Positions 1-51,009 of a DNA stretch of 51,009 bases are shown here, piece by piece. Origin of the DNA: Spirochaetes bacterium GWE1_32_154 (GTDB taxonomy: Bacteria; Spirochaetota; GWE2-31-10); the NCBI GenBank assembly GCA_001829315.1, contig MIAY01000006.1, positions 1 to 51,009 of the forward strand, read 5' to 3'. How positions within the stretch are numbered: the stretch's first letter is position 1; each line of letters opens with the position of its first letter. The translations under genes and the position numbers were made by a program. A model generated the notes under the pieces. That model had not been told where the DNA came from, ran no database searches, and was given only the letters and a program-made list of their open reading frames with translations.

Positions 1-102
1 AAATGGACTATATCAGGTGCAAATGATATGTTACAACTTAGAAGTCTATATTTTAGTAATAGATGGAATGAGGTTACTGCATACCTTGAAAAGGCCGGAT
101 AG
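1..102 (+). pseudogene. C-terminal end of a transposase, truncated by the window edge
   Basis: An open frame enters from the left edge and stops at 100-102, giving 33 residues that begin KWTISGANDMLQLR. The W-x-I-x-GA-x4-L-x-LR pattern resembles the extreme C-terminus of ISKra4-type transposases, but this is recognition from memory on a short piece. Downstream, 116-127 reads AAATTTACACCC, whose complement begins GGGTGTAAATTT and could be the insertion-sequence end. Whether the gene is intact to the left cannot be seen. Together these suggest an insertion sequence next to or inside the phage-like element. Confidence 0.35.
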
Positions 103-214
103 TTACCAGTAAAAGAAATTTACACCCAAATAATTTATACATTGAAATATTATTTGCACATTGCTGTTTAATTGTATATAATTATATCATATTTAATTTT
201 TGAGGTGAGAATAT

Positions 215-511
215 ATGGGATGTTTAGGATGGTTTTTAATAATTTCAGGTGTAATTGGAATTCCTTTTACGTATGGAGGTTCAATAGTTGGAATAATAAT
301 AGGGATAATAATATTATCTATTGGTGGTAATTCAAATAAAACAAGAGAAGCTGTAGAAAAATCAGCCTATGTTCAACAACAACAAATCAATAGCACTAAT
401 AAAAAAGAAAAATGGGTAGCTCAAAGAATGAATGATCTTATCGGAGAAGGACTATCAATAGCAGATGCAAAAAGTAAGGCTGAAATGGAATATACTATTA
501 ATAATGAATAA
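215..511 (+). CDS. Small membrane protein with two hydrophobic segments, unknown function
   Basis: A 98-residue protein preceded by GAGGTGAGA about 6 bases upstream of the ATG. Residues 3-37 are almost entirely hydrophobic and Gly/Ile-rich, enough for two short membrane helices. The rest is charged and polar with a Gln run near residue 55, and the C-terminal 35 residues (RMNDLIGEGLSIADAK) look like a short amphipathic helix. No family is recognised. It lies just left of the repressor on the opposite strand and is followed by another membrane protein, so both may be accessory (lysogenic-conversion type) genes, which is an inference from position only. Confidence 0.6.
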   Translation: MGCLGWFLIISGVIGIPFTYGGSIVGIIIGIIILSIGGNSNKTREAVEKSAYVQQQQINSTNKKEKWVAQRMNDLIGEGLSIADAKSKAEMEYTINNE

Positions 512-549
512 TTAAAATTCAGATAAAAAAGTTTTAATGAGGTGATGAT

Positions 550-1017
550 ATGAATTATAAAAAAGATATATTTACAACAGAATTTAAATCTCTAATTTTT
601 AAAGCTAATGAAAAAGAAGAATTATTATTAAAAAAAATGTATAAACTAGGTGATGATGGTTATTTTCTGAATTATTATCCGGTGAATGAAGAAATTGAAA
701 TAATTGATTCTTTTTTTAACCGAATTGATAGTATGAAAATTGTTGGGTCCTATGAAGAACCGTTATTAAATACTGTTAATAGGTATCCATTTTTAACATT
801 TCATATTACCCTAGGTTATATATTTGCTATTCTTTTTGTAATTGGTTCAGTTGTATTTGCATCAATATTTACTGAAGATCTTTATGGTTCAGAAAAGATT
901 TTATATTTTTCTGCGATTTTAATTCCGGGAATATTTATTGCTTCGCTTATTGCTGCATTATCACAATTTTTTAATGCAATTATTGATATTGCAAATAATA
1001 GTTTTAAAGATAAATAA
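550..1017 (+). CDS. Two-helix membrane protein, unknown function
   Basis: A 155-residue protein with a GAGGTGATGAT ribosome-binding region before ATG 550. The first about 80 residues are charged and soluble. Residues about 86-106 and 117-142 are hydrophobic and likely form two membrane helices with a short loop. No family is recognised. The gene follows the 98-residue membrane protein by 38 bases in the same direction, so they are probably cotranscribed. Transcription probably ends at the hairpin and T-run directly downstream, before the convergent repressor gene. Confidence 0.6.
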   Translation: MNYKKDIFTTEFKSLIFKANEKEELLLKKMYKLGDDGYFLNYYPVNEEIEIIDSFFNRIDSMKIVGSYEEPLLNTVNRYPFLTFHITLGYIFAILFVIGSVVFASIFTEDLYGSEKILYFSAILIPGIFIASLIAALSQFFNAIIDIANNSFKDK

Positions 1018-1022
1018 ATAAA

Positions 1023-1055
1023 TAAAAAAAAGGGGTATATGTCCCCTTTTTTTTA
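1023..1055. terminator. Intrinsic terminator between convergent genes
   Basis: An A-run, AGGGG, a short loop, CCCC and eight T form a hairpin. The A/T symmetry lets it serve both the rightward membrane-protein genes and the leftward repressor gene. Confidence 0.75.
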
Positions 1056-1070
1056 TTATTTATAGTAAAA

Positions 1071-1784
1071 TTAATACAAGTGCTTATGAACCCAACCAAC
1101 AACCTTTGCGACTATTTGAATATTTTCATTTTGTATTGGTATAATTTGACGTTCATACCTGGCATTATCAGAAATTATTGTAAGTGTATTGTCGAAATTG
1201 AATTGTATTCTTTTTACAAGAAAATTATCATACATTCTTATAATATAAATACCTTCACCGGAAGTATGGTTTAGTTCAGTGTTTCCTATAACATAATCAT
1301 TATTATACAATGTTGGTGTCATTGAATCACCTTTAACTTTAATAATAAAAGATTTTTCAGCTAAGCAAGAATCAATCATTTCTTTTATTACAGGGAATTG
1401 ACCAATAATTTCAGAATCAATTGCAATTTCTCCATGGCCTGCGGAAACCGTTCCTGAATAAACATTTAAATAAATTACATTGTCATTCTTTGTGTACTCA
1501 AAATGATTATTATGTTTTGTTGGTCGTGTTCCAATAATCATTTCTGTTTGATCTGAATTGAACATTGAGCCTTGACCGGTAATAAACCATTCTATATTAA
1601 TATCTAATTTTTTTAGAACTTCGAAATTTGTTGGATTTATTTGATAATTTAATTCGTCTCTTAATAACCTTGAAAAACTTTTATAATCAATATTCATTAA
1701 ATTACAATAATCTTGCTTAGTTTTAACAATATTTTCATTTTTTAACGCTTCAAATAATTCTTCTAATTGTTTTCCTTGAGCCAT
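1071..1784 (-). CDS. Phage CI/LexA-type repressor (XRE-like HTH + S24 self-cleavage domain)
   Basis: A 237-residue protein. The N-terminal about 70 residues look like a helix-turn-helix domain and the C-terminal half is an S24 peptidase domain. Counting from the chosen ATG, the cleavage dipeptide is A115-G116 (in VSAGHG), the nucleophile is S154 (GDSM) and the general base is K191 (VKR). By family knowledge such repressors hold the lytic promoter silent and cleave themselves when RecA is activated. I chose the ATG at 1784, which has AGG about 9 bases upstream, over an in-frame TTG at 1793 that directly abuts that AGG. It is divergent from the early genes, and operator-like repeats lie in the shared gap. 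Confidence 0.88.
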   Translation of the reverse strand: MAQGKQLEELFEALKNENIVKTKQDYCNLMNIDYKSFSRLLRDELNYQINPTNFEVLKKLDINIEWFITGQGSMFNSDQTEMIIGTRPTKHNNHFEYTKNDNVIYLNVYSGTVSAGHGEIAIDSEIIGQFPVIKEMIDSCLAEKSFIIKVKGDSMTPTLYNNDYVIGNTELNHTSGEGIYIIRMYDNFLVKRIQFNFDNTLTIISDNARYERQIIPIQNENIQIVAKVVGWVHKHLY

Positions 1785-1794
1785 TTTACACAAC

Positions 1795-1872
1795 CTATTC
1801 TAAAAATATTTGAAATAAATCACAAATTATTAGAAAAACACTTGATTTTATTCTAATAATATACGATATTAT
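1795..1872 (+). promoter_or_regulatory. Early rightward promoter with repressor operator-like repeats
   Basis: A perfect inverted pair ATTATTAGAA (1826-1835) and TTCTAATAAT (1851-1860) flanks a -35-like TTGATT (1842-1847). A -10 candidate is GATATT (1865-1870, 17-base spacer) or TATTAT (1867-1872). Each arm is close to the near-palindrome TTATTCTAATAA, and a third related site, CTATTCTAAAAA, lies at 1795-1806 by the repressor start. Three similar sites overlapping the promoter of the opposite gene is the expected layout for CI/Cro-type control. Binding is inferred, not shown. Confidence 0.6.
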
Positions 1873-1876
1873 AAGC

Positions 1877-1966
1877 ATACCCCGCTGAGAGATTGAAACT
1901 CTTATGATTATGTGCCATGAGATTTTCAGTTGTAAGCCGACTCTGCGGGGGGTCGGCTTTTTTTAT
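1877..1966 (+). ncRNA. Candidate small RNA or attenuated leader with pseudoknot potential
   Basis: The predicted transcript of the early promoter would begin near 1877 and immediately contains CCCCGC (1880-1885). It ends in a terminator hairpin, AAGCCGAC (1934-1941) with GTCGGCTT (1952-1959) and a T-run. The terminator loop holds GCGGGG (1945-1950), exactly complementary to the 5' CCCCGC, so a pseudoknot closing the whole 90-nt RNA is possible. The first coding start (2013) lies beyond the terminator, so this is either a free small RNA or a leader that must be read through. No known RNA family is recognised. Confidence 0.55.
1934..1964 (+). terminator. Intrinsic terminator inside the early leader
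   Basis: An 8-bp perfect stem, AAGCCGAC/GTCGGCTT, with a 10-base loop is followed by a run of T. It sits between the early promoter and the first early gene, so it is likely to attenuate the early operon. Confidence 0.75.
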
Positions 1967-2012
1967 TATCGACCTGTTATGGCATAAAATAAACACTGGG
2001 AGGTGTAAAATT

Positions 2013-2381
2013 ATGGCTTATAAAAAAATAACTCTTTCAGAGTTAAGTGAAGGGGCTCTTGAAGAAGTGTTTCAGTATGAATTAAAAAATGTTTTGGCAA
2101 ATATTGCTGATATGAATACAAAAGGCAAGAAACCAAGAAAAATTGCAATTTATATTGATTTAACTCCGGCAAGCGATGAAAACAGAGATAGTTTAACTTG
2201 TGAATTTGCTGTTAAATCAACTCTTGTTTCTGCAAAGCCCGGGATTTGTAATCTTGCAATGTCAGGTTTTGCAGGTGAAAAACTTGAATTATTTCAGGAA
2301 ACATCAAGAACTTTACCGTTATTTGAAGATCAAAAAACTAATGAAATTGATATTAAGGGGATGTTAAATGCAGCTAAATAA
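2013..2381 (+). CDS. Hypothetical phage early protein
   Basis: A 122-residue soluble protein starting at ATG 2013, which has GGGAGGTG about 8 bases upstream. The frame is open further upstream, but those codons run through the leader terminator, so I reject the longer form. No motif is recognised. The sequence is acidic and helix-prone in the first 35 residues. It overlaps the next gene by 14 bases, which indicates translational coupling, and it is the first gene downstream of the repressor-controlled promoter. Confidence 0.65.
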   Translation: MAYKKITLSELSEGALEEVFQYELKNVLANIADMNTKGKKPRKIAIYIDLTPASDENRDSLTCEFAVKSTLVSAKPGICNLAMSGFAGEKLELFQETSRTLPLFEDQKTNEIDIKGMLNAAK

Positions 2382-3117
2382 AGAAACAATACAATATTTA
2401 ATTGAAAAAGAAAAAACTTCGGTTATTGAAGTTGATGGTATTAAGTACAATCAAAAGCATGATAATTCATTAAAAACAATGGATTTAGTTCATTATCTCG
2501 AAACAAAACCAGAACCAATACATACAAAAACACTTACCGGTATAAAAGATTTTATTTCAACAAGGTCAGTAACAACCCCGATGCCTGATATGACAGATAT
2601 TCTTGTACATATTGAATCATATAATAAAATTTCGGTTTGGTCCGGTGAACATCCAATATTTCATAAAAGGGATTTGCTGTTAACATCTGGCCATGAAGAT
2701 GTTTTTAATCTCAAAGAAGATTACTATGATTTTGAAACATTCCTGATTAAAGTATCAACAATGTTTAAAGAGTCAGAAGATAAGAAAACTCTTTTGCTTT
2801 CTATTGGAACGGTAAAAGACGGAGTTGTAAAAACATTTTCAGATGATGGTTTGTCTCAGACCGTATCTGCAAAAGTAGGTCTTGAAATGGCATCTGAAAA
2901 GAAAGTACCAACAATTGTTGATTTAAAACCGTTTGTTACATTTAACGAAATTGATCAACCAACAAGAAAATTTATTGTAAGAGCAAAGTCAGGTGGAGAA
3001 AAACCATCATTTGCTTTGTTTAATGCTGACGGTGGAGCATGGAAGCTTGAAGCCATTGCAAATATAAAAAGATGGTTAGAATCTGAATTACCTGAGAATA
3101 CTTTGATTATTGCTTAA
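2368..3117 (+). CDS. Phage early protein, possibly DUF2303-like
   Basis: A 249-residue protein with AAGGGG about 7 bases before ATG 2368, overlapping the preceding gene. The overall pattern resembles DUF2303/YfdQ-type phage early proteins: a short N-terminal segment, then a TLTGIKDFI-like motif near residue 55, then a beta-rich body ending in NIKRWLESEL. I recognise this only loosely. Function is unknown in that family too. It probably acts early after induction, judging only by position next to the repressor. Confidence 0.55.
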   Translation: MQLNKETIQYLIEKEKTSVIEVDGIKYNQKHDNSLKTMDLVHYLETKPEPIHTKTLTGIKDFISTRSVTTPMPDMTDILVHIESYNKISVWSGEHPIFHKRDLLLTSGHEDVFNLKEDYYDFETFLIKVSTMFKESEDKKTLLLSIGTVKDGVVKTFSDDGLSQTVSAKVGLEMASEKKVPTIVDLKPFVTFNEIDQPTRKFIVRAKSGGEKPSFALFNADGGAWKLEAIANIKRWLESELPENTLIIA

Positions 3118-3118
3118 A

Positions 3119-3242
3119 TCGAAACAATCGGTATTTACGGGATACCGATTGTCTTACAGGTTGGTAACTGTAACTGATGAGATTACCTTTGCTCTTTTAC
3201 ATCAAACAGCAGTGTCCTGGACTGCCAAATCTTCTACAGGCG
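3119..3242. other. Non-coding stretch with a perfect hairpin and further complementary segments
   Basis: CAATCGGTAT (3125-3134) pairs perfectly with ATACCGATTG (3142-3151), and no T-run follows. Further pairs are TACAG/CTGTA around 3156-3172 and GCAGT/ACTGC around 3211-3227. A frame with no start codon or ribosome-binding site stays open across it to a stop at 3282, so a gene remnant is also possible. It may be a structured RNA, a gene fragment or a regulatory site. Confidence 0.3.
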
Positions 3243-3380
3243 TTAGTTTGTTAAGAATTGATGAATTCCTCTTGCAACTTTAATAAGATTTCTAAAATTT
3301 TTTATTTCCATTTTTTTTGAATTAATCATTTCTCTTAAAAGATTAACAGAATCAGAAATTGTATATACCTCTTTTTTCAT
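3243..3380 (-). CDS. Small hypothetical protein
   Basis: A 45-residue protein starting MKKEVYTISD. I place the start at 3380 because GGAG lies about 7 bases upstream. The frame extends to 3497 but that extension has no ribosome-binding site and crosses an inverted repeat. It is Lys-rich and mostly helical in character, with no recognised family. It is divergent from the rightward operon beginning at 3568, so it could be a small regulator of it, which is inference from position alone. Confidence 0.45.
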   Translation of the reverse strand: MKKEVYTISDSVNLLREMINSKKMEIKNFRNLIKVARGIHQFLTN

Positions 3381-3469
3381 TTTGAAACTCCATTTTTTTA
3401 TATATGTTTCGGAATGAAATAAGAAAAGTTTAGTTATATAAATATTATAGTGTTTATATAATTTAAAAT

Positions 3470-3527
3470 GGGTATGCCAATTCCCGTCAAATGACATACC
3501 CTAAAAAATATCTACTTGTTAGATATT
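3470..3527. promoter_or_regulatory. Two adjacent inverted repeats in a divergent promoter region
   Basis: GGGTATG (3470-3476) pairs with CATACCC (3495-3501), and AATATCTA (3507-3514) pairs with TAGATATT (3520-3527) across a 5-base loop. They lie between the divergent genes at 3380 and 3568, where operators or a leader hairpin would be expected. Confidence 0.4.
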
Positions 3528-3567
3528 ATCGGAGTTGATAATAAATACATTAACTTAAGGATTAATA

Positions 3568-3975
3568 ATGAGAAATAGAAAACAATTGATTGAAGCAAGA
3601 AAAATAATGAAGCTCAATAAACCTTTATTTATACCTATCGATCTTGATAATAAACAACATCCGTATTGGATGACAAGAGCATTTGCAAACAATAAATATA
3701 TTGTTATAATTGATGATAATTGCGAAAGCACACACGGAAAGTGCATTAAAGCGATGGTTCAAAGGCATGATGATAACCCTATTCCATTTCATTGGCGAGA
3801 AATGCAGTCAATAAAAAATGAAATATTCGGTGAAGATACTATCGCCGTTGAGTATTACCCAAAAGAAATAGATTTAATTGATGAGGCAAATATCTACTGG
3901 CTCTTTATTTATCCTGATAACATAATGCCATTACCAAAATGTAATTTTTTTGAAGCAACACATTTTATTGAATAG
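3568..3975 (+). CDS. Hypothetical phage protein, DUF7694-like
   Basis: A 135-residue protein. The central segment YIVIIDDN...KAMVQRHDDNPIPFHW followed by IKNEIFGEDTIAVEYYP resembles a small phage domain in which an IKNEI-x-G motif precedes a predicted E-x-YP strand (DUF7694 as I remember it). Function is unknown. The ATG at 3568 is preceded by AAGGATTAATA, a weak ribosome-binding site. It opens a run of small closely packed rightward genes that includes the methylase at 4351. Confidence 0.5.
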   Translation: MRNRKQLIEARKIMKLNKPLFIPIDLDNKQHPYWMTRAFANNKYIVIIDDNCESTHGKCIKAMVQRHDDNPIPFHWREMQSIKNEIFGEDTIAVEYYPKEIDLIDEANIYWLFIYPDNIMPLPKCNFFEATHFIE

Positions 3976-3996
3976 AATAAATGTAAGGAGAACAAA

Positions 3997-4143
3997 ATGA
4001 AAAGTGTATTTGAACGATTAAAAATGCTTTCGGAAGTTAAGTATAATGTATTACGAAGTGATAAAATGGAGTGGTTTATAGGTATTCAAATATCGCAAAT
4101 TAGAAGAATACAAAAAGGTATTTTATCAGGAAAAATTAAGTGA
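3997..4143 (+). CDS. Small hypothetical phage protein
   Basis: A 48-residue basic protein, MKSVFERLKMLSEVKYNVLR..., with a good ribosome-binding site (AAGGAG, 6 bases before ATG 3997). It follows the preceding gene by 21 bases and is followed 9 bases on by another small gene, a typical packed phage early operon. The composition (Lys/Arg/Ile-rich, helical) would allow nucleic-acid binding, but no motif is recognised. Confidence 0.5.
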   Translation: MKSVFERLKMLSEVKYNVLRSDKMEWFIGIQISQIRRIQKGILSGKIK

Positions 4144-4152
4144 GGTGGTGTG

Positions 4153-4329
4153 ATGTGTAGTAATTATATAAATGAAAAATGTAAATCTGGATTCAAGGTT
4201 TCGACTGGCTGTTGGGCTACAGGAAATCTTGAAAAGAGTACGATACATACAGTCGAGTGTATTGATATTGAGAAATGCGGTATTAAGTATGGTAGTAATG
4301 GCGGTATGCCTAAATTCGATTTTAAATAA
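4153..4329 (+). CDS. Small Cys-rich hypothetical phage protein
   Basis: A 58-residue protein with GAGGTG 5 bases before ATG 4153. Cysteines at positions 2, 10, 20, 36 and 42 in so short a chain suggest a metal-binding or disulphide fold. The motif GCWATGNLEKST in the middle is distinctive but not one I can assign. A longer frame starting at 4172 overlaps it, but the ribosome-binding site and spacing favour this one. Confidence 0.5.
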   Translation: MCSNYINEKCKSGFKVSTGCWATGNLEKSTIHTVECIDIEKCGIKYGSNGGMPKFDFK

Positions 4330-4350
4330 GGATAAAAGCAAGGAACAACT

Positions 4351-4938
4351 ATGAGAGAAAATCAATATTTACCATTTGCTCACCGGGATAAAAATAAATC
4401 TGATTATTATCAAACTCCGTATTCTATGACAGAGCAATTATTAGAAAATGAACCATTTGTTATTTCAAAAACAATTGCTGACCCTGCTTCAGGAGAGGGG
4501 GCAATAACTACGGTACTTAATAAACAATTTAAAAATGTTTTTTCCGGTGATTTACACTTTACAGGGTTTGATTTTCTTAAACAAAAAATGGATAATGTTG
4601 ATTATATTATAACCAATCCCCCCTTTTCAAAAGCTGACGATTTTATCCTTAGGTGTAAGGAAATAGCAAAAAATAAATTTGCATTATTGTTACCTTTGAA
4701 TTATTTACATGGTCAGGCAAGATATAATAAAAAGATATTCTCAGGACTGCATACTGTTTATGTTTTTACCAGATACCCGATGCTTACCGATCAGATAAGA
4801 GCCGATGGAAAATATAAAACAGGAATGATGGTTTATGCCTGGTATGTTTGGTATAACTTTGAAATGTATGATAGTAAAAGAGATCCGGTGATTAAATGGA
4901 TTGATAATGATAAATATGTTTTAAGACGGGGGAATTAG
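4351..4938 (+). CDS. N6-adenine DNA methyltransferase (phage, compact)
   Basis: A 195-residue protein with SAM-binding motif I DPASGEGA near residue 45 and catalytic motif IV NPPF near residue 90, in the order typical of gamma-class adenine methylases. It is short for the family and has no clear target-recognition domain, as in phage orphan methylases and DNA N-6-adenine-methyltransferase-like phage proteins. A likely role is protecting phage DNA from host restriction. AAGGA lies 7 bases before the ATG. Part of its 3' end is repeated just downstream (see the remnant at 5081). Confidence 0.8.
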   Translation: MRENQYLPFAHRDKNKSDYYQTPYSMTEQLLENEPFVISKTIADPASGEGAITTVLNKQFKNVFSGDLHFTGFDFLKQKMDNVDYIITNPPFSKADDFILRCKEIAKNKFALLLPLNYLHGQARYNKKIFSGLHTVYVFTRYPMLTDQIRADGKYKTGMMVYAWYVWYNFEMYDSKRDPVIKWIDNDKYVLRRGN

Positions 4939-4943
4939 GATAG

Positions 4944-5081
4944 ATGAAAAAGCGAATTAAAATAAAAATATGGAAAAAATGTCTAAATTACGGTTGGAAT
5001 AACTATAAAGAAATGAGAATATATAAAAATATGAATAAGCGGTTTATATGTAGACTAATGAAGCAATTAAGTTTAATTTAA
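4944..5081 (+). CDS. Small basic hypothetical protein
   Basis: A 45-residue highly basic protein, MKKRIKIKIWKKCLNYGWNN..., starting 5 bases after the methylase stop. GGA lies 5 bases upstream of the ATG, so the ribosome-binding site is weak and expression may depend on coupling to the methylase. No family is recognised. Its stop codon overlaps a duplicated methylase tail. Confidence 0.4.
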   Translation: MKKRIKIKIWKKCLNYGWNNYKEMRIYKNMNKRFICRLMKQLSLI

Positions 5082-5119
5082 TTGATAATGATCGTTTTTT
5101 TTTAAGACAGGTGGAGTGA
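5081..5119 (+). pseudogene. Remnant of a second methylase C-terminus
   Basis: The frame reads IDNDRFFLRQVE and a stop, matching the methylase end IDNDKYVLRRGN. The DNA is likewise similar over about 35 bases, including the run GATAATGAT. This looks like the end of a second, lost methylase-type gene or a partial duplication. Confidence 0.45.
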
Positions 5120-5120
5120 G

Positions 5121-5531
5121 TTATATTTTTGCGTTATCATTATGATGGTGATTGTTTTTATTCTTTGGAAATAAGTATTCTACTATAATAATAACTATAG
5201 TAATTGTATTTAAAAATACAAGTGGAATTAACTCCATCTGAACATATTTGTCAAAAAATAATATTCCTTTACCAATCAAAAACAATAAAAAATAAAGCAT
5301 AAAACTGGATACTATTATAAGACCAAGAAAACAGTACGCATACAGTTTTCTTAATTTTATATCATTTAATGCATCCATGCTGTCTAACTCAGTTTTACTA
5401 AAAAATTTTGCTTCTTTAACTGATTGAGTATTACTGACATGTTTATCTTTAATTTATTCAAAGTCTGATTTTACATTTTTTTCGATATCACCAAATAAAT
5501 CATCAATATTTACATCAGAATCAATTAGCAT
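5121..5531 (-). pseudogene. Membrane protein partner of the Panacea gene, interrupted by an in-frame TAA
   Basis: A frame opens at ATG 5531, overlapping the end of the Panacea gene by 11 bases, and runs 25 codons (MLIDSDVNIDDLFGDIEKNV...). It meets TAA at 5454-5456 and continues in the same frame to 5121. The full product would be 136 residues: a charged N-terminus and two membrane helices in the last 85. A restart at 5378 (MDALNDIKLR) could make the membrane part alone. Coupling to a Panacea antitoxin suggests this is the toxin of the pair, now disabled or truncated. A sequencing error is the alternative. Confidence 0.6.
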
Positions 5532-5955
5532 TAAGTTTTCCGGTAAAGTAATTTTGTATTATATCAGTAGTAATAATATCATTAATGTTTGTAACATCCC
5601 ATGGACCATTCTTTATATGGGATATATTTGATAGGCTTATTGCATCATGATTTTTGTAAAGATTCCAAATTTTATTAATAAATTCATTATCTTTATTTTC
5701 TACCTGCTCTGTTGATTCTGCTATTTTTGTGATGTTTTTACTACCAAAAATTCGGAATATTTCATAAATAGATTTTATTACAGGGCCATATTTAAAGGCA
5801 ACTATCTCATCAGAAAATAAAGGGTTTCCGGTTAATGCTAAATACCAACCTTGTGAGAAATAAAGTATTTTTTGAAGTTTAAGGTGAGTTATAACGCGCC
5901 CTTCATTTTGACTTAATTCAATAATCTTATTTGCAATAGTCAACGCAGAATACAT
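5521..5955 (-). CDS. Panacea-domain (DUF4065, SocA/GepA-type) antitoxin
   Basis: A 144-residue protein with the hallmark segments of the DUF4065/Panacea family: ALTIANKII near the start, LKLQKILYFSQGWYLAL at 25-41, and EIVAFKYGPVIKSIYEIF at 50-67. Family members act as antitoxins for diverse toxins. The start has AGGGGGTGA just upstream. A TTGACA -35-like box and the palindrome GACATTATGTC lie in the gap to the XRE gene. The downstream overlapping membrane gene is the likely toxin. A helix-turn-helix gene upstream on the same strand completes a three-gene cassette inside the phage-like element. Confidence 0.82.
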   Translation of the reverse strand: MYSALTIANKIIELSQNEGRVITHLKLQKILYFSQGWYLALTGNPLFSDEIVAFKYGPVIKSIYEIFRIFGSKNITKIAESTEQVENKDNEFINKIWNLYKNHDAISLSNISHIKNGPWDVTNINDIITTDIIQNYFTGKLNAN

Positions 5956-6023
5956 ACTTCACCCCCTTTTTAGAAAACTTGTCATACACTATTAAATATA
6001 AGACATAATGTCAACACATTCAA

Positions 6024-6338
6024 CTATTTCACAAACTTTTTTACAGTCTCAATATTTTCCATAACCGCCAACCTCTGATTATCATTCAAAGTTTTTACCA
6101 ATGAACAAATCGGATCCGGCGTGGTATCCGGTGAAAGCTCCAAAAGATCGTCAATAGAGAGGTCTAAATACTTGCATATTTTATATAACACCTCAAGTGA
6201 TGGGTATGTATTGCGATGTTTAAGATTATAAAAAGTAGCTCTATTAATATCTATTGCATTACAAATGGAAGATACATCTTGTTTTGATTGGTACATTGCA
6301 TTTGCAATTCTGTCAAATAGTTCAATTTGTGAAATCAT
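6024..6338 (-). CDS. XRE-family transcriptional regulator
   Basis: A 104-residue protein with an N-terminal helix-turn-helix: DVSSICNAIDINRATFYNLKHRNTYPSLEVLYKICKYLDLSIDDLL at about residues 21-67. The remaining 35 residues are a helical tail. It lies upstream of the Panacea gene on the same strand and is divergent from the rightward operon at 6452, whose promoter overlaps a palindrome. It is therefore a good candidate for a second repressor that controls both directions. Confidence 0.8.
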   Translation of the reverse strand: MISQIELFDRIANAMYQSKQDVSSICNAIDINRATFYNLKHRNTYPSLEVLYKICKYLDLSIDDLLELSPDTTPDPICSLVKTLNDNQRLAVMENIETVKKFVK

Positions 6339-6390
6339 AATAATTTGTCGTCACAAAATAAATAAAAATATATTTTTTTATAAATAAGTG

Positions 6391-6430
6391 TTTACATAGG
6401 TAATCAAATATATTATACTGGTTACATAAG
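6391..6430 (+). promoter_or_regulatory. Promoter with a palindromic operator
   Basis: TTTACA (6391-6396) and TATACT (6414-6419) are 17 bases apart, close to a consensus sigma-70-type promoter. The palindrome TTACATAGGTAA (6392-6403) overlaps the -35 box, and a related TTACATAAG lies at 6422-6430 downstream of the -10. It would drive the run of rightward genes from 6452 and is probably repressed by the divergent XRE protein. Confidence 0.65.
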
Positions 6431-6451
6431 AAATTAAAAAGGAGGTGAAAC

Positions 6452-6616
6452 ATGAGTTCAATACAAGTTAGAATTGACCTTGAAACAAAAAACAGGCTTG
6501 AAACAGTTAGTAAAGAAACCGGATTGCCTCAAACTCTTTTAATGAAAAATGCTCTTAATATGTACCTAAAAGAAAAAAAAGAAGTTATATCCGGTTTAAG
6601 AAAATCAGCGAGTTAA
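6452..6616 (+). CDS. Ribbon-helix-helix DNA-binding protein
   Basis: A 54-residue protein with a strong ribosome-binding site (AGGAGGTG) before ATG 6452. SIQVRIDLETKNRLETVSKETGLPQTLLMKNALNMYL fits a CopG/Arc-type fold: a basic strand followed by two helices. It is the first gene after the promoter at 6391, so it may be a phage regulator of the operon. The last codons (KSAS and stop) lie in a 17-base sequence repeated at about 7229. Confidence 0.7.
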   Translation: MSSIQVRIDLETKNRLETVSKETGLPQTLLMKNALNMYLKEKKEVISGLRKSAS

Positions 6617-6643
6617 TAAATTATTAAAATACAGGAGGTTAAA

Positions 6644-6832
6644 ATGGATAATTCAGAAATAGAGAAACAAAAAAAGAAAGAAATAAAAAGAATTGCTATT
6701 GAAGCGAATGGTAAAATTAAGACAGCGTTATTTAATTCTAAAATAACACCACTAACAGGAGAAAATGTAAGAGCGGTTATAAAACAAATGAAAAAACATT
6801 ATGTGGTTTTTAATAAAGATCAAACAATGTAA
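6644..6832 (+). CDS. Small hypothetical phage protein
   Basis: A 62-residue protein with CAGGAGG before ATG 6644. It has a very basic N-terminal half (KQKKKEIKRIAIEANGK) and a second half VRAVIKQMKKHYVVF. It overlaps the 3' end of the leftward gene that follows by about 13 bases. No family is recognised. Confidence 0.5.
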   Translation: MDNSEIEKQKKKEIKRIAIEANGKIKTALFNSKITPLTGENVRAVIKQMKKHYVVFNKDQTM

Positions 6833-7167
6833 TGAATATCATCAAGAAAACTTTGAATTTGCGAATATATAGAAATAGGTTCTTTACTGTTTGTTATGTA
6901 TGAGGCTGATATTGCGTTTAGAACATAGATAGGAAACAAATAATCTATATGTTGTAATTTAAAAGAACATATAAAAAATAGTACTTTTTTTATATCGAGA
7001 TTATTTAATGTTTCTTCAAAATAAGAGAATGGAACAAATTCGTCTTTGAAATATTTATCATCTTTCAATTTTAACGTGATTAAATCAATTTTATCATAAT
7101 TAAATTGCAAGTACATTGTGCATTCTTTACAGATATTATCTTTATTAAAAGGACAAGTTTTAATCAT
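6820..7167 (-). CDS. Hypothetical protein with N-terminal Cys cluster
   Basis: A 115-residue protein. I start it at 7167 because GGAG lies 6 bases upstream; the ATG four codons earlier is itself part of that site. Cysteines in CPFNKDNICKEC (residues 5-16) could bind a metal. The middle contains an FFICSFKLQ hydrophobic stretch and the end is helical. It is the only leftward gene in this rightward block, suggesting a separately regulated cargo gene. No family is recognised. Confidence 0.5.
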   Translation of the reverse strand: MIKTCPFNKDNICKECTMYLQFNYDKIDLITLKLKDDKYFKDEFVPFSYFEETLNNLDIKKVLFFICSFKLQHIDYLFPIYVLNAISASYITNSKEPISIYSQIQSFLDDIHYIV

Positions 7168-7258
7168 AAAAAACTCCATAGATAATAGTAAATTTAAAAA
7201 AAATATATGTCAAATTTTATTAGAACAAAAATCAGCGAGTTAATTAATAGGAGGTGAT

Positions 7259-7423
7259 ATGAGTAAAAAAGATTTGGATGTTCCATCCGTATTACTAAGT
7301 ATTGAAAATCGAATTGATGTTTTATTTGACTCTAAAATTGAGTTGCCGCCAATGTTATATCTTGCAATGACTGAGATGAAAAGCGAAGTTTTCAATTATT
7401 TACAAAAGGAGGTGAGAGCATGA
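7259..7423 (+). CDS. Small hypothetical phage protein
   Basis: A 54-residue acidic, helical protein with AGGAGGTGAT before ATG 7259. Its end overlaps the next ATG as ATGA, and its last codons contain the ribosome-binding site (AGGAGGTG) of the next gene, so the two are translationally coupled. No family is recognised. Confidence 0.55.
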   Translation: MSKKDLDVPSVLLSIENRIDVLFDSKIELPPMLYLAMTEMKSEVFNYLQKEVRA

Positions 7424-7590
7424 AGGAAAATGGAATATATGGAATACACATTGAAGGTATATATTGTGAAGTTAAAGTTCACAATGAAAAAATTATTGAT
7501 GGATTTATAGATTATTACGGCTCAAATACTGAATTATCAGAATATGTTATCAACGCAATTGATATAAAAAAACTATCAATAAAAATATAG
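7420..7590 (+). CDS. Small hypothetical phage protein
   Basis: A 56-residue protein, MKENGIYGIHIEGIYCEVKV..., beta-rich in the first half. It starts within the stop of the upstream gene (ATGA) behind AGGAGGTGAGAGC. It is followed 16 bases on by the antirepressor gene. No family is recognised. Confidence 0.55.
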   Translation: MKENGIYGIHIEGIYCEVKVHNEKIIDGFIDYYGSNTELSEYVINAIDIKKLSIKI

Positions 7591-7606
7591 CAGGAGGATA
7601 TAAGGT

Positions 7607-8230
7607 ATGAATGATTTAACAGTTAAAAAAATGACTACTATAAAAGAAATTTCAGATATTTATAGAATATCTGTTGATACAGTTACAAGAGCAGTAAAAG
7701 AAAAATTTCCTGAAAGGTTACAACAAGGAAAGATAACATATTTAAGTGAATTTGAAACATCTATAATTAAGGATTATCTAGTTGATAACAAGAGAATCGA
7801 CTTACGCTTTAAAGCGGAAGTTGTAACTGAAGCAGATGAATTGCTTATTATTGCTAAAGGATATGAAACGGCATTAAGAAAACTTGAAGTATTACAAAAA
7901 CAGGCAGAAGAAAATAAACATAAAGTGAACTTCTATGATGATGTTACCGGGTCAACTGATACTGTAGAAATGAGTGAAGCAGCAAAAGTTCTTAACAAAG
8001 GTATTGGTAGAAATAAGCTTTTTGAACTTCTTAGAGGTCAAGGCGTGTTGATGAATAATAATCAACCATATCAAAAATATGTTGATAACGGTTATTTTAG
8101 GCTTATCGAACAAAAGTTTATTAAACCAACTGGTGAAACATGTATAAATATTAAAACGGTTGTTTTTCAAAAAGGAATGGCATTTATAGATAAATTGATT
8201 GAAAAATCAAAATTAGAAAAAGTCTCTTAA
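7607..8230 (+). CDS. Phage antirepressor-type protein, KilAC (ANT) domain
   Basis: A 207-residue protein. The N-terminal about 70 residues hold a helix-turn-helix-like segment (TIKEISDIYRISVDTVTRAVKEKFP). The C-terminal 105 residues match the phage KilAC/ANT domain: VNFYDDVTGSTDTVEMSEAAKVL, then GRNKLFELLRGQGVLM, then PYQKYVDNGYFRLIEQ, ending VFQKGMAFIDKLI. Such proteins antagonise repressors or act as phage regulators. CAGGAGG lies 11 bases upstream of the ATG. It heads the recombination-gene block. Confidence 0.82.
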   Translation: MNDLTVKKMTTIKEISDIYRISVDTVTRAVKEKFPERLQQGKITYLSEFETSIIKDYLVDNKRIDLRFKAEVVTEADELLIIAKGYETALRKLEVLQKQAEENKHKVNFYDDVTGSTDTVEMSEAAKVLNKGIGRNKLFELLRGQGVLMNNNQPYQKYVDNGYFRLIEQKFIKPTGETCINIKTVVFQKGMAFIDKLIEKSKLEKVS

Positions 8231-8279
8231 ACCTGTCCGTATGGATAAGGTATTTTAATAGTAAATTGGAGTGTGTAAA

Positions 8280-8468
8280 TTGAACATGGTAAAAAAAATA
8301 TCCGAGTTGGTAGCTCGAATATTTCATAAAAAACAAGTTAGTAAAAACATCAATATCAAGAATAGAAAATTTTACATCAAAAGTCAAGAAGAAATTAACG
8401 CAGAAATAGCAAGAGAACTACTCTTTATTCAAAGGGAGTATTCTTTAATCAACAGGAGGGTTAAATAA
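8280..8468 (+). CDS. Small basic hypothetical protein
   Basis: About 62 residues, beginning at TTG 8280 (TTG AAC ATG), which GGAG at 8268-8271 supports best. An ATG two codons later is the alternative. It is Lys/Ile-rich with a helical body (EEINAEIARELLFIQREYSLINRR). It ends one base before the exonuclease start and carries that gene's ribosome-binding site (GGAGGG) in its last codons. Confidence 0.5.
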   Translation: MNMVKKISELVARIFHKKQVSKNINIKNRKFYIKSQEEINAEIARELLFIQREYSLINRRVK

Positions 8469-8469
8469 T

Positions 8470-9051
8470 ATGAAAATATTTTGGATTGATACTGAGACTA
8501 CCGGTTTGGATAGTAACAATGATAAAATTATTCAGTTAGCATGTATTTTTGAAGATACTGAAAAAGAACTGATAATTAAAAAAGATTGGTATATTAAACA
8601 CAATAATTATCCTGAATCATTCGCAGATGCTGAAAAGATTCATGGAATAACAAGAGATTTTCTTAATGAATCAGGTAAAAGTAAAAGTGAAGTTTATAGA
8701 GAATTGTTATTATTATTAGATAATAATATTGAAAAATTTAACAAAAAAGACAAGGCAATATTAGCCGGATATAATGTAGAATTTGATAAAGGATTTTTAT
8801 ATAAATTATTTTTATCAAATAACAATTCTTTTTTTCATTCATATTTTCACTCAGCAAAACTGGAAGTAATGAGTCATTTTATTTATTTATATTATGACTC
8901 TAATGACAATTTAAATGATATTGAAAACTTCAAACTTGAAACACTTTGTAATCAATTTAGAATTAAATTTAATTCTCACAATGCAATGGCAGATATTCAA
9001 GCAACACGTGAACTTTTTTTAAGCATAACTGACGCATTATATAACAATTAG
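8470..9051 (+). CDS. DnaQ-like DEDDh 3'-5' exonuclease
   Basis: A 193-residue protein with a complete set of DEDDh catalytic residues: D7 and E9 in DTETTG, D106 in NVEFD, and H170 with D175 in HNAMAD. This is the fold of the DNA polymerase III epsilon subunit and of RNase T-type enzymes. The position before RecT and SSB suggests it generates single-stranded ends for phage recombination, taking the place of the RecE/lambda-Exo nuclease, although the family can also act in proofreading. It starts just after the small basic gene. Confidence 0.88.
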   Translation: MKIFWIDTETTGLDSNNDKIIQLACIFEDTEKELIIKKDWYIKHNNYPESFADAEKIHGITRDFLNESGKSKSEVYRELLLLLDNNIEKFNKKDKAILAGYNVEFDKGFLYKLFLSNNNSFFHSYFHSAKLEVMSHFIYLYYDSNDNLNDIENFKLETLCNQFRIKFNSHNAMADIQATRELFLSITDALYNN

Positions 9052-9064
9052 AGGAGAAAATAGT

Positions 9065-9973
9065 ATGAGTGATTTAGCAATTAAAACAGAAACAAAAAAT
9101 GAAGTTATTACAGAGCAGCAATTAAAAGATTATGCAAAAACATTTCTTGCAACTCAAAATTTAAGTGACAATGAAATAAGCCAATTTATTGGAATTGCAA
9201 AAGCATTTCAATTAAATCCATTTAAAAGGGAAATCTATTGTATAGCGTATGGTTCTGGTCAATATAGAACATTACAAATAGTTACCGGATATGAGGTCTA
9301 TTTAAAAAGAGCTGAAAGACTTGATTTGCTCAATGGATATGAAACATCATTTTCCGGTAGTATTTCAAGAAGTACAATATCAATTGAAAGAAACAAAAAG
9401 GGCGGTGAAGGAACTTATAACAAATCTGTTGAGGTATGCAGAGGTGACTTATCGTGTACTATTACAATTTATAGAAAAGATAGAGAAAAGCCATTTAAGA
9501 AAACTATTTACTTTGAGGAATTTACTCAAGATAATGAAATATGGAATAGTAAACCGCGTTTTATGCTTGAGAAAGTCGCTTTATCCATTGGATTTCGTCA
9601 ATGTTTCCCTGATGAAATGGGGGGGATGCCATATACAAACGAAGAAATAAAAGACGAGCAAAAGGATGTTACTCCAGAAAAACAACCCGACGTAAAAAAT
9701 AACAAACAGCAAAGCAATAAACAACAACAACCAAAACCGAAAGTACAGGATGCTGAAATAATTATTGAAGATACAGTAGAGACACGAAAAAAACTATTTT
9801 CTGACTTCACGGAAATGATTGATAAAATTGGAATGAATCTTGACGCAAAAGACGGATCAACCGCTCATAAAATATGTATAGCATATAATGAGAATGACCC
9901 CATATTAACGGCTCAATACTTATTTCAAACTATTGAATTCATCAGCAATAAATACAACGTGGTTAATAATTAA
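9065..9973 (+). CDS. bet: RecT/Bet-family single-strand annealing protein
   Basis: A 302-residue protein. Residues about 30-190 match the phage recombination protein Bet: FIGIAKAFQLNPFKREIYCIAYG, TGYEVYLKRAERL and RFMLEKVALSIGFRQCFPDEMGGMPYT. A low-complexity Gln/Lys/Pro linker follows (about 205-230), then a C-terminal helical region that may contact SSB. It anneals complementary single strands during phage recombination. GAGGAG precedes the ATG. Neighbours are an exonuclease upstream and SSB downstream, the usual recombination module. Confidence 0.88.
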   Translation: MSDLAIKTETKNEVITEQQLKDYAKTFLATQNLSDNEISQFIGIAKAFQLNPFKREIYCIAYGSGQYRTLQIVTGYEVYLKRAERLDLLNGYETSFSGSISRSTISIERNKKGGEGTYNKSVEVCRGDLSCTITIYRKDREKPFKKTIYFEEFTQDNEIWNSKPRFMLEKVALSIGFRQCFPDEMGGMPYTNEEIKDEQKDVTPEKQPDVKNNKQQSNKQQQPKPKVQDAEIIIEDTVETRKKLFSDFTEMIDKIGMNLDAKDGSTAHKICIAYNENDPILTAQYLFQTIEFISNKYNVVNN

Positions 9974-9981
9974 TAAAAAAT

Positions 9982-10005
9982 AAAAGGGGACTTGAGCCCC
10001 TTTTT
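9982..10005 (+). terminator. Intrinsic terminator after the annealase gene
   Basis: AAAAGGGG and CCCCTTTTT form a hairpin with a short loop and a T-run just after the annealase stop. It may reduce readthrough into the SSB unit. Confidence 0.7.
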
Positions 10006-10029
10006 AAAATTCAAAAAAAGGGATGTTAT

Positions 10030-10194
10030 ATGAAAGTATTTTTTAAAAAAGGTGAGTATGTAAAACATAAAGGACAGGTGTATAAAGTTGTTAATGACAA
10101 TACAAATCAATCACTCATATATGCAAAAAATTTAAAATCAGGTGTAGATAGATTTTTATACATTTCAGAATTGGAGGTTATACCTCATGAGTAA
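10030..10194 (+). CDS. Small hypothetical phage protein
   Basis: A 54-residue protein, MKVFFKKGEYVKHKGQVYKVVND..., that looks like a small beta-barrel (KGEYVKHKGQVYKV is SH3/KOW-like in pattern). It overlaps the SSB start by 8 bases and contains that gene's ribosome-binding site (GGAGG). No family is assigned. Confidence 0.55.
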   Translation: MKVFFKKGEYVKHKGQVYKVVNDNTNQSLIYAKNLKSGVDRFLYISELEVIPHE

Positions 10195-10714
10195 AGATAC
10201 AAATAGTATTGTAATAATTGGAAGATTAGTTCGTGATCCTGAAATAAGATATACACCTTCAGGAACCGCTGTCTGTAAATTTTCCATTGCTAATGGTGAA
10301 ACAATTAAACAAAATAACGAATGGAAGGATTATACAAATTTCTTTGACGTTGTTGTTTTTGGAAATCAAGCGATTAATTGTGAAAAGTATTTAAAGAAAG
10401 GCTCAAAGATTAGTGTTGTAGGCTCAATTAAACAGAATAGATGGGAGGATAAAACAACAAATCAAGCAAGGTCAAAAGTTGATATACAATGCCGTGAGAT
10501 CATGTTTTTAACACCTGCAAACGACGGAAATAATCAAACATCAACAACGTCTGCAGAACCGGATAAACAACAGAAAATAGTAAATAAACCGGCTCAAAAA
10601 CCAAATAGAGAAGATAACAATGAGTATGTTCCTGATCCGTGGGCTGATGCAAGTGATACGTATGATTCTATTGAATGGCCAATGCAAAATGGCGATGATG
10701 ACATTCCGTTTTAA
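10187..10714 (+). CDS. ssb: Single-stranded DNA-binding protein
   Basis: A 175-residue protein. The N-terminal about 105 residues form the OB fold with standard SSB features (VIIGRLVRDPEIRYTPSGTAVCKFSIAN, WKDYTNFFDVVVFG, YLKKGSKISVVGSI). A disordered Gln/Asn/Pro linker follows, and the conserved acidic tip DDDIPF ends the protein. It binds single-stranded DNA during phage replication and recombination and recruits partners through the tip. GGAGG precedes the ATG inside the upstream gene. Confidence 0.95.
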   Translation: MSKDTNSIVIIGRLVRDPEIRYTPSGTAVCKFSIANGETIKQNNEWKDYTNFFDVVVFGNQAINCEKYLKKGSKISVVGSIKQNRWEDKTTNQARSKVDIQCREIMFLTPANDGNNQTSTTSAEPDKQQKIVNKPAQKPNREDNNEYVPDPWADASDTYDSIEWPMQNGDDDIPF

Positions 10715-10779
10715 TCGCAATCCTTTTTAAACAGGGATAATGGCCATTCGATTATTATATCGAAATATTTGGAGGTAAT

Positions 10780-11844
10780 ATGATAAAAAATAACGCTGAA
10801 TATTTTTCACATGATGCTACCATGAGAAATGACAGAAAGATTCTCGCCATTCGCAATAAATTTGGAATCACCGGTTATGCAATCTGGGTAATGATTCTTG
10901 AAGAATTGTGCATATCAGAAAATTTCAGATTAGAATATGACGACATTACTATTGAAACATTATCCGGTGATTTCAGAATTGAGCCTAAATTACTCAAGGA
11001 AATAATTGATTATTCATTTAAACTTAAACTCCTTTTTATAGAGGACGGATATTTATTCTCTCATAATTTTATATCAAGAATGCGACCACTGGAAGAAAAA
11101 AGACAAGCAAAAAGTGAAGCCGGTAAAAAAGGTATGAAAAGTAGATATAAAATTGATGATTCTGTTATAACACCCGATGATTCTGTTATAACAGAAAGCA
11201 GTTCTGTTATAACAACTACTAATTCTGTTATAACAGCGGATAACATAGTAGAGCATAGTATAGTAGAGCATAGTATAGTAAAGAAAAGCAACGACGCTCT
11301 TAATACACGTGAGTCGCTATTTTTTAAATTAAAAGAATCAGGACTTTCGGATAAACAGGCTCAATCAGTTATAAAAAATCATCATCCAGAAAAAATCATT
11401 GATAAAATCAATTTGACAAACTGGTTAATTATTAACAAGCCTGAAAAAGTCAAAAGTAAACCGGCATATCTTTACCAAGCCATTCTTGACGATTGGATTG
11501 ACGATGGGTATGAAAATCGAAATAATAAACCACCACCACCACCTGATAAGACAGAATTAAAGGTCCGGCGAATAATTCAGGAATATCAAAAATTAACCGG
11601 GATAAACAAAGATTTAAATCTTATTCGGGAAATTTTCGAGAAAAAATGCACTGAAAAAGACATTGATGTTATTACTGCTGTCATGCGAGAAATATATCTT
11701 GAGCCTGAATTGATTAACGATTTACCGCTTGAAACATTATTATCCGGTGACAGAATTAAAAACGAAGCCATAAAAATAAAAAAAAGCATAAGTCAGATAG
11801 ATGTCAGCTTTTTAAAAAACAATGAGATAGTTTTAAACGCTTAA
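10780..11844 (+). CDS. Phage replication initiator (DUF4373/Lin1244-type N-terminus) with internal origin
   Basis: A 354-residue protein with GGAGG before ATG 10780. Residues 6-110 match the DUF4373 (Lin1244/Lin1753-like) domain: EYFSHDATMRNDRKILAIRNKFGITGYAIWVMILEELC. Residues about 125-155 are a low-complexity linker in which SVIT recurs four times because the DNA there is iterated. The C-terminal part is helical with a Pro run (residues 247-251). By analogy with lambda O-type initiators, the N-terminal domain may bind the iterons embedded in its own gene and the C-terminal part may recruit helicase or its loader. Confidence 0.75.
   Translation: MIKNNAEYFSHDATMRNDRKILAIRNKFGITGYAIWVMILEELCISENFRLEYDDITIETLSGDFRIEPKLLKEIIDYSFKLKLLFIEDGYLFSHNFISRMRPLEEKRQAKSEAGKKGMKSRYKIDDSVITPDDSVITESSSVITTTNSVITADNIVEHSIVEHSIVKKSNDALNTRESLFFKLKESGLSDKQAQSVIKNHHPEKIIDKINLTNWLIINKPEKVKSKPAYLYQAILDDWIDDGYENRNNKPPPPPDKTELKVRRIIQEYQKLTGINKDLNLIREIFEKKCTEKDIDVITAVMREIYLEPELINDLPLETLLSGDRIKNEAIKIKKSISQIDVSFLKNNEIVLNA
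11160..11235 (+). repeat. Four iterons, candidate phage replication origin
   Basis: TTCTGTTATAACA occurs four times with no mismatch, at 11160-11172, 11181-11193, 11202-11214 and 11223-11235, at an exact 21-base period (two helical turns). Each copy contains the 10-bp palindrome TGTTATAACA. The location inside the initiator gene is the layout of lambdoid origins. Confidence 0.85.
11245..11280 (+). repeat. Tandem 15-bp repeat, candidate unwinding element
   Basis: ATAGTAGAGCATAGT is present twice in tandem (11245-11259, 11260-11274) and a third partial unit ATAGTA follows. It lies directly after the iterons, where an easily melted element would be expected. Confidence 0.6.
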
Positions 11845-11865
11845 ATCATGTCACTGGGAGGGGAA

Positions 11866-12150
11866 ATGATTAATAATTTTACAGCACCTGATAAAGTCAT
11901 GGATATTATTAAAATCGCTTCAAGCGTAGATTTAACTCTTAATCAAAAGATTCAGTATGTATCAACAGCCTATGCAGGAGAGGCGGTGTATTTTCCTCAA
12001 AGGACAGTTAAGGCCATTAGAAATGCTGAAATATTGCAAGATTATTATCAACACAAAATGACTGCAAAACAAATTGCAATAAAATTTTATATGTCAGAAA
12101 GCACCATTTTTGAAATTTTGAGAAAAGAAAAATATAAAATTGAGCCTTAA
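11866..12150 (+). CDS. Mor-family-like transcription activator
   Basis: A 94-residue protein. I start it at 11866, where GGGAGGGG sits 3-10 bases upstream; an ATG at 11848 lacks such a site. The segment GEAVYFPQRTVKAIRNAEILQDYYQHKMTAKQIAIKFYMSESTIFEILRKEK resembles the C-terminal half of Mor/C phage activators, a GG-x-YIP-like turn followed by a helix-turn-helix. It lies between replication and lysis genes, where a late-gene activator is expected. The assignment is by pattern, without a score. Confidence 0.6.
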   Translation: MINNFTAPDKVMDIIKIASSVDLTLNQKIQYVSTAYAGEAVYFPQRTVKAIRNAEILQDYYQHKMTAKQIAIKFYMSESTIFEILRKEKYKIEP

Positions 12151-12156
12151 TACTTA

Positions 12157-12191
12157 AAAACTATGAAAACCGATTTGATTTTCATAGTTTT
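12157..12191. terminator. Bidirectional hairpin before the lysis genes
   Basis: AAAACTATGAAAA (12157-12169) and TTTTCATAGTTTT (12179-12191) are perfectly complementary, 13 bp. It separates the Mor-like gene from the lysis module, so the late genes may have their own promoter or be reached by antitermination. Confidence 0.6.
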
Positions 12192-12220
12192 AAACTGCTA
12201 TTATATTTTTGAGGTGAAAT

Positions 12221-12475
12221 ATGTCAGACGAAAAAAAATTAAGCGAATTAGACCAAAAAAAGCCAACCGATGCTAAAAACCTGTCAAAATGGGGAATGGT
12301 ATTATCAGTTATAGTACAAACATTATGTACTGTAGGTCACATTATAGTTAAAAAAGATTTCCCTAATTTAGACACGCAAATAAGTATGTCTTTCTTTTCA
12401 TTATTTTTTACGATCCCATTCACACCAGTTTATGTAAATTTATTTTTAGATAAAATATTTGGAGGTAGAAAATGA
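12221..12475 (+). CDS. Putative holin
   Basis: An 84-residue protein with a charged N-terminus (about 22 residues, rich in Lys and Asp) and two hydrophobic stretches at about 26-45 and 56-78, ending in the basic tail GGRK. Size, topology and position before spanins and a lysin fit a two-helix holin that opens the inner membrane. Holins share little sequence, so this rests on context. GAGGTG precedes the ATG, and the end overlaps the next start as ATGA. Confidence 0.6.
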   Translation: MSDEKKLSELDQKKPTDAKNLSKWGMVLSVIVQTLCTVGHIIVKKDFPNLDTQISMSFFSLFFTIPFTPVYVNLFLDKIFGGRK

Positions 12476-12762
12476 GTGTAATTTTAATTTTAATAATTAT
12501 AATTGCTGTTTTGGTTTTTATTTATTCCGGGACTGTTTTTGGTTTTATTATGGCAATTAAAGCAAAAGACAGCAAAATTAAAATGCAATTTCAAGATATT
12601 AAATATCTTGAAAATGAGTTGATATCTGCTAACGGCAAAATTAAAGCATTAAATAAAATACAAAATATAACCGGTTTAGGAAAAGAAAATGAAGATATTA
12701 TTACAAAAATTCCTGTTGATACTTATAATCCTGACGGGTTGTTCCACCGTTTCAAAAGGTAA
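12472..12762 (+). CDS. Inner-membrane spanin subunit (Rz-like)
   Basis: A 96-residue protein with one N-terminal membrane helix (about residues 3-27) followed by a helical, coiled-coil-type region (KDSKIKMQFQDIKYLENELISANGKIKALNKI). This is the design of i-spanins, which span the periplasm and meet an outer-membrane lipoprotein to fuse the membranes at lysis. The next gene overlaps it by 74 bases in another frame and encodes a lipoprotein, as in Rz/Rz1 pairs. GGAGG precedes the start. Confidence 0.7.
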   Translation: MSVILILIIIIAVLVFIYSGTVFGFIMAIKAKDSKIKMQFQDIKYLENELISANGKIKALNKIQNITGLGKENEDIITKIPVDTYNPDGLFHRFKR

Positions 12763-12964
12763 TAGTTTAAGAACTGAACATATTGCAATGCCATCATATC
12801 CGTTAATGCTTGATGTTCAATTTAAGAAAAATGAAAACGGCTTTTCACTTACCGTACAGGATACTAAAAACCTCGATATTAACCTTGAAAGGCTCAATAC
12901 ATACATAAAATCATTGGAAGCAATAATCGATGGTTACAGGGGGCAAAATGCCGATTATAGATAA
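12689..12964 (+). CDS. Outer-membrane spanin lipoprotein (Rz1-like), overlapping the i-spanin
   Basis: A 91-residue protein whose first 17 residues form a lipoprotein signal ending in LTGC (lipidated Cys at 17). It begins inside the i-spanin gene in the +1 frame, an overlapping arrangement typical of o-spanins. The mature part (about 75 residues) is larger than lambda Rz1 and not Pro-rich. No clear ribosome-binding site is visible, so coupling to the upstream gene is likely. The pairing strongly implies a host with an outer membrane. Confidence 0.68.
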   Translation: MKILLQKFLLILIILTGCSTVSKGNSLRTEHIAMPSYPLMLDVQFKKNENGFSLTVQDTKNLDINLERLNTYIKSLEAIIDGYRGQNADYR

Positions 12965-13673
12965 TATCTATGCTCTCATTGCCACTATATTTGTCTGTAT
13001 GGTATTCTCAATGCTCATTGTATTTGCTATACGAAAACGCGTGTCTTTTAAGCTTTCAAGCGATGGTGTCGTATTAAATACTCCCGATGGTAAATATATT
13101 TCATCCGAAAGAAATTTCTTTATTTTTCAAGAAATAAGAAAACTGGATAAAGTCATTTATGATATTTCTGAAATACAGATACTCGATGAACAAATGACAT
13201 TTATTGAACGAGAGCTTGAACGGTATTACAAAGAGAATCTTGATCTCATTGTTAATAAAGCAGAATTAAGTATTGATAGTGACTTATACCGTAATTACCA
13301 ATTAATTTATATTCTTCATGAAGAAAAGATGAAAAAACAAATTAAGCGTATTTTAAAAGAAAATCACCTATGTGATAAGCCAGAATGGAATGCGTACAAA
13401 GAGCGACAGTTTGAATTTACATGGTCAAAGTCAATGGAGTATCTTGACAGTTATTTTGGCGTTATTCAAATTGAATCAAGAAAAATTATTACCGATCAGA
13501 TAAGAGCTTACTTAAAAAATGAATACAAAGTAAAGTTTCATTATTGGATGGATGAGTTTAGAAATATAACATCTGAAAAATTGAAGGAAGTTCAAAAGAC
13601 TCAGAATAAAATAGAAACTCTTCATTCTCAATTAGGGTACAACCATATTATCGAGGTTAAAAACAATGAATAA
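12948..13673 (+). CDS. Single-pass membrane protein in the lysis block, unknown
   Basis: A 241-residue protein. I start it at 12948 behind GGGGGC; an ATG six codons earlier is weaker. Residues about 7-25 form a membrane helix, followed by a long, charged, mostly helical region with many Glu/Lys and aromatic residues and no obvious domain. It overlaps the o-spanin end and the lysin start, so it is cotranscribed with lysis genes. A role at the envelope is likely but not specified. Confidence 0.55.
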   Translation: MPIIDNIYALIATIFVCMVFSMLIVFAIRKRVSFKLSSDGVVLNTPDGKYISSERNFFIFQEIRKLDKVIYDISEIQILDEQMTFIERELERYYKENLDLIVNKAELSIDSDLYRNYQLIYILHEEKMKKQIKRILKENHLCDKPEWNAYKERQFEFTWSKSMEYLDSYFGVIQIESRKIITDQIRAYLKNEYKVKFHYWMDEFRNITSEKLKEVQKTQNKIETLHSQLGYNHIIEVKNNE

Positions 13674-14136
13674 TAATAATACTATATATCCTGCTCCCGA
13701 TAAAGGAAGATACAGAAAATTCGGATTTAAGCTTGGAAACCTAACACACATTGGGCATGATTTTGATTGTCCAGAAGATACACCTGTCATTGCAATTGCT
13801 GATGGTATGGTAGTTGATAATAAAATGATCAATGGTTTTGGCAGTATGAATCCACACACTAATGGAGGTGTTTTATTTATCAAACATATTGATAAAAACG
13901 GTCACTATTTTATCGGGCTTTACGGGCATGTTAAGTCTAAACTTCAAAAGGGAATAATTGTAAGAAAAGGGGATATCATAGGAAGTATAATAGAATTTTA
14001 TAATTCTAATTTATATCTTCCTCACTTGCATTTTGGTATTTATATCAGCAATGAAATACCACAAGCACCTTATGGGTACACATCTAATATTGATAAGTGG
14101 GTTAATCCAATTGAGTTTTTGAAAACAAGGATATAA
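13666..14136 (+). CDS. M23-family peptidase, probable endolysin
   Basis: A 156-residue single-domain protein with the M23 (LytM) zinc-site pattern. GHDFD near residue 30 gives the first His/Asp ligands, HLHFG near residue 124 gives the His-x-His, and LYGHV near residue 86 fits the conserved H of the active site. M23 enzymes cut peptide cross-bridges in the cell wall. There is no signal peptide, so it would leave through the holin. Its position after holin and spanins and before terminase supports a phage lysin. Confidence 0.82.
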   Translation: MNNNNTIYPAPDKGRYRKFGFKLGNLTHIGHDFDCPEDTPVIAIADGMVVDNKMINGFGSMNPHTNGGVLFIKHIDKNGHYFIGLYGHVKSKLQKGIIVRKGDIIGSIIEFYNSNLYLPHLHFGIYISNEIPQAPYGYTSNIDKWVNPIEFLKTRI

Positions 14137-14141
14137 CAATA

Positions 14142-14735
14142 ATGGCATATACTCAAGAACAATGGGAGCAAGTACAAAGTGATTTCGTACAGGGAATTAT
14201 TGAGAATGGGAAACTAATATACCCATCTTTTAATCAGCTTTCAATTTCTTATAAAATATCAAAATCAACCATGTCCGTTCGTGCAAAAAAAGAAAAGTGG
14301 GAAGAAAAAAAAGAGATATATCAAAATAAAATAGCGTCAAAGCATGATAAAATCATACGAACAAAAATAGAACAAATAGAACACGAATCGAACAAAACGA
14401 ACGCCCTCAGTACTAAGTGGGCTGAGTTTGATTTAAAGTGTCTTGAGCTTGCAAACAATGCTCTTGACCTATGCAAAATGGATATTGAAGCACTCAAAGA
14501 ATTCAAAGACACATACGATTCATTATCAGATGAATCAAAATTACAAATTCAAAAATATACACCGCTTGCACTAAAACACTTAGCAGAAGCCATAGAAAAA
14601 TACCAGAAAATTGGTAAGAATGCGGTCGGTGAGACTCTTGCAAATAACGATAAACCTCAGCAAAACATAACTATCAATACTATAAACGATGATAATTTAT
14701 TTTCAAGGCTCAATGGTGGAGTCAATGAACAATGA
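14142..14735 (+). CDS. Terminase small subunit
   Basis: A 197-residue protein. The N-terminal segment PSFNQLSISYKISKSTMSVRAKKEKWEEKKEIYQNKI is a helix-turn-helix with the RA-x-KEKW-x-EKK signature common to small terminases. A long helical oligomerisation region follows. It recognises phage DNA and delivers it to the large subunit. It overlaps the large-subunit gene by about 11 bases. The start ATG 14142 has only a weak upstream ribosome-binding site (AAGGATATAACAAT). Confidence 0.78.
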   Translation: MAYTQEQWEQVQSDFVQGIIENGKLIYPSFNQLSISYKISKSTMSVRAKKEKWEEKKEIYQNKIASKHDKIIRTKIEQIEHESNKTNALSTKWAEFDLKCLELANNALDLCKMDIEALKEFKDTYDSLSDESKLQIQKYTPLALKHLAEAIEKYQKIGKNAVGETLANNDKPQQNITINTINDDNLFSRLNGGVNEQ

Positions 14736-16197
14736 TGAATACCGGGAGTTATTGATTGAAGCCTCAAGGCGTGATTTTTGGACTTTCTGCCAAACAATGC
14801 ATCATTACAAAAAAGAATGGTTTCATATCAAAATGTTATGTACTGTTCTCCAGGCTTTTTGGCAAGGTGCATTGAGCCGAAAAGAAGGAAAACAATTCAA
14901 ACGTCTTATTATCAATGAGCCTCCACGACATTTTAAATCAAGAACAATGGTTTTATTTTCAGCATGGTTATTCGGTCATAGGCCTAAAGAAAAGTTATTT
15001 GTTGCTTCATATTCAGAGTCTCTTGCAACAGATTTTTCAAGATATGTTCGTGATGAAATAAGCCAAATTAGAACTTCATATGATGATATTGTTTATGAGG
15101 ATGTTTTCCCAAATACAAAATTAAAGTATGGCAATAAATCATTCAAACAATGGGCGTTAGAAGGTTCTTTTTTTTCATATAAGGGATGCGGTGTTGGCAC
15201 AGGTGTTACCGGTCGAGGTTGTACCGTTGCTATAATTGACGATATTATAAAATCCTATGAAGAAGTTGTTAATGAAGCAGCACTTGAAAAAAAATGGGAG
15301 TGGTATAAAAATACATGGCGGTCCCGATATGAGAAAGGGGCACTTGAAATTATTATAATGACTCGATGGTCAAGAAATGATTTATGCGGAAAATTGCTTG
15401 ACGGTAAAGAACCATATCGGATTGATACATTAAAAAAATGTGGTAAGATTTTATATTATGATGACACCGTTGTTTTACAGCAAGAAGTATTCGATGGTGA
15501 AAATATGCTTTGTGAAGATATGCTTGATCACAACAGCTATATCGATATTATGAATACAGTTGACCCGCCAATATTCAAAGCAAACTATCACAATGAATTA
15601 GTTGACATAAAAGGTCGACTGTATGAATACTTTAATGAATACGATGAATTACCAAAACCGACTCATCGTAAATGTGGTTTTATTGATATTGCCGACAAGG
15701 GCGGTGATTATGTATGTGGTATCTTTGGTGAGATAGTTAATAAAAAAGGATATATAAAAGATATTGTTTACAATAAACAGGGTATTGAATATTCAATTGA
15801 ATTATGTGCAAGAGCAATTATCAATAATGATATCATTGAAACTGTTATTGAAAATAATTATGGCGGTTCTTCATTTCCTTTGTTGTTAAAAAATGTAATT
15901 GGAAAATTATGTAAAGAGAAAGGGATTGTTAATAAATATGTCATACAAGAGATATCCCAAAGAGGTAATAAACTTGCCAGAATAATCACGAATGCCCCGA
16001 TTGTTTCAGCAAGGCTTTATTTCAATAAAAATTGGAAGTATAAACACCGGGAGTTTTATAACCATGTTACTACGTTTCAAAGGGAAGGAAAAAACAAGCA
16101 TGATGATGCAGAAGACGCTATGACCGGATTTGTTGAATCGTTTATACTTGTTTCTAATGCACCGTCAGTAACTTCAGGAAGAATAGAGGGGCTTTAA
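14725..16197 (+). CDS. Terminase large subunit
   Basis: A 490-residue protein. I start it at 14725 behind GGTGGAG; the frame is open 12 codons further upstream. The ATPase domain has a Walker-A-like EPPRHFKSR (65-73) and Walker B VAIIDDI (about 168-174), followed by the coupling motif TRWSRNDL (about 213-220). The C-terminal nuclease domain shows acidic residues in GFIDIADKGGDYVCG and in KHDDAEDA near the end, with ENNYGG between. It packages DNA into a prohead. Normally a portal gene follows; here the next gene is the convergent integrase. Confidence 0.9.
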   Translation: MNNDEYRELLIEASRRDFWTFCQTMHHYKKEWFHIKMLCTVLQAFWQGALSRKEGKQFKRLIINEPPRHFKSRTMVLFSAWLFGHRPKEKLFVASYSESLATDFSRYVRDEISQIRTSYDDIVYEDVFPNTKLKYGNKSFKQWALEGSFFSYKGCGVGTGVTGRGCTVAIIDDIIKSYEEVVNEAALEKKWEWYKNTWRSRYEKGALEIIIMTRWSRNDLCGKLLDGKEPYRIDTLKKCGKILYYDDTVVLQQEVFDGENMLCEDMLDHNSYIDIMNTVDPPIFKANYHNELVDIKGRLYEYFNEYDELPKPTHRKCGFIDIADKGGDYVCGIFGEIVNKKGYIKDIVYNKQGIEYSIELCARAIINNDIIETVIENNYGGSSFPLLLKNVIGKLCKEKGIVNKYVIQEISQRGNKLARIITNAPIVSARLYFNKNWKYKHREFYNHVTTFQREGKNKHDDAEDAMTGFVESFILVSNAPSVTSGRIEGL

Positions 16198-16210
16198 CCC
16201 CTCTTTTTTT
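16185..16210. terminator. Terminator between terminase and integrase
   Basis: AGAGGGG (16185-16191) pairs with CCCCTCT (16198-16204) and is followed by seven T. It overlaps the terminase stop codon. No late gene follows. Confidence 0.8.
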
Positions 16211-17303
16211 ATTCTTTCTCTGGAAAGGCTTTTTCGACTAATGCCTGATAATGTTTGGTATTTCTGTTAACATAATGTTTTAGTGCAACCTCAGGGTTAT
16301 TGCCTGCTTGTTTTGAAACAAAATGAATATCATTAGTTGAATTGAGTTGATCGGTTACCGCGGTATGCCTGAAAGCGTACAGGATATAGTCCTTTGGCAG
16401 GTTCATTTCAACTTTTAATTTTTGAAATTGTTTTGAGTAAAACTCATCGCCTTTGGTACCGCCAATAAATAAAAATCCTGATGTTATCCCGGTTCTTTCA
16501 AGGTGTTTTTTTAACATCTCAAAATATATATCCGGTAAATATGTTTCTTTTGTTTCTTTTACTTTATTCATGAATATTTTAACGGTTTTATTTTTTTCGT
16601 CAAAATCTTCAAGTTTAATGATTCTTGCTTCATTTGGTCTTGAAACGGTATAATAAAGCGTTGTAATGTAGAATGAAAAATCATAATTACCTTTACTTTC
16701 AATAAAATCAATTATCCTTTTAAAATCATCCTCAGCAATAACAGTTTGACGCCCTACCCTTTTTATTTTTGGAAAATCTAAGCATTGATAGAGATCACGA
16801 GAAAACAAACCCCTTTTAATACAATTATTTATAAATGATTTTACTTCACGAATAAGCGTCTCCATGGTTGCATTTGCATAATCCTTATTATCAATAAATA
16901 ATTTATCAAGGTTATCTTGATTGAGGTCATTAAAAGTAAGAATACCATGCTTAATAAATTTTTGAAGCGTCCAATTTTTTGTATAAAGATTATTTGCAGA
17001 ATGACCTTTTGCCGAGCATGTAATAATATACTTATTATAAGCGTCAATTAAATCATTATTTATTTCTTTTATCTCTTTTTCAACATTTCTTTCTTTTACA
17101 ATAGGTTTAACAATCGTTTCAACATTTCTTTTTGATGTTGTAATTCTTGCAATTGACCTTTGATTTACTAATGATAAAAGAAAATTATTATAAATTTCTT
17201 GAGCTAATGATTTATTTTTTGTCTTTGTTGTTAACTTTGTGATTTGTCCGTTTTGAGACACTTTGATGTAATAATATCCGTTTTTTTCCATGTATAACCC
17301 CAT
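16209..17303 (-). CDS. int: Tyrosine-recombinase phage integrase
   Basis: A 364-residue protein with an N-terminal arm-binding-type region (GYYYIKVSQNGQITKLTTKTKN), a core-binding domain and a C-terminal catalytic domain. Visible catalytic elements are the first Arg in SRPNEARI, the Arg-His of AFRHTAV and the nucleophile Tyr in ALKHYV. The usual His two residues before that Arg-His box is Tyr here, and the usual GH(S/T) is GNNP, so the active site deviates from the textbook pattern. It faces tRNA-Leu 113 bases away, the likely attachment site. GGAG precedes the start. Confidence 0.9.
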   Translation of the reverse strand: MGLYMEKNGYYYIKVSQNGQITKLTTKTKNKSLAQEIYNNFLLSLVNQRSIARITTSKRNVETIVKPIVKERNVEKEIKEINNDLIDAYNKYIITCSAKGHSANNLYTKNWTLQKFIKHGILTFNDLNQDNLDKLFIDNKDYANATMETLIREVKSFINNCIKRGLFSRDLYQCLDFPKIKRVGRQTVIAEDDFKRIIDFIESKGNYDFSFYITTLYYTVSRPNEARIIKLEDFDEKNKTVKIFMNKVKETKETYLPDIYFEMLKKHLERTGITSGFLFIGGTKGDEFYSKQFQKLKVEMNLPKDYILYAFRHTAVTDQLNSTNDIHFVSKQAGNNPEVALKHYVNRNTKHYQALVEKAFPEKE

Positions 17304-17328
17304 TTTACAACTCCACTTGTAGTCCGAA

Positions 17329-17350
17329 TTTGGTACAAATTTGGTACAAA
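17329..17350. repeat. Two tandem copies of TTTGGTACAAA upstream of int
   Basis: Perfect 11-bp copies lie at 17329-17339 and 17340-17350. Between the integrase start and the tRNA they are good candidates for integrase arm-type sites or for autoregulatory operators. Confidence 0.55.
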
Positions 17351-17416
17351 TGGTTTATTGCTGATTATGAAGTTGTGTAAATCATGGTATTAAAACAAGT
17401 TATAACATTAAAAAAC

Positions 17417-17500
17417 TGCCGGTGGTCGGAGTCGAACCGACACGAAGTTACCCTCACAAGATTTTGAGTCTAGCACGTCTACCAATTCCATCACACCGGC
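17417..17500 (-). tRNA. tRNA-Leu (CAA anticodon)
   Basis: An 84-nt class II tRNA on the minus strand with acceptor GCCGGTG/CACCGGC, a D-loop GGTAGAC, anticodon loop CTCAAAA giving anticodon CAA, a long variable arm, and the T-loop GTTCGACTC. CCA is not encoded; a T-run follows the discriminator base. The anticodon stem appears to hold one U-U mismatch (CUAGA against UCUUG). The 3' end points toward the integrase, consistent with integration into the tRNA 3' end. Confidence 0.92.
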
Positions 17501-17595
17501 ATAGAGTCTGCAATCTACCAGAAAATATCATTCAAGTCAATATTTTTATTTACTTTTTGCATGAGCCTCTATAACTATTTCAAACTTTAGTGTAT

Positions 17596-17713
17596 GAGGC
17601 TCTTGTAAAAATCAAGAGTACTTGATTTTGCTTCCGCAATATGCGATTATATCGCATTAGAGGGAGCTTCTTGCAAAAATTCGAGATAAAAAAGGTGTTT
17701 TTACAAGAAGCTC
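17596..17713 (+). repeat. Dispersed about 120-bp palindromic repeat, copy A
   Basis: It begins GAGGCTC, contains TCAAGAGTACTTGA, a central ATGCGATTATATCGCAT palindrome, and ends in a hairpin TTGCAAAAATTCGAGATAAAAA... TTTTTACAAGAAGCTC. It is closely similar to copies B (21915) and C (45827, inverted). A further GAGCCTC at 17563 gives an extra inverted half. It is non-coding and lies upstream of the patatin gene. Confidence 0.8.
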
Positions 17714-17738
17714 GTATTATAATTATGTGGAGGTTGCT

Positions 17739-19025
17739 ATGAAGTCATATGCATTAGTTCTGGGTGGCGGTGGTGCGAAGGGCATTTATCAAATCGGAGT
17801 CTGGAAAGCATTGCGTGAACTTGGTATTAAATTCCATGCAGTCATTGGAACTTCAATAGGCTCTATCAATGGGTGCCTGATAATACAGGGAAATTTTGAA
17901 AAAGCAATGGAATTCTGGTCTGGTATCGAATTAAACACAGCTTTAAATATTCCTGATGAAATGATTTCAAATGGGAAGTTTATTATTAACACCGAGAATA
18001 TTGATAAACTTGTTACTTTACAAAAAGATATTATTAAAAATCGCGGAGTAGATACAACCCCTCTGGTTGGTTTACTTAATCAATATATCAGTGAAGAAAA
18101 AATCAGAAAGTCTAAAACAGATTTCGGCCTTGTCTCATTTAACGCGTCTAATCTTCGACCTTTTGAAATATTCAAAGAACACATCCCGAAAGGAGAACTC
18201 ATTCATTATATTATGGCATCATCTGCTCTACCGGGACTAAAACAAATTACTATTAATGGTAATTTTATGTTGGATGGTGGAATAGCGAATGTTGTACCGT
18301 ATGATCTTGCCCGTAAAAGAGGATATAAGAAAATCATTGTTGTTGATGTTTCAGGTCCTGGAAAATATAGAGTACCACATATTGTCGGTACTGAAACAAT
18401 TTATATAAAAAATTCATCTGATTTGGGTAGTATTATAGAAACAGATAAAAAAATTTATATGAAAAACTTTACAATGGGTTATATGGATACTATGAAAACA
18501 TTTAATAAATATTCCGGACATGTGTATACCTATGTAAATAATACAGCATTAAAAAGCAAAATTAACAAATATATCAAAGAACATGAAACTCAAATAATAA
18601 ATACTATTACTCAACATAACTCTAAAATTTCACATTTACACCAATTATTCCCTAAAAGATTTGCTTATGATAAAGACTTTGCCGGAATTGCTTCTGAATG
18701 TGCAGGAATAGTGGTAAAAATCCCGACTGACACTTTATATGATTATGAAGATTTTATTAATAGAATAAAACAATTATATAATGAACTTATGTTAAAAAAG
18801 AAAAATTATGAGGATACTGTAGTTACTGATCTACTTTTAAGAGTAATTCGTAATAAAATAAATTTATTTAATTTATCGGTTATGGAGTATGATTTTGCAT
18901 TATCATTTTTATTTTCAGCTGAAAAAATAAAAAAATGGATTCCCGGTGAAAATCTTTCTTTAATTATTGAAGAATTATACGGTGCACGATTATTTTTTTA
19001 TTTAGTGGATAAAGATGTTATTTAA
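17739..19025 (+). CDS. Patatin-like phospholipase
   Basis: A 428-residue protein with the patatin fold in its first about 200 residues: oxyanion loop GGGGAKG (9-15), nucleophile S39 in GTSIG, and catalytic D179 in DGG. It is expected to hydrolyse acyl esters of phospholipids. The C-terminal half (about 200-428) is helical and not recognised. The start is ATG 17739 with GGAGG 6 bases upstream; the frame extends back to a GTG without support. No signal peptide is visible, so it is probably cytoplasmic. The repeat copy A lies upstream. Confidence 0.88.
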   Translation: MKSYALVLGGGGAKGIYQIGVWKALRELGIKFHAVIGTSIGSINGCLIIQGNFEKAMEFWSGIELNTALNIPDEMISNGKFIINTENIDKLVTLQKDIIKNRGVDTTPLVGLLNQYISEEKIRKSKTDFGLVSFNASNLRPFEIFKEHIPKGELIHYIMASSALPGLKQITINGNFMLDGGIANVVPYDLARKRGYKKIIVVDVSGPGKYRVPHIVGTETIYIKNSSDLGSIIETDKKIYMKNFTMGYMDTMKTFNKYSGHVYTYVNNTALKSKINKYIKEHETQIINTITQHNSKISHLHQLFPKRFAYDKDFAGIASECAGIVVKIPTDTLYDYEDFINRIKQLYNELMLKKKNYEDTVVTDLLLRVIRNKINLFNLSVMEYDFALSFLFSAEKIKKWIPGENLSLIIEELYGARLFFYLVDKDVI

Positions 19026-19058
19026 AAATATTTTTTAAAATTTTATATAAAAAAACAC

Positions 19059-19087
19059 TTGACTGTTTATTAGTATATGAGTATATT
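19059..19087 (+). promoter_or_regulatory. Promoter of the radical SAM/methyltransferase locus
   Basis: TTGACT (19059-19064) and TATATT (19082-19087) are separated by exactly 17 bases. The start point would be near 19094, giving a very short leader before ATG 19109. The -10 region is embedded in a TATAT-rich near-palindrome that could bind a regulator. Confidence 0.65.
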
Positions 19088-19108
19088 AGAATATATAAGG
19101 AATCAATA

Positions 19109-19804
19109 ATGAGTCAAAACGGATGTCTTGTTTGCGGGGGTTTTTTAGAATACGGAAAACTTGAAAAACATACATGTTTATTCTGTGGTAAAGAGTTTGA
19201 AGCAGAAGTTTCATGTGTACATAAACATTATATATGTGATCATTGTCATTCAAGTGAAGCGGTTGAAATTCTTGAAAAATTTATAGCTGTTACTGAGTTA
19301 AAGGATCCAATACAAATGGCGGATATTATTATGCATCATCCATCATTTAAAATGCACGGAACCGAACATCATTATCTGGTACCGGCAGTTTTGGTTAAAT
19401 CAATACAAAACTCAGGGTATGAAGTGAATAATTTATTTTTTAATATAGTTAAAGCTCGTGGAAGTTCGTTACCCGGAGGAACCTGCGGATATTGGGGAGC
19501 ATGTGCTACAGCAATCGGTTGTGGAATATCTTCTGCTATTTATTTAAAAACAAGTCCGTTAAGTACAGATAATTATTCTTTAGTACATTCATTTACTGCT
19601 GATGCGATAAATGAAATAGCTAAAAAGCCCGGTCCCCGATGTTGTAAAAGAAATACCTATACAAGTATTTTAGCGGGAATTAAATCGTTTAAAAAGTATA
19701 CAGATATTGAAATACAAGCAAGTACACCGGTTTGTTCTTTTTTTAAAGACAATAATGAATGTCTCGGTTTAGAATGTCCATATTTTCCCGGAGCAAACAA
19801 ATGA
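19109..19804 (+). CDS. Cys-rich DUF5714-like protein
   Basis: A 231-residue protein. The N-terminal 46 residues hold CxxC pairs (C6/C9, C23/C26, C43/C46) plus C36, a double zinc-ribbon pattern. The body matches what I recall as DUF5714: HHPSFKMHGTEHHYLVPAVLV and GGTCGYWGACATAIGCGISSAI, later GPRCCKRNT, and CSFFKDNNECLGLECPYF at the end. Conserved Cys and His throughout suggest metal or thiol chemistry; no biochemical function is known to me. It is the first gene after a good promoter and overlaps the methyltransferase start as ATGA. Confidence 0.7.
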   Translation: MSQNGCLVCGGFLEYGKLEKHTCLFCGKEFEAEVSCVHKHYICDHCHSSEAVEILEKFIAVTELKDPIQMADIIMHHPSFKMHGTEHHYLVPAVLVKSIQNSGYEVNNLFFNIVKARGSSLPGGTCGYWGACATAIGCGISSAIYLKTSPLSTDNYSLVHSFTADAINEIAKKPGPRCCKRNTYTSILAGIKSFKKYTDIEIQASTPVCSFFKDNNECLGLECPYFPGANK

Positions 19805-20409
19805 ATGAAACTATAATTGAACGATATACAAAAGAAGTGAAATCTGAAAGTTTAGGTTGCACAATAATAGATCCATACATTATACTTAATACTAATGATG
19901 CAATTTTAGAATTAGGTTCAGGAAACGGTAATTTTGCTGCACGGTTATCTGATACATATGACAGTTCTATACGGATAACCGGTGTCGATCTAACTCCGGC
20001 TATGGTTTTAAAAGCAAACATGGTGAATAAAAGAGATAATATATCCTATATGTGCTCTGATATTGTACATATACCTTTAGCTGATAGTGGTTTTAATGTA
20101 ATCGTCAGTAACTGCGTTATCAATCACATTGCTGATAAAGAAGCTGTGTACAGAGAAATATATAGATTATTAAAAAATGACGGGTATTTTCTCGTTGGTG
20201 ACATAGTTTCAGTGGGATGGCTTCCCGATGAAGTGAGAAATGATCCGAGCGCTATTGCCGATTGCTATGGCGGAGCAATACCGGAAGACATATATTTAGA
20301 AAGTATTAAAAAAGCAGGTTTTAATACAATTGAAATTATTTCAAGAAGACAGTATGAAAAAAATGGCTTTCCAATAGAAAGTCTTTTAATAAAAGGAGTT
20401 AAAAAATGA
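19801..20409 (+). CDS. Class I SAM methyltransferase, ArsM-like
   Basis: A 202-residue protein with motif I ILELGSGNG (35-43), GVDLTPAMV (61-69), and SNCVINHIADKEAVYREIYRLLKNDGYFLVGDIV (103-136). The SNCVIN and D-C-x-GGAI-x-ED (C155) features recall arsenite methyltransferase (ArsM) and its relatives, which methylate a thiol-bound metalloid. It is shorter than ArsM and lacks the long C-terminus. The substrate here could be a metalloid, a small molecule or the adjacent peptide. ATG 19801 overlaps the upstream stop, and its own stop overlaps the peptide start as ATGA. Confidence 0.75.
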   Translation: MNETIIERYTKEVKSESLGCTIIDPYIILNTNDAILELGSGNGNFAARLSDTYDSSIRITGVDLTPAMVLKANMVNKRDNISYMCSDIVHIPLADSGFNVIVSNCVINHIADKEAVYREIYRLLKNDGYFLVGDIVSVGWLPDEVRNDPSAIADCYGGAIPEDIYLESIKKAGFNTIEIISRRQYEKNGFPIESLLIKGVKK

Positions 20410-20525
20410 AATCAGTTACTAAAGTAAACATTAAGAAGAATCAGGTTTGTTGTTCTACAGCAGACAGTTCTGTTGCACAATGTTGCAGTAAAAACACAAA
20501 AATTGTTGCAGGTTGCCACGATTAA
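20406..20525 (+). CDS. 39-residue Cys-rich peptide, candidate modified-peptide precursor
   Basis: MKSVTKVNIKKNQ leads into a Cys-patterned tail. Cysteines lie at 15, 16, 26, 27 and 37, so the motif CCS recurs with an exact 11-residue period and a third single Cys follows at the same step. The start overlaps the methyltransferase stop (ATGA) and AAAGGAG lies 6 bases upstream, a strong coupled site. A basic leader-like part followed by a Cys-periodic core, directly before a radical SAM/SPASM enzyme, is the layout of ribosomally made, post-translationally modified peptides. A small metal-binding protein is the alternative. Confidence 0.72.
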   Translation: MKSVTKVNIKKNQVCCSTADSSVAQCCSKNTKIVAGCHD

Positions 20526-20534
20526 TTTCTTACC

Positions 20535-20563
20535 CCGTAGAGGTATTTCAAATACCTCTACGG
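20535..20563 (+). promoter_or_regulatory. Strong stem-loop between peptide gene and radical SAM gene
   Basis: CCGTAGAGGTATTT (20535-20548) is fully complementary to 20550-20563, so a stem of about 12-13 bp with a tiny loop forms. No T-run follows on either strand, so it is probably not a plain terminator. Its position could stabilise or limit the upstream transcript and raise peptide over enzyme. Confidence 0.65.
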
Positions 20564-20597
20564 TTGTAAAAAAAACTATACTACGTAAGGATATAGA

Positions 20598-21944
20598 ATG
20601 TATAAATCAAGATATAATTTAATAACACCAATAGATTCTGAAAATAATGCTGTTTTTAATCCATTGTCAGGTGCTTTTGACATTGCAGATAATGAAACGG
20701 TAAAACGGTTTACTGATGGTAAACCACTTGATGATGATGAACAGGAATACTGGTTTACCCGGGGGTATTTTTTCGGAACAGCAGAAGAAGAACAGAATTA
20801 CATTGAAAAAAGATATAATGATTTTAATGAAGAAGTTAACAAAAGTGAAGTTCAATTTGTTTTTGTACCAACATATTCATGTAATTTTTCATGCGGATAT
20901 TGCTACCAGAAAGGAGTAGACCGTTCTGTTGCCTATCCTTCACATGAGTTAATTGACAATATGGTTGATTATATGGTCAATTTTCGAAAAGAAAATAAAC
21001 GTGATGTATATCTTACCCTTTTTGGCGGTGAACCGTTACAGAACAAAAAAGAAAACTATGACATGATGGAATACCTGGTAAAAAAATTAACTGATAATTC
21101 AATCGGTTTTGCAGTTGTAACCAATGCCTATAATCTGACAAAATACATAAAAATTCTTGAAAAAGGAATTATCCGTGAAATACACATCTCATTAGACGGT
21201 GACAAAGAAGTTCATAATAAACGAAGAAAAACCGGTCAGGATGCAAACACTTTCGATGCGATTATGGAAGGTATAACAAAAGCTGTTTCATTATTTATCC
21301 CGATTAATATACGAATGATTATTGATAAAGAAACGATAGAGACATTACCGTTATTAGCTGAAAGACTTGATAAAGCAGGTTTCCTCGACTTACCGAAAAC
21401 AAGATTTAAGACGTCACTCGGCAGAAATTACGAGTTAATAAATGAATACATGAAACCCGGTGATTTATTTACTTTAGATGAAATGTATAGGGTATATACT
21501 GATTTACTCATGAAACATCCAATACTTAAGAAACTTCATATTCCATCGTATTTTGGAATATCACATATGGTCGACAAGGGTGAAATGTATATTCCTGATT
21601 TTGATTCATGCCCCGCATTTAAAAGTGAAATGGCATTTGATTATTCAGGCGGTATTTATAGCTGTACAGCAAGTGTTGGTAGAGAAGATTACAAGGTTGG
21701 TACTTTTTACCCTGAGTTGTATATTGATGATCAAAAAACAGCTGACTGGAAAAAACGATCAATACTCACTATCCCGGAATGCAAAGATTGTTCTGTTGGT
21801 GTTGTATGTGGTGGCGGATGTGGAGTTATTGCAAAACAAAAAAACGGAACTGTATTATCACCGGATTGTAAACCGGTTAAAAAGGTTATGGATTATGGAA
21901 TACAATTTTATGCGGAGGCTCTTACAAAAATCAAGAGTACTTGA
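20598..21944 (+). CDS. Radical SAM/SPASM peptide-maturase-type enzyme
   Basis: A 448-residue protein. The N-terminal about 85 residues (NLITPIDSENNAVFNPLSGAFDI) resemble the peptide-recognition start of SPASM maturases. The radical SAM cluster is C95-x3-C99-x2-C102 with GGEP at 143-146. SPASM-type auxiliary-cluster cysteines are C338, C356, C395, C398, C404, C408 and C424 (CKDCSVGVVCGGGC). Such enzymes use radical chemistry to cross-link or otherwise modify Cys-containing peptides. AAGGA precedes the start. The last ten residues (AEALTKIKST) and the stop lie inside repeat copy B, so the native end was replaced by the repeat. Confidence 0.85.
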   Translation: MYKSRYNLITPIDSENNAVFNPLSGAFDIADNETVKRFTDGKPLDDDEQEYWFTRGYFFGTAEEEQNYIEKRYNDFNEEVNKSEVQFVFVPTYSCNFSCGYCYQKGVDRSVAYPSHELIDNMVDYMVNFRKENKRDVYLTLFGGEPLQNKKENYDMMEYLVKKLTDNSIGFAVVTNAYNLTKYIKILEKGIIREIHISLDGDKEVHNKRRKTGQDANTFDAIMEGITKAVSLFIPINIRMIIDKETIETLPLLAERLDKAGFLDLPKTRFKTSLGRNYELINEYMKPGDLFTLDEMYRVYTDLLMKHPILKKLHIPSYFGISHMVDKGEMYIPDFDSCPAFKSEMAFDYSGGIYSCTASVGREDYKVGTFYPELYIDDQKTADWKKRSILTIPECKDCSVGVVCGGGCGVIAKQKNGTVLSPDCKPVKKVMDYGIQFYAEALTKIKST

Positions 21945-22031
21945 TTTTTATTACGCCACATGCAATATAATTGCATTAGAAGTAGCTTCTTGCAAAAATT
22001 CGAGATAAAAAATGTATTTTTGCAAGAAGCT
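21915..22031 (+). repeat. Dispersed about 120-bp palindromic repeat, copy B
   Basis: It has the same layout as copy A: GAGGCTC, TCAAGAGTACTTGA, a central ATGCAATATAATTGCAT, and the terminal TTGCAAAAATTCGAGATAAAAA... TTTTTGCAAGAAGCT hairpin. It starts within the radical SAM coding sequence and supplies its stop codon (TGA inside GTACTTGA). It also occupies the gap before the thioredoxin fusion gene. Confidence 0.8.
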
Positions 22032-22075
22032 TTGCGGAAAAGTTATTACATTATTAGAATATGAGGAGAAATAAA

Positions 22076-23350
22076 ATGGTAAAAGAAATTAATAGTAGTG
22101 ATTATGAAGAACTGGTTTTAAATGCAAATGGTGGTGTCGTAGTTGATTTTTATTCAACAGAATGTCCTCCTTGTGAAGCATTACATTCTAAGTATGAATT
22201 CTTCGCAAATCTATATGGAAGTGAAATAAAATTCTACACAATTCACAGACAAGGTAATAAAGAACTTGCTGTTAAAAATGGAGTATCTTCAAGCCCTACC
22301 CTTTTATTTTATAAAAACGGTAAAGAAGTAGCGCCAAGAATGAATGGAGCAATAAAGAAAAGTGTATTAAAAAAAGTTCTTATAGAAACGTATAATTTAA
22401 AAGACAAATCAAGCGGTATTGAGCGAAAAGAATATTCGTATGATCTTGTGATAATAGGTGCAGGTCCAGCCGGTCTCACTGCCGGTTTGTATGCAGGTCA
22501 GGCAAAAATTAAAACTCTTATAATCGATCAGGCACTACCGGGCGGTCAGGTTAATGTAACACATTCTGTAGCCAATTATCCCGGAACCGGCGAGAAAATA
22601 AATGGTTATATGCTTATGCACAAATTAACCGAACAAGTTAAAGAGGCGAATGTTGATTTTTTTAACGCTTCTGAAATTATTTCGTTAGATTTAGAGAATA
22701 AAGTTATTTTAGTGGATGATGATAAAAAAGTTACTGCAAAGGCAATAATTCTTGCAACCGGAGCAACTCCTCGAAAACTTGGGTTACCCGGTGAAGAGAC
22801 CTATGCAGGAAAAGGTATATCATATTGTGCAACCTGTGACGGAAAATTCTATGAAGGAAAAGATATTTATGTAATCGGCGGAGGTAACAGTGCTGTAGAA
22901 GAAGCATTATTTTTAACAACCTTTGTTAATTCATTAACTATAATTCATCAATTTGATGAGTTCCAGGCAAACAAAACAGCGAGTGATGAAGCACTTGAAA
23001 ATCCTAAGATAAAAGTTCTCTGGTCACATGAACCTCGTGGTTTTTATGGAAACGGAACTTTTAAATATCTTGAAGTTGAAAATCTGAAAACGAAAGAAAC
23101 AATAAAACTTGAAAATGGATCGGGAGTGTTTGTATTTATCGGGTACGTTCCGCAAACCGAACTTTTTGCCGGGAAATTAAATATGGATAAATGGGGATAT
23201 ATTAGCGCTCAGGAAGATATGTCAACTAATATACCGGGTGTATATGTTGCCGGTGATGTCCGAAGTAAACTCTATCGACAAATAACAACTGCAGTAAGTG
23301 ACGGAACAATTGCATCTTTATCCGCACAAAAATATTTAAAGAATAAATAA
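22076..23350 (+). CDS. Thioredoxin-thioredoxin reductase fusion
   Basis: A 424-residue protein. Residues 1-105 are a thioredoxin domain with active site C30-P-P-C33. Residues 120-424 are a low-molecular-weight thioredoxin reductase with FAD motif GAGPAG (128-133), redox pair C251-A-T-C254, GGGNSA (268-273) and a C-terminal FAD motif VYVAGDVRSK. The NADPH-selecting arginines (usually HRR-x3-R after the second Gly motif) are replaced by HQFDEFQ, so NADPH use is doubtful. I start it at 22076 behind GAGGAG rather than five codons earlier. It probably supplies thiol reducing power to the upstream system. Confidence 0.88.
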   Translation: MVKEINSSDYEELVLNANGGVVVDFYSTECPPCEALHSKYEFFANLYGSEIKFYTIHRQGNKELAVKNGVSSSPTLLFYKNGKEVAPRMNGAIKKSVLKKVLIETYNLKDKSSGIERKEYSYDLVIIGAGPAGLTAGLYAGQAKIKTLIIDQALPGGQVNVTHSVANYPGTGEKINGYMLMHKLTEQVKEANVDFFNASEIISLDLENKVILVDDDKKVTAKAIILATGATPRKLGLPGEETYAGKGISYCATCDGKFYEGKDIYVIGGGNSAVEEALFLTTFVNSLTIIHQFDEFQANKTASDEALENPKIKVLWSHEPRGFYGNGTFKYLEVENLKTKETIKLENGSGVFVFIGYVPQTELFAGKLNMDKWGYISAQEDMSTNIPGVYVAGDVRSKLYRQITTAVSDGTIASLSAQKYLKNK

Positions 23351-23384
23351 TTGATCATATAGCACCTCTGTACTAAAAAGAGAT

Positions 23385-23421
23385 AAAAAAAGGATGAAAA
23401 TAGTATTTTCATCCTTTTTTT
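23385..23421 (+). terminator. Strong intrinsic terminator
   Basis: An A-run with GGATGAAAA pairs with TTTTCATCC plus a seven-T run around a 5-base loop. It closes the locus that begins at 19059. Confidence 0.85.
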
Positions 23422-23533
23422 AATGAAGCCCTGGTAATTTGTACATAAAAAATTTATTATGAAACATAAATTGTCGATATATTAGTGAGCCTCAAGCACA
23501 AATAAATTTTACGATAAAGGACAAACGATTATT

Positions 23534-25795
23534 ATGGTGAGAAAAAACAAAAAAGAAAAAATCACTCCTTTGAAGTTAAACAATCAGACAAGTACCAATA
23601 AATCAAAAAAAAGAAAATCATTACGAATCTCAATTATTACATTTTTTGTTTCGTTATTTTTAATTTCTCAAGTAACTTTATGTTTTTTTATCATACTAGT
23701 CTTAAATAAAGCAACAAATGATCAAATTAAAAACTATCATGATAAATCTATCAATGATACAAAAAAACTACTTGAAGACACAACTAATATGGCAATTAAT
23801 ACTGTTGAAACAATATATAATGAATTTTTATTACAAAAAACAAAATATTCCGGGAATAATACAGATTATAGCATTATTCTCGAAAAAGAATATCAGAATA
23901 AGGCACTGGCTCTTTTACGTTCATATCGTTTTAGTGGTGTAAATGGATATTTTTATGTATATGATTATGATGGTAATAATATTGCCCATCCGATACAACC
24001 TCAATTAGAAGGGCAAAATCTGTGGGAAATGAAAGATCCCAATGGTGTAATGGTAATTCAGGAATTAATAAATGTTGCAAAAAGCGGTGGCGGATTTGTT
24101 AATTTTATATGGAATAAACCTGAAATCAGTAAAGAAGTTGATAAAATAGGATACGCTGAAGGTTTTGATAAGTGGTTATGGATGATCGGAACCGGTTTGT
24201 ATATTGATGATATTGAAAATGAAATAATTCAATACAAAGCTCAATCACTTAAAATTAATACTAATTTAATTATTATTTATATTTTGATTAACTTATTATT
24301 TATAGTTTTTTCAGTGATTCTTACATTTTATTTTATAAAAAGAATGATTACCTCTCCACTTAATGATTTAATTTACAAAGCGGATGTTATCAGTAACGGT
24401 GATTTAACAGTAGCATTTACATTTAAACAGGAAAATGAACTTGGAGATCTCGTTAATTCGTTTAAAAAAATGGTTGTTACTTTGAAAGACTTAAATCAAA
24501 AAATCTATGTTGCCGTAACAATCTTAACAAAAAATTTACGAACTTTATATATTTCATCATCCAAAGTAAAAGATGCAGCTAACACACAAGCCGTAACTGT
24601 TGAAGAAACACAGGGAAACTTTGAAAACCTCAACAAAATGGTTGAAACTATTTCTACCGAATCTGCTAAAGCAGATAAATATGCGGTAATTGCTCTTGAA
24701 AAAGCTCAAGTCGGTATGGTTTCAATGGATAAACTTGAAAAAGAAATGACAAAGATCGAAACAAGTTCGCAGGAAATTACTGATATTATCGGTATGATAA
24801 ATGAAATCGCCGAACAGACAAATTTGTTATCATTAAATGCGTCTATTGAGTCTGCAAGAGCCGGTGAAGCAGGAAAAGGTTTTAATATAGTTGCCGGTGA
24901 AATTAGAAAACTTGCTGAAAAATCAACTCAGGCTGCTAACAGAATTCATAAATTGATCACCAATAACAATTCAATTATTCAGGAAGGTGTTCGCTATTCA
25001 AAGGAAACAACAAATATATTAAAAGAAATATCAACATCAAATGAGTTAATCTCTGGACTTGTAAAAACGATTTCTGAAGAAATCCATAAAGTTAAATTCA
25101 GTTCATCTGAAATTTTACAGGCAATTGACCATATTTCAAATATTGCACAGGATAACCTGACAGAAAGTGAGAACGTTTCGTCAACGATGAAAGACTTTGT
25201 TGATCAAACACTTGAGCTTCAAAAGTTTGTCGGTTTATTTGATGTTAGAACTGAAAAAGCAAAAGAAAATCATAAACATATAGAGGATTTGTTGCGAGCG
25301 AAATTAACAGAAGCAAATACAATTCTTAATGAATTTGGCGGAAAGATTCTACCAACCGGAAATACTGTTTTTGTTGATAAATTTAAACTCAATGAATTAC
25401 AAATCGGAAAAACACAACTTACAAACAGTACTATTATTGTTGATGCGATTTCCCAAAGAACCAATGCTTCTGTTACTTTCTTTCAGCCACTTGATAATGA
25501 TTTAATACGAGTTGCAACAACCGTACGAAACTTTGATGATTCAAGAGCGATAGGAACTACTATTTCTGAAACAAGCCCTGTATATCAAACAGTTATGGTT
25601 CGGGGACAAATATATTTCGGTCGTGCATTTGTTGTTAACCGATGGTATGTTGCTGTATATAAACCGATTAAAGATGAAACTGGTTTTATTACCGGTGTTA
25701 TTTATCTTGGTTTACCTGAAACGATGGAAGAAGATGAAAAATACGCCGAAAATGTTGGTATTGTTAAAAATACAACTTTTAAGTCGATACAATAA
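23534..25795 (+). CDS. Methyl-accepting chemotaxis protein with an extra C-terminal Cache-like domain
   Basis: A 753-residue protein with membrane helices at about 35-60 and 245-270 that enclose a periplasmic Cache-type sensor ([32 protein letters not shown]). A HAMP domain and a signalling domain with the hairpin core [41 protein letters not shown] follow. After the signalling helices, residues about 600-740 ([32 protein letters not shown]... [19 protein letters not shown]) form a second Cache-like module that should be cytoplasmic. It would feed CheA/CheW. No CheA/CheW gene is nearby. Confidence 0.88.
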
Positions 25796-25804
25796 AGTAC
25801 GTTT

Positions 25805-25839
25805 AAAGGGCTGATACATAATGGATCAGCCCTTTTTTT
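25805..25839. terminator. Intrinsic terminator between convergent genes
   Basis: AAAGGGCTGAT and ATCAGCCCTTT form an 11-bp stem with a 9-base loop followed by T residues, just after the chemoreceptor stop and before the flotillin-like stop. Confidence 0.85.
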
Positions 25840-25873
25840 ATTGTGGGATGGAATTAGTGAGTTCATCTACATA

Positions 25874-27295
25874 TTATTCTTTAGTTGCTTTTCCGCTGAT
25901 GATCCCGCCGGCTATACCGCTTAATAAAGATTTTATATCAATACCTGACCCTTCTGTAATCTTATCAATTGCAGTCATAATATCGCCAACCATCTTACCT
26001 GTATTTCCATCTCCATACATAGTAATATGATCAACTTTAGATAACGGGGCAGCAACCGCTTCTGCTATTTTAGGAAGTTGATTAATAACCATTTCCAGTT
26101 TGGCGGCTTCACCCATTTTAGTCATTGCTTCAGCTTTTTTTTCAATACCAACAGCTTCTGCAAGTGCCCTAGCTTGTATTGCTTCTGCTTCTGCAATACC
26201 TTTTTGACGAATACCTTCGGCTTCCTGAACCATGGAATAACGAACAGCATCCGCTTCAGCTTTCTTAGCTTCAAGTTTTTGAGTTGCTTCATACGTTGAT
26301 GCTTCAGCTTCTTTCTGTCTTCGATAAAGATCTGCATCAGAATCCTGCTCAATCCTGTACTTATTCGCATCAGCAACTTTACGAATTGTTGCATCAAGAC
26401 TCTTCTCTGTAAGTGCTACTTGCATTGCCTGAACTTCAGTTTCTTTTTCAAGTTTAGCTAAATTTGCATTTGCTGTAGATATCTCAATAGTTTTTCTCTG
26501 ATCCTGTTGAGTAATCATATAAGCAGCATCTGCCTGAGCTTTTTTAGTATCAGAATTAACTTTCAACTCTGCTACTTTAATCTCTAAATCTGTACTTTTT
26601 TTTGCAATTTCAAGTTGAGACGCGATTAATGCATCATTAGCAAGTTTATCATTTTCAGCTTGAGCAGTTTTAACTTCTCTGTCTGCATTTGCTTTTGCAA
26701 TAGAAGCATCTTTTTTGATGCGGGAAATATTATCAATACCAAGATCACTAATAACATTATTAGCATCACTAAAATTCTGAACATTAAACGAAACAATCTC
26801 CAAGCCCATTGCTTCAAGATCGGGATTAGCATTAGATTTAACCTGACTTGCAAATAGCTGACGATCAGAAACTAATTCACGAAGCCCCATTTTACCGACA
26901 ATTTCTCTCATATTACCTTCAAGAACCTGTTGTGCAATACCTGAAATATCATTAAGTGACTTATTAAGAAAATTCTGTGCAGCCAATTCAAGCATTTTTT
27001 CACTTGTACCAACTTTTACATTAACAACTGAATCAACTGAAATATTAATAAAATCAGCAGTGGGAACAGCAGTGGCAGTTTTAACATCAATTGAAATAAG
27101 TTTTAGTGATATGATATCAAGTCTTTGAAAAAACGGGATTTTAATAGCAGCTTTACCGATTGCTACTTTTCTTCTTCCTAAACCCGTGATGATATACGCC
27201 TCATCCGGTGGTGCTTTAACATATCCGGAAGCTAATATTGATAGTAAAATGATTATAAATAAAGAAACAAGACCAATAATAATAAAATTTATCAT
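25874..27295 (-). CDS. Flotillin-like SPFH-domain membrane protein
   Basis: A 473-residue protein with an N-terminal membrane helix (about 3-24), an SPFH/Band 7 domain (GYVKAPPDEAYIITGLGRRKVAIGKAAIKIPFFQRLDIISLKLISIDVKT), and a long Ala/Glu/Lys coiled coil at about 190-400 with repeated EAEA-type motifs. The tail is Gly/Ile-rich. Flotillins scaffold ordered membrane domains. AAGGA precedes the start. Its plus-strand neighbour converges on it and the upstream gap is long, so it is probably monocistronic. Confidence 0.9.
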   Translation of the reverse strand: MINFIIIGLVSLFIIILLSILASGYVKAPPDEAYIITGLGRRKVAIGKAAIKIPFFQRLDIISLKLISIDVKTATAVPTADFINISVDSVVNVKVGTSEKMLELAAQNFLNKSLNDISGIAQQVLEGNMREIVGKMGLRELVSDRQLFASQVKSNANPDLEAMGLEIVSFNVQNFSDANNVISDLGIDNISRIKKDASIAKANADREVKTAQAENDKLANDALIASQLEIAKKSTDLEIKVAELKVNSDTKKAQADAAYMITQQDQRKTIEISTANANLAKLEKETEVQAMQVALTEKSLDATIRKVADANKYRIEQDSDADLYRRQKEAEASTYEATQKLEAKKAEADAVRYSMVQEAEGIRQKGIAEAEAIQARALAEAVGIEKKAEAMTKMGEAAKLEMVINQLPKIAEAVAAPLSKVDHITMYGDGNTGKMVGDIMTAIDKITEGSGIDIKSLLSGIAGGIISGKATKE

Positions 27296-27645
27296 AGAAA
27301 ATCCTTACATAAATAGAAGTAATTAAGAATAAAGTATTTTCTAATCTCTGTCAACTATTGATAATAACTCTCCTTTAAACGATATTACTCACCGGTTTGC
27401 TATGCATTTTTCTATGAATTTCGATGCAAAGTAATTCGTGAGAATTTAAATAATAAAGAACAGACGAATATGACCGCTTAGAAAGATTGATTAAAAAAAA
27501 GTTTAGAAGCCGTATTTGAACCGGATACAATACCATTAAATTATGAATTAACGTTAAATAAAAGATTTTATGATTTGATAGTTGCAGGTGAAATACACAA
27601 GGATACAATACAATTATTATCCCTGTGTATATTTATTTGTAATGA
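27296..27645. other. Intergenic stretch with possible gene debris and a terminator-like hairpin
   Basis: The stretch of 350 bases has no supportable gene. A plus-strand frame near 27510-27625 (EPDTIPLNYELTLNKRFYDLIVAGEIHKDTIQ) has protein-like character but no start codon or ribosome-binding site, so it may be debris. At 27592-27632, ATACACA-x-GGATA pairs with TATCC-x-TGTGTAT, a likely terminator for the leftward lipoprotein gene or for lost rightward genes. Confidence 0.4.
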
Positions 27646-28866
27646 TTATTCGTTAAATTTATAATTAAATAATTCATACGTTGTAACTGTTTTTTCGATT
27701 ACATTGTCATCTTTATCATATTTACAAATTTCCTGTTCTGTTTCTGTCCATTTGGTTATTTTCTCGTAACTAGCCACTGTATCACCATAATCATCAATAT
27801 CAAGTTCCCACGTTGCTCCATTATCAGAAGTTTTTTCTACCTTAAAAAAATAACGATAATCTTCAGAGCCTGGTAACGGGTTTTTGTAATAAGAAATTGT
27901 TTTTCTCTTATTAATTGTATAATCATTATTGGACCAGCTGTATGTGCTTGTACATAATAAATAACCTTCATTATCATATTCATAAGTAATTTTTGCAATA
28001 CTACCATTAGAAACATGTGTAGTAAGAGCTTTATCAGTAAATATTTCGCGGGAAATTATTTTACCTGACGAATCTTTAGTAAATTTATAAAATGACACCG
28101 TTTGCAATGTTGACGCAGTTCCATCTCCATCAATATCCATTTGCTCTTCCGATGGGAGACCATCAGCATCAAATAAAGTTTTACTTATATATGTTTTAGA
28201 TGTTCCTACTGTATTAGTTTGATCAATATAACGACAACTTTCATCTGCATGATATATCCCATCAAAATTAGGAGCGTGACTTGTTTTATTTTTGATTTTT
28301 TTTAAATATAATAAACTGTTTACAAAAGCCAATTTCCCATTAAAAAATGAATTTTGTTTAACTTTGTACAATTGCGAATCACTGTATTCATATGTTATTT
28401 CTGCACTTAATTCTTTATCGTTCGTAGCTGGATCTTTGAAATTATAAATTTTCATACTTAAAGGATTTATCTTACTTTTCAATACATCTATTGAAAATGT
28501 CATAGTTTGGGAAATTTTCGAACTAGGTATTGTTGTGATGTTTTTATCCTTATCCAAATAACTGATTGTTTCATAACTTTGTGATTTATCAATATTTAAT
28601 ATACCAATTGTTTCATTGATTATTTTGTTCTCGGCGTTTTTTGTTATAGATTTAAGTACGGTATTATCACCGGCACTTTCTTTAGTCGTTGTAGTTGATT
28701 CTAAAAGAGTTTCTACACCACTTGAAACACTGTATTTTGTTGATAAAATAGAAGTCTGTAATGTAAGAGAACCGGTTTTAACAGGTGTTTCATCCGATGT
28801 TTGAACACAGCCTAACACACCTGAAGATAAAACAGCAATAAATAATATGCTTTTGATAAATTTCAT
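27646..28866 (-). CDS. Lipoprotein of unknown function with YD-repeat-like segments
   Basis: A 406-residue protein with a lipoprotein signal peptide ending in SSGVLGC (Cys 20), so it is probably anchored to a membrane facing the periplasm or outside. The mature part is beta-rich with recurring segments such as ITYEYDNEGYLLCTSTY and SYETISYLDKDKN that recall YD/RHS-type repeats, though too few for a firm call. AAGGA precedes the ATG. It stands alone between two long gaps. The 234 bases upstream (28867-29100) are AT-rich and show no gene. Confidence 0.7.
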   Translation of the reverse strand: MKFIKSILFIAVLSSGVLGCVQTSDETPVKTGSLTLQTSILSTKYSVSSGVETLLESTTTTKESAGDNTVLKSITKNAENKIINETIGILNIDKSQSYETISYLDKDKNITTIPSSKISQTMTFSIDVLKSKINPLSMKIYNFKDPATNDKELSAEITYEYSDSQLYKVKQNSFFNGKLAFVNSLLYLKKIKNKTSHAPNFDGIYHADESCRYIDQTNTVGTSKTYISKTLFDADGLPSEEQMDIDGDGTASTLQTVSFYKFTKDSSGKIISREIFTDKALTTHVSNGSIAKITYEYDNEGYLLCTSTYSWSNNDYTINKRKTISYYKNPLPGSEDYRYFFKVEKTSDNGATWELDIDDYGDTVASYEKITKWTETEQEICKYDKDDNVIEKTVTTYELFNYKFNE

Positions 28867-29100
28867 TTCTATATCCTTTTTTTTAAAATTTGAGACTTTA
28901 GACTATATGTTTATATATTTACAATGTCAATACTATATTAGATTTTTCAAAATTTATTGATAGTTTATACATCAAAATCAGATTTATATAACAAATTAAG
29001 TAGCATCTTGAATTAATTGATAAAATTCAGTATTATATTCAGGAAATAATTACTAAAAACATTATATTTAATGATTTAGTCAGTTAAGGATATAATAATT

Positions 29101-29604
29101 TTGACAAATACCAGTAATGATATGTTTACCCTTATTCAATATTTTGCTCTAAATAACGTTAAATATGTTATTTGCGGTGGCGTAGCCTGTGTACTACAAG
29201 GTGTTGAACGAGCTACGTATGATATTGATTTATCAGTTTCATTGGATGATGAAAATTTAAAAAAAATTATTGATATATGTTCAAAATTTAATATGATACC
29301 GAGAATTCCTGAACCGGTCACTAATCTTCTTGACAAATCAATTCGTGATTCGTGGATAGAGGAAAAAGGAGCATTAGTCTATACTTTTGTATCGAATAGT
29401 AGTCCGCTTCAGCTTGATATTTTTCTTACATATCCAATAACATACGAAGAACTTGAGAAAAATGCGGATGTTATTGAAATTAATACTATACAAGTAATTG
29501 TTTCATCAATACCTGATTTAATCCGTGCAAAAAAGTCTATCAACCCGCCACGAAAAAAGGATCTCATAGATATTGAAGAACTGGAGGCACTGATTAATGA
29601 ATAA
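29101..29604 (+). CDS. Nucleotidyltransferase-fold protein of a toxin-antitoxin-like pair
   Basis: A 167-residue protein from a TTG start with AAGGATATAATAAT upstream. The segment VKYVICGGVACVLQGVERATYDIDLSV (20-46) is the GG-x-A-x3-G-x2-R-x-T-x-DID signature of the AbiEii/NTase superfamily. A later PDLIRAKKSINPPRKKDLIDIEELEAL matches the helical end of such proteins. Members act as toxins that nucleotidylate tRNA or other targets, or as antitoxins. The next small gene overlaps its end and is the likely partner. Confidence 0.75.
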   Translation: MTNTSNDMFTLIQYFALNNVKYVICGGVACVLQGVERATYDIDLSVSLDDENLKKIIDICSKFNMIPRIPEPVTNLLDKSIRDSWIEEKGALVYTFVSNSSPLQLDIFLTYPITYEELEKNADVIEINTIQVIVSSIPDLIRAKKSINPPRKKDLIDIEELEALINE

Positions 29605-29770
29605 TTATCAAAACCCTGTTGACCCGTTATTTGATGGACACCTCGAAAAGCCATTATCAAAAATGACTCCCCGTGAAAAACTCGATTATCTCTGGCTTCA
29701 GATGGAATTTCATTACACAATCAGAAATAGAAAAAAAATTATAAAGAATGCAAATAGTCATGCAACTTAA
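29597..29770 (+). CDS. Small partner of the nucleotidyltransferase
   Basis: A 57-residue protein overlapping the preceding gene by 8 bases, with GGAGG about 15 bases upstream inside that gene. The centre KPLSKMTPREKLDYLWLQMEFHY resembles the short M-T/S-x-E-KL helical proteins that often pair with nucleotidyltransferases. It is too short for the domain tools I would normally rely on, but the overlap strongly suggests a functional pair. Confidence 0.6.
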   Translation: MNNYQNPVDPLFDGHLEKPLSKMTPREKLDYLWLQMEFHYTIRNRKKIIKNANSHAT

Positions 29771-29801
29771 TTTTATATCTAATAAGGAAAATTAAAAGGC
29801 A

Positions 29802-29948
29802 TTAGAAATTCGAGTTGTTGCATTTTTGTAACCTCTCAACTAACTTTTTCTTTAAATCATCCTCACCACTATTTGTAAATCTTTTTTTTAATCCAGTTAT
29901 ATATAACATTTTAGTAAAATCATACAGCCCATAAACCAAAGATTCAAT
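29802..29948 (-). pseudogene. Duplicated fragment of the small gene at 31423, joined to other coding debris
   Basis: 29802-29923 is nearly identical to 31423-31544 and encodes the same DFTKMLYITGLKKRF... tail. The upstream part reads DIESLVYGLY, which instead resembles the restriction enzyme tail IDSLVYGLYGL at about 33140. The frame follows directly after the stop of the antitoxin-like gene at 29952. This is a chimera left by recombination and lacks a start codon. Confidence 0.65.
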
Positions 29949-29951
29949 ATC

Positions 29952-30152
29952 CTATTTCTGCTTTTCCCAAAAATCTTTGGCTTCGTTGAAAAGTTCATCA
30001 ACACTTTTATTTTCCCAAAGGGTTTTACGCCATTCTGTATAATCAAAGTTATCTCTTTTTATTAATGCGATAAACCGTTCTGCCTCGACTATATCAAGAT
30101 TATCGAATATAGCCTTATATCCATCATGTTTTATCAGCGTATCAGCTCTCAT
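29952..30152 (-). CDS. Antitoxin-like partner of a PIN toxin
   Basis: A 66-residue protein, MRADTLIKHDGYKAIFDNLDIVEAERFIALIKRDNFDYTEW..., of a small family usually found next to PIN-domain genes. It starts within the end of the PIN gene (ATGA overlap at 30149-30152), so the toxin-like gene comes first, the reverse of the common order. Its probable role is to bind and inhibit the PIN RNase. The duplicated debris follows its stop in the same frame. Confidence 0.7.
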   Translation of the reverse strand: MRADTLIKHDGYKAIFDNLDIVEAERFIALIKRDNFDYTEWRKTLWENKSVDELFNEAKDFWEKQK

Positions 30153-30595
30153 AAATCTTCCTCCATTGAAATAAAATCCATCGGATTAATTATCTGTAAA
30201 TCCTGAACAAGATTTTTTCTTTTAAGTATACCCTTATCGACTGTAATAAGGAAATCAACACCTGAATAAACAGCAGATGATATGTGTAGTGAATCTTTAA
30301 CACCAAAGCCCTGATTGTGTAAAACGTTTGCATATTCTCTAATAGAATCGGTAATTGTAACAGTTTCAGTAGCAATATTTTTCCACATCTGAATAGATCT
30401 CATGGCTTCGATATCGGGATTTGCGGAGTTTTCATAGTCAAGTATAAAACTCCAGACAAGATCATATTCACCATTCTTTATTTTATTCTGAATAAATAAT
30501 TTTGCCTCTGTTTCTATATAAATCTTCTCCTGTTTCTGGTCATCGTATGGTCTGTTAAAACAGCAGTTATCCAGGTATAATTTAAGTCTTTTCAC
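30149..30595 (-). CDS. PIN-domain protein, probable RNase toxin
   Basis: A 148-residue protein with PIN-fold acidic residues: D9 in LYLDNCCFNRP, the KDSLHISSA helix near residue 100, and the FLITVDKGI strand with an Asp near residue 118. PIN toxins cleave RNA in a Mg-dependent way. GGAGGCGAGGTG precedes the start. It is coupled to the downstream small antitoxin-like gene. Confidence 0.8.
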   Translation of the reverse strand: MKRLKLYLDNCCFNRPYDDQKQEKIYIETEAKLFIQNKIKNGEYDLVWSFILDYENSANPDIEAMRSIQMWKNIATETVTITDSIREYANVLHNQGFGVKDSLHISSAVYSGVDFLITVDKGILKRKNLVQDLQIINPMDFISMEEDL

Positions 30596-30625
30596 CTCGC
30601 CTCCTTTATCAATTAGAAATTTTGA

Positions 30626-31048
30626 TTAAACTTCAATTAAATATGTTAAATGTTTATAATATTTATTATCAATAAATTCTTTTAAAAGGTCTTTGTTCAA
30701 ATCTAATTTTTTAATCATGGAAACCATAGCAATTTTTAAAATTGGAAGTTCATCCTTAATAACACTCCAGATAATAACCGGATCAATACCTCTATAATTA
30801 TGAGCAACTTTATCCCTAAGCCCACAAATAGCCTTCCAATGAATTTCCTGATAATCAAATTTCAAGTTACTATCAATTTTTTTTGTTTCCTCTCCAATCG
30901 CAATTAATAAATTTACTGAAGCATTGAAATTTATCTGGTCATTCGCCCAATATAGTTCATCTGGTGTTTTAAAATTCTTCGAATAAATTGAAATCTTTTC
31001 TATTGCCTCTAACACAGTTAGTATATAAATCACATTATTATTAAGCAT
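30626..31048 (-). CDS. hepT: HepT-like toxin (DUF86/HEPN)
   Basis: A 140-residue helical protein with the HEPN RNase motif R-x4-H-x-Y: R78, H83 and Y85 in RDKVAHNY. Family members cut RNA and are neutralised by MntA-type nucleotidyltransferases that AMPylate the Tyr of this motif. It overlaps the mntA-like gene by 8 bases and follows it. The C-terminus (LLKEFIDNKYYKHLTYLIEV) is typical tail sequence. Confidence 0.85.
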   Translation of the reverse strand: MLNNNVIYILTVLEAIEKISIYSKNFKTPDELYWANDQINFNASVNLLIAIGEETKKIDSNLKFDYQEIHWKAICGLRDKVAHNYRGIDPVIIWSVIKDELPILKIAMVSMIKKLDLNKDLLKEFIDNKYYKHLTYLIEV

Positions 31049-31334
31049 AAATAAAATCCTTCTCTGCTGTTTTCTTAATAATAGGGTTCATGTATTTATA
31101 ATTCACAAGTTCTACCTTTTTATTAAAGTCTTTACATAATAATTCTTCAAGTTCAAAAAAATCGATATAACTTATTGAGGTTTCGTCATTAATCTCGTAC
31201 ATCAAATCTATATCACTTTCCTCAGTTGCTTCATTTCTTGCATACGATCCAAATATAGCAATCCTTTTTATACCGTACTTAATGAAAATGGATTTATTTT
31301 GTTTTAATTTCTGTAGAATGTCCTCTTTTGTCAT
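31041..31334 (-). CDS. mntA: MntA-like nucleotidyltransferase antitoxin
   Basis: A 97-residue minimal nucleotidyltransferase with an intact GS-x10-D-x-D motif (GSYARNEATEESDID). By family knowledge MntA transfers AMP to HepT to block it. I start it at 31334 behind GGGAGG at a 9-base spacing; the frame opens earlier at a TTG that abuts the site. The upstream 90 bases encode the remnant of a different nucleotidyltransferase whose frame ends on this ATG (ATGA). Confidence 0.85.
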   Translation of the reverse strand: MTKEDILQKLKQNKSIFIKYGIKRIAIFGSYARNEATEESDIDLMYEINDETSISYIDFFELEELLCKDFNKKVELVNYKYMNPIIKKTAEKDFIYA

Positions 31335-31417
31335 TTTAAACAACCTCCCTGAATACTCGAAACTATTGATCCTGTGGCCATATAATCAATTTTATAATTA
31401 TCAAGAACCGAAATCAC
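31331..31417 (-). pseudogene. N-terminal remnant of a second nucleotidyltransferase
   Basis: A frame from GTG 31417 reads VISVLDNYKIDYMATGSIVSSIQGGCLK and stops at 31331, overlapping the mntA start. IDYMATGSIVSSIQG is the N-terminal pattern of AbiEii-type nucleotidyltransferases, but the protein ends right there. It lies just downstream of the small gene at 31423, whose family normally precedes such a gene, so the partner was truncated at the mntA junction. Confidence 0.55.
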
Positions 31418-31422
31418 ATTTT

Positions 31423-31638
31423 TTAGAAATTCGAGTTGCTGCATTTTTGTAACCTCTCAACTAACTTTTTCTTTAAATCATCCTCACCAATATTTGTAAA
31501 TCTTTTTTTTAATCCAGTTATATATAACATTTTAGTAAAATCAGACAGCTCACAAGCTTTTTTTAATTTTTGCTCCGAAGACATTTTTCTTAGTGTAGCT
31601 AAATATACTTCTTTTGCTGTTATATTTTCAAATATCAT
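31423..31638 (-). CDS. Small helical protein, orphaned partner of a nucleotidyltransferase
   Basis: A 71-residue protein; KMSSEQKLKKACELSDFTKMLYITGLKKRFTNIGEDDLKKKLVERLQKCSNSNF fits a family of short helical proteins found directly upstream of nucleotidyltransferase genes. GGAGGGAAAAAT precedes the start. Its expected partner survives only as a fragment (31331-31417), and its own 3' two thirds is copied at 29802. Confidence 0.6.
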   Translation of the reverse strand: MIFENITAKEVYLATLRKMSSEQKLKKACELSDFTKMLYITGLKKRFTNIGEDDLKKKLVERLQKCSNSNF

Positions 31639-31765
31639 TTTATTTTTCCCTCCGTAATTACTTCTATATTGTCATTCTCTTGGCAATAAGTAGCATGGTA
31701 CATTTTTTTCTTGCTAATATTTCAGCCTATCATATATATTTATCAACCTTCGTAAGTCTATCATG

Positions 31766-33100
31766 TTATATACCTAATAATTGAAATAAAATATCCTTAT
31801 CAGTATCATTTTGTTCTTCAACAGCTATTATTACATTATAACGATCATTATCTAAAATAATTTTTCTAAATTTTAAGTCATTAGGAATCACTCTGTTTAG
31901 TGATGACTTGTTTTCTAGAGAATGTATGTAAAGGGCAACAGAAATAATTACTGATAACTGAACATCAGACATTTGATCTTCAAAAGTTATATATTTTTCA
32001 AAAAAACATTTCATTTCGTTAATTAAAGAATAGATATACAGTCTATCAGTAGAGTTTAACGGATGGACTAATTGAATAATTTTACTTAGGTGATAATGAA
32101 AGGCTTTTAACTCATCACTATTTGAAGAAAAGAAATAGAGATCAAAATAATTTTCAAACTCATCCTGATGATTTTGACACTTAAAATCGCCAAAATACAT
32201 TTTCTGAATATAGTCATGAAACTTGTGTGCAGAAAATTTTATCGCTTCTTTATATTTATCAAGTAGTTCCTGGTTTTTAGAATCTGAAAAGGATACACTG
32301 AAAACAGTTTCATAAAACTCAAAAATGCCATCGTTATCAGATCCAACTCTCTCATTGTAACATTTATTTAAGCTTTTTAGATAATCAGCATAATCTTCAA
32401 ATTCACGCTCATTCTTAATTGGTTTTTTAATTAATTCACTCTTAATTGATTGATTATTCTGTTCGACGATCTCAATAACTGTCTTAATGTCACTATATTT
32501 TCCCTGAATATAATCAAATAATTCTGATAAATATATAGGGATTATTTTATGATAAATATGCTCCTGAGTTCCATACACTATCGCATACAGATCACAAGGC
32601 TCTTTTGTAATAGAAGGGGTTTCATTCCATACAACTCTCGGGCAACACTGGAAATCGTCCTCTTCTAAAAATTCTTTATGCTTATTTGTTGAAACAGGAT
32701 GAACTGAACATAGTGACCTTATATGTTTAAAATAACTATCATCATTATTTTTTCCTTCAGTAAAAATCGAATTAGTTTTTTTTATCTTGCTCTTAAAATC
32801 ATATATTTTATTAATTGCATCTATGCATTCTATAAGGACTCCAGTGTTATTAAGAAAATCTATAAAGTCAAATGCAGTGGATCTTCCCCGCACCTTTCCT
32901 AGTATAATTGAGTTAAGATAACAAACTGTATCATCTATCCTATCCATAATCGCGCAGATTTTGTTCCAAGCATTTATATCTGTTTTATCGATATTTTTTT
33001 TCATTGAGAAGTGCTGATGCTGATTAATTTTTTTTCTGAAATCATATGCTAGTGCTACATCAAGATGAATCTGAAAAGTACTACTTCTCACTTTCCCCAT
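31766..33100 (-). CDS. 444-residue protein cotranscribed with a restriction-modification enzyme, unknown
   Basis: It starts 3 bases after the restriction enzyme stop, behind GGGGGAGTAGGG, so the two form an operon. The sequence is mostly helical and acidic with no signal peptide or membrane helix. Scattered motifs such as FHDYIQKMYFGDFKCQNHQDEFENYFDLYFFSS and LSVIISVALYIHSLENKSSLNRV do not match a family I know. A role in target choice, regulation or a linked defence function is inferred only from coupling. Confidence 0.6.
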   Translation of the reverse strand: MGKVRSSTFQIHLDVALAYDFRKKINQHQHFSMKKNIDKTDINAWNKICAIMDRIDDTVCYLNSIILGKVRGRSTAFDFIDFLNNTGVLIECIDAINKIYDFKSKIKKTNSIFTEGKNNDDSYFKHIRSLCSVHPVSTNKHKEFLEEDDFQCCPRVVWNETPSITKEPCDLYAIVYGTQEHIYHKIIPIYLSELFDYIQGKYSDIKTVIEIVEQNNQSIKSELIKKPIKNEREFEDYADYLKSLNKCYNERVGSDNDGIFEFYETVFSVSFSDSKNQELLDKYKEAIKFSAHKFHDYIQKMYFGDFKCQNHQDEFENYFDLYFFSSNSDELKAFHYHLSKIIQLVHPLNSTDRLYIYSLINEMKCFFEKYITFEDQMSDVQLSVIISVALYIHSLENKSSLNRVIPNDLKFRKIILDNDRYNVIIAVEEQNDTDKDILFQLLGI

Positions 33101-33102
33101 CC

Positions 33103-35985
33103 CTACTCCCCCTCCACAACCCGAATCTCATCCTCCGTCAAACCATACAACCCATAAACCAACGAATCAATCTGCCCATCAATCAGATCAATCTTCTGCT
33201 TAAACATCTTCTTATCACTATCAGAACCCGCACTATGAAAAGATTTCTGAACATCAAGCATATGGTCAACAAGAGAAACAAGTTTATCATGCTGTGCTTT
33301 TTCGGAAGAAATGGAGAGGTCAATTTTAGGAATTGGTATTTTTGATGAAGTTGGATTATCAAATTGCATTGTTCGTATTGCTTTACCAAAAATGAATAGA
33401 TATGAATACCATGAAATCAATTTAGAGTTTAATAAAGACAATAAAAATTTTGAACTTAATTCACTTTCATTTGTTAATTGATTAATAGTATCAATAATTA
33501 TAAATTTCTTATCTTGAATGTTTGGAATGGTAGCAATAATTTTAACATGTGGTTTAGGATTTATTATATGAGCAACAAGCCTTTGCACAAGTATAGATTT
33601 ATCTTTTATATATGCCTTTTCATCCTGAATATGTTTTCTAGAAATATAACCTTTAACATGATCATTTAAAAAATAGCGATTTATTTGTTTTCCGCCTAAA
33701 ACCATAAGGTCATCAATTTCATCTTTTACAAACTCTTGATAAATAGCACCTCTTTGATTCTTTACAAATTCATTTAAGAAATGTCCAATAGTTAACATTT
33801 TTTCACCAATACTCAGTTCTTTCTCACTAATTCCATTGAGGTAAAATCCAAACTGATTAAAGGTTAATTTATTTATATTACCAAATCTTATAATTTGATT
33901 ATTATCTCTGACAGATGAATAATAAAACTCAGTGCTTTTTTCTTTATTGAAAAAATATATAACCTGTTCAAGTTTCACTTCTTTCCATACTTTACCGCAA
34001 TCAACTATTTCAGTTATTATTTCAAGAAGTTTTTCCCTTATTACTTTCCAATTTGAAGCATAAACAAAAGGTTTAGGTATTATAAACCCATTACTACCGT
34101 GAAGGTTTAATATATTTAAAGAAAGACCTATAAAAAGACACGCAGTATCAGTATTTCGTAGAGAAAACTTATTATCAAGATATATCCTTTCCTGTTCACT
34201 CAGCTCAGCCCCATACGGCGGATTCCCAATAACCACATCAAACCCAAACTCCGCGCCCCCCGCGCCTCCGCGAGAACCACTCCCCTCCAAAACCTCTGTG
34301 CCCTCTGTGGTAAAATTCCTATCCCCTCTAAACACCCCCGGGAATTCCACTTCCCAGTCAAAAACATTCACCTTCCTCATCTCATCATTCCCGAAAAGCG
34401 ACAAATCCTTATCCTTATAAAAATCACTGCCAATCAGTGAATTACCGCATTTGATATTCTTATCCAATGTCGGTAACAACTTCAAGTCACTATGCTTAAA
34501 CAACGAACCTTCCGCCTCTTTTCCCTCATTTTCAAGCAGTTTCAGGTAGAGCGAAAGTTTAGTAACCTCAACAGCCTGCGGATCAATATCCACACCATAA
34601 ATCGAATTGGTAAGTATTTTCTGTTTTTCTTCAATGGTCAACTTAAAACTATTTTCTGAAAGCTGAAAAATCTTCTCATCCTTCAATGCTTTCTTACAAT
34701 TTTTTTCACCAGTATAATATTCCTGATGATAATTCAAAAGATACTGATACGCCCCGACAAGAAACGAACCGGAACCGCACGCAGGATCACAAATCGTTAA
34801 ACCGGCAATCTCATCAGGTGATTTACCCTTAATCTTTTCCCCGATTGTATTTTCCACTATATAATTAACGATATAGGAAGGTGTATAATACACACCGCCG
34901 GCTTTTCTAACCTCAGGTTTTTCCTCAATTACCGCAGTATGCTGACCATCTTTTACATTCTTAAACCGGATAGTTTTACCAAGAAACTGCTCATAGATAT
35001 TACCAAGAATCTCAATCGGTAATATCGAAAACTCATAAGGACATTCAGGATAATACAAACCCTTTATAATAGTAGAAAGTATTTTATCATCAATTTTTAT
35101 ACCTGTTAGCCAACTCTCAGGCTGAAAAAGCCCCGAATTATACTTTTTATTTGCCCGGGTGAATATTTCGTTAAGATTGACATAAATCTCAGCAGACTTC
35201 GTTAACACTAATAACTGTTCATAACTCTCGATCTCTTTATCTTCCGCAATTCGCAAAAAAATAATCCTATCGATGATTTTCTGAACGGCATTATTCAGGT
35301 TATAAATATCAATGTCATTATTCCGCAGTGCAATATTCTTCGCAAGCTCAGTCCGCCACTCTTCAACTACCTTGAGAAGCTCCTTATCGACCTCGCCCGT
35401 TCCCTTTTTATTTTTATTTTCTTCTATATATTTATCAAAACTTCCTTTAAGGATCGCATTCTTTGAAAATGTGTTGTAGATAAACTCGAAGTTTTTTTCA
35501 TATTCATCATAGGTGCAATAAAAAATCCGGGCGACACTGGCTTTGTCATTTTTATCAGGTTTGATTCTGGTATCATAAATCGCGAACTCTTCAAAGTCCG
35601 TCAGAATGGACAAAGGCAACTTTGCAGTATACCCGTATCGTCTCACCTGAAATGCCGGCATCATATCGTCTTTTATCAAAACAGAAGGTTTCTTGGCTTC
35701 AACAAAAAATTTCCTCACTCCACCAATCCTGAATGAATAGTCAGGTGCTTTCTGTTTACCTTCAATCTGTACTTTGTCTTCACGAACAACATCACGATAC
35801 AGTTCAGAATACCCCTGGTTATTTCTCACATCCCAATCAAAAAGCTCAAACATCTTGTCGATAAAATCAACTCGCGTATTTGCTTCATCATAGAGAGTGC
35901 TTTTGTATTGCTTAATATTATCACGAAACTGAGTAGTCAAAACATTCAACTGGACTAATTTATCTTGAATATCACGATTATCCAT
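33103..35985 (-). CDS. Type IIG-like restriction-modification enzyme (nuclease + N6-adenine methylase)
   Basis: About 960 residues. The N-terminal PD-(D/E)xK nuclease is APDYSFRIGG...FFVEAKKP with D82, E96 and K98. The N6 methylase has motif I DPACGSGSF and motif IV NPPYG, and a C-terminal target-recognition region ends IDSLVYGLYGLTEDEI. One chain would thus both cut and methylate DNA. I start it at 35985, with GAGG 6 bases upstream, rather than four codons earlier. A GC-rich insertion of about 22 codons (34250-34317) sits just before motif IV. The unknown 444-residue gene follows. Confidence 0.85.
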   Translation of the reverse strand: MDNRDIQDKLVQLNVLTTQFRDNIKQYKSTLYDEANTRVDFIDKMFELFDWDVRNNQGYSELYRDVVREDKVQIEGKQKAPDYSFRIGGVRKFFVEAKKPSVLIKDDMMPAFQVRRYGYTAKLPLSILTDFEEFAIYDTRIKPDKNDKASVARIFYCTYDEYEKNFEFIYNTFSKNAILKGSFDKYIEENKNKKGTGEVDKELLKVVEEWRTELAKNIALRNNDIDIYNLNNAVQKIIDRIIFLRIAEDKEIESYEQLLVLTKSAEIYVNLNEIFTRANKKYNSGLFQPESWLTGIKIDDKILSTIIKGLYYPECPYEFSILPIEILGNIYEQFLGKTIRFKNVKDGQHTAVIEEKPEVRKAGGVYYTPSYIVNYIVENTIGEKIKGKSPDEIAGLTICDPACGSGSFLVGAYQYLLNYHQEYYTGEKNCKKALKDEKIFQLSENSFKLTIEEKQKILTNSIYGVDIDPQAVEVTKLSLYLKLLENEGKEAEGSLFKHSDLKLLPTLDKNIKCGNSLIGSDFYKDKDLSLFGNDEMRKVNVFDWEVEFPGVFRGDRNFTTEGTEVLEGSGSRGGAGGAEFGFDVVIGNPPYGAELSEQERIYLDNKFSLRNTDTACLFIGLSLNILNLHGSNGFIIPKPFVYASNWKVIREKLLEIITEIVDCGKVWKEVKLEQVIYFFNKEKSTEFYYSSVRDNNQIIRFGNINKLTFNQFGFYLNGISEKELSIGEKMLTIGHFLNEFVKNQRGAIYQEFVKDEIDDLMVLGGKQINRYFLNDHVKGYISRKHIQDEKAYIKDKSILVQRLVAHIINPKPHVKIIATIPNIQDKKFIIIDTINQLTNESELSSKFLLSLLNSKLISWYSYLFIFGKAIRTMQFDNPTSSKIPIPKIDLSISSEKAQHDKLVSLVDHMLDVQKSFHSAGSDSDKKMFKQKIDLIDGQIDSLVYGLYGLTEDEIRVVEGE
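34250..34317 (-). repeat. GC-rich in-frame repeat inside the methylase domain
   Basis: It encodes NFTTEGTEVLEGSGSRGGAGG-like sequence and contains CCTCTGTGCCCTCTGTGGT, a very common environmental-genome repeat type (TTE-GTE peptide). It is far richer in G+C than its surroundings and lies between motif I and NPPY in a loop position, without breaking the frame. Confidence 0.65.
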
Positions 35986-36065
35986 GTAATTCCTCATTTT
36001 TTATATCGAAAATAGAATAATAAGTATGATATACAATAATTTAGAAAACATCAATCAGTTTATCT

Positions 36066-36962
36066 TTACTTTATAAATGTATTCGATAAAAAAGCATCCT
36101 CTAACAAATCTATGCTTAAATCAGTATGAATAATCTCTTTTGAACTGATACATAGCCCCGCTGCAATAGTTGCATATTTCTGACAGATTTCAGGTGACCG
36201 CCCTTTACTCCAGGCATACATAAAACCGATCATAAAATTATCACCCGCACCATTCGTATCAACGCGCTTAAAATTATCACAAATACCCAAATCAATAAAA
36301 CCTGTTTCTTTTGTTAGCAATGTTGAACCTTGTTTAGCATGAGTGCAAACGACCAGTTTTTTACCATTTTCAATAAAACCGGTCATTAAAGATCGGTAAT
36401 CATCAAGAGCATCAGAACTCATAAAAATATAATCAGCAGCTTGTATATAATCATTATGATACGGATTATCCAAATCATAATCATGAATGTCGCACCAGAT
36501 TTCTTTATTCAGTTTTTTAATTTCCGGGATAAGATAACGGGTATAATTAATAATATTTAAAACGATATAATCTGATTTTTTACACGCATCCACAATTGGC
36601 TGATGATTAAAAACAGGTTCAAAGGTTCCATATTTTACATAAATCGAAATACGCTCTCCATGAGCATTCATAAGATTTATATGTTTCTCAGTACCGGCAG
36701 GATCGACATCAGTAAGTAGTTTTATACCATTTGAAGATAAATACCCCTTTATAAATTCACCATCCCGATCATCACCTGCCATATAATGCAGTATAGTAGA
36801 ATCAAATAACCGTGAGGCTGCAAGAGCTTTTCCCGAACCGGTTCCGCCAATAGTTTCGTGATAACCACTTGAAAATACAGTTTGTCCCCTTTTATCAGGA
36901 AACTCATTCATTGAAACAATAGAATCAAAAGTTACTCCACCTGCAATACAAATTGAACTCAT
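36066..36962 (-). CDS. PfkB-family sugar or nucleoside kinase
   Basis: A 298-residue protein with the N-terminal GGVTFDSIVSMNEFPDKRG and GGTGSGKALAASRL patterns. The C-terminal PfkB signature is DTNGAGDNFMIGFMYA, whose Asp (GAGD) is the catalytic base. It phosphorylates a sugar or nucleoside hydroxyl; the substrate cannot be named. GGAGG precedes the start. It stands alone between the restriction system and a toxin-antitoxin pair. The 213 bases upstream are AT-rich without a gene. Confidence 0.85.
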   Translation of the reverse strand: MSSICIAGGVTFDSIVSMNEFPDKRGQTVFSSGYHETIGGTGSGKALAASRLFDSTILHYMAGDDRDGEFIKGYLSSNGIKLLTDVDPAGTEKHINLMNAHGERISIYVKYGTFEPVFNHQPIVDACKKSDYIVLNIINYTRYLIPEIKKLNKEIWCDIHDYDLDNPYHNDYIQAADYIFMSSDALDDYRSLMTGFIENGKKLVVCTHAKQGSTLLTKETGFIDLGICDNFKRVDTNGAGDNFMIGFMYAWSKGRSPEICQKYATIAAGLCISSKEIIHTDLSIDLLEDAFLSNTFIK

Positions 36963-37175
36963 AAATCACCTCCATATAATACAAATTATATAAAAAAAAA
37001 GTGATATTTTACGTGATATACATCAAAATAAAATACTATTTAAAACATTGTGAAAAATATTTTTTTTAAAACACTTCCTGAATACAGCACCCCGTTCATA
37101 TTTTTTGAAAAAAAGAGATAAAAAAAATATTTTTTTGAAGAAATTGACTTGTTAATGGCTTTATATAATTATTTT

Positions 37176-37445
37176 TCAATACACTTCATCATGTCCTCCG
37201 ATATCAATTAAAAGTACCTCTGATTCGGAAATAAATTTAAAAATAATCCTGCAGTCATAATCTACCCGTAAAGCCCATAAATCTTTAAGATTACCGGACA
37301 GTTTATGCGTTTTTAAGCGTTGGTCATACGGATTTAAACAAAAAATCTCAATCTTTTCTTCAAATTTGCTCTTCAAGAATTCATTATTTTTTAGCAATCG
37401 TTTTAATCTTTTCTTGAATCCTTCATCCCAGATTAATTCAATCAT
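37176..37445 (-). CDS. RelE/YafQ-type toxin
   Basis: An 89-residue protein: LIWDEGFKKRLKRLLKNNEFLKSKFEEKIEIFCLNPYDQRLKTHKLSGNLKDLWALRVDYDCRIIFKF... LLIDIGGHDEVY. This follows the RelE/ParE fold with the typical LSG...LWALRVDYD-RI core and the GGHDEVY end. It is likely a ribosome-dependent mRNA endonuclease. It overlaps the upstream antitoxin gene by 8 bases. Confidence 0.85.
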   Translation of the reverse strand: MIELIWDEGFKKRLKRLLKNNEFLKSKFEEKIEIFCLNPYDQRLKTHKLSGNLKDLWALRVDYDCRIIFKFISESEVLLIDIGGHDEVY

Positions 37446-37653
37446 TGCCCAAGTCCGTTAACAGGTCGGAAAATGAACCTTTTTTAACAAAACTGTTTTC
37501 TAAATTATGAATTGCATCGTCAGCTCTAAGTCGTATCTCTGTTCTCTTTGCTTCAATAAGTTGTTTTTGAAATAGTTCAAAAACATAGAGTTTATCATCA
37601 TACGGCAAAGATTCATATTCATTAACAATATTTGAAATAACAGAAGTATCCAT
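37438..37653 (-). CDS. Antitoxin of the RelE-type pair
   Basis: A 71-residue acidic protein, MDTSVISNIVNEYESLPYDDKLYVFELFQKQLIEAKRTEI..., of the short helical antitoxins that precede RelE/ParE genes. GGGGG lies about 6 bases upstream of the ATG. It overlaps the toxin start, so the pair is translationally coupled. The last residues (GSFSDLLTDLGND) would wrap the toxin. Confidence 0.72.
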   Translation of the reverse strand: MDTSVISNIVNEYESLPYDDKLYVFELFQKQLIEAKRTEIRLRADDAIHNLENSFVKKGSFSDLLTDLGND

Positions 37654-37809
37654 TTTATTTCCCCCATAGAACCAGTATACATCTAATTGATTTTTTTTTC
37701 AATATAACATATTACGCGTAAATAATTAAAAAACATCGTGAAAAATTCTTTTTTAACATTCAGATTTTTCCACGATGCTGCAATACAATCGTCTTCCTGA
37801 GTTCAAATC

Positions 37810-38184
37810 TTAAAGAGGAGAACATATTTCAACAATTGTACCGAATAAATCTTCAACATAAGCAACTGTCTGTCCCCATGGTTTTAAATCAGGCTTTTTT
37901 ATCTCTTTTGCACCATTTAAAATCGCCTTGTCAAAATCTTTTTGTACATCACTCGTAGAAAAAGCAATCTCAAAACAATTTTTCTGTCCCTTATGAGCTT
38001 CAACCCCGATATTCATTGTAAGCATATCATTGTGGGCAAAAGATAAAATTGTCTCACCCGTATCCATTTCAGCATACATCATTGATTCATGAATGAATTT
38101 TAACGGTAATCCAAATGCTTTTGCATAAAAATCAGTGGCCTTTACAACATCATCAACATAAATAATAACATAATTTAATTTCAT
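37810..38184 (-). CDS. VOC (glyoxalase/bleomycin-resistance-like) protein
   Basis: A 124-residue single-chain VOC protein: NYVIIYVDDVVKATDFYAKAFGLPLKF... MYAEMDTGETILSF... ALEIAFSTSD-like strand, and DLKPWGQTVAYVEDLFGTIVEICSPL. I start it at 38184 behind AGGGGACGG; the frame opens 21 codons earlier without a site. VOC proteins bind metal and small ligands; the ligand is unknown. The AraC-type regulator gene lies upstream on the same strand. Confidence 0.82.
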   Translation of the reverse strand: MKLNYVIIYVDDVVKATDFYAKAFGLPLKFIHESMMYAEMDTGETILSFAHNDMLTMNIGVEAHKGQKNCFEIAFSTSDVQKDFDKAILNGAKEIKKPDLKPWGQTVAYVEDLFGTIVEICSPL

Positions 38185-38290
38185 TTTCCGTCCCCTTTTT
38201 TTTGTTCGTATTGAATAAAGCGTTTGTAATATCCAACTATAAAACATTAATCTTATCCTGTATTGTAAAAATCAGACATTGTAACCCAAT

Positions 38291-39055
38291 TTAATACAAC
38301 GTATCTCCTAAATAAAATCGAATATCCTTTATTAAATGTGACTGATCATAAAAGCCTGAATCAACAGCTTGAACAATAGAAGTATTAGCACGATTTAGAA
38401 AATACCGGTATGCATTTTGAAACCTGATAATTTTCAAATACGGCTTGGTTGAAATACCTATATTCTCTTTAAAATATCGTCCAATCTGCTTCTCTGATAG
38501 CTTATAATACCCGGCGATGTCTTTAACATGTATCATCCCATTGTTTGCTAACGAATAATTTAAGATGGTATTAAAGTTACCATTAATCGTATAATCTCTG
38601 AAAAAAATTTCAAGATGTTTTTGGATATTAATAATGATTTTCTCAATGTCATTTTCATCTAAAACCCATTTAGTCATTTCTGTCAGAATTTTATTTTTTG
38701 TATCTATTTCTATATATGAGTTTAAACTGTCAATTGCAAAATCTCGAAGAATAAACGGTATAGCTTTCGGTAAAAATCGTATACCACAATACCGTATGAA
38801 ACCACTTAAGTTAAGAAATTCGGTTTTATCTGATATCCCGGTAATAAATGATATTTTTTCATTTAAATCAAATACAATATCAACACATCCGTCAGGAATT
38901 ATCCTATGCGAAACATCGTGAATTGCCTCGACAGAATATACAGTCCAATAACACGCAACATACTGCGACAAAAATAAATTCGGCGAAAATTCATGATACT
39001 GTAAACCTGTGAAAATCTTTGTTTTATCAATATACTGTAATGGTTTATACATCAA
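38291..39055 (-). CDS. AraC-family transcriptional regulator
   Basis: A 254-residue protein. Residues about 160-254 form the two helix-turn-helix units of AraC proteins (NNGMIHVKDIAGYYKLSEKQIGRYFKENIGISTKPYLKIIRFQNAYRYFL and the second unit SIVQAVDSGFYDQSHLIKDIRFYLGDTL). The N-terminal domain resembles the DUF6597-type sensor of many small AraC regulators (YVACYWTVYS, IIPDGCVDIVFD). It is divergent from metH and upstream of the VOC gene, which it may regulate. Confidence 0.85.
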   Translation of the reverse strand: MMYKPLQYIDKTKIFTGLQYHEFSPNLFLSQYVACYWTVYSVEAIHDVSHRIIPDGCVDIVFDLNEKISFITGISDKTEFLNLSGFIRYCGIRFLPKAIPFILRDFAIDSLNSYIEIDTKNKILTEMTKWVLDENDIEKIIINIQKHLEIFFRDYTINGNFNTILNYSLANNGMIHVKDIAGYYKLSEKQIGRYFKENIGISTKPYLKIIRFQNAYRYFLNRANTSIVQAVDSGFYDQSHLIKDIRFYLGDTLY

Positions 39056-39147
39056 TTATTTCCTGAAAGTATCACAAAGTATAATAAACATACGAACTTA
39101 TATAGCATTTCTACTAAAAGACAGCTATAATAAAACCGGAGAAAAAA

Positions 39148-42100
39148 ATGGTCAATAAAAAAACAATTCTATCACTGCTTACCGAAAAAATACTAATCCT
39201 TGATGGTGCTATGGGAACAATGATACAAAAAGAAAAACTTACCGAAGAAGATTTCAGAGGAAACACCTATAAAAACCATACCATCAATCTGAAAGGTAAT
39301 AATGATATATTAAATATAACAAAACCTGACCTGATACAAAAAATACATTTGTTATATCTTGAAGCCGGTGCGGATATTATAGAAACGAATACATTCAACT
39401 CAACAACTATTTCACAATCTGATTATAAAAATGATACTGCTGCTTATCAGTTAAATGTAGCAGGTGCACAAATTGCAAAGAAAGCAACTGCTGAATATTA
39501 TGCAAAAACAGGTAAACAAACGTATGTTGCAGGTATTCTCGGTCCGACAAGCAGAACGCTTTCCATGTCACCGGATGTTAATAACCCTGCTTTCAGAAAC
39601 ATCTCATTTGTTGAGCTGTCTGATTCATATTTCACCGCACTAGAAGGGTTAATTGATGGCGGTGCTGATCTTATTATGATAGAAACGGTATTTGATACAC
39701 TTAATTGTAAAGCAGCTATTTACGCAATTAAAAAGTATGAAGAACAACATTCAATTGAAATACCTCTTATGATTTCCGGGACAATAACTGACGCATCAGG
39801 AAGAACACTCTCCGGGCAAACGCCTCTTGCATTTTACTATTCAATTATGCACGCCGAAGCGATTTCTGTGGGGTTTAACTGTGCACTTGGTGCTGCTGAT
39901 ATGGAAAAACATCTTTATGAAATCACCAATGCCGCATCGTGTAACATATCAACACATCCCAATGCCGGACTGCCGAATGAACTTGGTGAATATGATGATT
40001 CACCGGAAAATATGGCACGGGTTTTACATAGTATAGCATCACACGGTTTATTAAACATTGCCGGCGGATGTTGCGGAACAACGCCATCACACATCAAAGC
40101 TATAAAAGAAGCATTAGAAAATGTACGCCCCCGTTTGATTCCTGATAAACAGCATTATACCGTAATGACCGGGCTTGAACCGCTTATCATACAACCTGAT
40201 TCTCTTTTTGTGAATATCGGTGAAAGAACAAATGTTTCAGGTTCAAAAAAATTCGCTAATTTAATAAAAAATGAGCAGTATGAAGAAGCTGTTGACATTG
40301 CAAAAAATCAGGTCGACAATGGTGCTCAGATGATAGATATTAATATGGATGAAGCTCTCATTGATGGTCAAAAGGCAATGGAGACATATCTGTCAATTAT
40401 TTCAACCGAACCTGAAATTGCCAGAGTTCCTTTTATGATTGATTCATCCAATTTTAACATCCTGATAAAAGGTCTTCAATCCACTCAGGGACGTTGTGCG
40501 GTCAATTCAATAAGCCTGAAAGAAGGTGAAACAATTTTTATTAATCACGCCAGGGAAATTAAAAAATATGGAGCCTGCGTTGTTATTATGGCATTTGATG
40601 AGAACGGTCAGGCAACAGGATGTGATGAAAAAGTTGCAATTTTAACCCGTGCAATCAATCTCCTTATACAAGAAGCCGGGTACGATGAAGAAGATATTAT
40701 ATTTGATCCGAATATTTTTGCGGTTGGCACCGGTATTGCAGAACACGACCGGTATGGTTTAGACTTTTTTGAAGCAACTATCCGGTTAAAAAAATTATTT
40801 CCGAACGCACAGATTTCAGGTGGGGTGAGTAATATTTCATTTTCATTTAAAGGAAATAATCCACTTCGCGAAGCAATTCATACCGTTTTTTTATACCATG
40901 CAATACAGAAAGGTTTATCAATGGGGATTGTCAATCCCGGACAAATTGGTATTTATGATGATATTGAAACATCATTACGACTAACTGTTGAAGATTTACT
41001 TTTTGCCCGCGATCCCGAGTCAAATGAAAAACTGATTGCAATGGCAAACAATATCAATTCAACATCCAACGCTGATATTAAAAACTTACAATGGAGAGAA
41101 GGCGATTTTTCAGAAAAAATTTCATACAGCCTGATGAAAGGAATTGATACCTTTATTGAAACCGATGCAGAAGAAGCCCGGCTTTATTTTAAATCTGCGG
41201 TACAGGTAATAGAAATTTCGCTTATGAATGGTATGCGATTAATCGGTGAACTTTTCGGAGCAGGAAAAATGTTTCTTCCGCAAGTTGTAAAAAGTGCCCG
41301 GGTTATGAAAAAAGCAGTGCATTATTTAACACCTTTTATCACAGAAGAGCAGCGAATCAGCGGCGAAACAGCAGTTAAACCAAAAATCGTTTTAGCAACG
41401 GTTAAAGGTGATGTTCATGATATCGGGAAAAACATTGTCGGTATAGTTTTAGCGTGCAATAATTATGAAATAATCGATCTCGGCGTTATGGTTAGTGCTG
41501 ATGTGATACTGCAAAAAGCAAAAGAGATTCACGCTGATATTATCGGTTTATCAGGTCTCATTACACCGTCTCTTGAAGAGATGTCGCACGTTGCCTCTGA
41601 AATGGAAAAATCCGGTTTTACCATCCCGTTACTCATTGGCGGTGCTACAACATCTAAACTCCATACGGCATTAAAAATTGATACGAATTACAGCGGTCCT
41701 GTCGTGTATGTTGAGGATGCGTCACAAGCTGTTGGTGTTGCCGGAAATCTCCTTGATAAAAATGCAACCGGTTTTGCAGCGGCAATCAAAGCAGACTATC
41801 AGACGATTCGTGAAAATCGCATGAAGGCAAACATTCGCGTTGAACTTATCCCGCTTGAAGAAGCCCGAAAACATAGATTTACATTTCCCGATTCGTATCA
41901 GCCGGACATTCCAAATAAAACAGGTATTATACCATTACATGATTATCCAATTTCTGACGTTGAAGACTTCATTGACTGGCAATTCTTTTTTCGTGAGTGG
42001 AATATTAAAGGTCGCCTTGAAACAATTCTTACTGATCCAGACAGTAAAGAAGAAGCTCAGAAACTTGTATCAGATGCAAAAAAAATGCTTTCAATGTTAA

Positions 42101-42798
42101 AAAAAGAAAAAAACATACAATTAAATGCAGTTTTCGGTATTTTCCCGGCACATAGTGCTGGTGATACCGTTTTAATTTACGATGATAAAAATTCGGTGAA
42201 GGCAACGGTAAACTTTTTGAGACAACAGACCATTTCCGAGAATAAACAGCACTATCTCTGCCTCAGTGATTACATACTGCCACAGGAATCAGGCAAAAAA
42301 GATTATATGGGATTTTTTGCCGTAACTGCCGGCATTGGGGTTGATGTATTAGCTAAAAAGTTTCAGGATAACAACGATGATTATTCCGCACTGATGATTA
42401 AAATAATTGCAAACCGTTTAGCTGAGGCATTTACCGAAAAACTCCATCTCATGATACGAAAAGAGTATTGGGGGTATGCGCCCGATGAAAATCTTTCAAA
42501 AGAAGAAATACTCGGTATGAAATATCGGGGAATACGTCCGGCACCGGGGTATCCGCCCTGCCCTGAACATTCTGAAAAAGCAGTTCTCTTTGACCTGCTT
42601 AATGCAGAAACTGCAACCGGCATTAAACTATCAGAATCATGGATGATGATCCCCGAAGCATCAGTGTGCGGATATGTGTTTGCAGCGCCTGAATCAAAAT
42701 ATTTTGTTGCCGGTAAAATCGGTGAGGATCAGATTAGTGATTATGCAAAACGAAAAGGGTTTACTCCTGAGAAAACAAAAATAGCACTGGGGCTGTAG
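39148..42798 (+). CDS. metH: Cobalamin-dependent methionine synthase
   Basis: A 1216-residue protein, full length for MetH. The homocysteine-binding domain has zinc ligands in GFNC and GGCCGT. The pterin domain contains NIGERTNVSGSKKF. The cobalamin domain has DVHDIGKNIVGIV with the lower-ligand His. The C-terminal reactivation domain has RPAPGYPPCPEHSEK. It makes methionine from homocysteine and methyl-tetrahydrofolate with B12. CCGGAG lies about 7 bases before the ATG. No cobalamin riboswitch is visible in the short upstream gap. Confidence 0.97.
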   Translation: MVNKKTILSLLTEKILILDGAMGTMIQKEKLTEEDFRGNTYKNHTINLKGNNDILNITKPDLIQKIHLLYLEAGADIIETNTFNSTTISQSDYKNDTAAYQLNVAGAQIAKKATAEYYAKTGKQTYVAGILGPTSRTLSMSPDVNNPAFRNISFVELSDSYFTALEGLIDGGADLIMIETVFDTLNCKAAIYAIKKYEEQHSIEIPLMISGTITDASGRTLSGQTPLAFYYSIMHAEAISVGFNCALGAADMEKHLYEITNAASCNISTHPNAGLPNELGEYDDSPENMARVLHSIASHGLLNIAGGCCGTTPSHIKAIKEALENVRPRLIPDKQHYTVMTGLEPLIIQPDSLFVNIGERTNVSGSKKFANLIKNEQYEEAVDIAKNQVDNGAQMIDINMDEALIDGQKAMETYLSIISTEPEIARVPFMIDSSNFNILIKGLQSTQGRCAVNSISLKEGETIFINHAREIKKYGACVVIMAFDENGQATGCDEKVAILTRAINLLIQEAGYDEEDIIFDPNIFAVGTGIAEHDRYGLDFFEATIRLKKLFPNAQISGGVSNISFSFKGNNPLREAIHTVFLYHAIQKGLSMGIVNPGQIGIYDDIETSLRLTVEDLLFARDPESNEKLIAMANNINSTSNADIKNLQWREGDFSEKISYSLMKGIDTFIETDAEEARLYFKSAVQVIEISLMNGMRLIGELFGAGKMFLPQVVKSARVMKKAVHYLTPFITEEQRISGETAVKPKIVLATVKGDVHDIGKNIVGIVLACNNYEIIDLGVMVSADVILQKAKEIHADIIGLSGLITPSLEEMSHVASEMEKSGFTIPLLIGGATTSKLHTALKIDTNYSGPVVYVEDASQAVGVAGNLLDKNATGFAAAIKADYQTIRENRMKANIRVELIPLEEARKHRFTFPDSYQPDIPNKTGIIPLHDYPISDVEDFIDWQFFFREWNIKGRLETILTDPDSKEEAQKLVSDAKKMLSMLKKEKNIQLNAVFGIFPAHSAGDTVLIYDDKNSVKATVNFLRQQTISENKQHYLCLSDYILPQESGKKDYMGFFAVTAGIGVDVLAKKFQDNNDDYSALMIKIIANRLAEAFTEKLHLMIRKEYWGYAPDENLSKEEILGMKYRGIRPAPGYPPCPEHSEKAVLFDLLNAETATGIKLSESWMMIPEASVCGYVFAAPESKYFVAGKIGEDQISDYAKRKGFTPEKTKIALGL

Positions 42799-42815
42799 CG
42801 CCCCCCTTATTTATC
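42789..42815. terminator. Terminator-like hairpin between metH and the cyclase
   Basis: GGGGC and GCCCC around the metH stop pair with a 6-base loop; CTTATTT follows. The two genes converge here. Confidence 0.55.
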
Positions 42816-44471
42816 TCTCAGCATAATAATACCGGTCCAATTATCAGGTGGTGGTGATGTTAAGAATTTAGACACTCTTTCATACATCATTGCCGCCGGT
42901 TTATCAAACGGATCCATTGCTATAAGTTTCTGAAAAATTGAAGCTGTATTAATCCAGTCTCTATTAAGATAATACTGCATACCTTCACGGTAACTCTTAA
43001 TATAATCTGGGTCACGATCGCCGAAATTATGAAGTGTTCCAAGTAGTTCGTATATTTTAATGCCTGTTTTCTTTCCTTTTACAGCAACAATATCAATAAG
43101 ACGTACCTCAAACTCTTTATAAACAACATTGTAAGTTGAATCACTAATAAGAATTTTAGTGCCGTAATATTTATTCAAACCTTCCAGTCTGCTTGCAAGA
43201 TTAACGCTGTCACCGATTGCTGTATAAGTTAGCCTTTTTTCATACCCCATATTACCAACAATTGCATCACCCGTATGGATTCCAATACGTGTGTTCATAA
43301 CAGGTATCTTATTTTTCACAAATTTCTCATTAAGTAATTTATTAAAAGTCTGACATTGCAAAGCAGATAAACAAGCCTCGGCGGGGTGATTTTCAACAAA
43401 TGACGGAGCCCCCCAGAATGCCATAATTGCATCACCGATATATTTATCAACAGTTCCTTTATGATCATAAATAACCCGTGTCATTCCGTCAAAATAGTGA
43501 CCAAGCTCTTCGGCTAATATTTCCGGCATTAATTCTTCAGAAATTGATGTAAAGTTCTCAATATCTGAAAATAATATAGTTAATTCTTTTCTTTCCGCAC
43601 CAAGTACAGCCTCTTTATGCAAACTGATTAATTCAGCAACAACATCTGCAGGTACATATTTTCTAAATGAACGTAATCCTTTTTTCATATTATCAACTGA
43701 TTCCATAATCTCAACAACTTCTTTAATATTTGAATGAATTTCTGCAACATGATCAAAATCAAGCTTCTGTATTCGTAAAAGATCATCTGATAATACAGAT
43801 AGAGGTTTACTGATTCTTCGAGCAAAAATGTTTCCTACAATTAATACAAAAATAGAAATAAAAACAGAAATAACAATAAGTAGAGATAAGTATCTCATTT
43901 CATATTCACGAATCTTCTGACCGGAAATATCCATTCCGACAGCACCTGCAATTTTACCTGATTTATCAAAAAAAGGTGCATAACTTGAAAGCCACGTTCC
44001 CCACTCATCAATATACATTCTTTTATCAACATTTATTAGCGGGGGATTAGTTAATGACCGAATCATTTCTTCAGGAGCTTCATCATAAACATCACCAATA
44101 TGACTCATTTCTTCAGGATTATCTGAAGCATCCACAACAAATTCAACAGAGTTTACCGAATTAAAACGAAAAGTATAAACAAACCTGATGTCTTTATTAA
44201 CATTTTTTATAGCATTAAGCTGTGCCTTCATCATAATGTATGTATCAGAAGATTCATCATCCTGATTAACCAGTTCTGAATGTGCAATACCATTAATCTG
44301 TAAAGCAGCTATTCCAACCATGTCCATAAGGCGTTGTCTGATTGATATATGAATATAATTTCTCACACTACTATAAGTTGCGACACCAAGCAGTACAGAT
44401 GTTACAAGCACAATTACAGTAAATGTTGTAGACAAACTCAATCGCAGAGTCAACTGTTTGTTTTTATTCAT
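42807..44471 (-). CDS. Membrane-bound class III adenylate/guanylate cyclase with HAMP
   Basis: A 554-residue protein with membrane helices at about 9-30 and 187-213 flanking a periplasmic sensor. A HAMP region follows, then the cyclase domain with metal-binding residues in ILFSDIENFTSISEELMPE and GTVDKYIGDAIMAFWGAP, and later RIGIHTGDAIVGNMGY. The Lys of VDKYIGD is the purine-selecting type seen in adenylyl cyclases. It makes cAMP or a related cyclic nucleotide in response to an external signal. I start it at 44471 behind AAGGCGG rather than six codons earlier. Confidence 0.88.
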   Translation of the reverse strand: MNKNKQLTLRLSLSTTFTVIVLVTSVLLGVATYSSVRNYIHISIRQRLMDMVGIAALQINGIAHSELVNQDDESSDTYIMMKAQLNAIKNVNKDIRFVYTFRFNSVNSVEFVVDASDNPEEMSHIGDVYDEAPEEMIRSLTNPPLINVDKRMYIDEWGTWLSSYAPFFDKSGKIAGAVGMDISGQKIREYEMRYLSLLIVISVFISIFVLIVGNIFARRISKPLSVLSDDLLRIQKLDFDHVAEIHSNIKEVVEIMESVDNMKKGLRSFRKYVPADVVAELISLHKEAVLGAERKELTILFSDIENFTSISEELMPEILAEELGHYFDGMTRVIYDHKGTVDKYIGDAIMAFWGAPSFVENHPAEACLSALQCQTFNKLLNEKFVKNKIPVMNTRIGIHTGDAIVGNMGYEKRLTYTAIGDSVNLASRLEGLNKYYGTKILISDSTYNVVYKEFEVRLIDIVAVKGKKTGIKIYELLGTLHNFGDRDPDYIKSYREGMQYYLNRDWINTASIFQKLIAMDPFDKPAAMMYERVSKFLTSPPPDNWTGIIMLRDK

Positions 44472-44705
44472 AGTTTTCCGCCTTATCATATTTTATTATA
44501 ATGAATATGTTTTTAAAATACAATTTTACTCTATTAATTTATTAAAAAATTATTCAAAATATATTTTTTAGAAGTTATATTGACATTCAATCTAACTTTT
44601 GTTACTTTTTAAAATCACTTCAAAATAGATAATTATGTAAATTATACTTAGAGACTGTTTTGTAAGAGACTCTCTATAAAAGTTTTTTTTCGAGGAGTAT
44701 CACTT

Positions 44706-45746
44706 ATGAAAGAGATTAATATAGGTTTAATCGGGTTTGGTTATTCTGCTAAAACTATACATTTTCCAATTATAAAATCTGTTGAAGGATACAATATAAA
44801 AGCCATTGTAACCGGAGATCCGTCAAAAATCACTGATGAATATGCCGGTGTTTCAATATACAAATCGTATGAATTACTTCTTGAAGACAAAACAATTGAT
44901 ACAGTTATTATAGCAACTCCTAATTCTACCCATTTTGATATCGCAAAAAAAGCATTACTGAGCGGTAAATCTGTTATTGTTGAAAAACCATTTGTTACAA
45001 CCTATGAAGAAGGACTTGAACTTATAAAACTTGCAGAAAAAGAAAACCTTCTTTTAACCGTTTTCCAAAATAGAAGGTGGGATAGTGATTTCCTAACAGT
45101 AAAAAAAATTATTAAAGAAGGTTTATTAGGTGATGTTCATACGTATGAAGCACATTTCAGTAAATATAAACCGGAAATAACACATAAATGGAAAGAAAAC
45201 AATGAAAAAGGATCAGGTGTTCTGTATGATTTAGCCCCTCATATTATTGATCAGGCAATTACTATTTTTGGTAATCCTGAAACTGTTTTTGCAGATGTTC
45301 AATCTCAAAGAGACGGTGCAAAAACAAATGACTATTATCATATTATTCTTGGTTATGGAAAAAAAAGAGTAATATTACATACAGGAAGCATTGTTTTATC
45401 AGACGGACCGCGATTTCAGATTCATGGTACAAAAGGAAGTTTTATTAAGTATGGTATCGACCCACAGGAATCTCAATTGAAACAAGGCCGAAATCCATTT
45501 TCTGAAGGATGGGGTGAAGAAACAAATGTTACGTATGGTGACTTAATTACAAATTATGAAAAAATTAAGAAAGAGAAAATTAAAAGTGAAAAAGGTTGTT
45601 ATGAAAATTTCTATATTGATTTTTATCAATCATTAATAAATAAAGAACCACTTTCAGTTAAACCATACGAAGCATTAAATAGTATTAAAATTATTGAACT
45701 GGCACTGGAAAGTTCAGAGCTTGGAAAAACATTACGATTTAGATAA
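44706..45746 (+). CDS. Gfo/Idh/MocA-family oxidoreductase
   Basis: A 346-residue protein with a Rossmann N-terminus (INIGLIGFGYSAKTIHFPII), an ATPNSTHFDIA segment and the family hallmark VEKPF near residue 97. The C-terminal alpha/beta domain is typical. It oxidises or reduces a sugar, inositol or related substrate with NAD(P); the overall look is closest to YdgJ/scyllo-inositol dehydrogenase-like members. GAGGAG precedes the ATG. The 216 bases upstream hold a promoter-like TTGACA near 44579 but no gene. Confidence 0.88.
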   Translation: MKEINIGLIGFGYSAKTIHFPIIKSVEGYNIKAIVTGDPSKITDEYAGVSIYKSYELLLEDKTIDTVIIATPNSTHFDIAKKALLSGKSVIVEKPFVTTYEEGLELIKLAEKENLLLTVFQNRRWDSDFLTVKKIIKEGLLGDVHTYEAHFSKYKPEITHKWKENNEKGSGVLYDLAPHIIDQAITIFGNPETVFADVQSQRDGAKTNDYYHIILGYGKKRVILHTGSIVLSDGPRFQIHGTKGSFIKYGIDPQESQLKQGRNPFSEGWGEETNVTYGDLITNYEKIKKEKIKSEKGCYENFYIDFYQSLINKEPLSVKPYEALNSIKIIELALESSELGKTLRFR

Positions 45747-45826
45747 TTAATAAAAATGTTAAGCATTCTCAAAAAAATGTGTTACAATAACAGTGTTTGA
45801 TCCCATATAGTATATTTGTTAATACA

Positions 45827-45946
45827 GAGCCTCTTGCAAAAATACTCTTTTTATCTCGAATTTTTGCATGAGGTTTCCTATAATGCGATTTTATCGCATA
45901 TGGCGGACGCAAAAAGAATGTACTCATTATTTTTGCAAAAGCCTCT
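45827..45946 (-). repeat. Dispersed about 120-bp palindromic repeat, copy C (inverted)
   Basis: Read on the minus strand it matches copies A and B: GAGGCTTTTGCAAAAAT, GAGTAC, a central ATGCGATAAAATCGCAT, and the TTGCAAAAATTCGAGATAAAAA... TTTTTGCAAGAGGCT hairpin. It fills most of the gap between the oxidoreductase and the soluble cyclase. Confidence 0.8.
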
Positions 45947-46006
45947 ACAGTATATTTTATATAATTGAACATCTGTCATTTATTGCTTTAACCTAATGAG
46001 GCGTAT

Positions 46007-47140
46007 ATGTATAAAGTTTTATATATTACAGAGAAAAATAATTCAATCATTAAAGATTTACAAAGTGAAATTGAAAAAATTCTAAATATTCAACTTGATT
46101 TAATTCAAATTATTAACTCTGATGATATTTATGATAATCTTTTATCTGAAAATCAACCGGCAATAGTAATTTTTGATGAAACAGAAAACAATACAATTGA
46201 TATTGTAAAAAATTTAAAAAAAGACGAATCGTTCTCATACCTTCCGATTTTACTTTTATCAGATAAATATGATTATTCAAATAATTTCTCATGTGGAATC
46301 GATGCAGTAGTACGAAAAAATATATCAGGTGAAGAACTTGCTCATCAAATTTCTACGTTGATAAAATATAAAATAAGAATTGATTCATTAAATAAAAATT
46401 TTTCTGAAATGTCCGAAAGAAACGCAACAAAATCAATTCAATTAGACTTAATCAAAAAATTTATTCCGCTTACTGTATGGGATAAATGTGAAGATCTTGC
46501 TAATCATCAAAACATGATTATACCGGAAGAAGAAAAAGAATTAAGTTTTATTTACGCCGATTTAGAATCATTTACCTCAATGTCTGAAAATCTTACCCCT
46601 ACTGAAGTTATAAATACGCTTAATCTTATTTTTGATATAGTAACCCAAATAGTATACCAGAATTATGGTGATATTGATAAATTTATCGGTGATGCATTTC
46701 TTGCAATTTTCAATTCCCCCGATATGGCCCTACTCTCCGGGATAATGATACAATCAGAATTAGAACGAATTAACAACGAAAGAATATCAAAAAAAATGTT
46801 TCCTTTAAAATTAAGAATGGGAATTCATTACGGTAGAGTAGTTCGAGGAAGTGTCGGTGGAACGCTACGATATGATAACACACTCATTGGTGATCCAATC
46901 AATACGACTCAAAGACTTGAAGGGATGTCACCTTCGGGCGGGATTTTGGCATCAAAGAACATTATCCAGAAAATAGCATCCTGTACATTTGAAAATGCCC
47001 GGTTTGATAAATACTTTCTGAAAGGAAAAAATAAAGAAATTGAAGCAATTCTCCTTTTTGATTATTATAAATCCCATCAGGATATAATGGAAACACTTTT
47101 TAAATATAGAAAATTTGTAGAACCTGAAACATTAAATTAA
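46007..47140 (+). CDS. Class III nucleotide cyclase with N-terminal receiver-like domain
   Basis: A 377-residue soluble protein. Residues 1-125 look like a response-regulator receiver (YKVLYITEKNNSIIKDL, VIFDETENNTIDIV, PILLLSDKYD), with a conserved-looking Asp in IFDE but a degenerate acidic pocket. A coiled linker follows, then a cyclase domain with ELSFIYADLESFTSMSENLTP, GDIDKFIGDAFLAIFNSP and RMGIHYGRVVRGSVG. It probably makes a cyclic nucleotide under control of phosphorylation or protein contact. GAGGCG precedes the start. Confidence 0.85.
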   Translation: MYKVLYITEKNNSIIKDLQSEIEKILNIQLDLIQIINSDDIYDNLLSENQPAIVIFDETENNTIDIVKNLKKDESFSYLPILLLSDKYDYSNNFSCGIDAVVRKNISGEELAHQISTLIKYKIRIDSLNKNFSEMSERNATKSIQLDLIKKFIPLTVWDKCEDLANHQNMIIPEEEKELSFIYADLESFTSMSENLTPTEVINTLNLIFDIVTQIVYQNYGDIDKFIGDAFLAIFNSPDMALLSGIMIQSELERINNERISKKMFPLKLRMGIHYGRVVRGSVGGTLRYDNTLIGDPINTTQRLEGMSPSGGILASKNIIQKIASCTFENARFDKYFLKGKNKEIEAILLFDYYKSHQDIMETLFKYRKFVEPETLN

Positions 47141-47163
47141 AACATTTTTAATAAGGAGTTGCT

Positions 47164-47940
47164 ATGAAATGTCATGAAATTGATTACAAAATTGAAGGTG
47201 ATGATTTACAACTGGTAATTATTGAACTTGATCCAGGTGAAACTGTTATTGCAGAAGGCGGTAGCATGATGTACCTTGAAGAAGATATTGTATATGAAGC
47301 AAAACTTGGTGATGGCTCTGATATCAATGAAGGACTTGCATCCAAAATATTCAATGTCGGTAAAAGGTTATTAACAAGGGAATCATTATTTCTTACACAT
47401 TTTACAAACAAAGGTTCAACAAAAAGAAAAGTAGCATTTGCTGGTAATTATCCCGGAAAAATAATTCCCGTAAATATGGCGACTATTAATAATTATTTAA
47501 TCTGCCAGAAAGATGCTTTTTTATGTGCAGCGATGGGTACCAAAATCGATATTGAATTTACAAAAAAATTTGGTGCTGGTATCTTTGGCGGTGAAGGTTT
47601 TATTTTGCAAAAAATAATTGGCGATGGTATGGCATTTATCCATGCTGGCGGTCATATAATTGAAAAAGAATTAAAAAATGAAACTTTAAGAGTTGATACC
47701 GGATGTTTAGTCGCATTTGAACCATCATTATCGTATGATATACAAGCGGCAGGTAATTTAAAAACAATGGTATTTGGCGGAGAAGGTATTTTTCTTGCTC
47801 AAATTTCAGGAACAGGACGAGTTTGGCTGCAATCATTACCAATATCCAGGCTAATGGCAAAAATGATGGCAACTCTTGGTTCACACAAAGGTGAGGGATC
47901 AGTTATTGGCGGATTATCAAATATTTTTGAAAAACTATAG
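47164..47940 (+). CDS. AIM24/TIGR00266-family protein
   Basis: A 258-residue beta-helical, Gly-rich protein: PGETVIAEGGSMMYLEEDI near residue 25, ESLFLTHFTNKGSTKRKVAFAGNYPGKI, FGAGIFGGEGFILQKIIGDGMAFIHAGGHI and VFGGEGIFLAQISGTGRVWLQSLP. It is full length for the family. Function is not settled; homologues are linked to membrane or stress roles. AAGGAG precedes the ATG. It lies between a cyclase and an L/F-transferase-like gene, in one probable operon (gaps of 23 and 8 bases). Confidence 0.9.
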   Translation: MKCHEIDYKIEGDDLQLVIIELDPGETVIAEGGSMMYLEEDIVYEAKLGDGSDINEGLASKIFNVGKRLLTRESLFLTHFTNKGSTKRKVAFAGNYPGKIIPVNMATINNYLICQKDAFLCAAMGTKIDIEFTKKFGAGIFGGEGFILQKIIGDGMAFIHAGGHIIEKELKNETLRVDTGCLVAFEPSLSYDIQAAGNLKTMVFGGEGIFLAQISGTGRVWLQSLPISRLMAKMMATLGSHKGEGSVIGGLSNIFEKL

Positions 47941-47948
47941 GGTTTATT

Positions 47949-48659
47949 TTGATTTCATCACAAGATTATTTTAATAACCCCCAATTAATTATAGATAATT
48001 TGACAGGAGAATTTGAAGCATCTGATGATTTTGATTCGTCTTTTATTGAACATTTATGTTACGATGGTTTTCTACCAATGGCTGATACAAATCCGTATGA
48101 TGAAAGTAAAGATGTCTTAATTATCAAATTTCATAACGAAAGATGCATAATATCACCTTCTTCTGTTAAAATTGGTAAAACCATTAAACGAAATGCGCAT
48201 GAGTTTTCATTAACTATTAATCATTGTTTTGATACAGTTATGCAGGAAGTATGGGAACAACATGGCAATTATTGGTTTTCAAAAGAGTTATATCAGGCAA
48301 TAAAACCACTTATTAATAAAAATGATTTAAAGGCATCATTTCATTCAATTGAGTTATGGAAAAATGAAAAGTTAGTCGCTGGTGACATTGGGATGGTTTC
48401 AGGCAGTCGTTATCTCAGTATGACAGGATTTTACAAAGTGAATGGATCGGGTTCTGTTTTATTAGCTTCAATTGGAAAATTACTTAATAATCTTAATTTT
48501 GATATATGGGATCTTGGTATGGAATTGCCCTATAAAATATCTATGGGAGCACAATTAATTACCCGAAATGATTTTATAAAACAAATAAACATAATAAAAG
48601 ATAAAAAATTAAATTTCGAGTATGATAAAATCTCCTGTCTTACACTTTTAAATAATTAA
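47949..48659 (+). CDS. Leucyl/phenylalanyl-tRNA-protein transferase-like protein
   Basis: A 236-residue protein starting at TTG 47949. The C-terminal half matches the L/F-transferase (Aat) pattern: FHSIELWKNEKLVAGDIGMVSGSRYLSMTGFYKVNGSGSV..., then the DLGMELPYKISMGAQLITRNDFI end. The N-terminal part, normally containing FP-like residues for the aminoacyl-tRNA 3' end, has FLPMADTNPYDES and is divergent. It may attach Leu/Phe to protein N-termini or be a paralogue of changed specificity. A weak ribosome-binding site fits coupling to the upstream gene. Confidence 0.78.
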   Translation: MISSQDYFNNPQLIIDNLTGEFEASDDFDSSFIEHLCYDGFLPMADTNPYDESKDVLIIKFHNERCIISPSSVKIGKTIKRNAHEFSLTINHCFDTVMQEVWEQHGNYWFSKELYQAIKPLINKNDLKASFHSIELWKNEKLVAGDIGMVSGSRYLSMTGFYKVNGSGSVLLASIGKLLNNLNFDIWDLGMELPYKISMGAQLITRNDFIKQINIIKDKKLNFEYDKISCLTLLNN

Positions 48660-48675
48660 TTGATAAGGAACTTAT

Positions 48676-48954
48676 ATGGCAGATAGTAAAGTTTTAACAA
48701 CTGTTATTGAATTTCATTCTTACTCAGAAATCATAATCGGTCCAAATGATGGTTACGATTTAGGAATACTTGGCATCAATAAAAAGGTGAAAATTCTTGC
48801 TAATGGGGAAATTATTGATGGTTTAATAACCCTTAATAACAAATGTAAAGATTTAACGGTGAAAATTAATAAAAGATTACATCAAAAAATAGGAGCACCT
48901 CAAAAAATAAAACTAACTCTTAATAACGAAAACTTAATTATTCACACTATGTAA
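48676..48954 (+). CDS. Small hypothetical protein
   Basis: A 92-residue soluble protein, MADSKVLTTVIEFHSYSEIIIGPNDGYDLGILGINKKVKILANG..., beta-rich with Ile/Lys/Asn. AAGGAAC precedes the ATG and it starts 16 bases after the preceding gene, so it is probably the last gene of that operon. The GPNDGYDL motif is distinctive but not one I can assign. Confidence 0.55.
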   Translation: MADSKVLTTVIEFHSYSEIIIGPNDGYDLGILGINKKVKILANGEIIDGLITLNNKCKDLTVKINKRLHQKIGAPQKIKLTLNNENLIIHTM

Positions 48955-49053
48955 TAAAAGTTCATTTAGATTGTAATAATTTATTAAAATCAAAAAAAAG
49001 CTCTCGATGATATATTATACTGTACAAGATAGATTTTTTCAGGAGGCTTTATC

Positions 49054-49233
49054 ATGTATACTATAACACTAAAAAACGGTAATTCATATTTGACAGATTT
49101 AATCTGGAGAAAAAAAAACGGCATTATATTCGATTTCGAAAATTCTATAATTGAAATAAGAAACAAACAAATTGAAAAAATAGATATAGTACAGGCTGAA
49201 GAAATAAAAGAATTAACGGTAAAATGCAGTTAA
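49054..49233 (+). CDS. Small hypothetical protein
   Basis: A 59-residue protein, MYTITLKNGNSYLTDLIWRKKNGIIFDFENSIIEIRNKQIEKIDIVQ..., with a strong CAGGAGG site 7 bases before ATG 49054. The strand-rich pattern LKNG-x-F/Y-x-L... IEKIDIVQ looks like a small beta-barrel (Sm/SH3-like) but no family is assigned. It converges on the EpmA-like gene. Confidence 0.6.
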   Translation: MYTITLKNGNSYLTDLIWRKKNGIIFDFENSIIEIRNKQIEKIDIVQAEEIKELTVKCS

Positions 49234-49248
49234 CTTTTTTCTTTTTTA

Positions 49249-50631
49249 TTATACTATATCAATCAATTTTGTATCACCGATATCATCTAAACCCATTATA
49301 ATCATAAATAAACGTTCTGTTCCTACAGCAACCCCGGAACAAGGGGGTATACCTTGTTTCATTGCATTAATAAATCTTTCCGGGTACGGTAAATTACTCC
49401 CACCTATAATTTCCCGTTCTTTAATTACCTCATGAAACCGGTTTTCCTGTATAGTTGGATCTATTAATTCACCATATCCGTTTCCAATTTCTATTCCGGC
49501 AATATATACTTCAAATCGTTTACCGTATAAAGGATTATGTTCACATTGCTCTGATAATGGTGTCATTTCGTATGGATAATCAACAATAAAAACAGGACAG
49601 GAAAACCCCAAAGTCGGTTCAATTTTATCAAGCATATATTTAAAAAATAAATCCTCTTTTGTCACATTACTTATATCACAATTAAGAACACGATTAATTT
49701 CATTTATAAAAATGTCTGGATTAGTAGAATAATTATCTAAATCAATAGAATCACGTTCAAATAACTCTTTTACTGTAAATATTTCATATTTTTTAAAATT
49801 GATTAAAAAATGTTTATATTGGCATAAATGGGTATTCTTTATTAATTGGAGTAAAAATAAAAATAAACGTGAACAGTCCTCAATAATTACATGATAATCA
49901 GCAAATGCTCTATACCACTCAAGCATTATAAATTCGGGTCTATGAGTATTTGAATATTCCCCGGCATTTCTAAAACACTTTGCCAGTTCATAAATGTCTT
50001 TTAAACCGTACATTAAAGCTTCTTTTAAAGAAAATTCCGGTGATGTTGGCATAAAAAAATTCTTTTCGTTACCATTTATATCATAATAATTTGTCGAAAA
50101 AACCTCAAGATATTTTTCAATTCCCGGTGATTCTACAAGAGTTGGTGTATTAATTTCAATAAAAGAATCATTATTAAAAAAATCATGAATTCCACTATAA
50201 AATGAAGTTCGATTTTTTAAGATATCAATCAATTTAGTATCATTTTTAAGAAATTTATTAATAAAAGTTTTATTAAATCCGGATTGAGTTAGCATAGTTC
50301 GATTTGAAATAATGATTGACTTAGCAATCAATATTTTTTTTGAATAAAAAAAATCTATGATTAAGAAATCACCACTTATAATTTGATTTTTTTTTTCATA
50401 TACAATCTTAATAATACCTGTAAAATCAGATATATAAATATTATTATCATCAACGTATTCACAACGACAATGTATTAAACCTTTTTTAAATTTTGAAATT
50501 GAGGAAATAGTTATTAATCGAATTTTATTTTTAGAAATATAGTTATTTTTTTTATTGGATAATTGTATTAAACCTTTTTCTGACTTATTTAAAGAGGAAA
50601 TTCTCTGAATCACTTTGAGGTTCCTCATCAT
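49249..50631 (-). CDS. epmA: EpmA/GenX-like lysyl-tRNA synthetase paralogue with N-terminal OB-like extension
   Basis: A 460-residue protein. From about residue 130 it has the class II core of EpmA: DILKNRTSFYSGIHDFFNNDSFIEINTPTLVESPGIE, MPTSPEFSLKEALMYGL, YELAKCFRNAGEYSNTHRPEFIMLEWYRAFADY, and IEIGNGYGELIDPTIQENRF. EpmA attaches beta-lysine to EF-P. The first about 110 residues are beta-rich (RLITISSISKFKKGLIHCRCEYVDDNNIYISDFTGIIKIVY) and resemble an OB fold that classic EpmA lacks. It overlaps the exonuclease VII gene by 47 bases. The exact start is uncertain because no ribosome-binding site is clear. Confidence 0.8.
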   Translation of the reverse strand: MMRNLKVIQRISSLNKSEKGLIQLSNKKNNYISKNKIRLITISSISKFKKGLIHCRCEYVDDNNIYISDFTGIIKIVYEKKNQIISGDFLIIDFFYSKKILIAKSIIISNRTMLTQSGFNKTFINKFLKNDTKLIDILKNRTSFYSGIHDFFNNDSFIEINTPTLVESPGIEKYLEVFSTNYYDINGNEKNFFMPTSPEFSLKEALMYGLKDIYELAKCFRNAGEYSNTHRPEFIMLEWYRAFADYHVIIEDCSRLFLFLLQLIKNTHLCQYKHFLINFKKYEIFTVKELFERDSIDLDNYSTNPDIFINEINRVLNCDISNVTKEDLFFKYMLDKIEPTLGFSCPVFIVDYPYEMTPLSEQCEHNPLYGKRFEVYIAGIEIGNGYGELIDPTIQENRFHEVIKEREIIGGSNLPYPERFINAMKQGIPPCSGVAVGTERLFMIIMGLDDIGDTKLIDIV

Positions 50632-50884
50632 TGGTAATTATTTTATGATGCTTTGATTTTTTATCTGTTTCAATATCTAAAAATTCTTTAGGTATCTCAA
50701 ATGAATTTACAGTGTCAACTTTTTGTTCTGTGGTATTTAATAATTTTTCACAATATTTAGAGAGTTTTATTCCCTCTTCAAATATTTTAATAGATTCTTC
50801 GAGTGGAATATTTCCAATTTCAAGTTGATCAGCTATTTCTTCAAGCCTTTTTAGAGATTTTTCAAAATCAAATTTATGACTCAA
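50585..50884 (-). CDS. xseB: Exodeoxyribonuclease VII small subunit
   Basis: A 99-residue protein. FDFEKSLKRLEEIADQLEIGNIPLEESIKIFEEGIKLSKYCEKLLNTTEQKVD is the complete XseB helical hairpin. I start it at TTG 50884, with GGTGGTG about 6 bases upstream; longer forms run into the 5S gene. The C-terminal 30 residues are an acidic tail. It pairs with XseA (not in the window) to degrade single-stranded DNA. It lies between the 5S rRNA and the EpmA-like gene. Confidence 0.9.
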   Translation of the reverse strand: MSHKFDFEKSLKRLEEIADQLEIGNIPLEESIKIFEEGIKLSKYCEKLLNTTEQKVDTVNSFEIPKEFLDIETDKKSKHHKIITNDEEPQSDSENFLFK

Positions 50885-50930
50885 TTTACACCACCACAAT
50901 ATACTATAAGTTATAAAAAAATAAAAAAAA

Positions 50931-51009
50931 GCCTGGCAATGACCTACTCTCCCATCCCCCGAAAGAGACAGTACCATTGGCGCTGGGGGGCTTAACTTCA
51001 GTGTTCGAA
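50931..51009 (-). rRNA. rrf: 5S ribosomal RNA, 3' part
   Basis: Read on the minus strand the edge contains GAACACTGAAGTTAAGCC, GCGCCAATGGTACTG, GGGAGAGTAGGTCATTGCCAGGC and then a long T-run. This matches the conserved 3' two thirds of bacterial 5S rRNA. The gene continues past the right edge, so an rRNA operon probably lies to the right. Confidence 0.93.

Follow-up and report, generated by a model that had tools for sequence, protein, structure and literature searches.

Among described systems, ranthipeptide and SCIFF systems come closest to the locus reported here. Represented by CteB and PapB, they combine a radical SAM/SPASM enzyme with two auxiliary cluster sites, an RRE-like domain and an adjoining small cysteine-containing precursor, and have no conserved exporter. 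PapB accepts Cys-Xn-Asp motifs with n from 0 to 6 (PMC9413430). A second point of comparison is provided by ArsM and AS3MT, SAM methyltransferases with three As(III)-binding cysteines and an SNCVIN signature. In AS3MT, As(III) is bound by C61, C156 and C206, the equivalents of the ArsM triad, whereas the N-terminal C32 resolves the reaction and the resulting disulfide is reduced by thioredoxin (PMC9013690). The locus studied lies in a window of 51,009 nucleotides, the whole stretch analysed, from Spirochaetes bacterium GWE1_32_154 (GCA_001829315.1 MIAY01000006.1:1-51009). It shares the maturase and precursor features with the former and the three cysteines and the signature with the latter and, compared with SCIFF and ranthipeptide systems, has in addition a methyltransferase and a thioredoxin-thioredoxin reductase fusion.

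All five genes of the locus are on the plus strand. A DUF5714 protein of 231 amino acids (19109..19804; PF18978, E 9e-55), with a zinc-ribbon-like N-terminal Cys/His cluster in addition to the DUF5714 domain, is followed by a minimal ArsM-like SAM methyltransferase (MT) of 202 amino acids (19801..20409), a cysteine-containing precursor peptide of 39 amino acids, MKSVTKVNIKKNQVCCSTADSSVAQCCSKNTKIVAGCHD (20406..20525), a radical SAM/SPASM enzyme (rSAM) of 448 amino acids with the characters of a peptide maturase (20598..21944), and a thioredoxin-thioredoxin reductase fusion (Trx-TrxR) of 424 amino acids (22076..23350). This five-gene list had been proposed in an original prediction, and the sequence and its ORF list contain every gene at the place given there. 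The two ATGA junctions said to tie three genes together were seen at 19801-19804 (DUF5714/MT) and 20406-20409 (MT/peptide), and the strong terminator corresponds to a terminator-like hairpin at 23384..23422 (no strand assigned; z -5.35). The putative sigma-70-like promoter TTGACT-17-TATATT (19059..19087, plus strand), which had been called good, does match at 10 of 12 positions, but 38 promoter-like matches were found in the region when 36.8 were expected in shuffled sequence, and because such matches are no commoner than in shuffles this promoter is plausible at best. A dispersed palindromic repeat with about 72 genomic copies occupies the gap between rSAM and Trx-TrxR (21985..22035, no strand assigned) and probably does not belong to the system.

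Across 97 distinct DNA variants the peptide followed the consensus A-[Q]-C-C-[AST]-K-x6-G-C-H-[D/N]-stop, with codons varying synonymously. Counted from the C-terminus, A(-16), C(-14), C(-13), K(-11), G(-4), C(-3) and H(-2) were invariant. CC, K, GCH and D/N were prescribed in the search; free in it were A(-16), found in 97/97 variants, S/T(-9), found in 95/97, and Q(-15), found in 96/97, the last with the exception of loci brought in via a DNA pattern. The C-terminal core of 16 residues is nearly invariant and lies at a constant distance from the stop, and the part upstream of it is short, basic and mostly begins MK[SAP][LVI][TV]. In contrast to the SCIFF precursor with its six cysteines in about 45 residues, precursors here have about 27-53 residues, 3-6 cysteines (mostly 3-5) and a fixed AQCC[AS]K...GCH[DN] end; start codons were chosen by a script, so that certain leader lengths are uncertain. 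Nor does the peptide show the pattern of CefA/CefB, with a cysteine at every fifth residue. The original prediction had stressed cysteines with an 11-residue period and had suggested a search of neighbourhoods for a peptide so spaced. The peptide is real and this copy has the period; however, the N-terminal CC pair occurs in only 41/97 variants, which makes the period incidental, and what is conserved is CC-x9-C at the C-terminus, within the signature given above.

Judged by these comparisons of sequence, the peptide is a conserved gene under selection at the protein level. The DNA pattern CARTGYTGY-N3-AAR-N18-GGNTGYCAYGAYTRR was present in 37 of 393 Spirochaetota genomes and its reversed control in 0 of 393. 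Selenocysteine, with TGA read through, was considered for loci seemingly without a peptide and was rejected, as no Sec was found there but a variant ending in GCHN. No curated family covering the peptide was found in Pfam, NCBIfam or PHROGs; its sole match, to the ArsD-related VcpD, was at chance level (best E 0.097, 4 of 11 members) and was discarded. A literature search returned no paper with the peptide motif, nothing on DUF5714 and nothing on SPASM combined with ArsM and RiPP, although rSAM-RiPP atlases or work on selenoprotein neighbourhoods might still describe the peptide.

When the single rSAM of the window was used as query in a scan of genome contigs no match was obtained, and a profile from an alignment of ten rSAM orthologues yielded 382 relatives. 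Among 60 relatives, 11 genomes have a close rSAM homologue, and the peptide pattern occurs in these 11 and in no others. In the 393 Spirochaetota genomes (rSAM profile threshold E<=1e-40), the peptide was found in 37, rSAM in 40 and both in 36; one of the four genomes with rSAM only had a partial match and the other three, all of one genus, weak full-length matches, while the lone genome with the peptide only is 75% complete. The 83 genomes of the Bacillota class of Paradesulfitobacterium gave a similar result: all 17 with the peptide have rSAM, and in the 18th rSAM-positive genome rSAM is a fragment. Fisher p values of 3e-45 (Spirochaetota) and 9e-17 (Bacillota class) overstate the case because the genomes are related. 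At 80 rSAM loci of named genomes, an ORF of the form CC...GCHD-stop was present in 70, the GCHN variant in four, the tail of a peptide at a contig end in one and a peptide elsewhere in the genome in another. Homologues of rSAM that consistently lack a cysteine peptide, which would have spoken against the original prediction, were thus not encountered, the peptide being present in at least 76/80 loci or their genomes, and the co-occurrence it had proposed to examine takes the form of co-inheritance of peptide and rSAM.

Clustering of neighbours at 81 loci recovered rSAM in 75, MT in 70 and a TrxR-like protein in 69, the next commonest neighbour occurring in 11. At least eight phyla share the usual gene order MT-peptide-rSAM-TrxR, namely Bacillota, Bacteroidota, Spirochaetota, Myxococcota, Margulisbacteria, Fibrobacterota, Bdellovibrionota and Firestonebacteria, which are chiefly lineages known for anaerobes. 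Many loci are derived from MAGs, among them the nearest named rSAM relatives of the window copy, which are Spirochaetes MAGs, and isolates are also present. Thermoanaerobacterium saccharolyticum, Thermoanaerobacterium butyriciformans, Carboxydothermus islandicus and Paradesulfitobacterium ferrireducens are named carriers, and since such strains carry the system it can be tested. In the rSAM tree, Bacillota and Bacteroidota each form one group, so that wide recent transfer is not obvious. DUF5714 was found in about a quarter of loci, 11 times adjoining the core and 11 times, in clostridia, forming the C-terminal portion of the rSAM polypeptide; the predicted set is a co-inherited one with DUF5714 as an optional or rSAM-fused member outside the core, and the gene fusion that had been looked for exists. 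A scan of 108 neighbours gave DUF1847 (5), Trx (4), ArsR-family (4), MarR (4), ArsP_1 permease (3) and DUF302 (3). No exporter or transporter, protease or peptidase, or immunity gene was found in the conserved neighbourhood. A chemoreceptor gene (MCP) adjoins the cluster in six loci, but its sensor domains are unrelated and it was rejected as a part of the system. On sequence grounds, the operon is one copy of a widespread system without a name; a match to an already named pathway was not obtained, with no curated family naming the peptide and rSAM scoring below every cut-off.

The predicted SPASM enzyme with seven auxiliary cysteines is borne out by the rSAM of the window, which has the CX3CX2C motif and seven further SPASM cysteines; in an alignment of 85 rows these ten cluster cysteines are kept in nearly all homologues (72-85 rows, with gaps making up most of the remainder). 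The AF2 model of rSAM has a pLDDT of 82.8, with a three-strand, three-helix N-terminal domain at about 90 and a poor SPASM segment at 405-423. In a Foldseek comparison with the PDB, the best match of the model was CteB (5wgg/5why, E ~1e-17, over the CteB length), and the rSAM profile also aligns along CteB. Other top matches were anSME, SuiB, ChlB and TigE, all of them, like CteB, peptide- or protein-modifying enzymes. The modelled N-terminal domain qualifies as a predicted RRE-like peptide-binding domain. None of the NCBIfam maturase models reached its cut-off for rSAM, the nearest being CefB, TIGR04463 and PapB: the CefB model (Cys-every-fifth, NF038107) scored best with 141.7 bits against a cut-off of 600, the SCIFF maturase model TIGR03974 gave 80 bits against 425, and the cut-off of the PapB model was also far above. 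That the core works like a ranthipeptide/SCIFF system is well supported, and we have little doubt that the peptide is the substrate of rSAM; on the features tested, however, strict membership of the SCIFF, CefB or ArsM equivalogs fails.

In MT (METHYLTRANSFERASE), C20, C105 and C155 are kept in 69-70/74 sequences and align with ArsM positions 72, 174 and 224 (4fr0/4kw7), so that the ArsM-like motifs originally noted include all three As(III)-ligand cysteines. Two features of ArsM/AS3MT are absent: there is no cysteine before C20 and hence no N-terminal resolving cysteine, and the window MT ends at residue 202 without the ArsM C-terminal domain. Its score against NF008823 was 143 bits when the cut-off is 263. 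A thiol of the peptide may stand in for C32 of AS3MT. The fused thiol reductase was correctly predicted as well: Trx-TrxR comprises Pfam Thioredoxin and Pyr_redox_2 domains, each with a CxxC motif, and CPPC and CATC are kept in homologues.

From the enzyme families and conserved residues we infer thioether formation, methylation, binding of a metal or metalloid and a role for the peptide thiols. The system would be RiPP-like and probably intracellular. The RRE-like domain of rSAM would hold the peptide by its short basic leader, and rSAM would modify the C-terminal core, most likely by joining one cysteine in a thioether to a non-Cys residue close by; one candidate pair is C37 and D39, although the GCHN variant of a few loci makes a strict need for the C-terminal Asp side chain doubtful. 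The modified peptide, in excess over the enzyme and with free thiols retained, could bring a thiophilic metalloid, As(III) as first choice, to MT or act as its missing resolving thiol. MT would hold the element via its three cysteines and methylate it, Trx-TrxR with NADPH would reduce the resulting disulfides, and DUF5714 might aid rSAM or load or accept metal. Taken as a whole, the best explanation is an intracellular rSAM-modified cysteine peptide that serves as metalloid carrier or thiol source for a minimal ArsM-like MT, with recycling by Trx-TrxR, and we regard its chances as evenly balanced. Handling of metalloids or organometals as the purpose falls slightly short of that balance. The neighbouring ArsR and ArsP_1 genes lean toward thiophilic metals or metalloids, but their number is small and a metal resistance gene beside the core is lacking in most loci, which weakens this role, as do the ability of ArsM-like folds to methylate other substrates and the two missing ArsM features. 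Furthermore, ordinary ArsM uses its own cysteines, so that a ribosomal peptide is not obviously needed for metalloid detoxification. Only tentatively, then, do we propose that the modified peptide works with a minimal arsenite-type MT, either as its redox partner or by carrying the metalloid, and would be a RiPP devoted to metalloid or organometal chemistry inside the cell and conserved among anaerobes from many phyla.

Some of the same observations would suit other readings. PQQ and mycofactocin are cofactors made from precursor peptides, and a small cofactor or metallophore might likewise arise from the peptide, cross-linked by rSAM, methylated by MT on a thiol, carboxylate or carbon and kept reduced by Trx-TrxR, in which case the ArsM-like cysteines would hold peptide thiols or metal rather than arsenic. 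The nearly invariant 16-residue core at its fixed distance from the stop agrees with such a product, as does the scarcity of metal-resistance neighbours. MT, moreover, nearly always adjoins the peptide, overlapping it by ATGA in the window, and methyltransferases next to rSAM maturases often modify the peptide. Yet the conserved set has no protease or further tailoring genes and none of the three As(III)-ligand cysteines is missing from MT, and we consider a cofactor or metallophore unlikely, if the most serious competitor.

There are two further readings. A peptide that stays unmodified and carries thiols for MT in the manner of a small metallothionein, with the rSAM target elsewhere, for example MT or the thioredoxin domain, would explain the short leader, the few conserved residues beyond Cys, Lys, His and Asp, and the Trx-TrxR partner; the tight linkage of peptide and rSAM and the predicted peptide-maturase type of rSAM, with its RRE-like domain, make it improbable. 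An exported ranthipeptide, be it a signal or a bacteriocin, is suggested by the likeness of rSAM to the ranthipeptide maturases PapB and CefB, but it is very improbable given a conserved neighbourhood with no transporter, peptidase or immunity gene and a core that, unlike those of bacteriocins, is nearly invariant across phyla. For the preferred reading of a modified peptide serving MT, a true link to ArsM would mean that RiPP chemistry is joined to metalloid methylation. That a near-invariant 16-residue end has been kept with one maturase, one MT and one reductase in at least eight phyla suggests a basic function without a name. The system also supplies a SCIFF-like rSAM with a defined candidate for its substrate, a question that is open for SCIFF peptides too.

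DUF5714 gains functional context through its fusion to rSAM. Its homologues have invariant zinc-ribbon-like Cys/His residues and HGxEHH/CCK motifs, and the protein is probably metal-binding. The AF2 model is of high quality (pLDDT 92.8, pTM 0.90), and a fold search of the PDB with it found no solved fold alike; a Fe-S lyase like serine dehydratase or cysteine desulfidase was considered on account of a weak fold match to CyuA (TM 0.33) and dismissed, as profile comparison, made with a rough SDH alignment, was unsupportive. MbdU (NF045648) shares the zinc-ribbon-like and DUF5714 region at 128.8 bits. Its original paper is reportedly that of Haft and Tolstoy in 2025. Whereas MbdU has two selenocysteines and a cut-off of 600 bits, the ORF here is shorter and has cysteine but no selenocysteine codons, the comparison being one of the two proteins. 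MbdU is listed as a metal-binding double selenoprotein (PMC13188914).

A hairpin at about 20535..20563 (plus strand; z -5.1), in the gap between peptide and rSAM genes, was absent from the original prediction and is a probable attenuator or 3'-stabiliser. For the 80 nt past the peptide stop the median z relative to shuffles was -2.4, and z<-2 was obtained in 58% of loci, compared with 10-15% in the same fold test after MT or rSAM genes (p 4e-9, 1e-12) and 30% after TrxR, a position at which a terminator would be expected. From one locus to another the stems are unrelated in sequence. Such a hairpin would fit attenuation or mRNA protection, either leading to more peptide than maturase.

Upstream of the operon, a prophage-like block (window about 1-17303; antirepressor KilAC, RecT and a Lin1244-like protein) ends in a phage-type integrase that adjoins a tRNA-Leu gene (17416-17501), and the operon itself starts about 1.6 kb past this tRNA gene. 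When an att repeat was sought for the block and tRNA-Leu in the window, no clear one was found. Immediately upstream of the operon lies a gene for a patatin-like phospholipase (17727-19025), which weakly matches an anti-phage phospholipase model.

A dispersed palindromic element, CTTCTTGCAAAAATTCGAG..., occurs in about 72 copies in the genome when up to one mismatch is allowed, and its reversed control gave 0 copies in the same genome. The copies in the window are located at 17667-17688, 21986-22007 and 45852-45873 (minus strand), one of them being placed between the genes for the radical SAM enzyme and the Trx-TrxR fusion.

A chemoreceptor (MCP) gene adjoins the cluster in six loci, namely the window (23534-25795), L032, L035, L036, L038 and L066, and the sensor domains of these receptors are unrelated among the six. 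Unusually, the window MCP carries an extra C-terminal Cache domain. Also encoded in the window are an Eco57I-type restriction-modification methylase (33103-35997) and, beyond it, a full B12-dependent methionine synthase (39148-42798).

With regard to the Cys peptide, genome G414, from the Desulfitobacteriia-type class, harbors two differing copies on separate contigs (C6 and C17), only one of which adjoins the radical SAM gene. The peptide ends in GCHN, not GCHD, at L048, L052, L054 and L055, as does the L056 tail, and these loci belong to a clostridial subgroup with a radical SAM-DUF5714 fusion.

Follow-up and report, generated by a model that had tools for sequence, protein, structure and literature searches.

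A conserved cysteine-rich peptide gene beside a radical SAM maturase and an ArsM-type methyltransferase: very probably the precursor of an uncatalogued RiPP family, with a tentative link to metalloids

The window, i.e., the whole stretch of 51,009 nucleotides from Spirochaetes bacterium GWE1_32_154 that was analysed here, contains an open reading frame (ORF) of only 120 bases (20406-20525, forward strand), which raises the question of whether so short a frame is a gene and, if it is, what the product does. Its translation is MKSVTKVNIKKNQVCCSTADSSVAQCCSKNTKIVAGCHD followed by a stop codon, and the cysteines of this 39-residue peptide fall at positions 15/16, 26/27 and 37, i.e., at two exact 11-residue steps, just as a preliminary description of the sequence had stated. 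That description had suggested that the period marks repeated modification or metal sites, perhaps in a precursor with several core units, that the basic first 13 residues could be a leader, and that lack of conservation of the frame in related genomes would speak against the idea. The start codon is preceded by GGAG and overlaps the stop codon of a methyltransferase gene (20407-20409) as an ATGA junction.

On the forward strand, the peptide gene is found in the order DUF5714 protein (19109-19804), methyltransferase (19801-20409), peptide, radical SAM/SPASM protein (20598-21944) and a fusion of thioredoxin and thioredoxin reductase (Trx-TrxR, 22076-23350). The DUF5714 stop and the methyltransferase start share the kind of overlap seen at the junction of methyltransferase and peptide, and the DUF5714 protein, a translationally coupled upstream accessory, is related to the N-terminal part of the selenoprotein MbdU. 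A patatin-like phospholipase is encoded directly upstream of the operon (17739-19025). Further upstream, a prophage-like segment (1-17501), named by eye, comprises a terminase-like ORF (14689-16197), recombination and SSB-like genes and an integrase (16209-17303), and ends at a tRNA-Leu(CAA) gene (17416-17501, reverse strand). The 21-mer CTTCTTGCAAAAATTCGAGAT occurs at 17667-17687 and 21986-22006 on the forward strand and at 45853-45873 on the reverse strand, and two of these exact copies flank the cassette region. It forms part of an intergenic repeat that is dispersed over the same genome in 138 copies when 2 or fewer mismatches over 20 bases are allowed.

The conservation of the peptide was followed by two independent routes. 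A search for the maturase, i.e., the radical SAM/SPASM protein, in 149 related genomes yielded 25 positives, where the adjoining DNA held the same kind of peptide, and a degenerate DNA pattern of the peptide core run on the GTDB collection matched at least 118 stretches; the core-pattern matches listed from that collection and the loci from relatives together constitute 130 distinct loci. A second search, which avoided the bias of the core pattern by using the maturase profile alone, covered 392 genomes of the phylum to which the window belongs and 150 genomes around a Bacteroidales carrier, and was positive in 36 of the former (about 9%, counted as species) and 14 of the latter. Over the search of the 149 relatives and both profile searches, 48 distinct genomes were found through the maturase, and the peptide is present in 47 of these, with the strict core adjoining the maturase in 45. 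One genome (G289) carries ALCC in place of AQCC, a natural Q-to-L variant, in another (G018) the peptide lies nearby on the opposite strand and ends in ...STADGCHD, and in a third (G062) the maturase locus is cut by the end of the contig. The frame, which the preliminary description had left as the point to check, is thus kept across phyla, as is also seen in the codon usage. At invariant positions of the 130 loci all synonymous codons are used, e.g., TGT and TGC 49 and 81 times, respectively, at the first core cysteine, and all four glycine codons; this free synonymous variation indicates that selection acts on the peptide. The ORF at 20406-20525 is a real gene.

Carriers among the matches listed include Spirochaetes, Bacteroidales/Paludibacter, Ignavibacteria, Anaeromyxobacter and other myxobacteria, Desulfosporosinus, Paradesulfitobacterium and other Bacillota, and one Hydrogenedentota bin; cultured carriers are Desulfosporosinus metallidurans, Anaeromyxobacter soli and Paradesulfitobacterium ferrireducens. 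Spread by plasmids or phages was considered and rejected, as only remote radical SAM homologues (<60% identity) are found there. Neither NCBIfam nor Pfam contains a curated model of the peptide family, the window peptide has no NCBIfam match, and literature searches for the core motif and for RiPPs combined with arsenic returned nothing relevant. Precursors of this size are often missed by gene callers, which explains why the family lacks a curated model.

In the window peptide, a leader of approximately residues 1-13 is followed by a CC block at 15-16, which is optional in the family, and by the C-terminal core at residues 24-39 (AQCCSKNTKIVAGCHD). The alignment of family peptides defines a near-invariant core, QCC-x-K-x-[S/T]-x-[I/V/L]-[V/I/T]-[A/S]-G-C-H-D-stop, at 20478-20525. 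Over the 130 loci the core reads A-Q-C-C-[A/S]-K-x-S-x-[I/V/L]-[V/I]-[A/S]-G-C-H-D at the very C-terminus, and the form AQCC[A/S]KxSx[I/V][V/I][A/S]GCHD-stop is found in Spirochaetota, Bacteroidota, Myxococcota, Bacillota and others. No selenocysteine form of the core was found near the maturases of the loci examined when TGA was read as U. The basic N-terminus does behave as a short leader, with the consensus start M[K/R]S[L/V][I/V/T]KK and a linker of variable length, giving peptides of 30-52 residues (median 33) over the 130 loci. Most members have three cysteines; the window peptide has five. As to the 11-residue period, the spacing from the core CC to the GC is 11 throughout the family, but 85 of the 130 peptides have a single cysteine or none in place of the upstream CC, and in the other 45 the distance of this CC to the core CC ranges from 5 to 17 and equals 11 in 18. 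Sixteen of these 18 belong to a QCC[S/T]K subfamily of spirochaetes and Desulfosporosinus-like Bacillota that includes the window peptide; within this subfamily 16 of 27 members have the upstream CC at 11 residues, the commonest spacing. The period is therefore a true trait of a subfamily, but not the essence of the family. A multi-core array with a variable copy number, as first proposed, does not fit these data: there are never more than two CC blocks, the upstream one is optional, and the sole near-invariant block is the C-terminal QCCxK...GCHD. The architecture is that of a short leader and one C-terminal core.

The stop codon of the peptide gene is directly followed by a 13-bp RNA hairpin (20535-20563, forward strand; z = -5.0). 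When 75 distinct gaps between peptide and maturase were scored against dinucleotide shuffles, along with two control intergenic regions, the median z was -3.3 and 42 gaps were below -3, compared with medians of -0.8 before the peptide and -1.1 after the maturase. A strong hairpin is thus usual after the peptide stop across the family and specific to that gap; among the hairpins listed, those of different lineages mostly show no sequence relationship. In other RiPP operons, hairpins after the precursor gene raise expression of the precursor over that of the enzyme. The element is a candidate for expression control or protection of the 3' end, and probably provides the peptide in excess over the maturase.

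The association of the peptide with the same enzymes was quantified by profile searches of six-frame ORFs at 24 loci with at least 3 kb of upstream and 3.5 kb of downstream sequence (earlier neighbour counts, based on greedy ORF calling, were too low in GC-rich genomes). Methyltransferase and maturase are present at all 24, and the Trx-TrxR fusion, a cassette member in which both the CPPC of the thioredoxin active site and the CATC of the reductase are conserved, at 23. The genes occur in several orders among these 24 loci, which indicates a functional unit rather than mere inheritance of order. The next commonest neighbours are DUF1847 (16 loci), MarR (12), DUF5714 (7), a TonB receptor (5) and DUF302 (5). 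DUF5714 was rejected as an obligate partner, being present at only 7 of the 137 loci fetched. In five Bacteroidales loci (L046, L059, L085, L093 and one more) a TonB-dependent receptor gene separates the methyltransferase gene from the peptide gene. None of the recurring neighbours of the family loci is a protease, exporter or immunity gene. Because a strictly conserved peptide is constantly found beside the same three enzymes, the ORF can be taken, with high confidence, as the precursor gene of a RiPP family that has not been catalogued.

The maturase (448 residues) bears out the expectation that a precursor-like peptide should lie next to a modifying enzyme, and is assigned as a radical SAM-SPASM protein with a putative RRE from its cysteine motifs and a model closest to CteB. 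Its CxxxCxxC motif (95-102; C95/99/102) and the complete 7-Cys SPASM motif (C338-G351-C356, C395-C398-C404-C408, C424; criterion CX9-15GX4C...CX2CX5CX3C...C) are approximately 100% conserved, and the 12 further genomes checked carry one copy each. In the AlphaFold model (pLDDT 94), residues 8-82 form three strands followed by three helices, an arrangement like that of an RRE (PqqD-like bbb-aaa domain), and match no RRE or PqqD profile; the best structural match of the model is CteB, followed by SuiB, TigE and anSME. Both CteB and SuiB contain an RRE. The maturase scores far below the cut-off of every curated maturase family scored. The highest values were obtained with CefB (NF038107; 141.7 vs 600 bits), TIGR04463 (128.5 vs 525) and PapB (NF047865; 119.8 vs 340), all of which act on cysteine-rich precursors, and the cysteine at every fifth position that is typical of CefA is not found in the window peptide. 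The CteA/CteB pair (SCIFF ranthipeptide; PDB 5wgg, 5why) similarly combines a short cysteine-rich precursor with an adjoining radical SAM-SPASM maturase, and the SCIFF system is also widely conserved and apparently lacks a dedicated exporter. In contrast to the present cassette, it has no ArsM-type methyltransferase or Trx-TrxR partner; its precursor has six cysteines in approximately 45 residues and an unrelated core motif, and the window maturase reaches 80 bits vs a cut-off of 425 for the SCIFF maturase family TIGR03974. Of the modifications suggested in the preliminary description, thioether formation is plausible from the maturase family, while methylthio formation gains no specific support.

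A maturase nearest to those of ranthipeptides and sactipeptides might suggest an antimicrobial or signalling RiPP of that kind, but the lack of a recurring exporter, protease or immunity gene, the single copy per genome and a core that is near-invariant over several phyla, whereas antimicrobial cores diversify, make this very improbable.

The methyltransferase (202 residues) is of the ArsM type. Its Cys20, Cys105 and Cys155 align with C72, C174 and C224 of CmArsM, i.e., with the As(III)-ligand cysteines of CmArsM/AS3MT, which were shown to bind arsenic in the known enzymes (PMC3877260). The conservation of Cys20, Cys105 and Cys155 in 113 cassette methyltransferases is 99-100%. By both sequence and fold (AlphaFold model pLDDT 93), the closest solved structures are CrArsM, CmArsM and human AS3MT. 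The arsenite methyltransferase family NF008823 is matched by 43 of 44 cassette methyltransferases, all below the cut-off of 263 bits (143 for the window protein, 144-242 for the cassette members of relatives), and in a quick tree canonical ArsM is separated from the cassette enzymes, which make up a group of their own (SH-aLRT 98), so that the substrate may have changed. Compared with ArsM/AS3MT, the cassette enzyme is shorter at both ends and is tied to a RiPP; it lacks the N-terminal CC-rich segment that almost every canonical ArsM of the related genomes carries. Links between an ArsM-type methyltransferase and a Cys/Sec-rich partner are also found in the selenoprotein families ArsM/AhpD, ArsM/DUF2284 and methyltransferase/UXPK-star (NF041537, NF041536 and NF047649; listed in PMC13188914), which are fusions with selenocysteine, whereas in the window family the cysteine-rich partner is encoded separately, as a peptide that has a radical SAM maturase of its own. 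An ArsM-like gene (family f19) with an in-frame TGA in the match, which could be a selenocysteine ArsM, was seen in six genomes (G025, G036, G448, G499, G513 and G528).

The genomic evidence for a link to arsenic is mixed. With shared ancestry ignored, canonical ArsM is found in 10 of 36 cassette carriers vs 14 of 356 non-carriers in the window's phylum (p 1e-5), and in 6 of 14 vs 20 of 136 in the second group (p 0.02); co-occurrence with ACR3 at the genome level is weak and confounded by ancestry (16/25 vs 48/124, p 0.026). The window's own genome has ACR3 and no canonical ArsM. Arsenic islands were rejected as the general location of the cassette, since, apart from G018, neither acr3 nor arsC is found next to any of the 130 loci, and ArsR-like genes occur at only two. 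In G018 the cassette is surrounded by arsR genes, canonical arsM, acr3, arsC and a gene for an arsP-like permease; a single locus of this type is near the chance expectation. This ars island (L157, contig C75, about 0.2-13.7 kb) also encodes DGC-like and CcdA-like proteins. Its cassette methyltransferase ends in KKACCCKG; the Trx-TrxR copy next to the maturase is broken, and a second one, at 12434-13729, is intact.

The reading that best accommodates these observations, to which we assign a probability of roughly 0.4, is that of a RiPP precursor whose product binds a thiophilic metalloid, with As(III) as the best guess, and presents it to its own ArsM-type methyltransferase. Judging from homology, the maturase would bind the leader, which is short and basic (MKSxxK...), through its putative RRE domain and would modify the core AQCCxKxSxIVAGCHD, most likely by forming a thioether from at least one of the three invariant cysteines. 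The product would remain intracellular, because the cassette has no protease or exporter, and may act together with the dedicated methyltransferase, its reduced state being kept by the dedicated Trx-TrxR fusion; Trx-TrxR is a known type of reductant for AS3MT. The peptide might thereby replace in trans the N-terminal CC-rich segment of ordinary bacterial ArsM that is missing from the cassette enzyme. If all three peptide cysteines were engaged in thioethers, no thiols would be left for the metalloid. Any metalloid role of the peptide is stated only tentatively, at somewhat less than even odds, because a single locus lies in an arsenic-resistance island; it stands behind the precursor assignment since acr3 and arsC are absent from the 130 loci, the window's own genome lacks canonical ArsM and the co-occurrence is uncorrected for ancestry. 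The more specific proposal, i.e., a RiPP serving as dedicated arsenic (metalloid) carrier or co-substrate of the methyltransferase, recycled by its own Trx-TrxR in a system spanning several phyla and mostly anaerobes, is doubtful.

Alternatively, the methyltransferase may act on the peptide itself, which would yield a RiPP with radical SAM crosslinks and S-, N- or O-methylation, i.e., a small intracellular redox peptide or cofactor recycled by Trx-TrxR. The strict 1:1:1:1 linkage with the three enzymes, the absence of arsenic genes at nearly all loci, the separate clade of the cassette methyltransferases, and an extreme sequence conservation across phyla in the absence of an exporter, which suits a cofactor rather than an antibiotic, are consistent with this alternative, but full retention of the three As-ligand cysteines is unexpected for mere peptide methylation; known peptide methyltransferases do not need these residues. 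On balance, peptide methylation is rather unlikely. Even less probable is a metallophore or buffering peptide for a thiophilic transition metal (Cu, Zn, Hg) with CC...GCHD as ligands: the invariant Cys, Cys, Cys, His and Asp, the TonB-dependent receptor and the possibly metal-related DUF5714 and DUF1847 neighbours would suit such a role, but that receptor is confined to 5 loci, genes for metal transporters or metalloregulators do not recur beside the cassette, and the ArsM-type methyltransferase would be left unexplained. Finally, nothing except the very short length suggests a frame that is open by chance or a regulatory ORF without a leader, and there is practically no room for either given conserved protein sequence with free synonymous variation at 130 loci and the peptide in 47 of 48 genomes picked without reference to it.

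That the core hardly varies between phyla suggests that the peptide serves a basic function of the cell and is not an antibiotic. The family, which is apparently unnamed, occurs in 36 of 392 species, or about 9%, of the phylum of the window, and its range extends to several further phyla. With only four small genes and cultured species among the carriers its role is directly testable. The purpose of metalloid methylation in anaerobes is debated (PMC11653729). If the link to the ArsM-type methyltransferase is true, RiPP chemistry would be tied to anaerobic metalloid methylation, and if the peptide is indeed a carrier, bacteria would possess a metalloid methylation system based on a ribosomal peptide.
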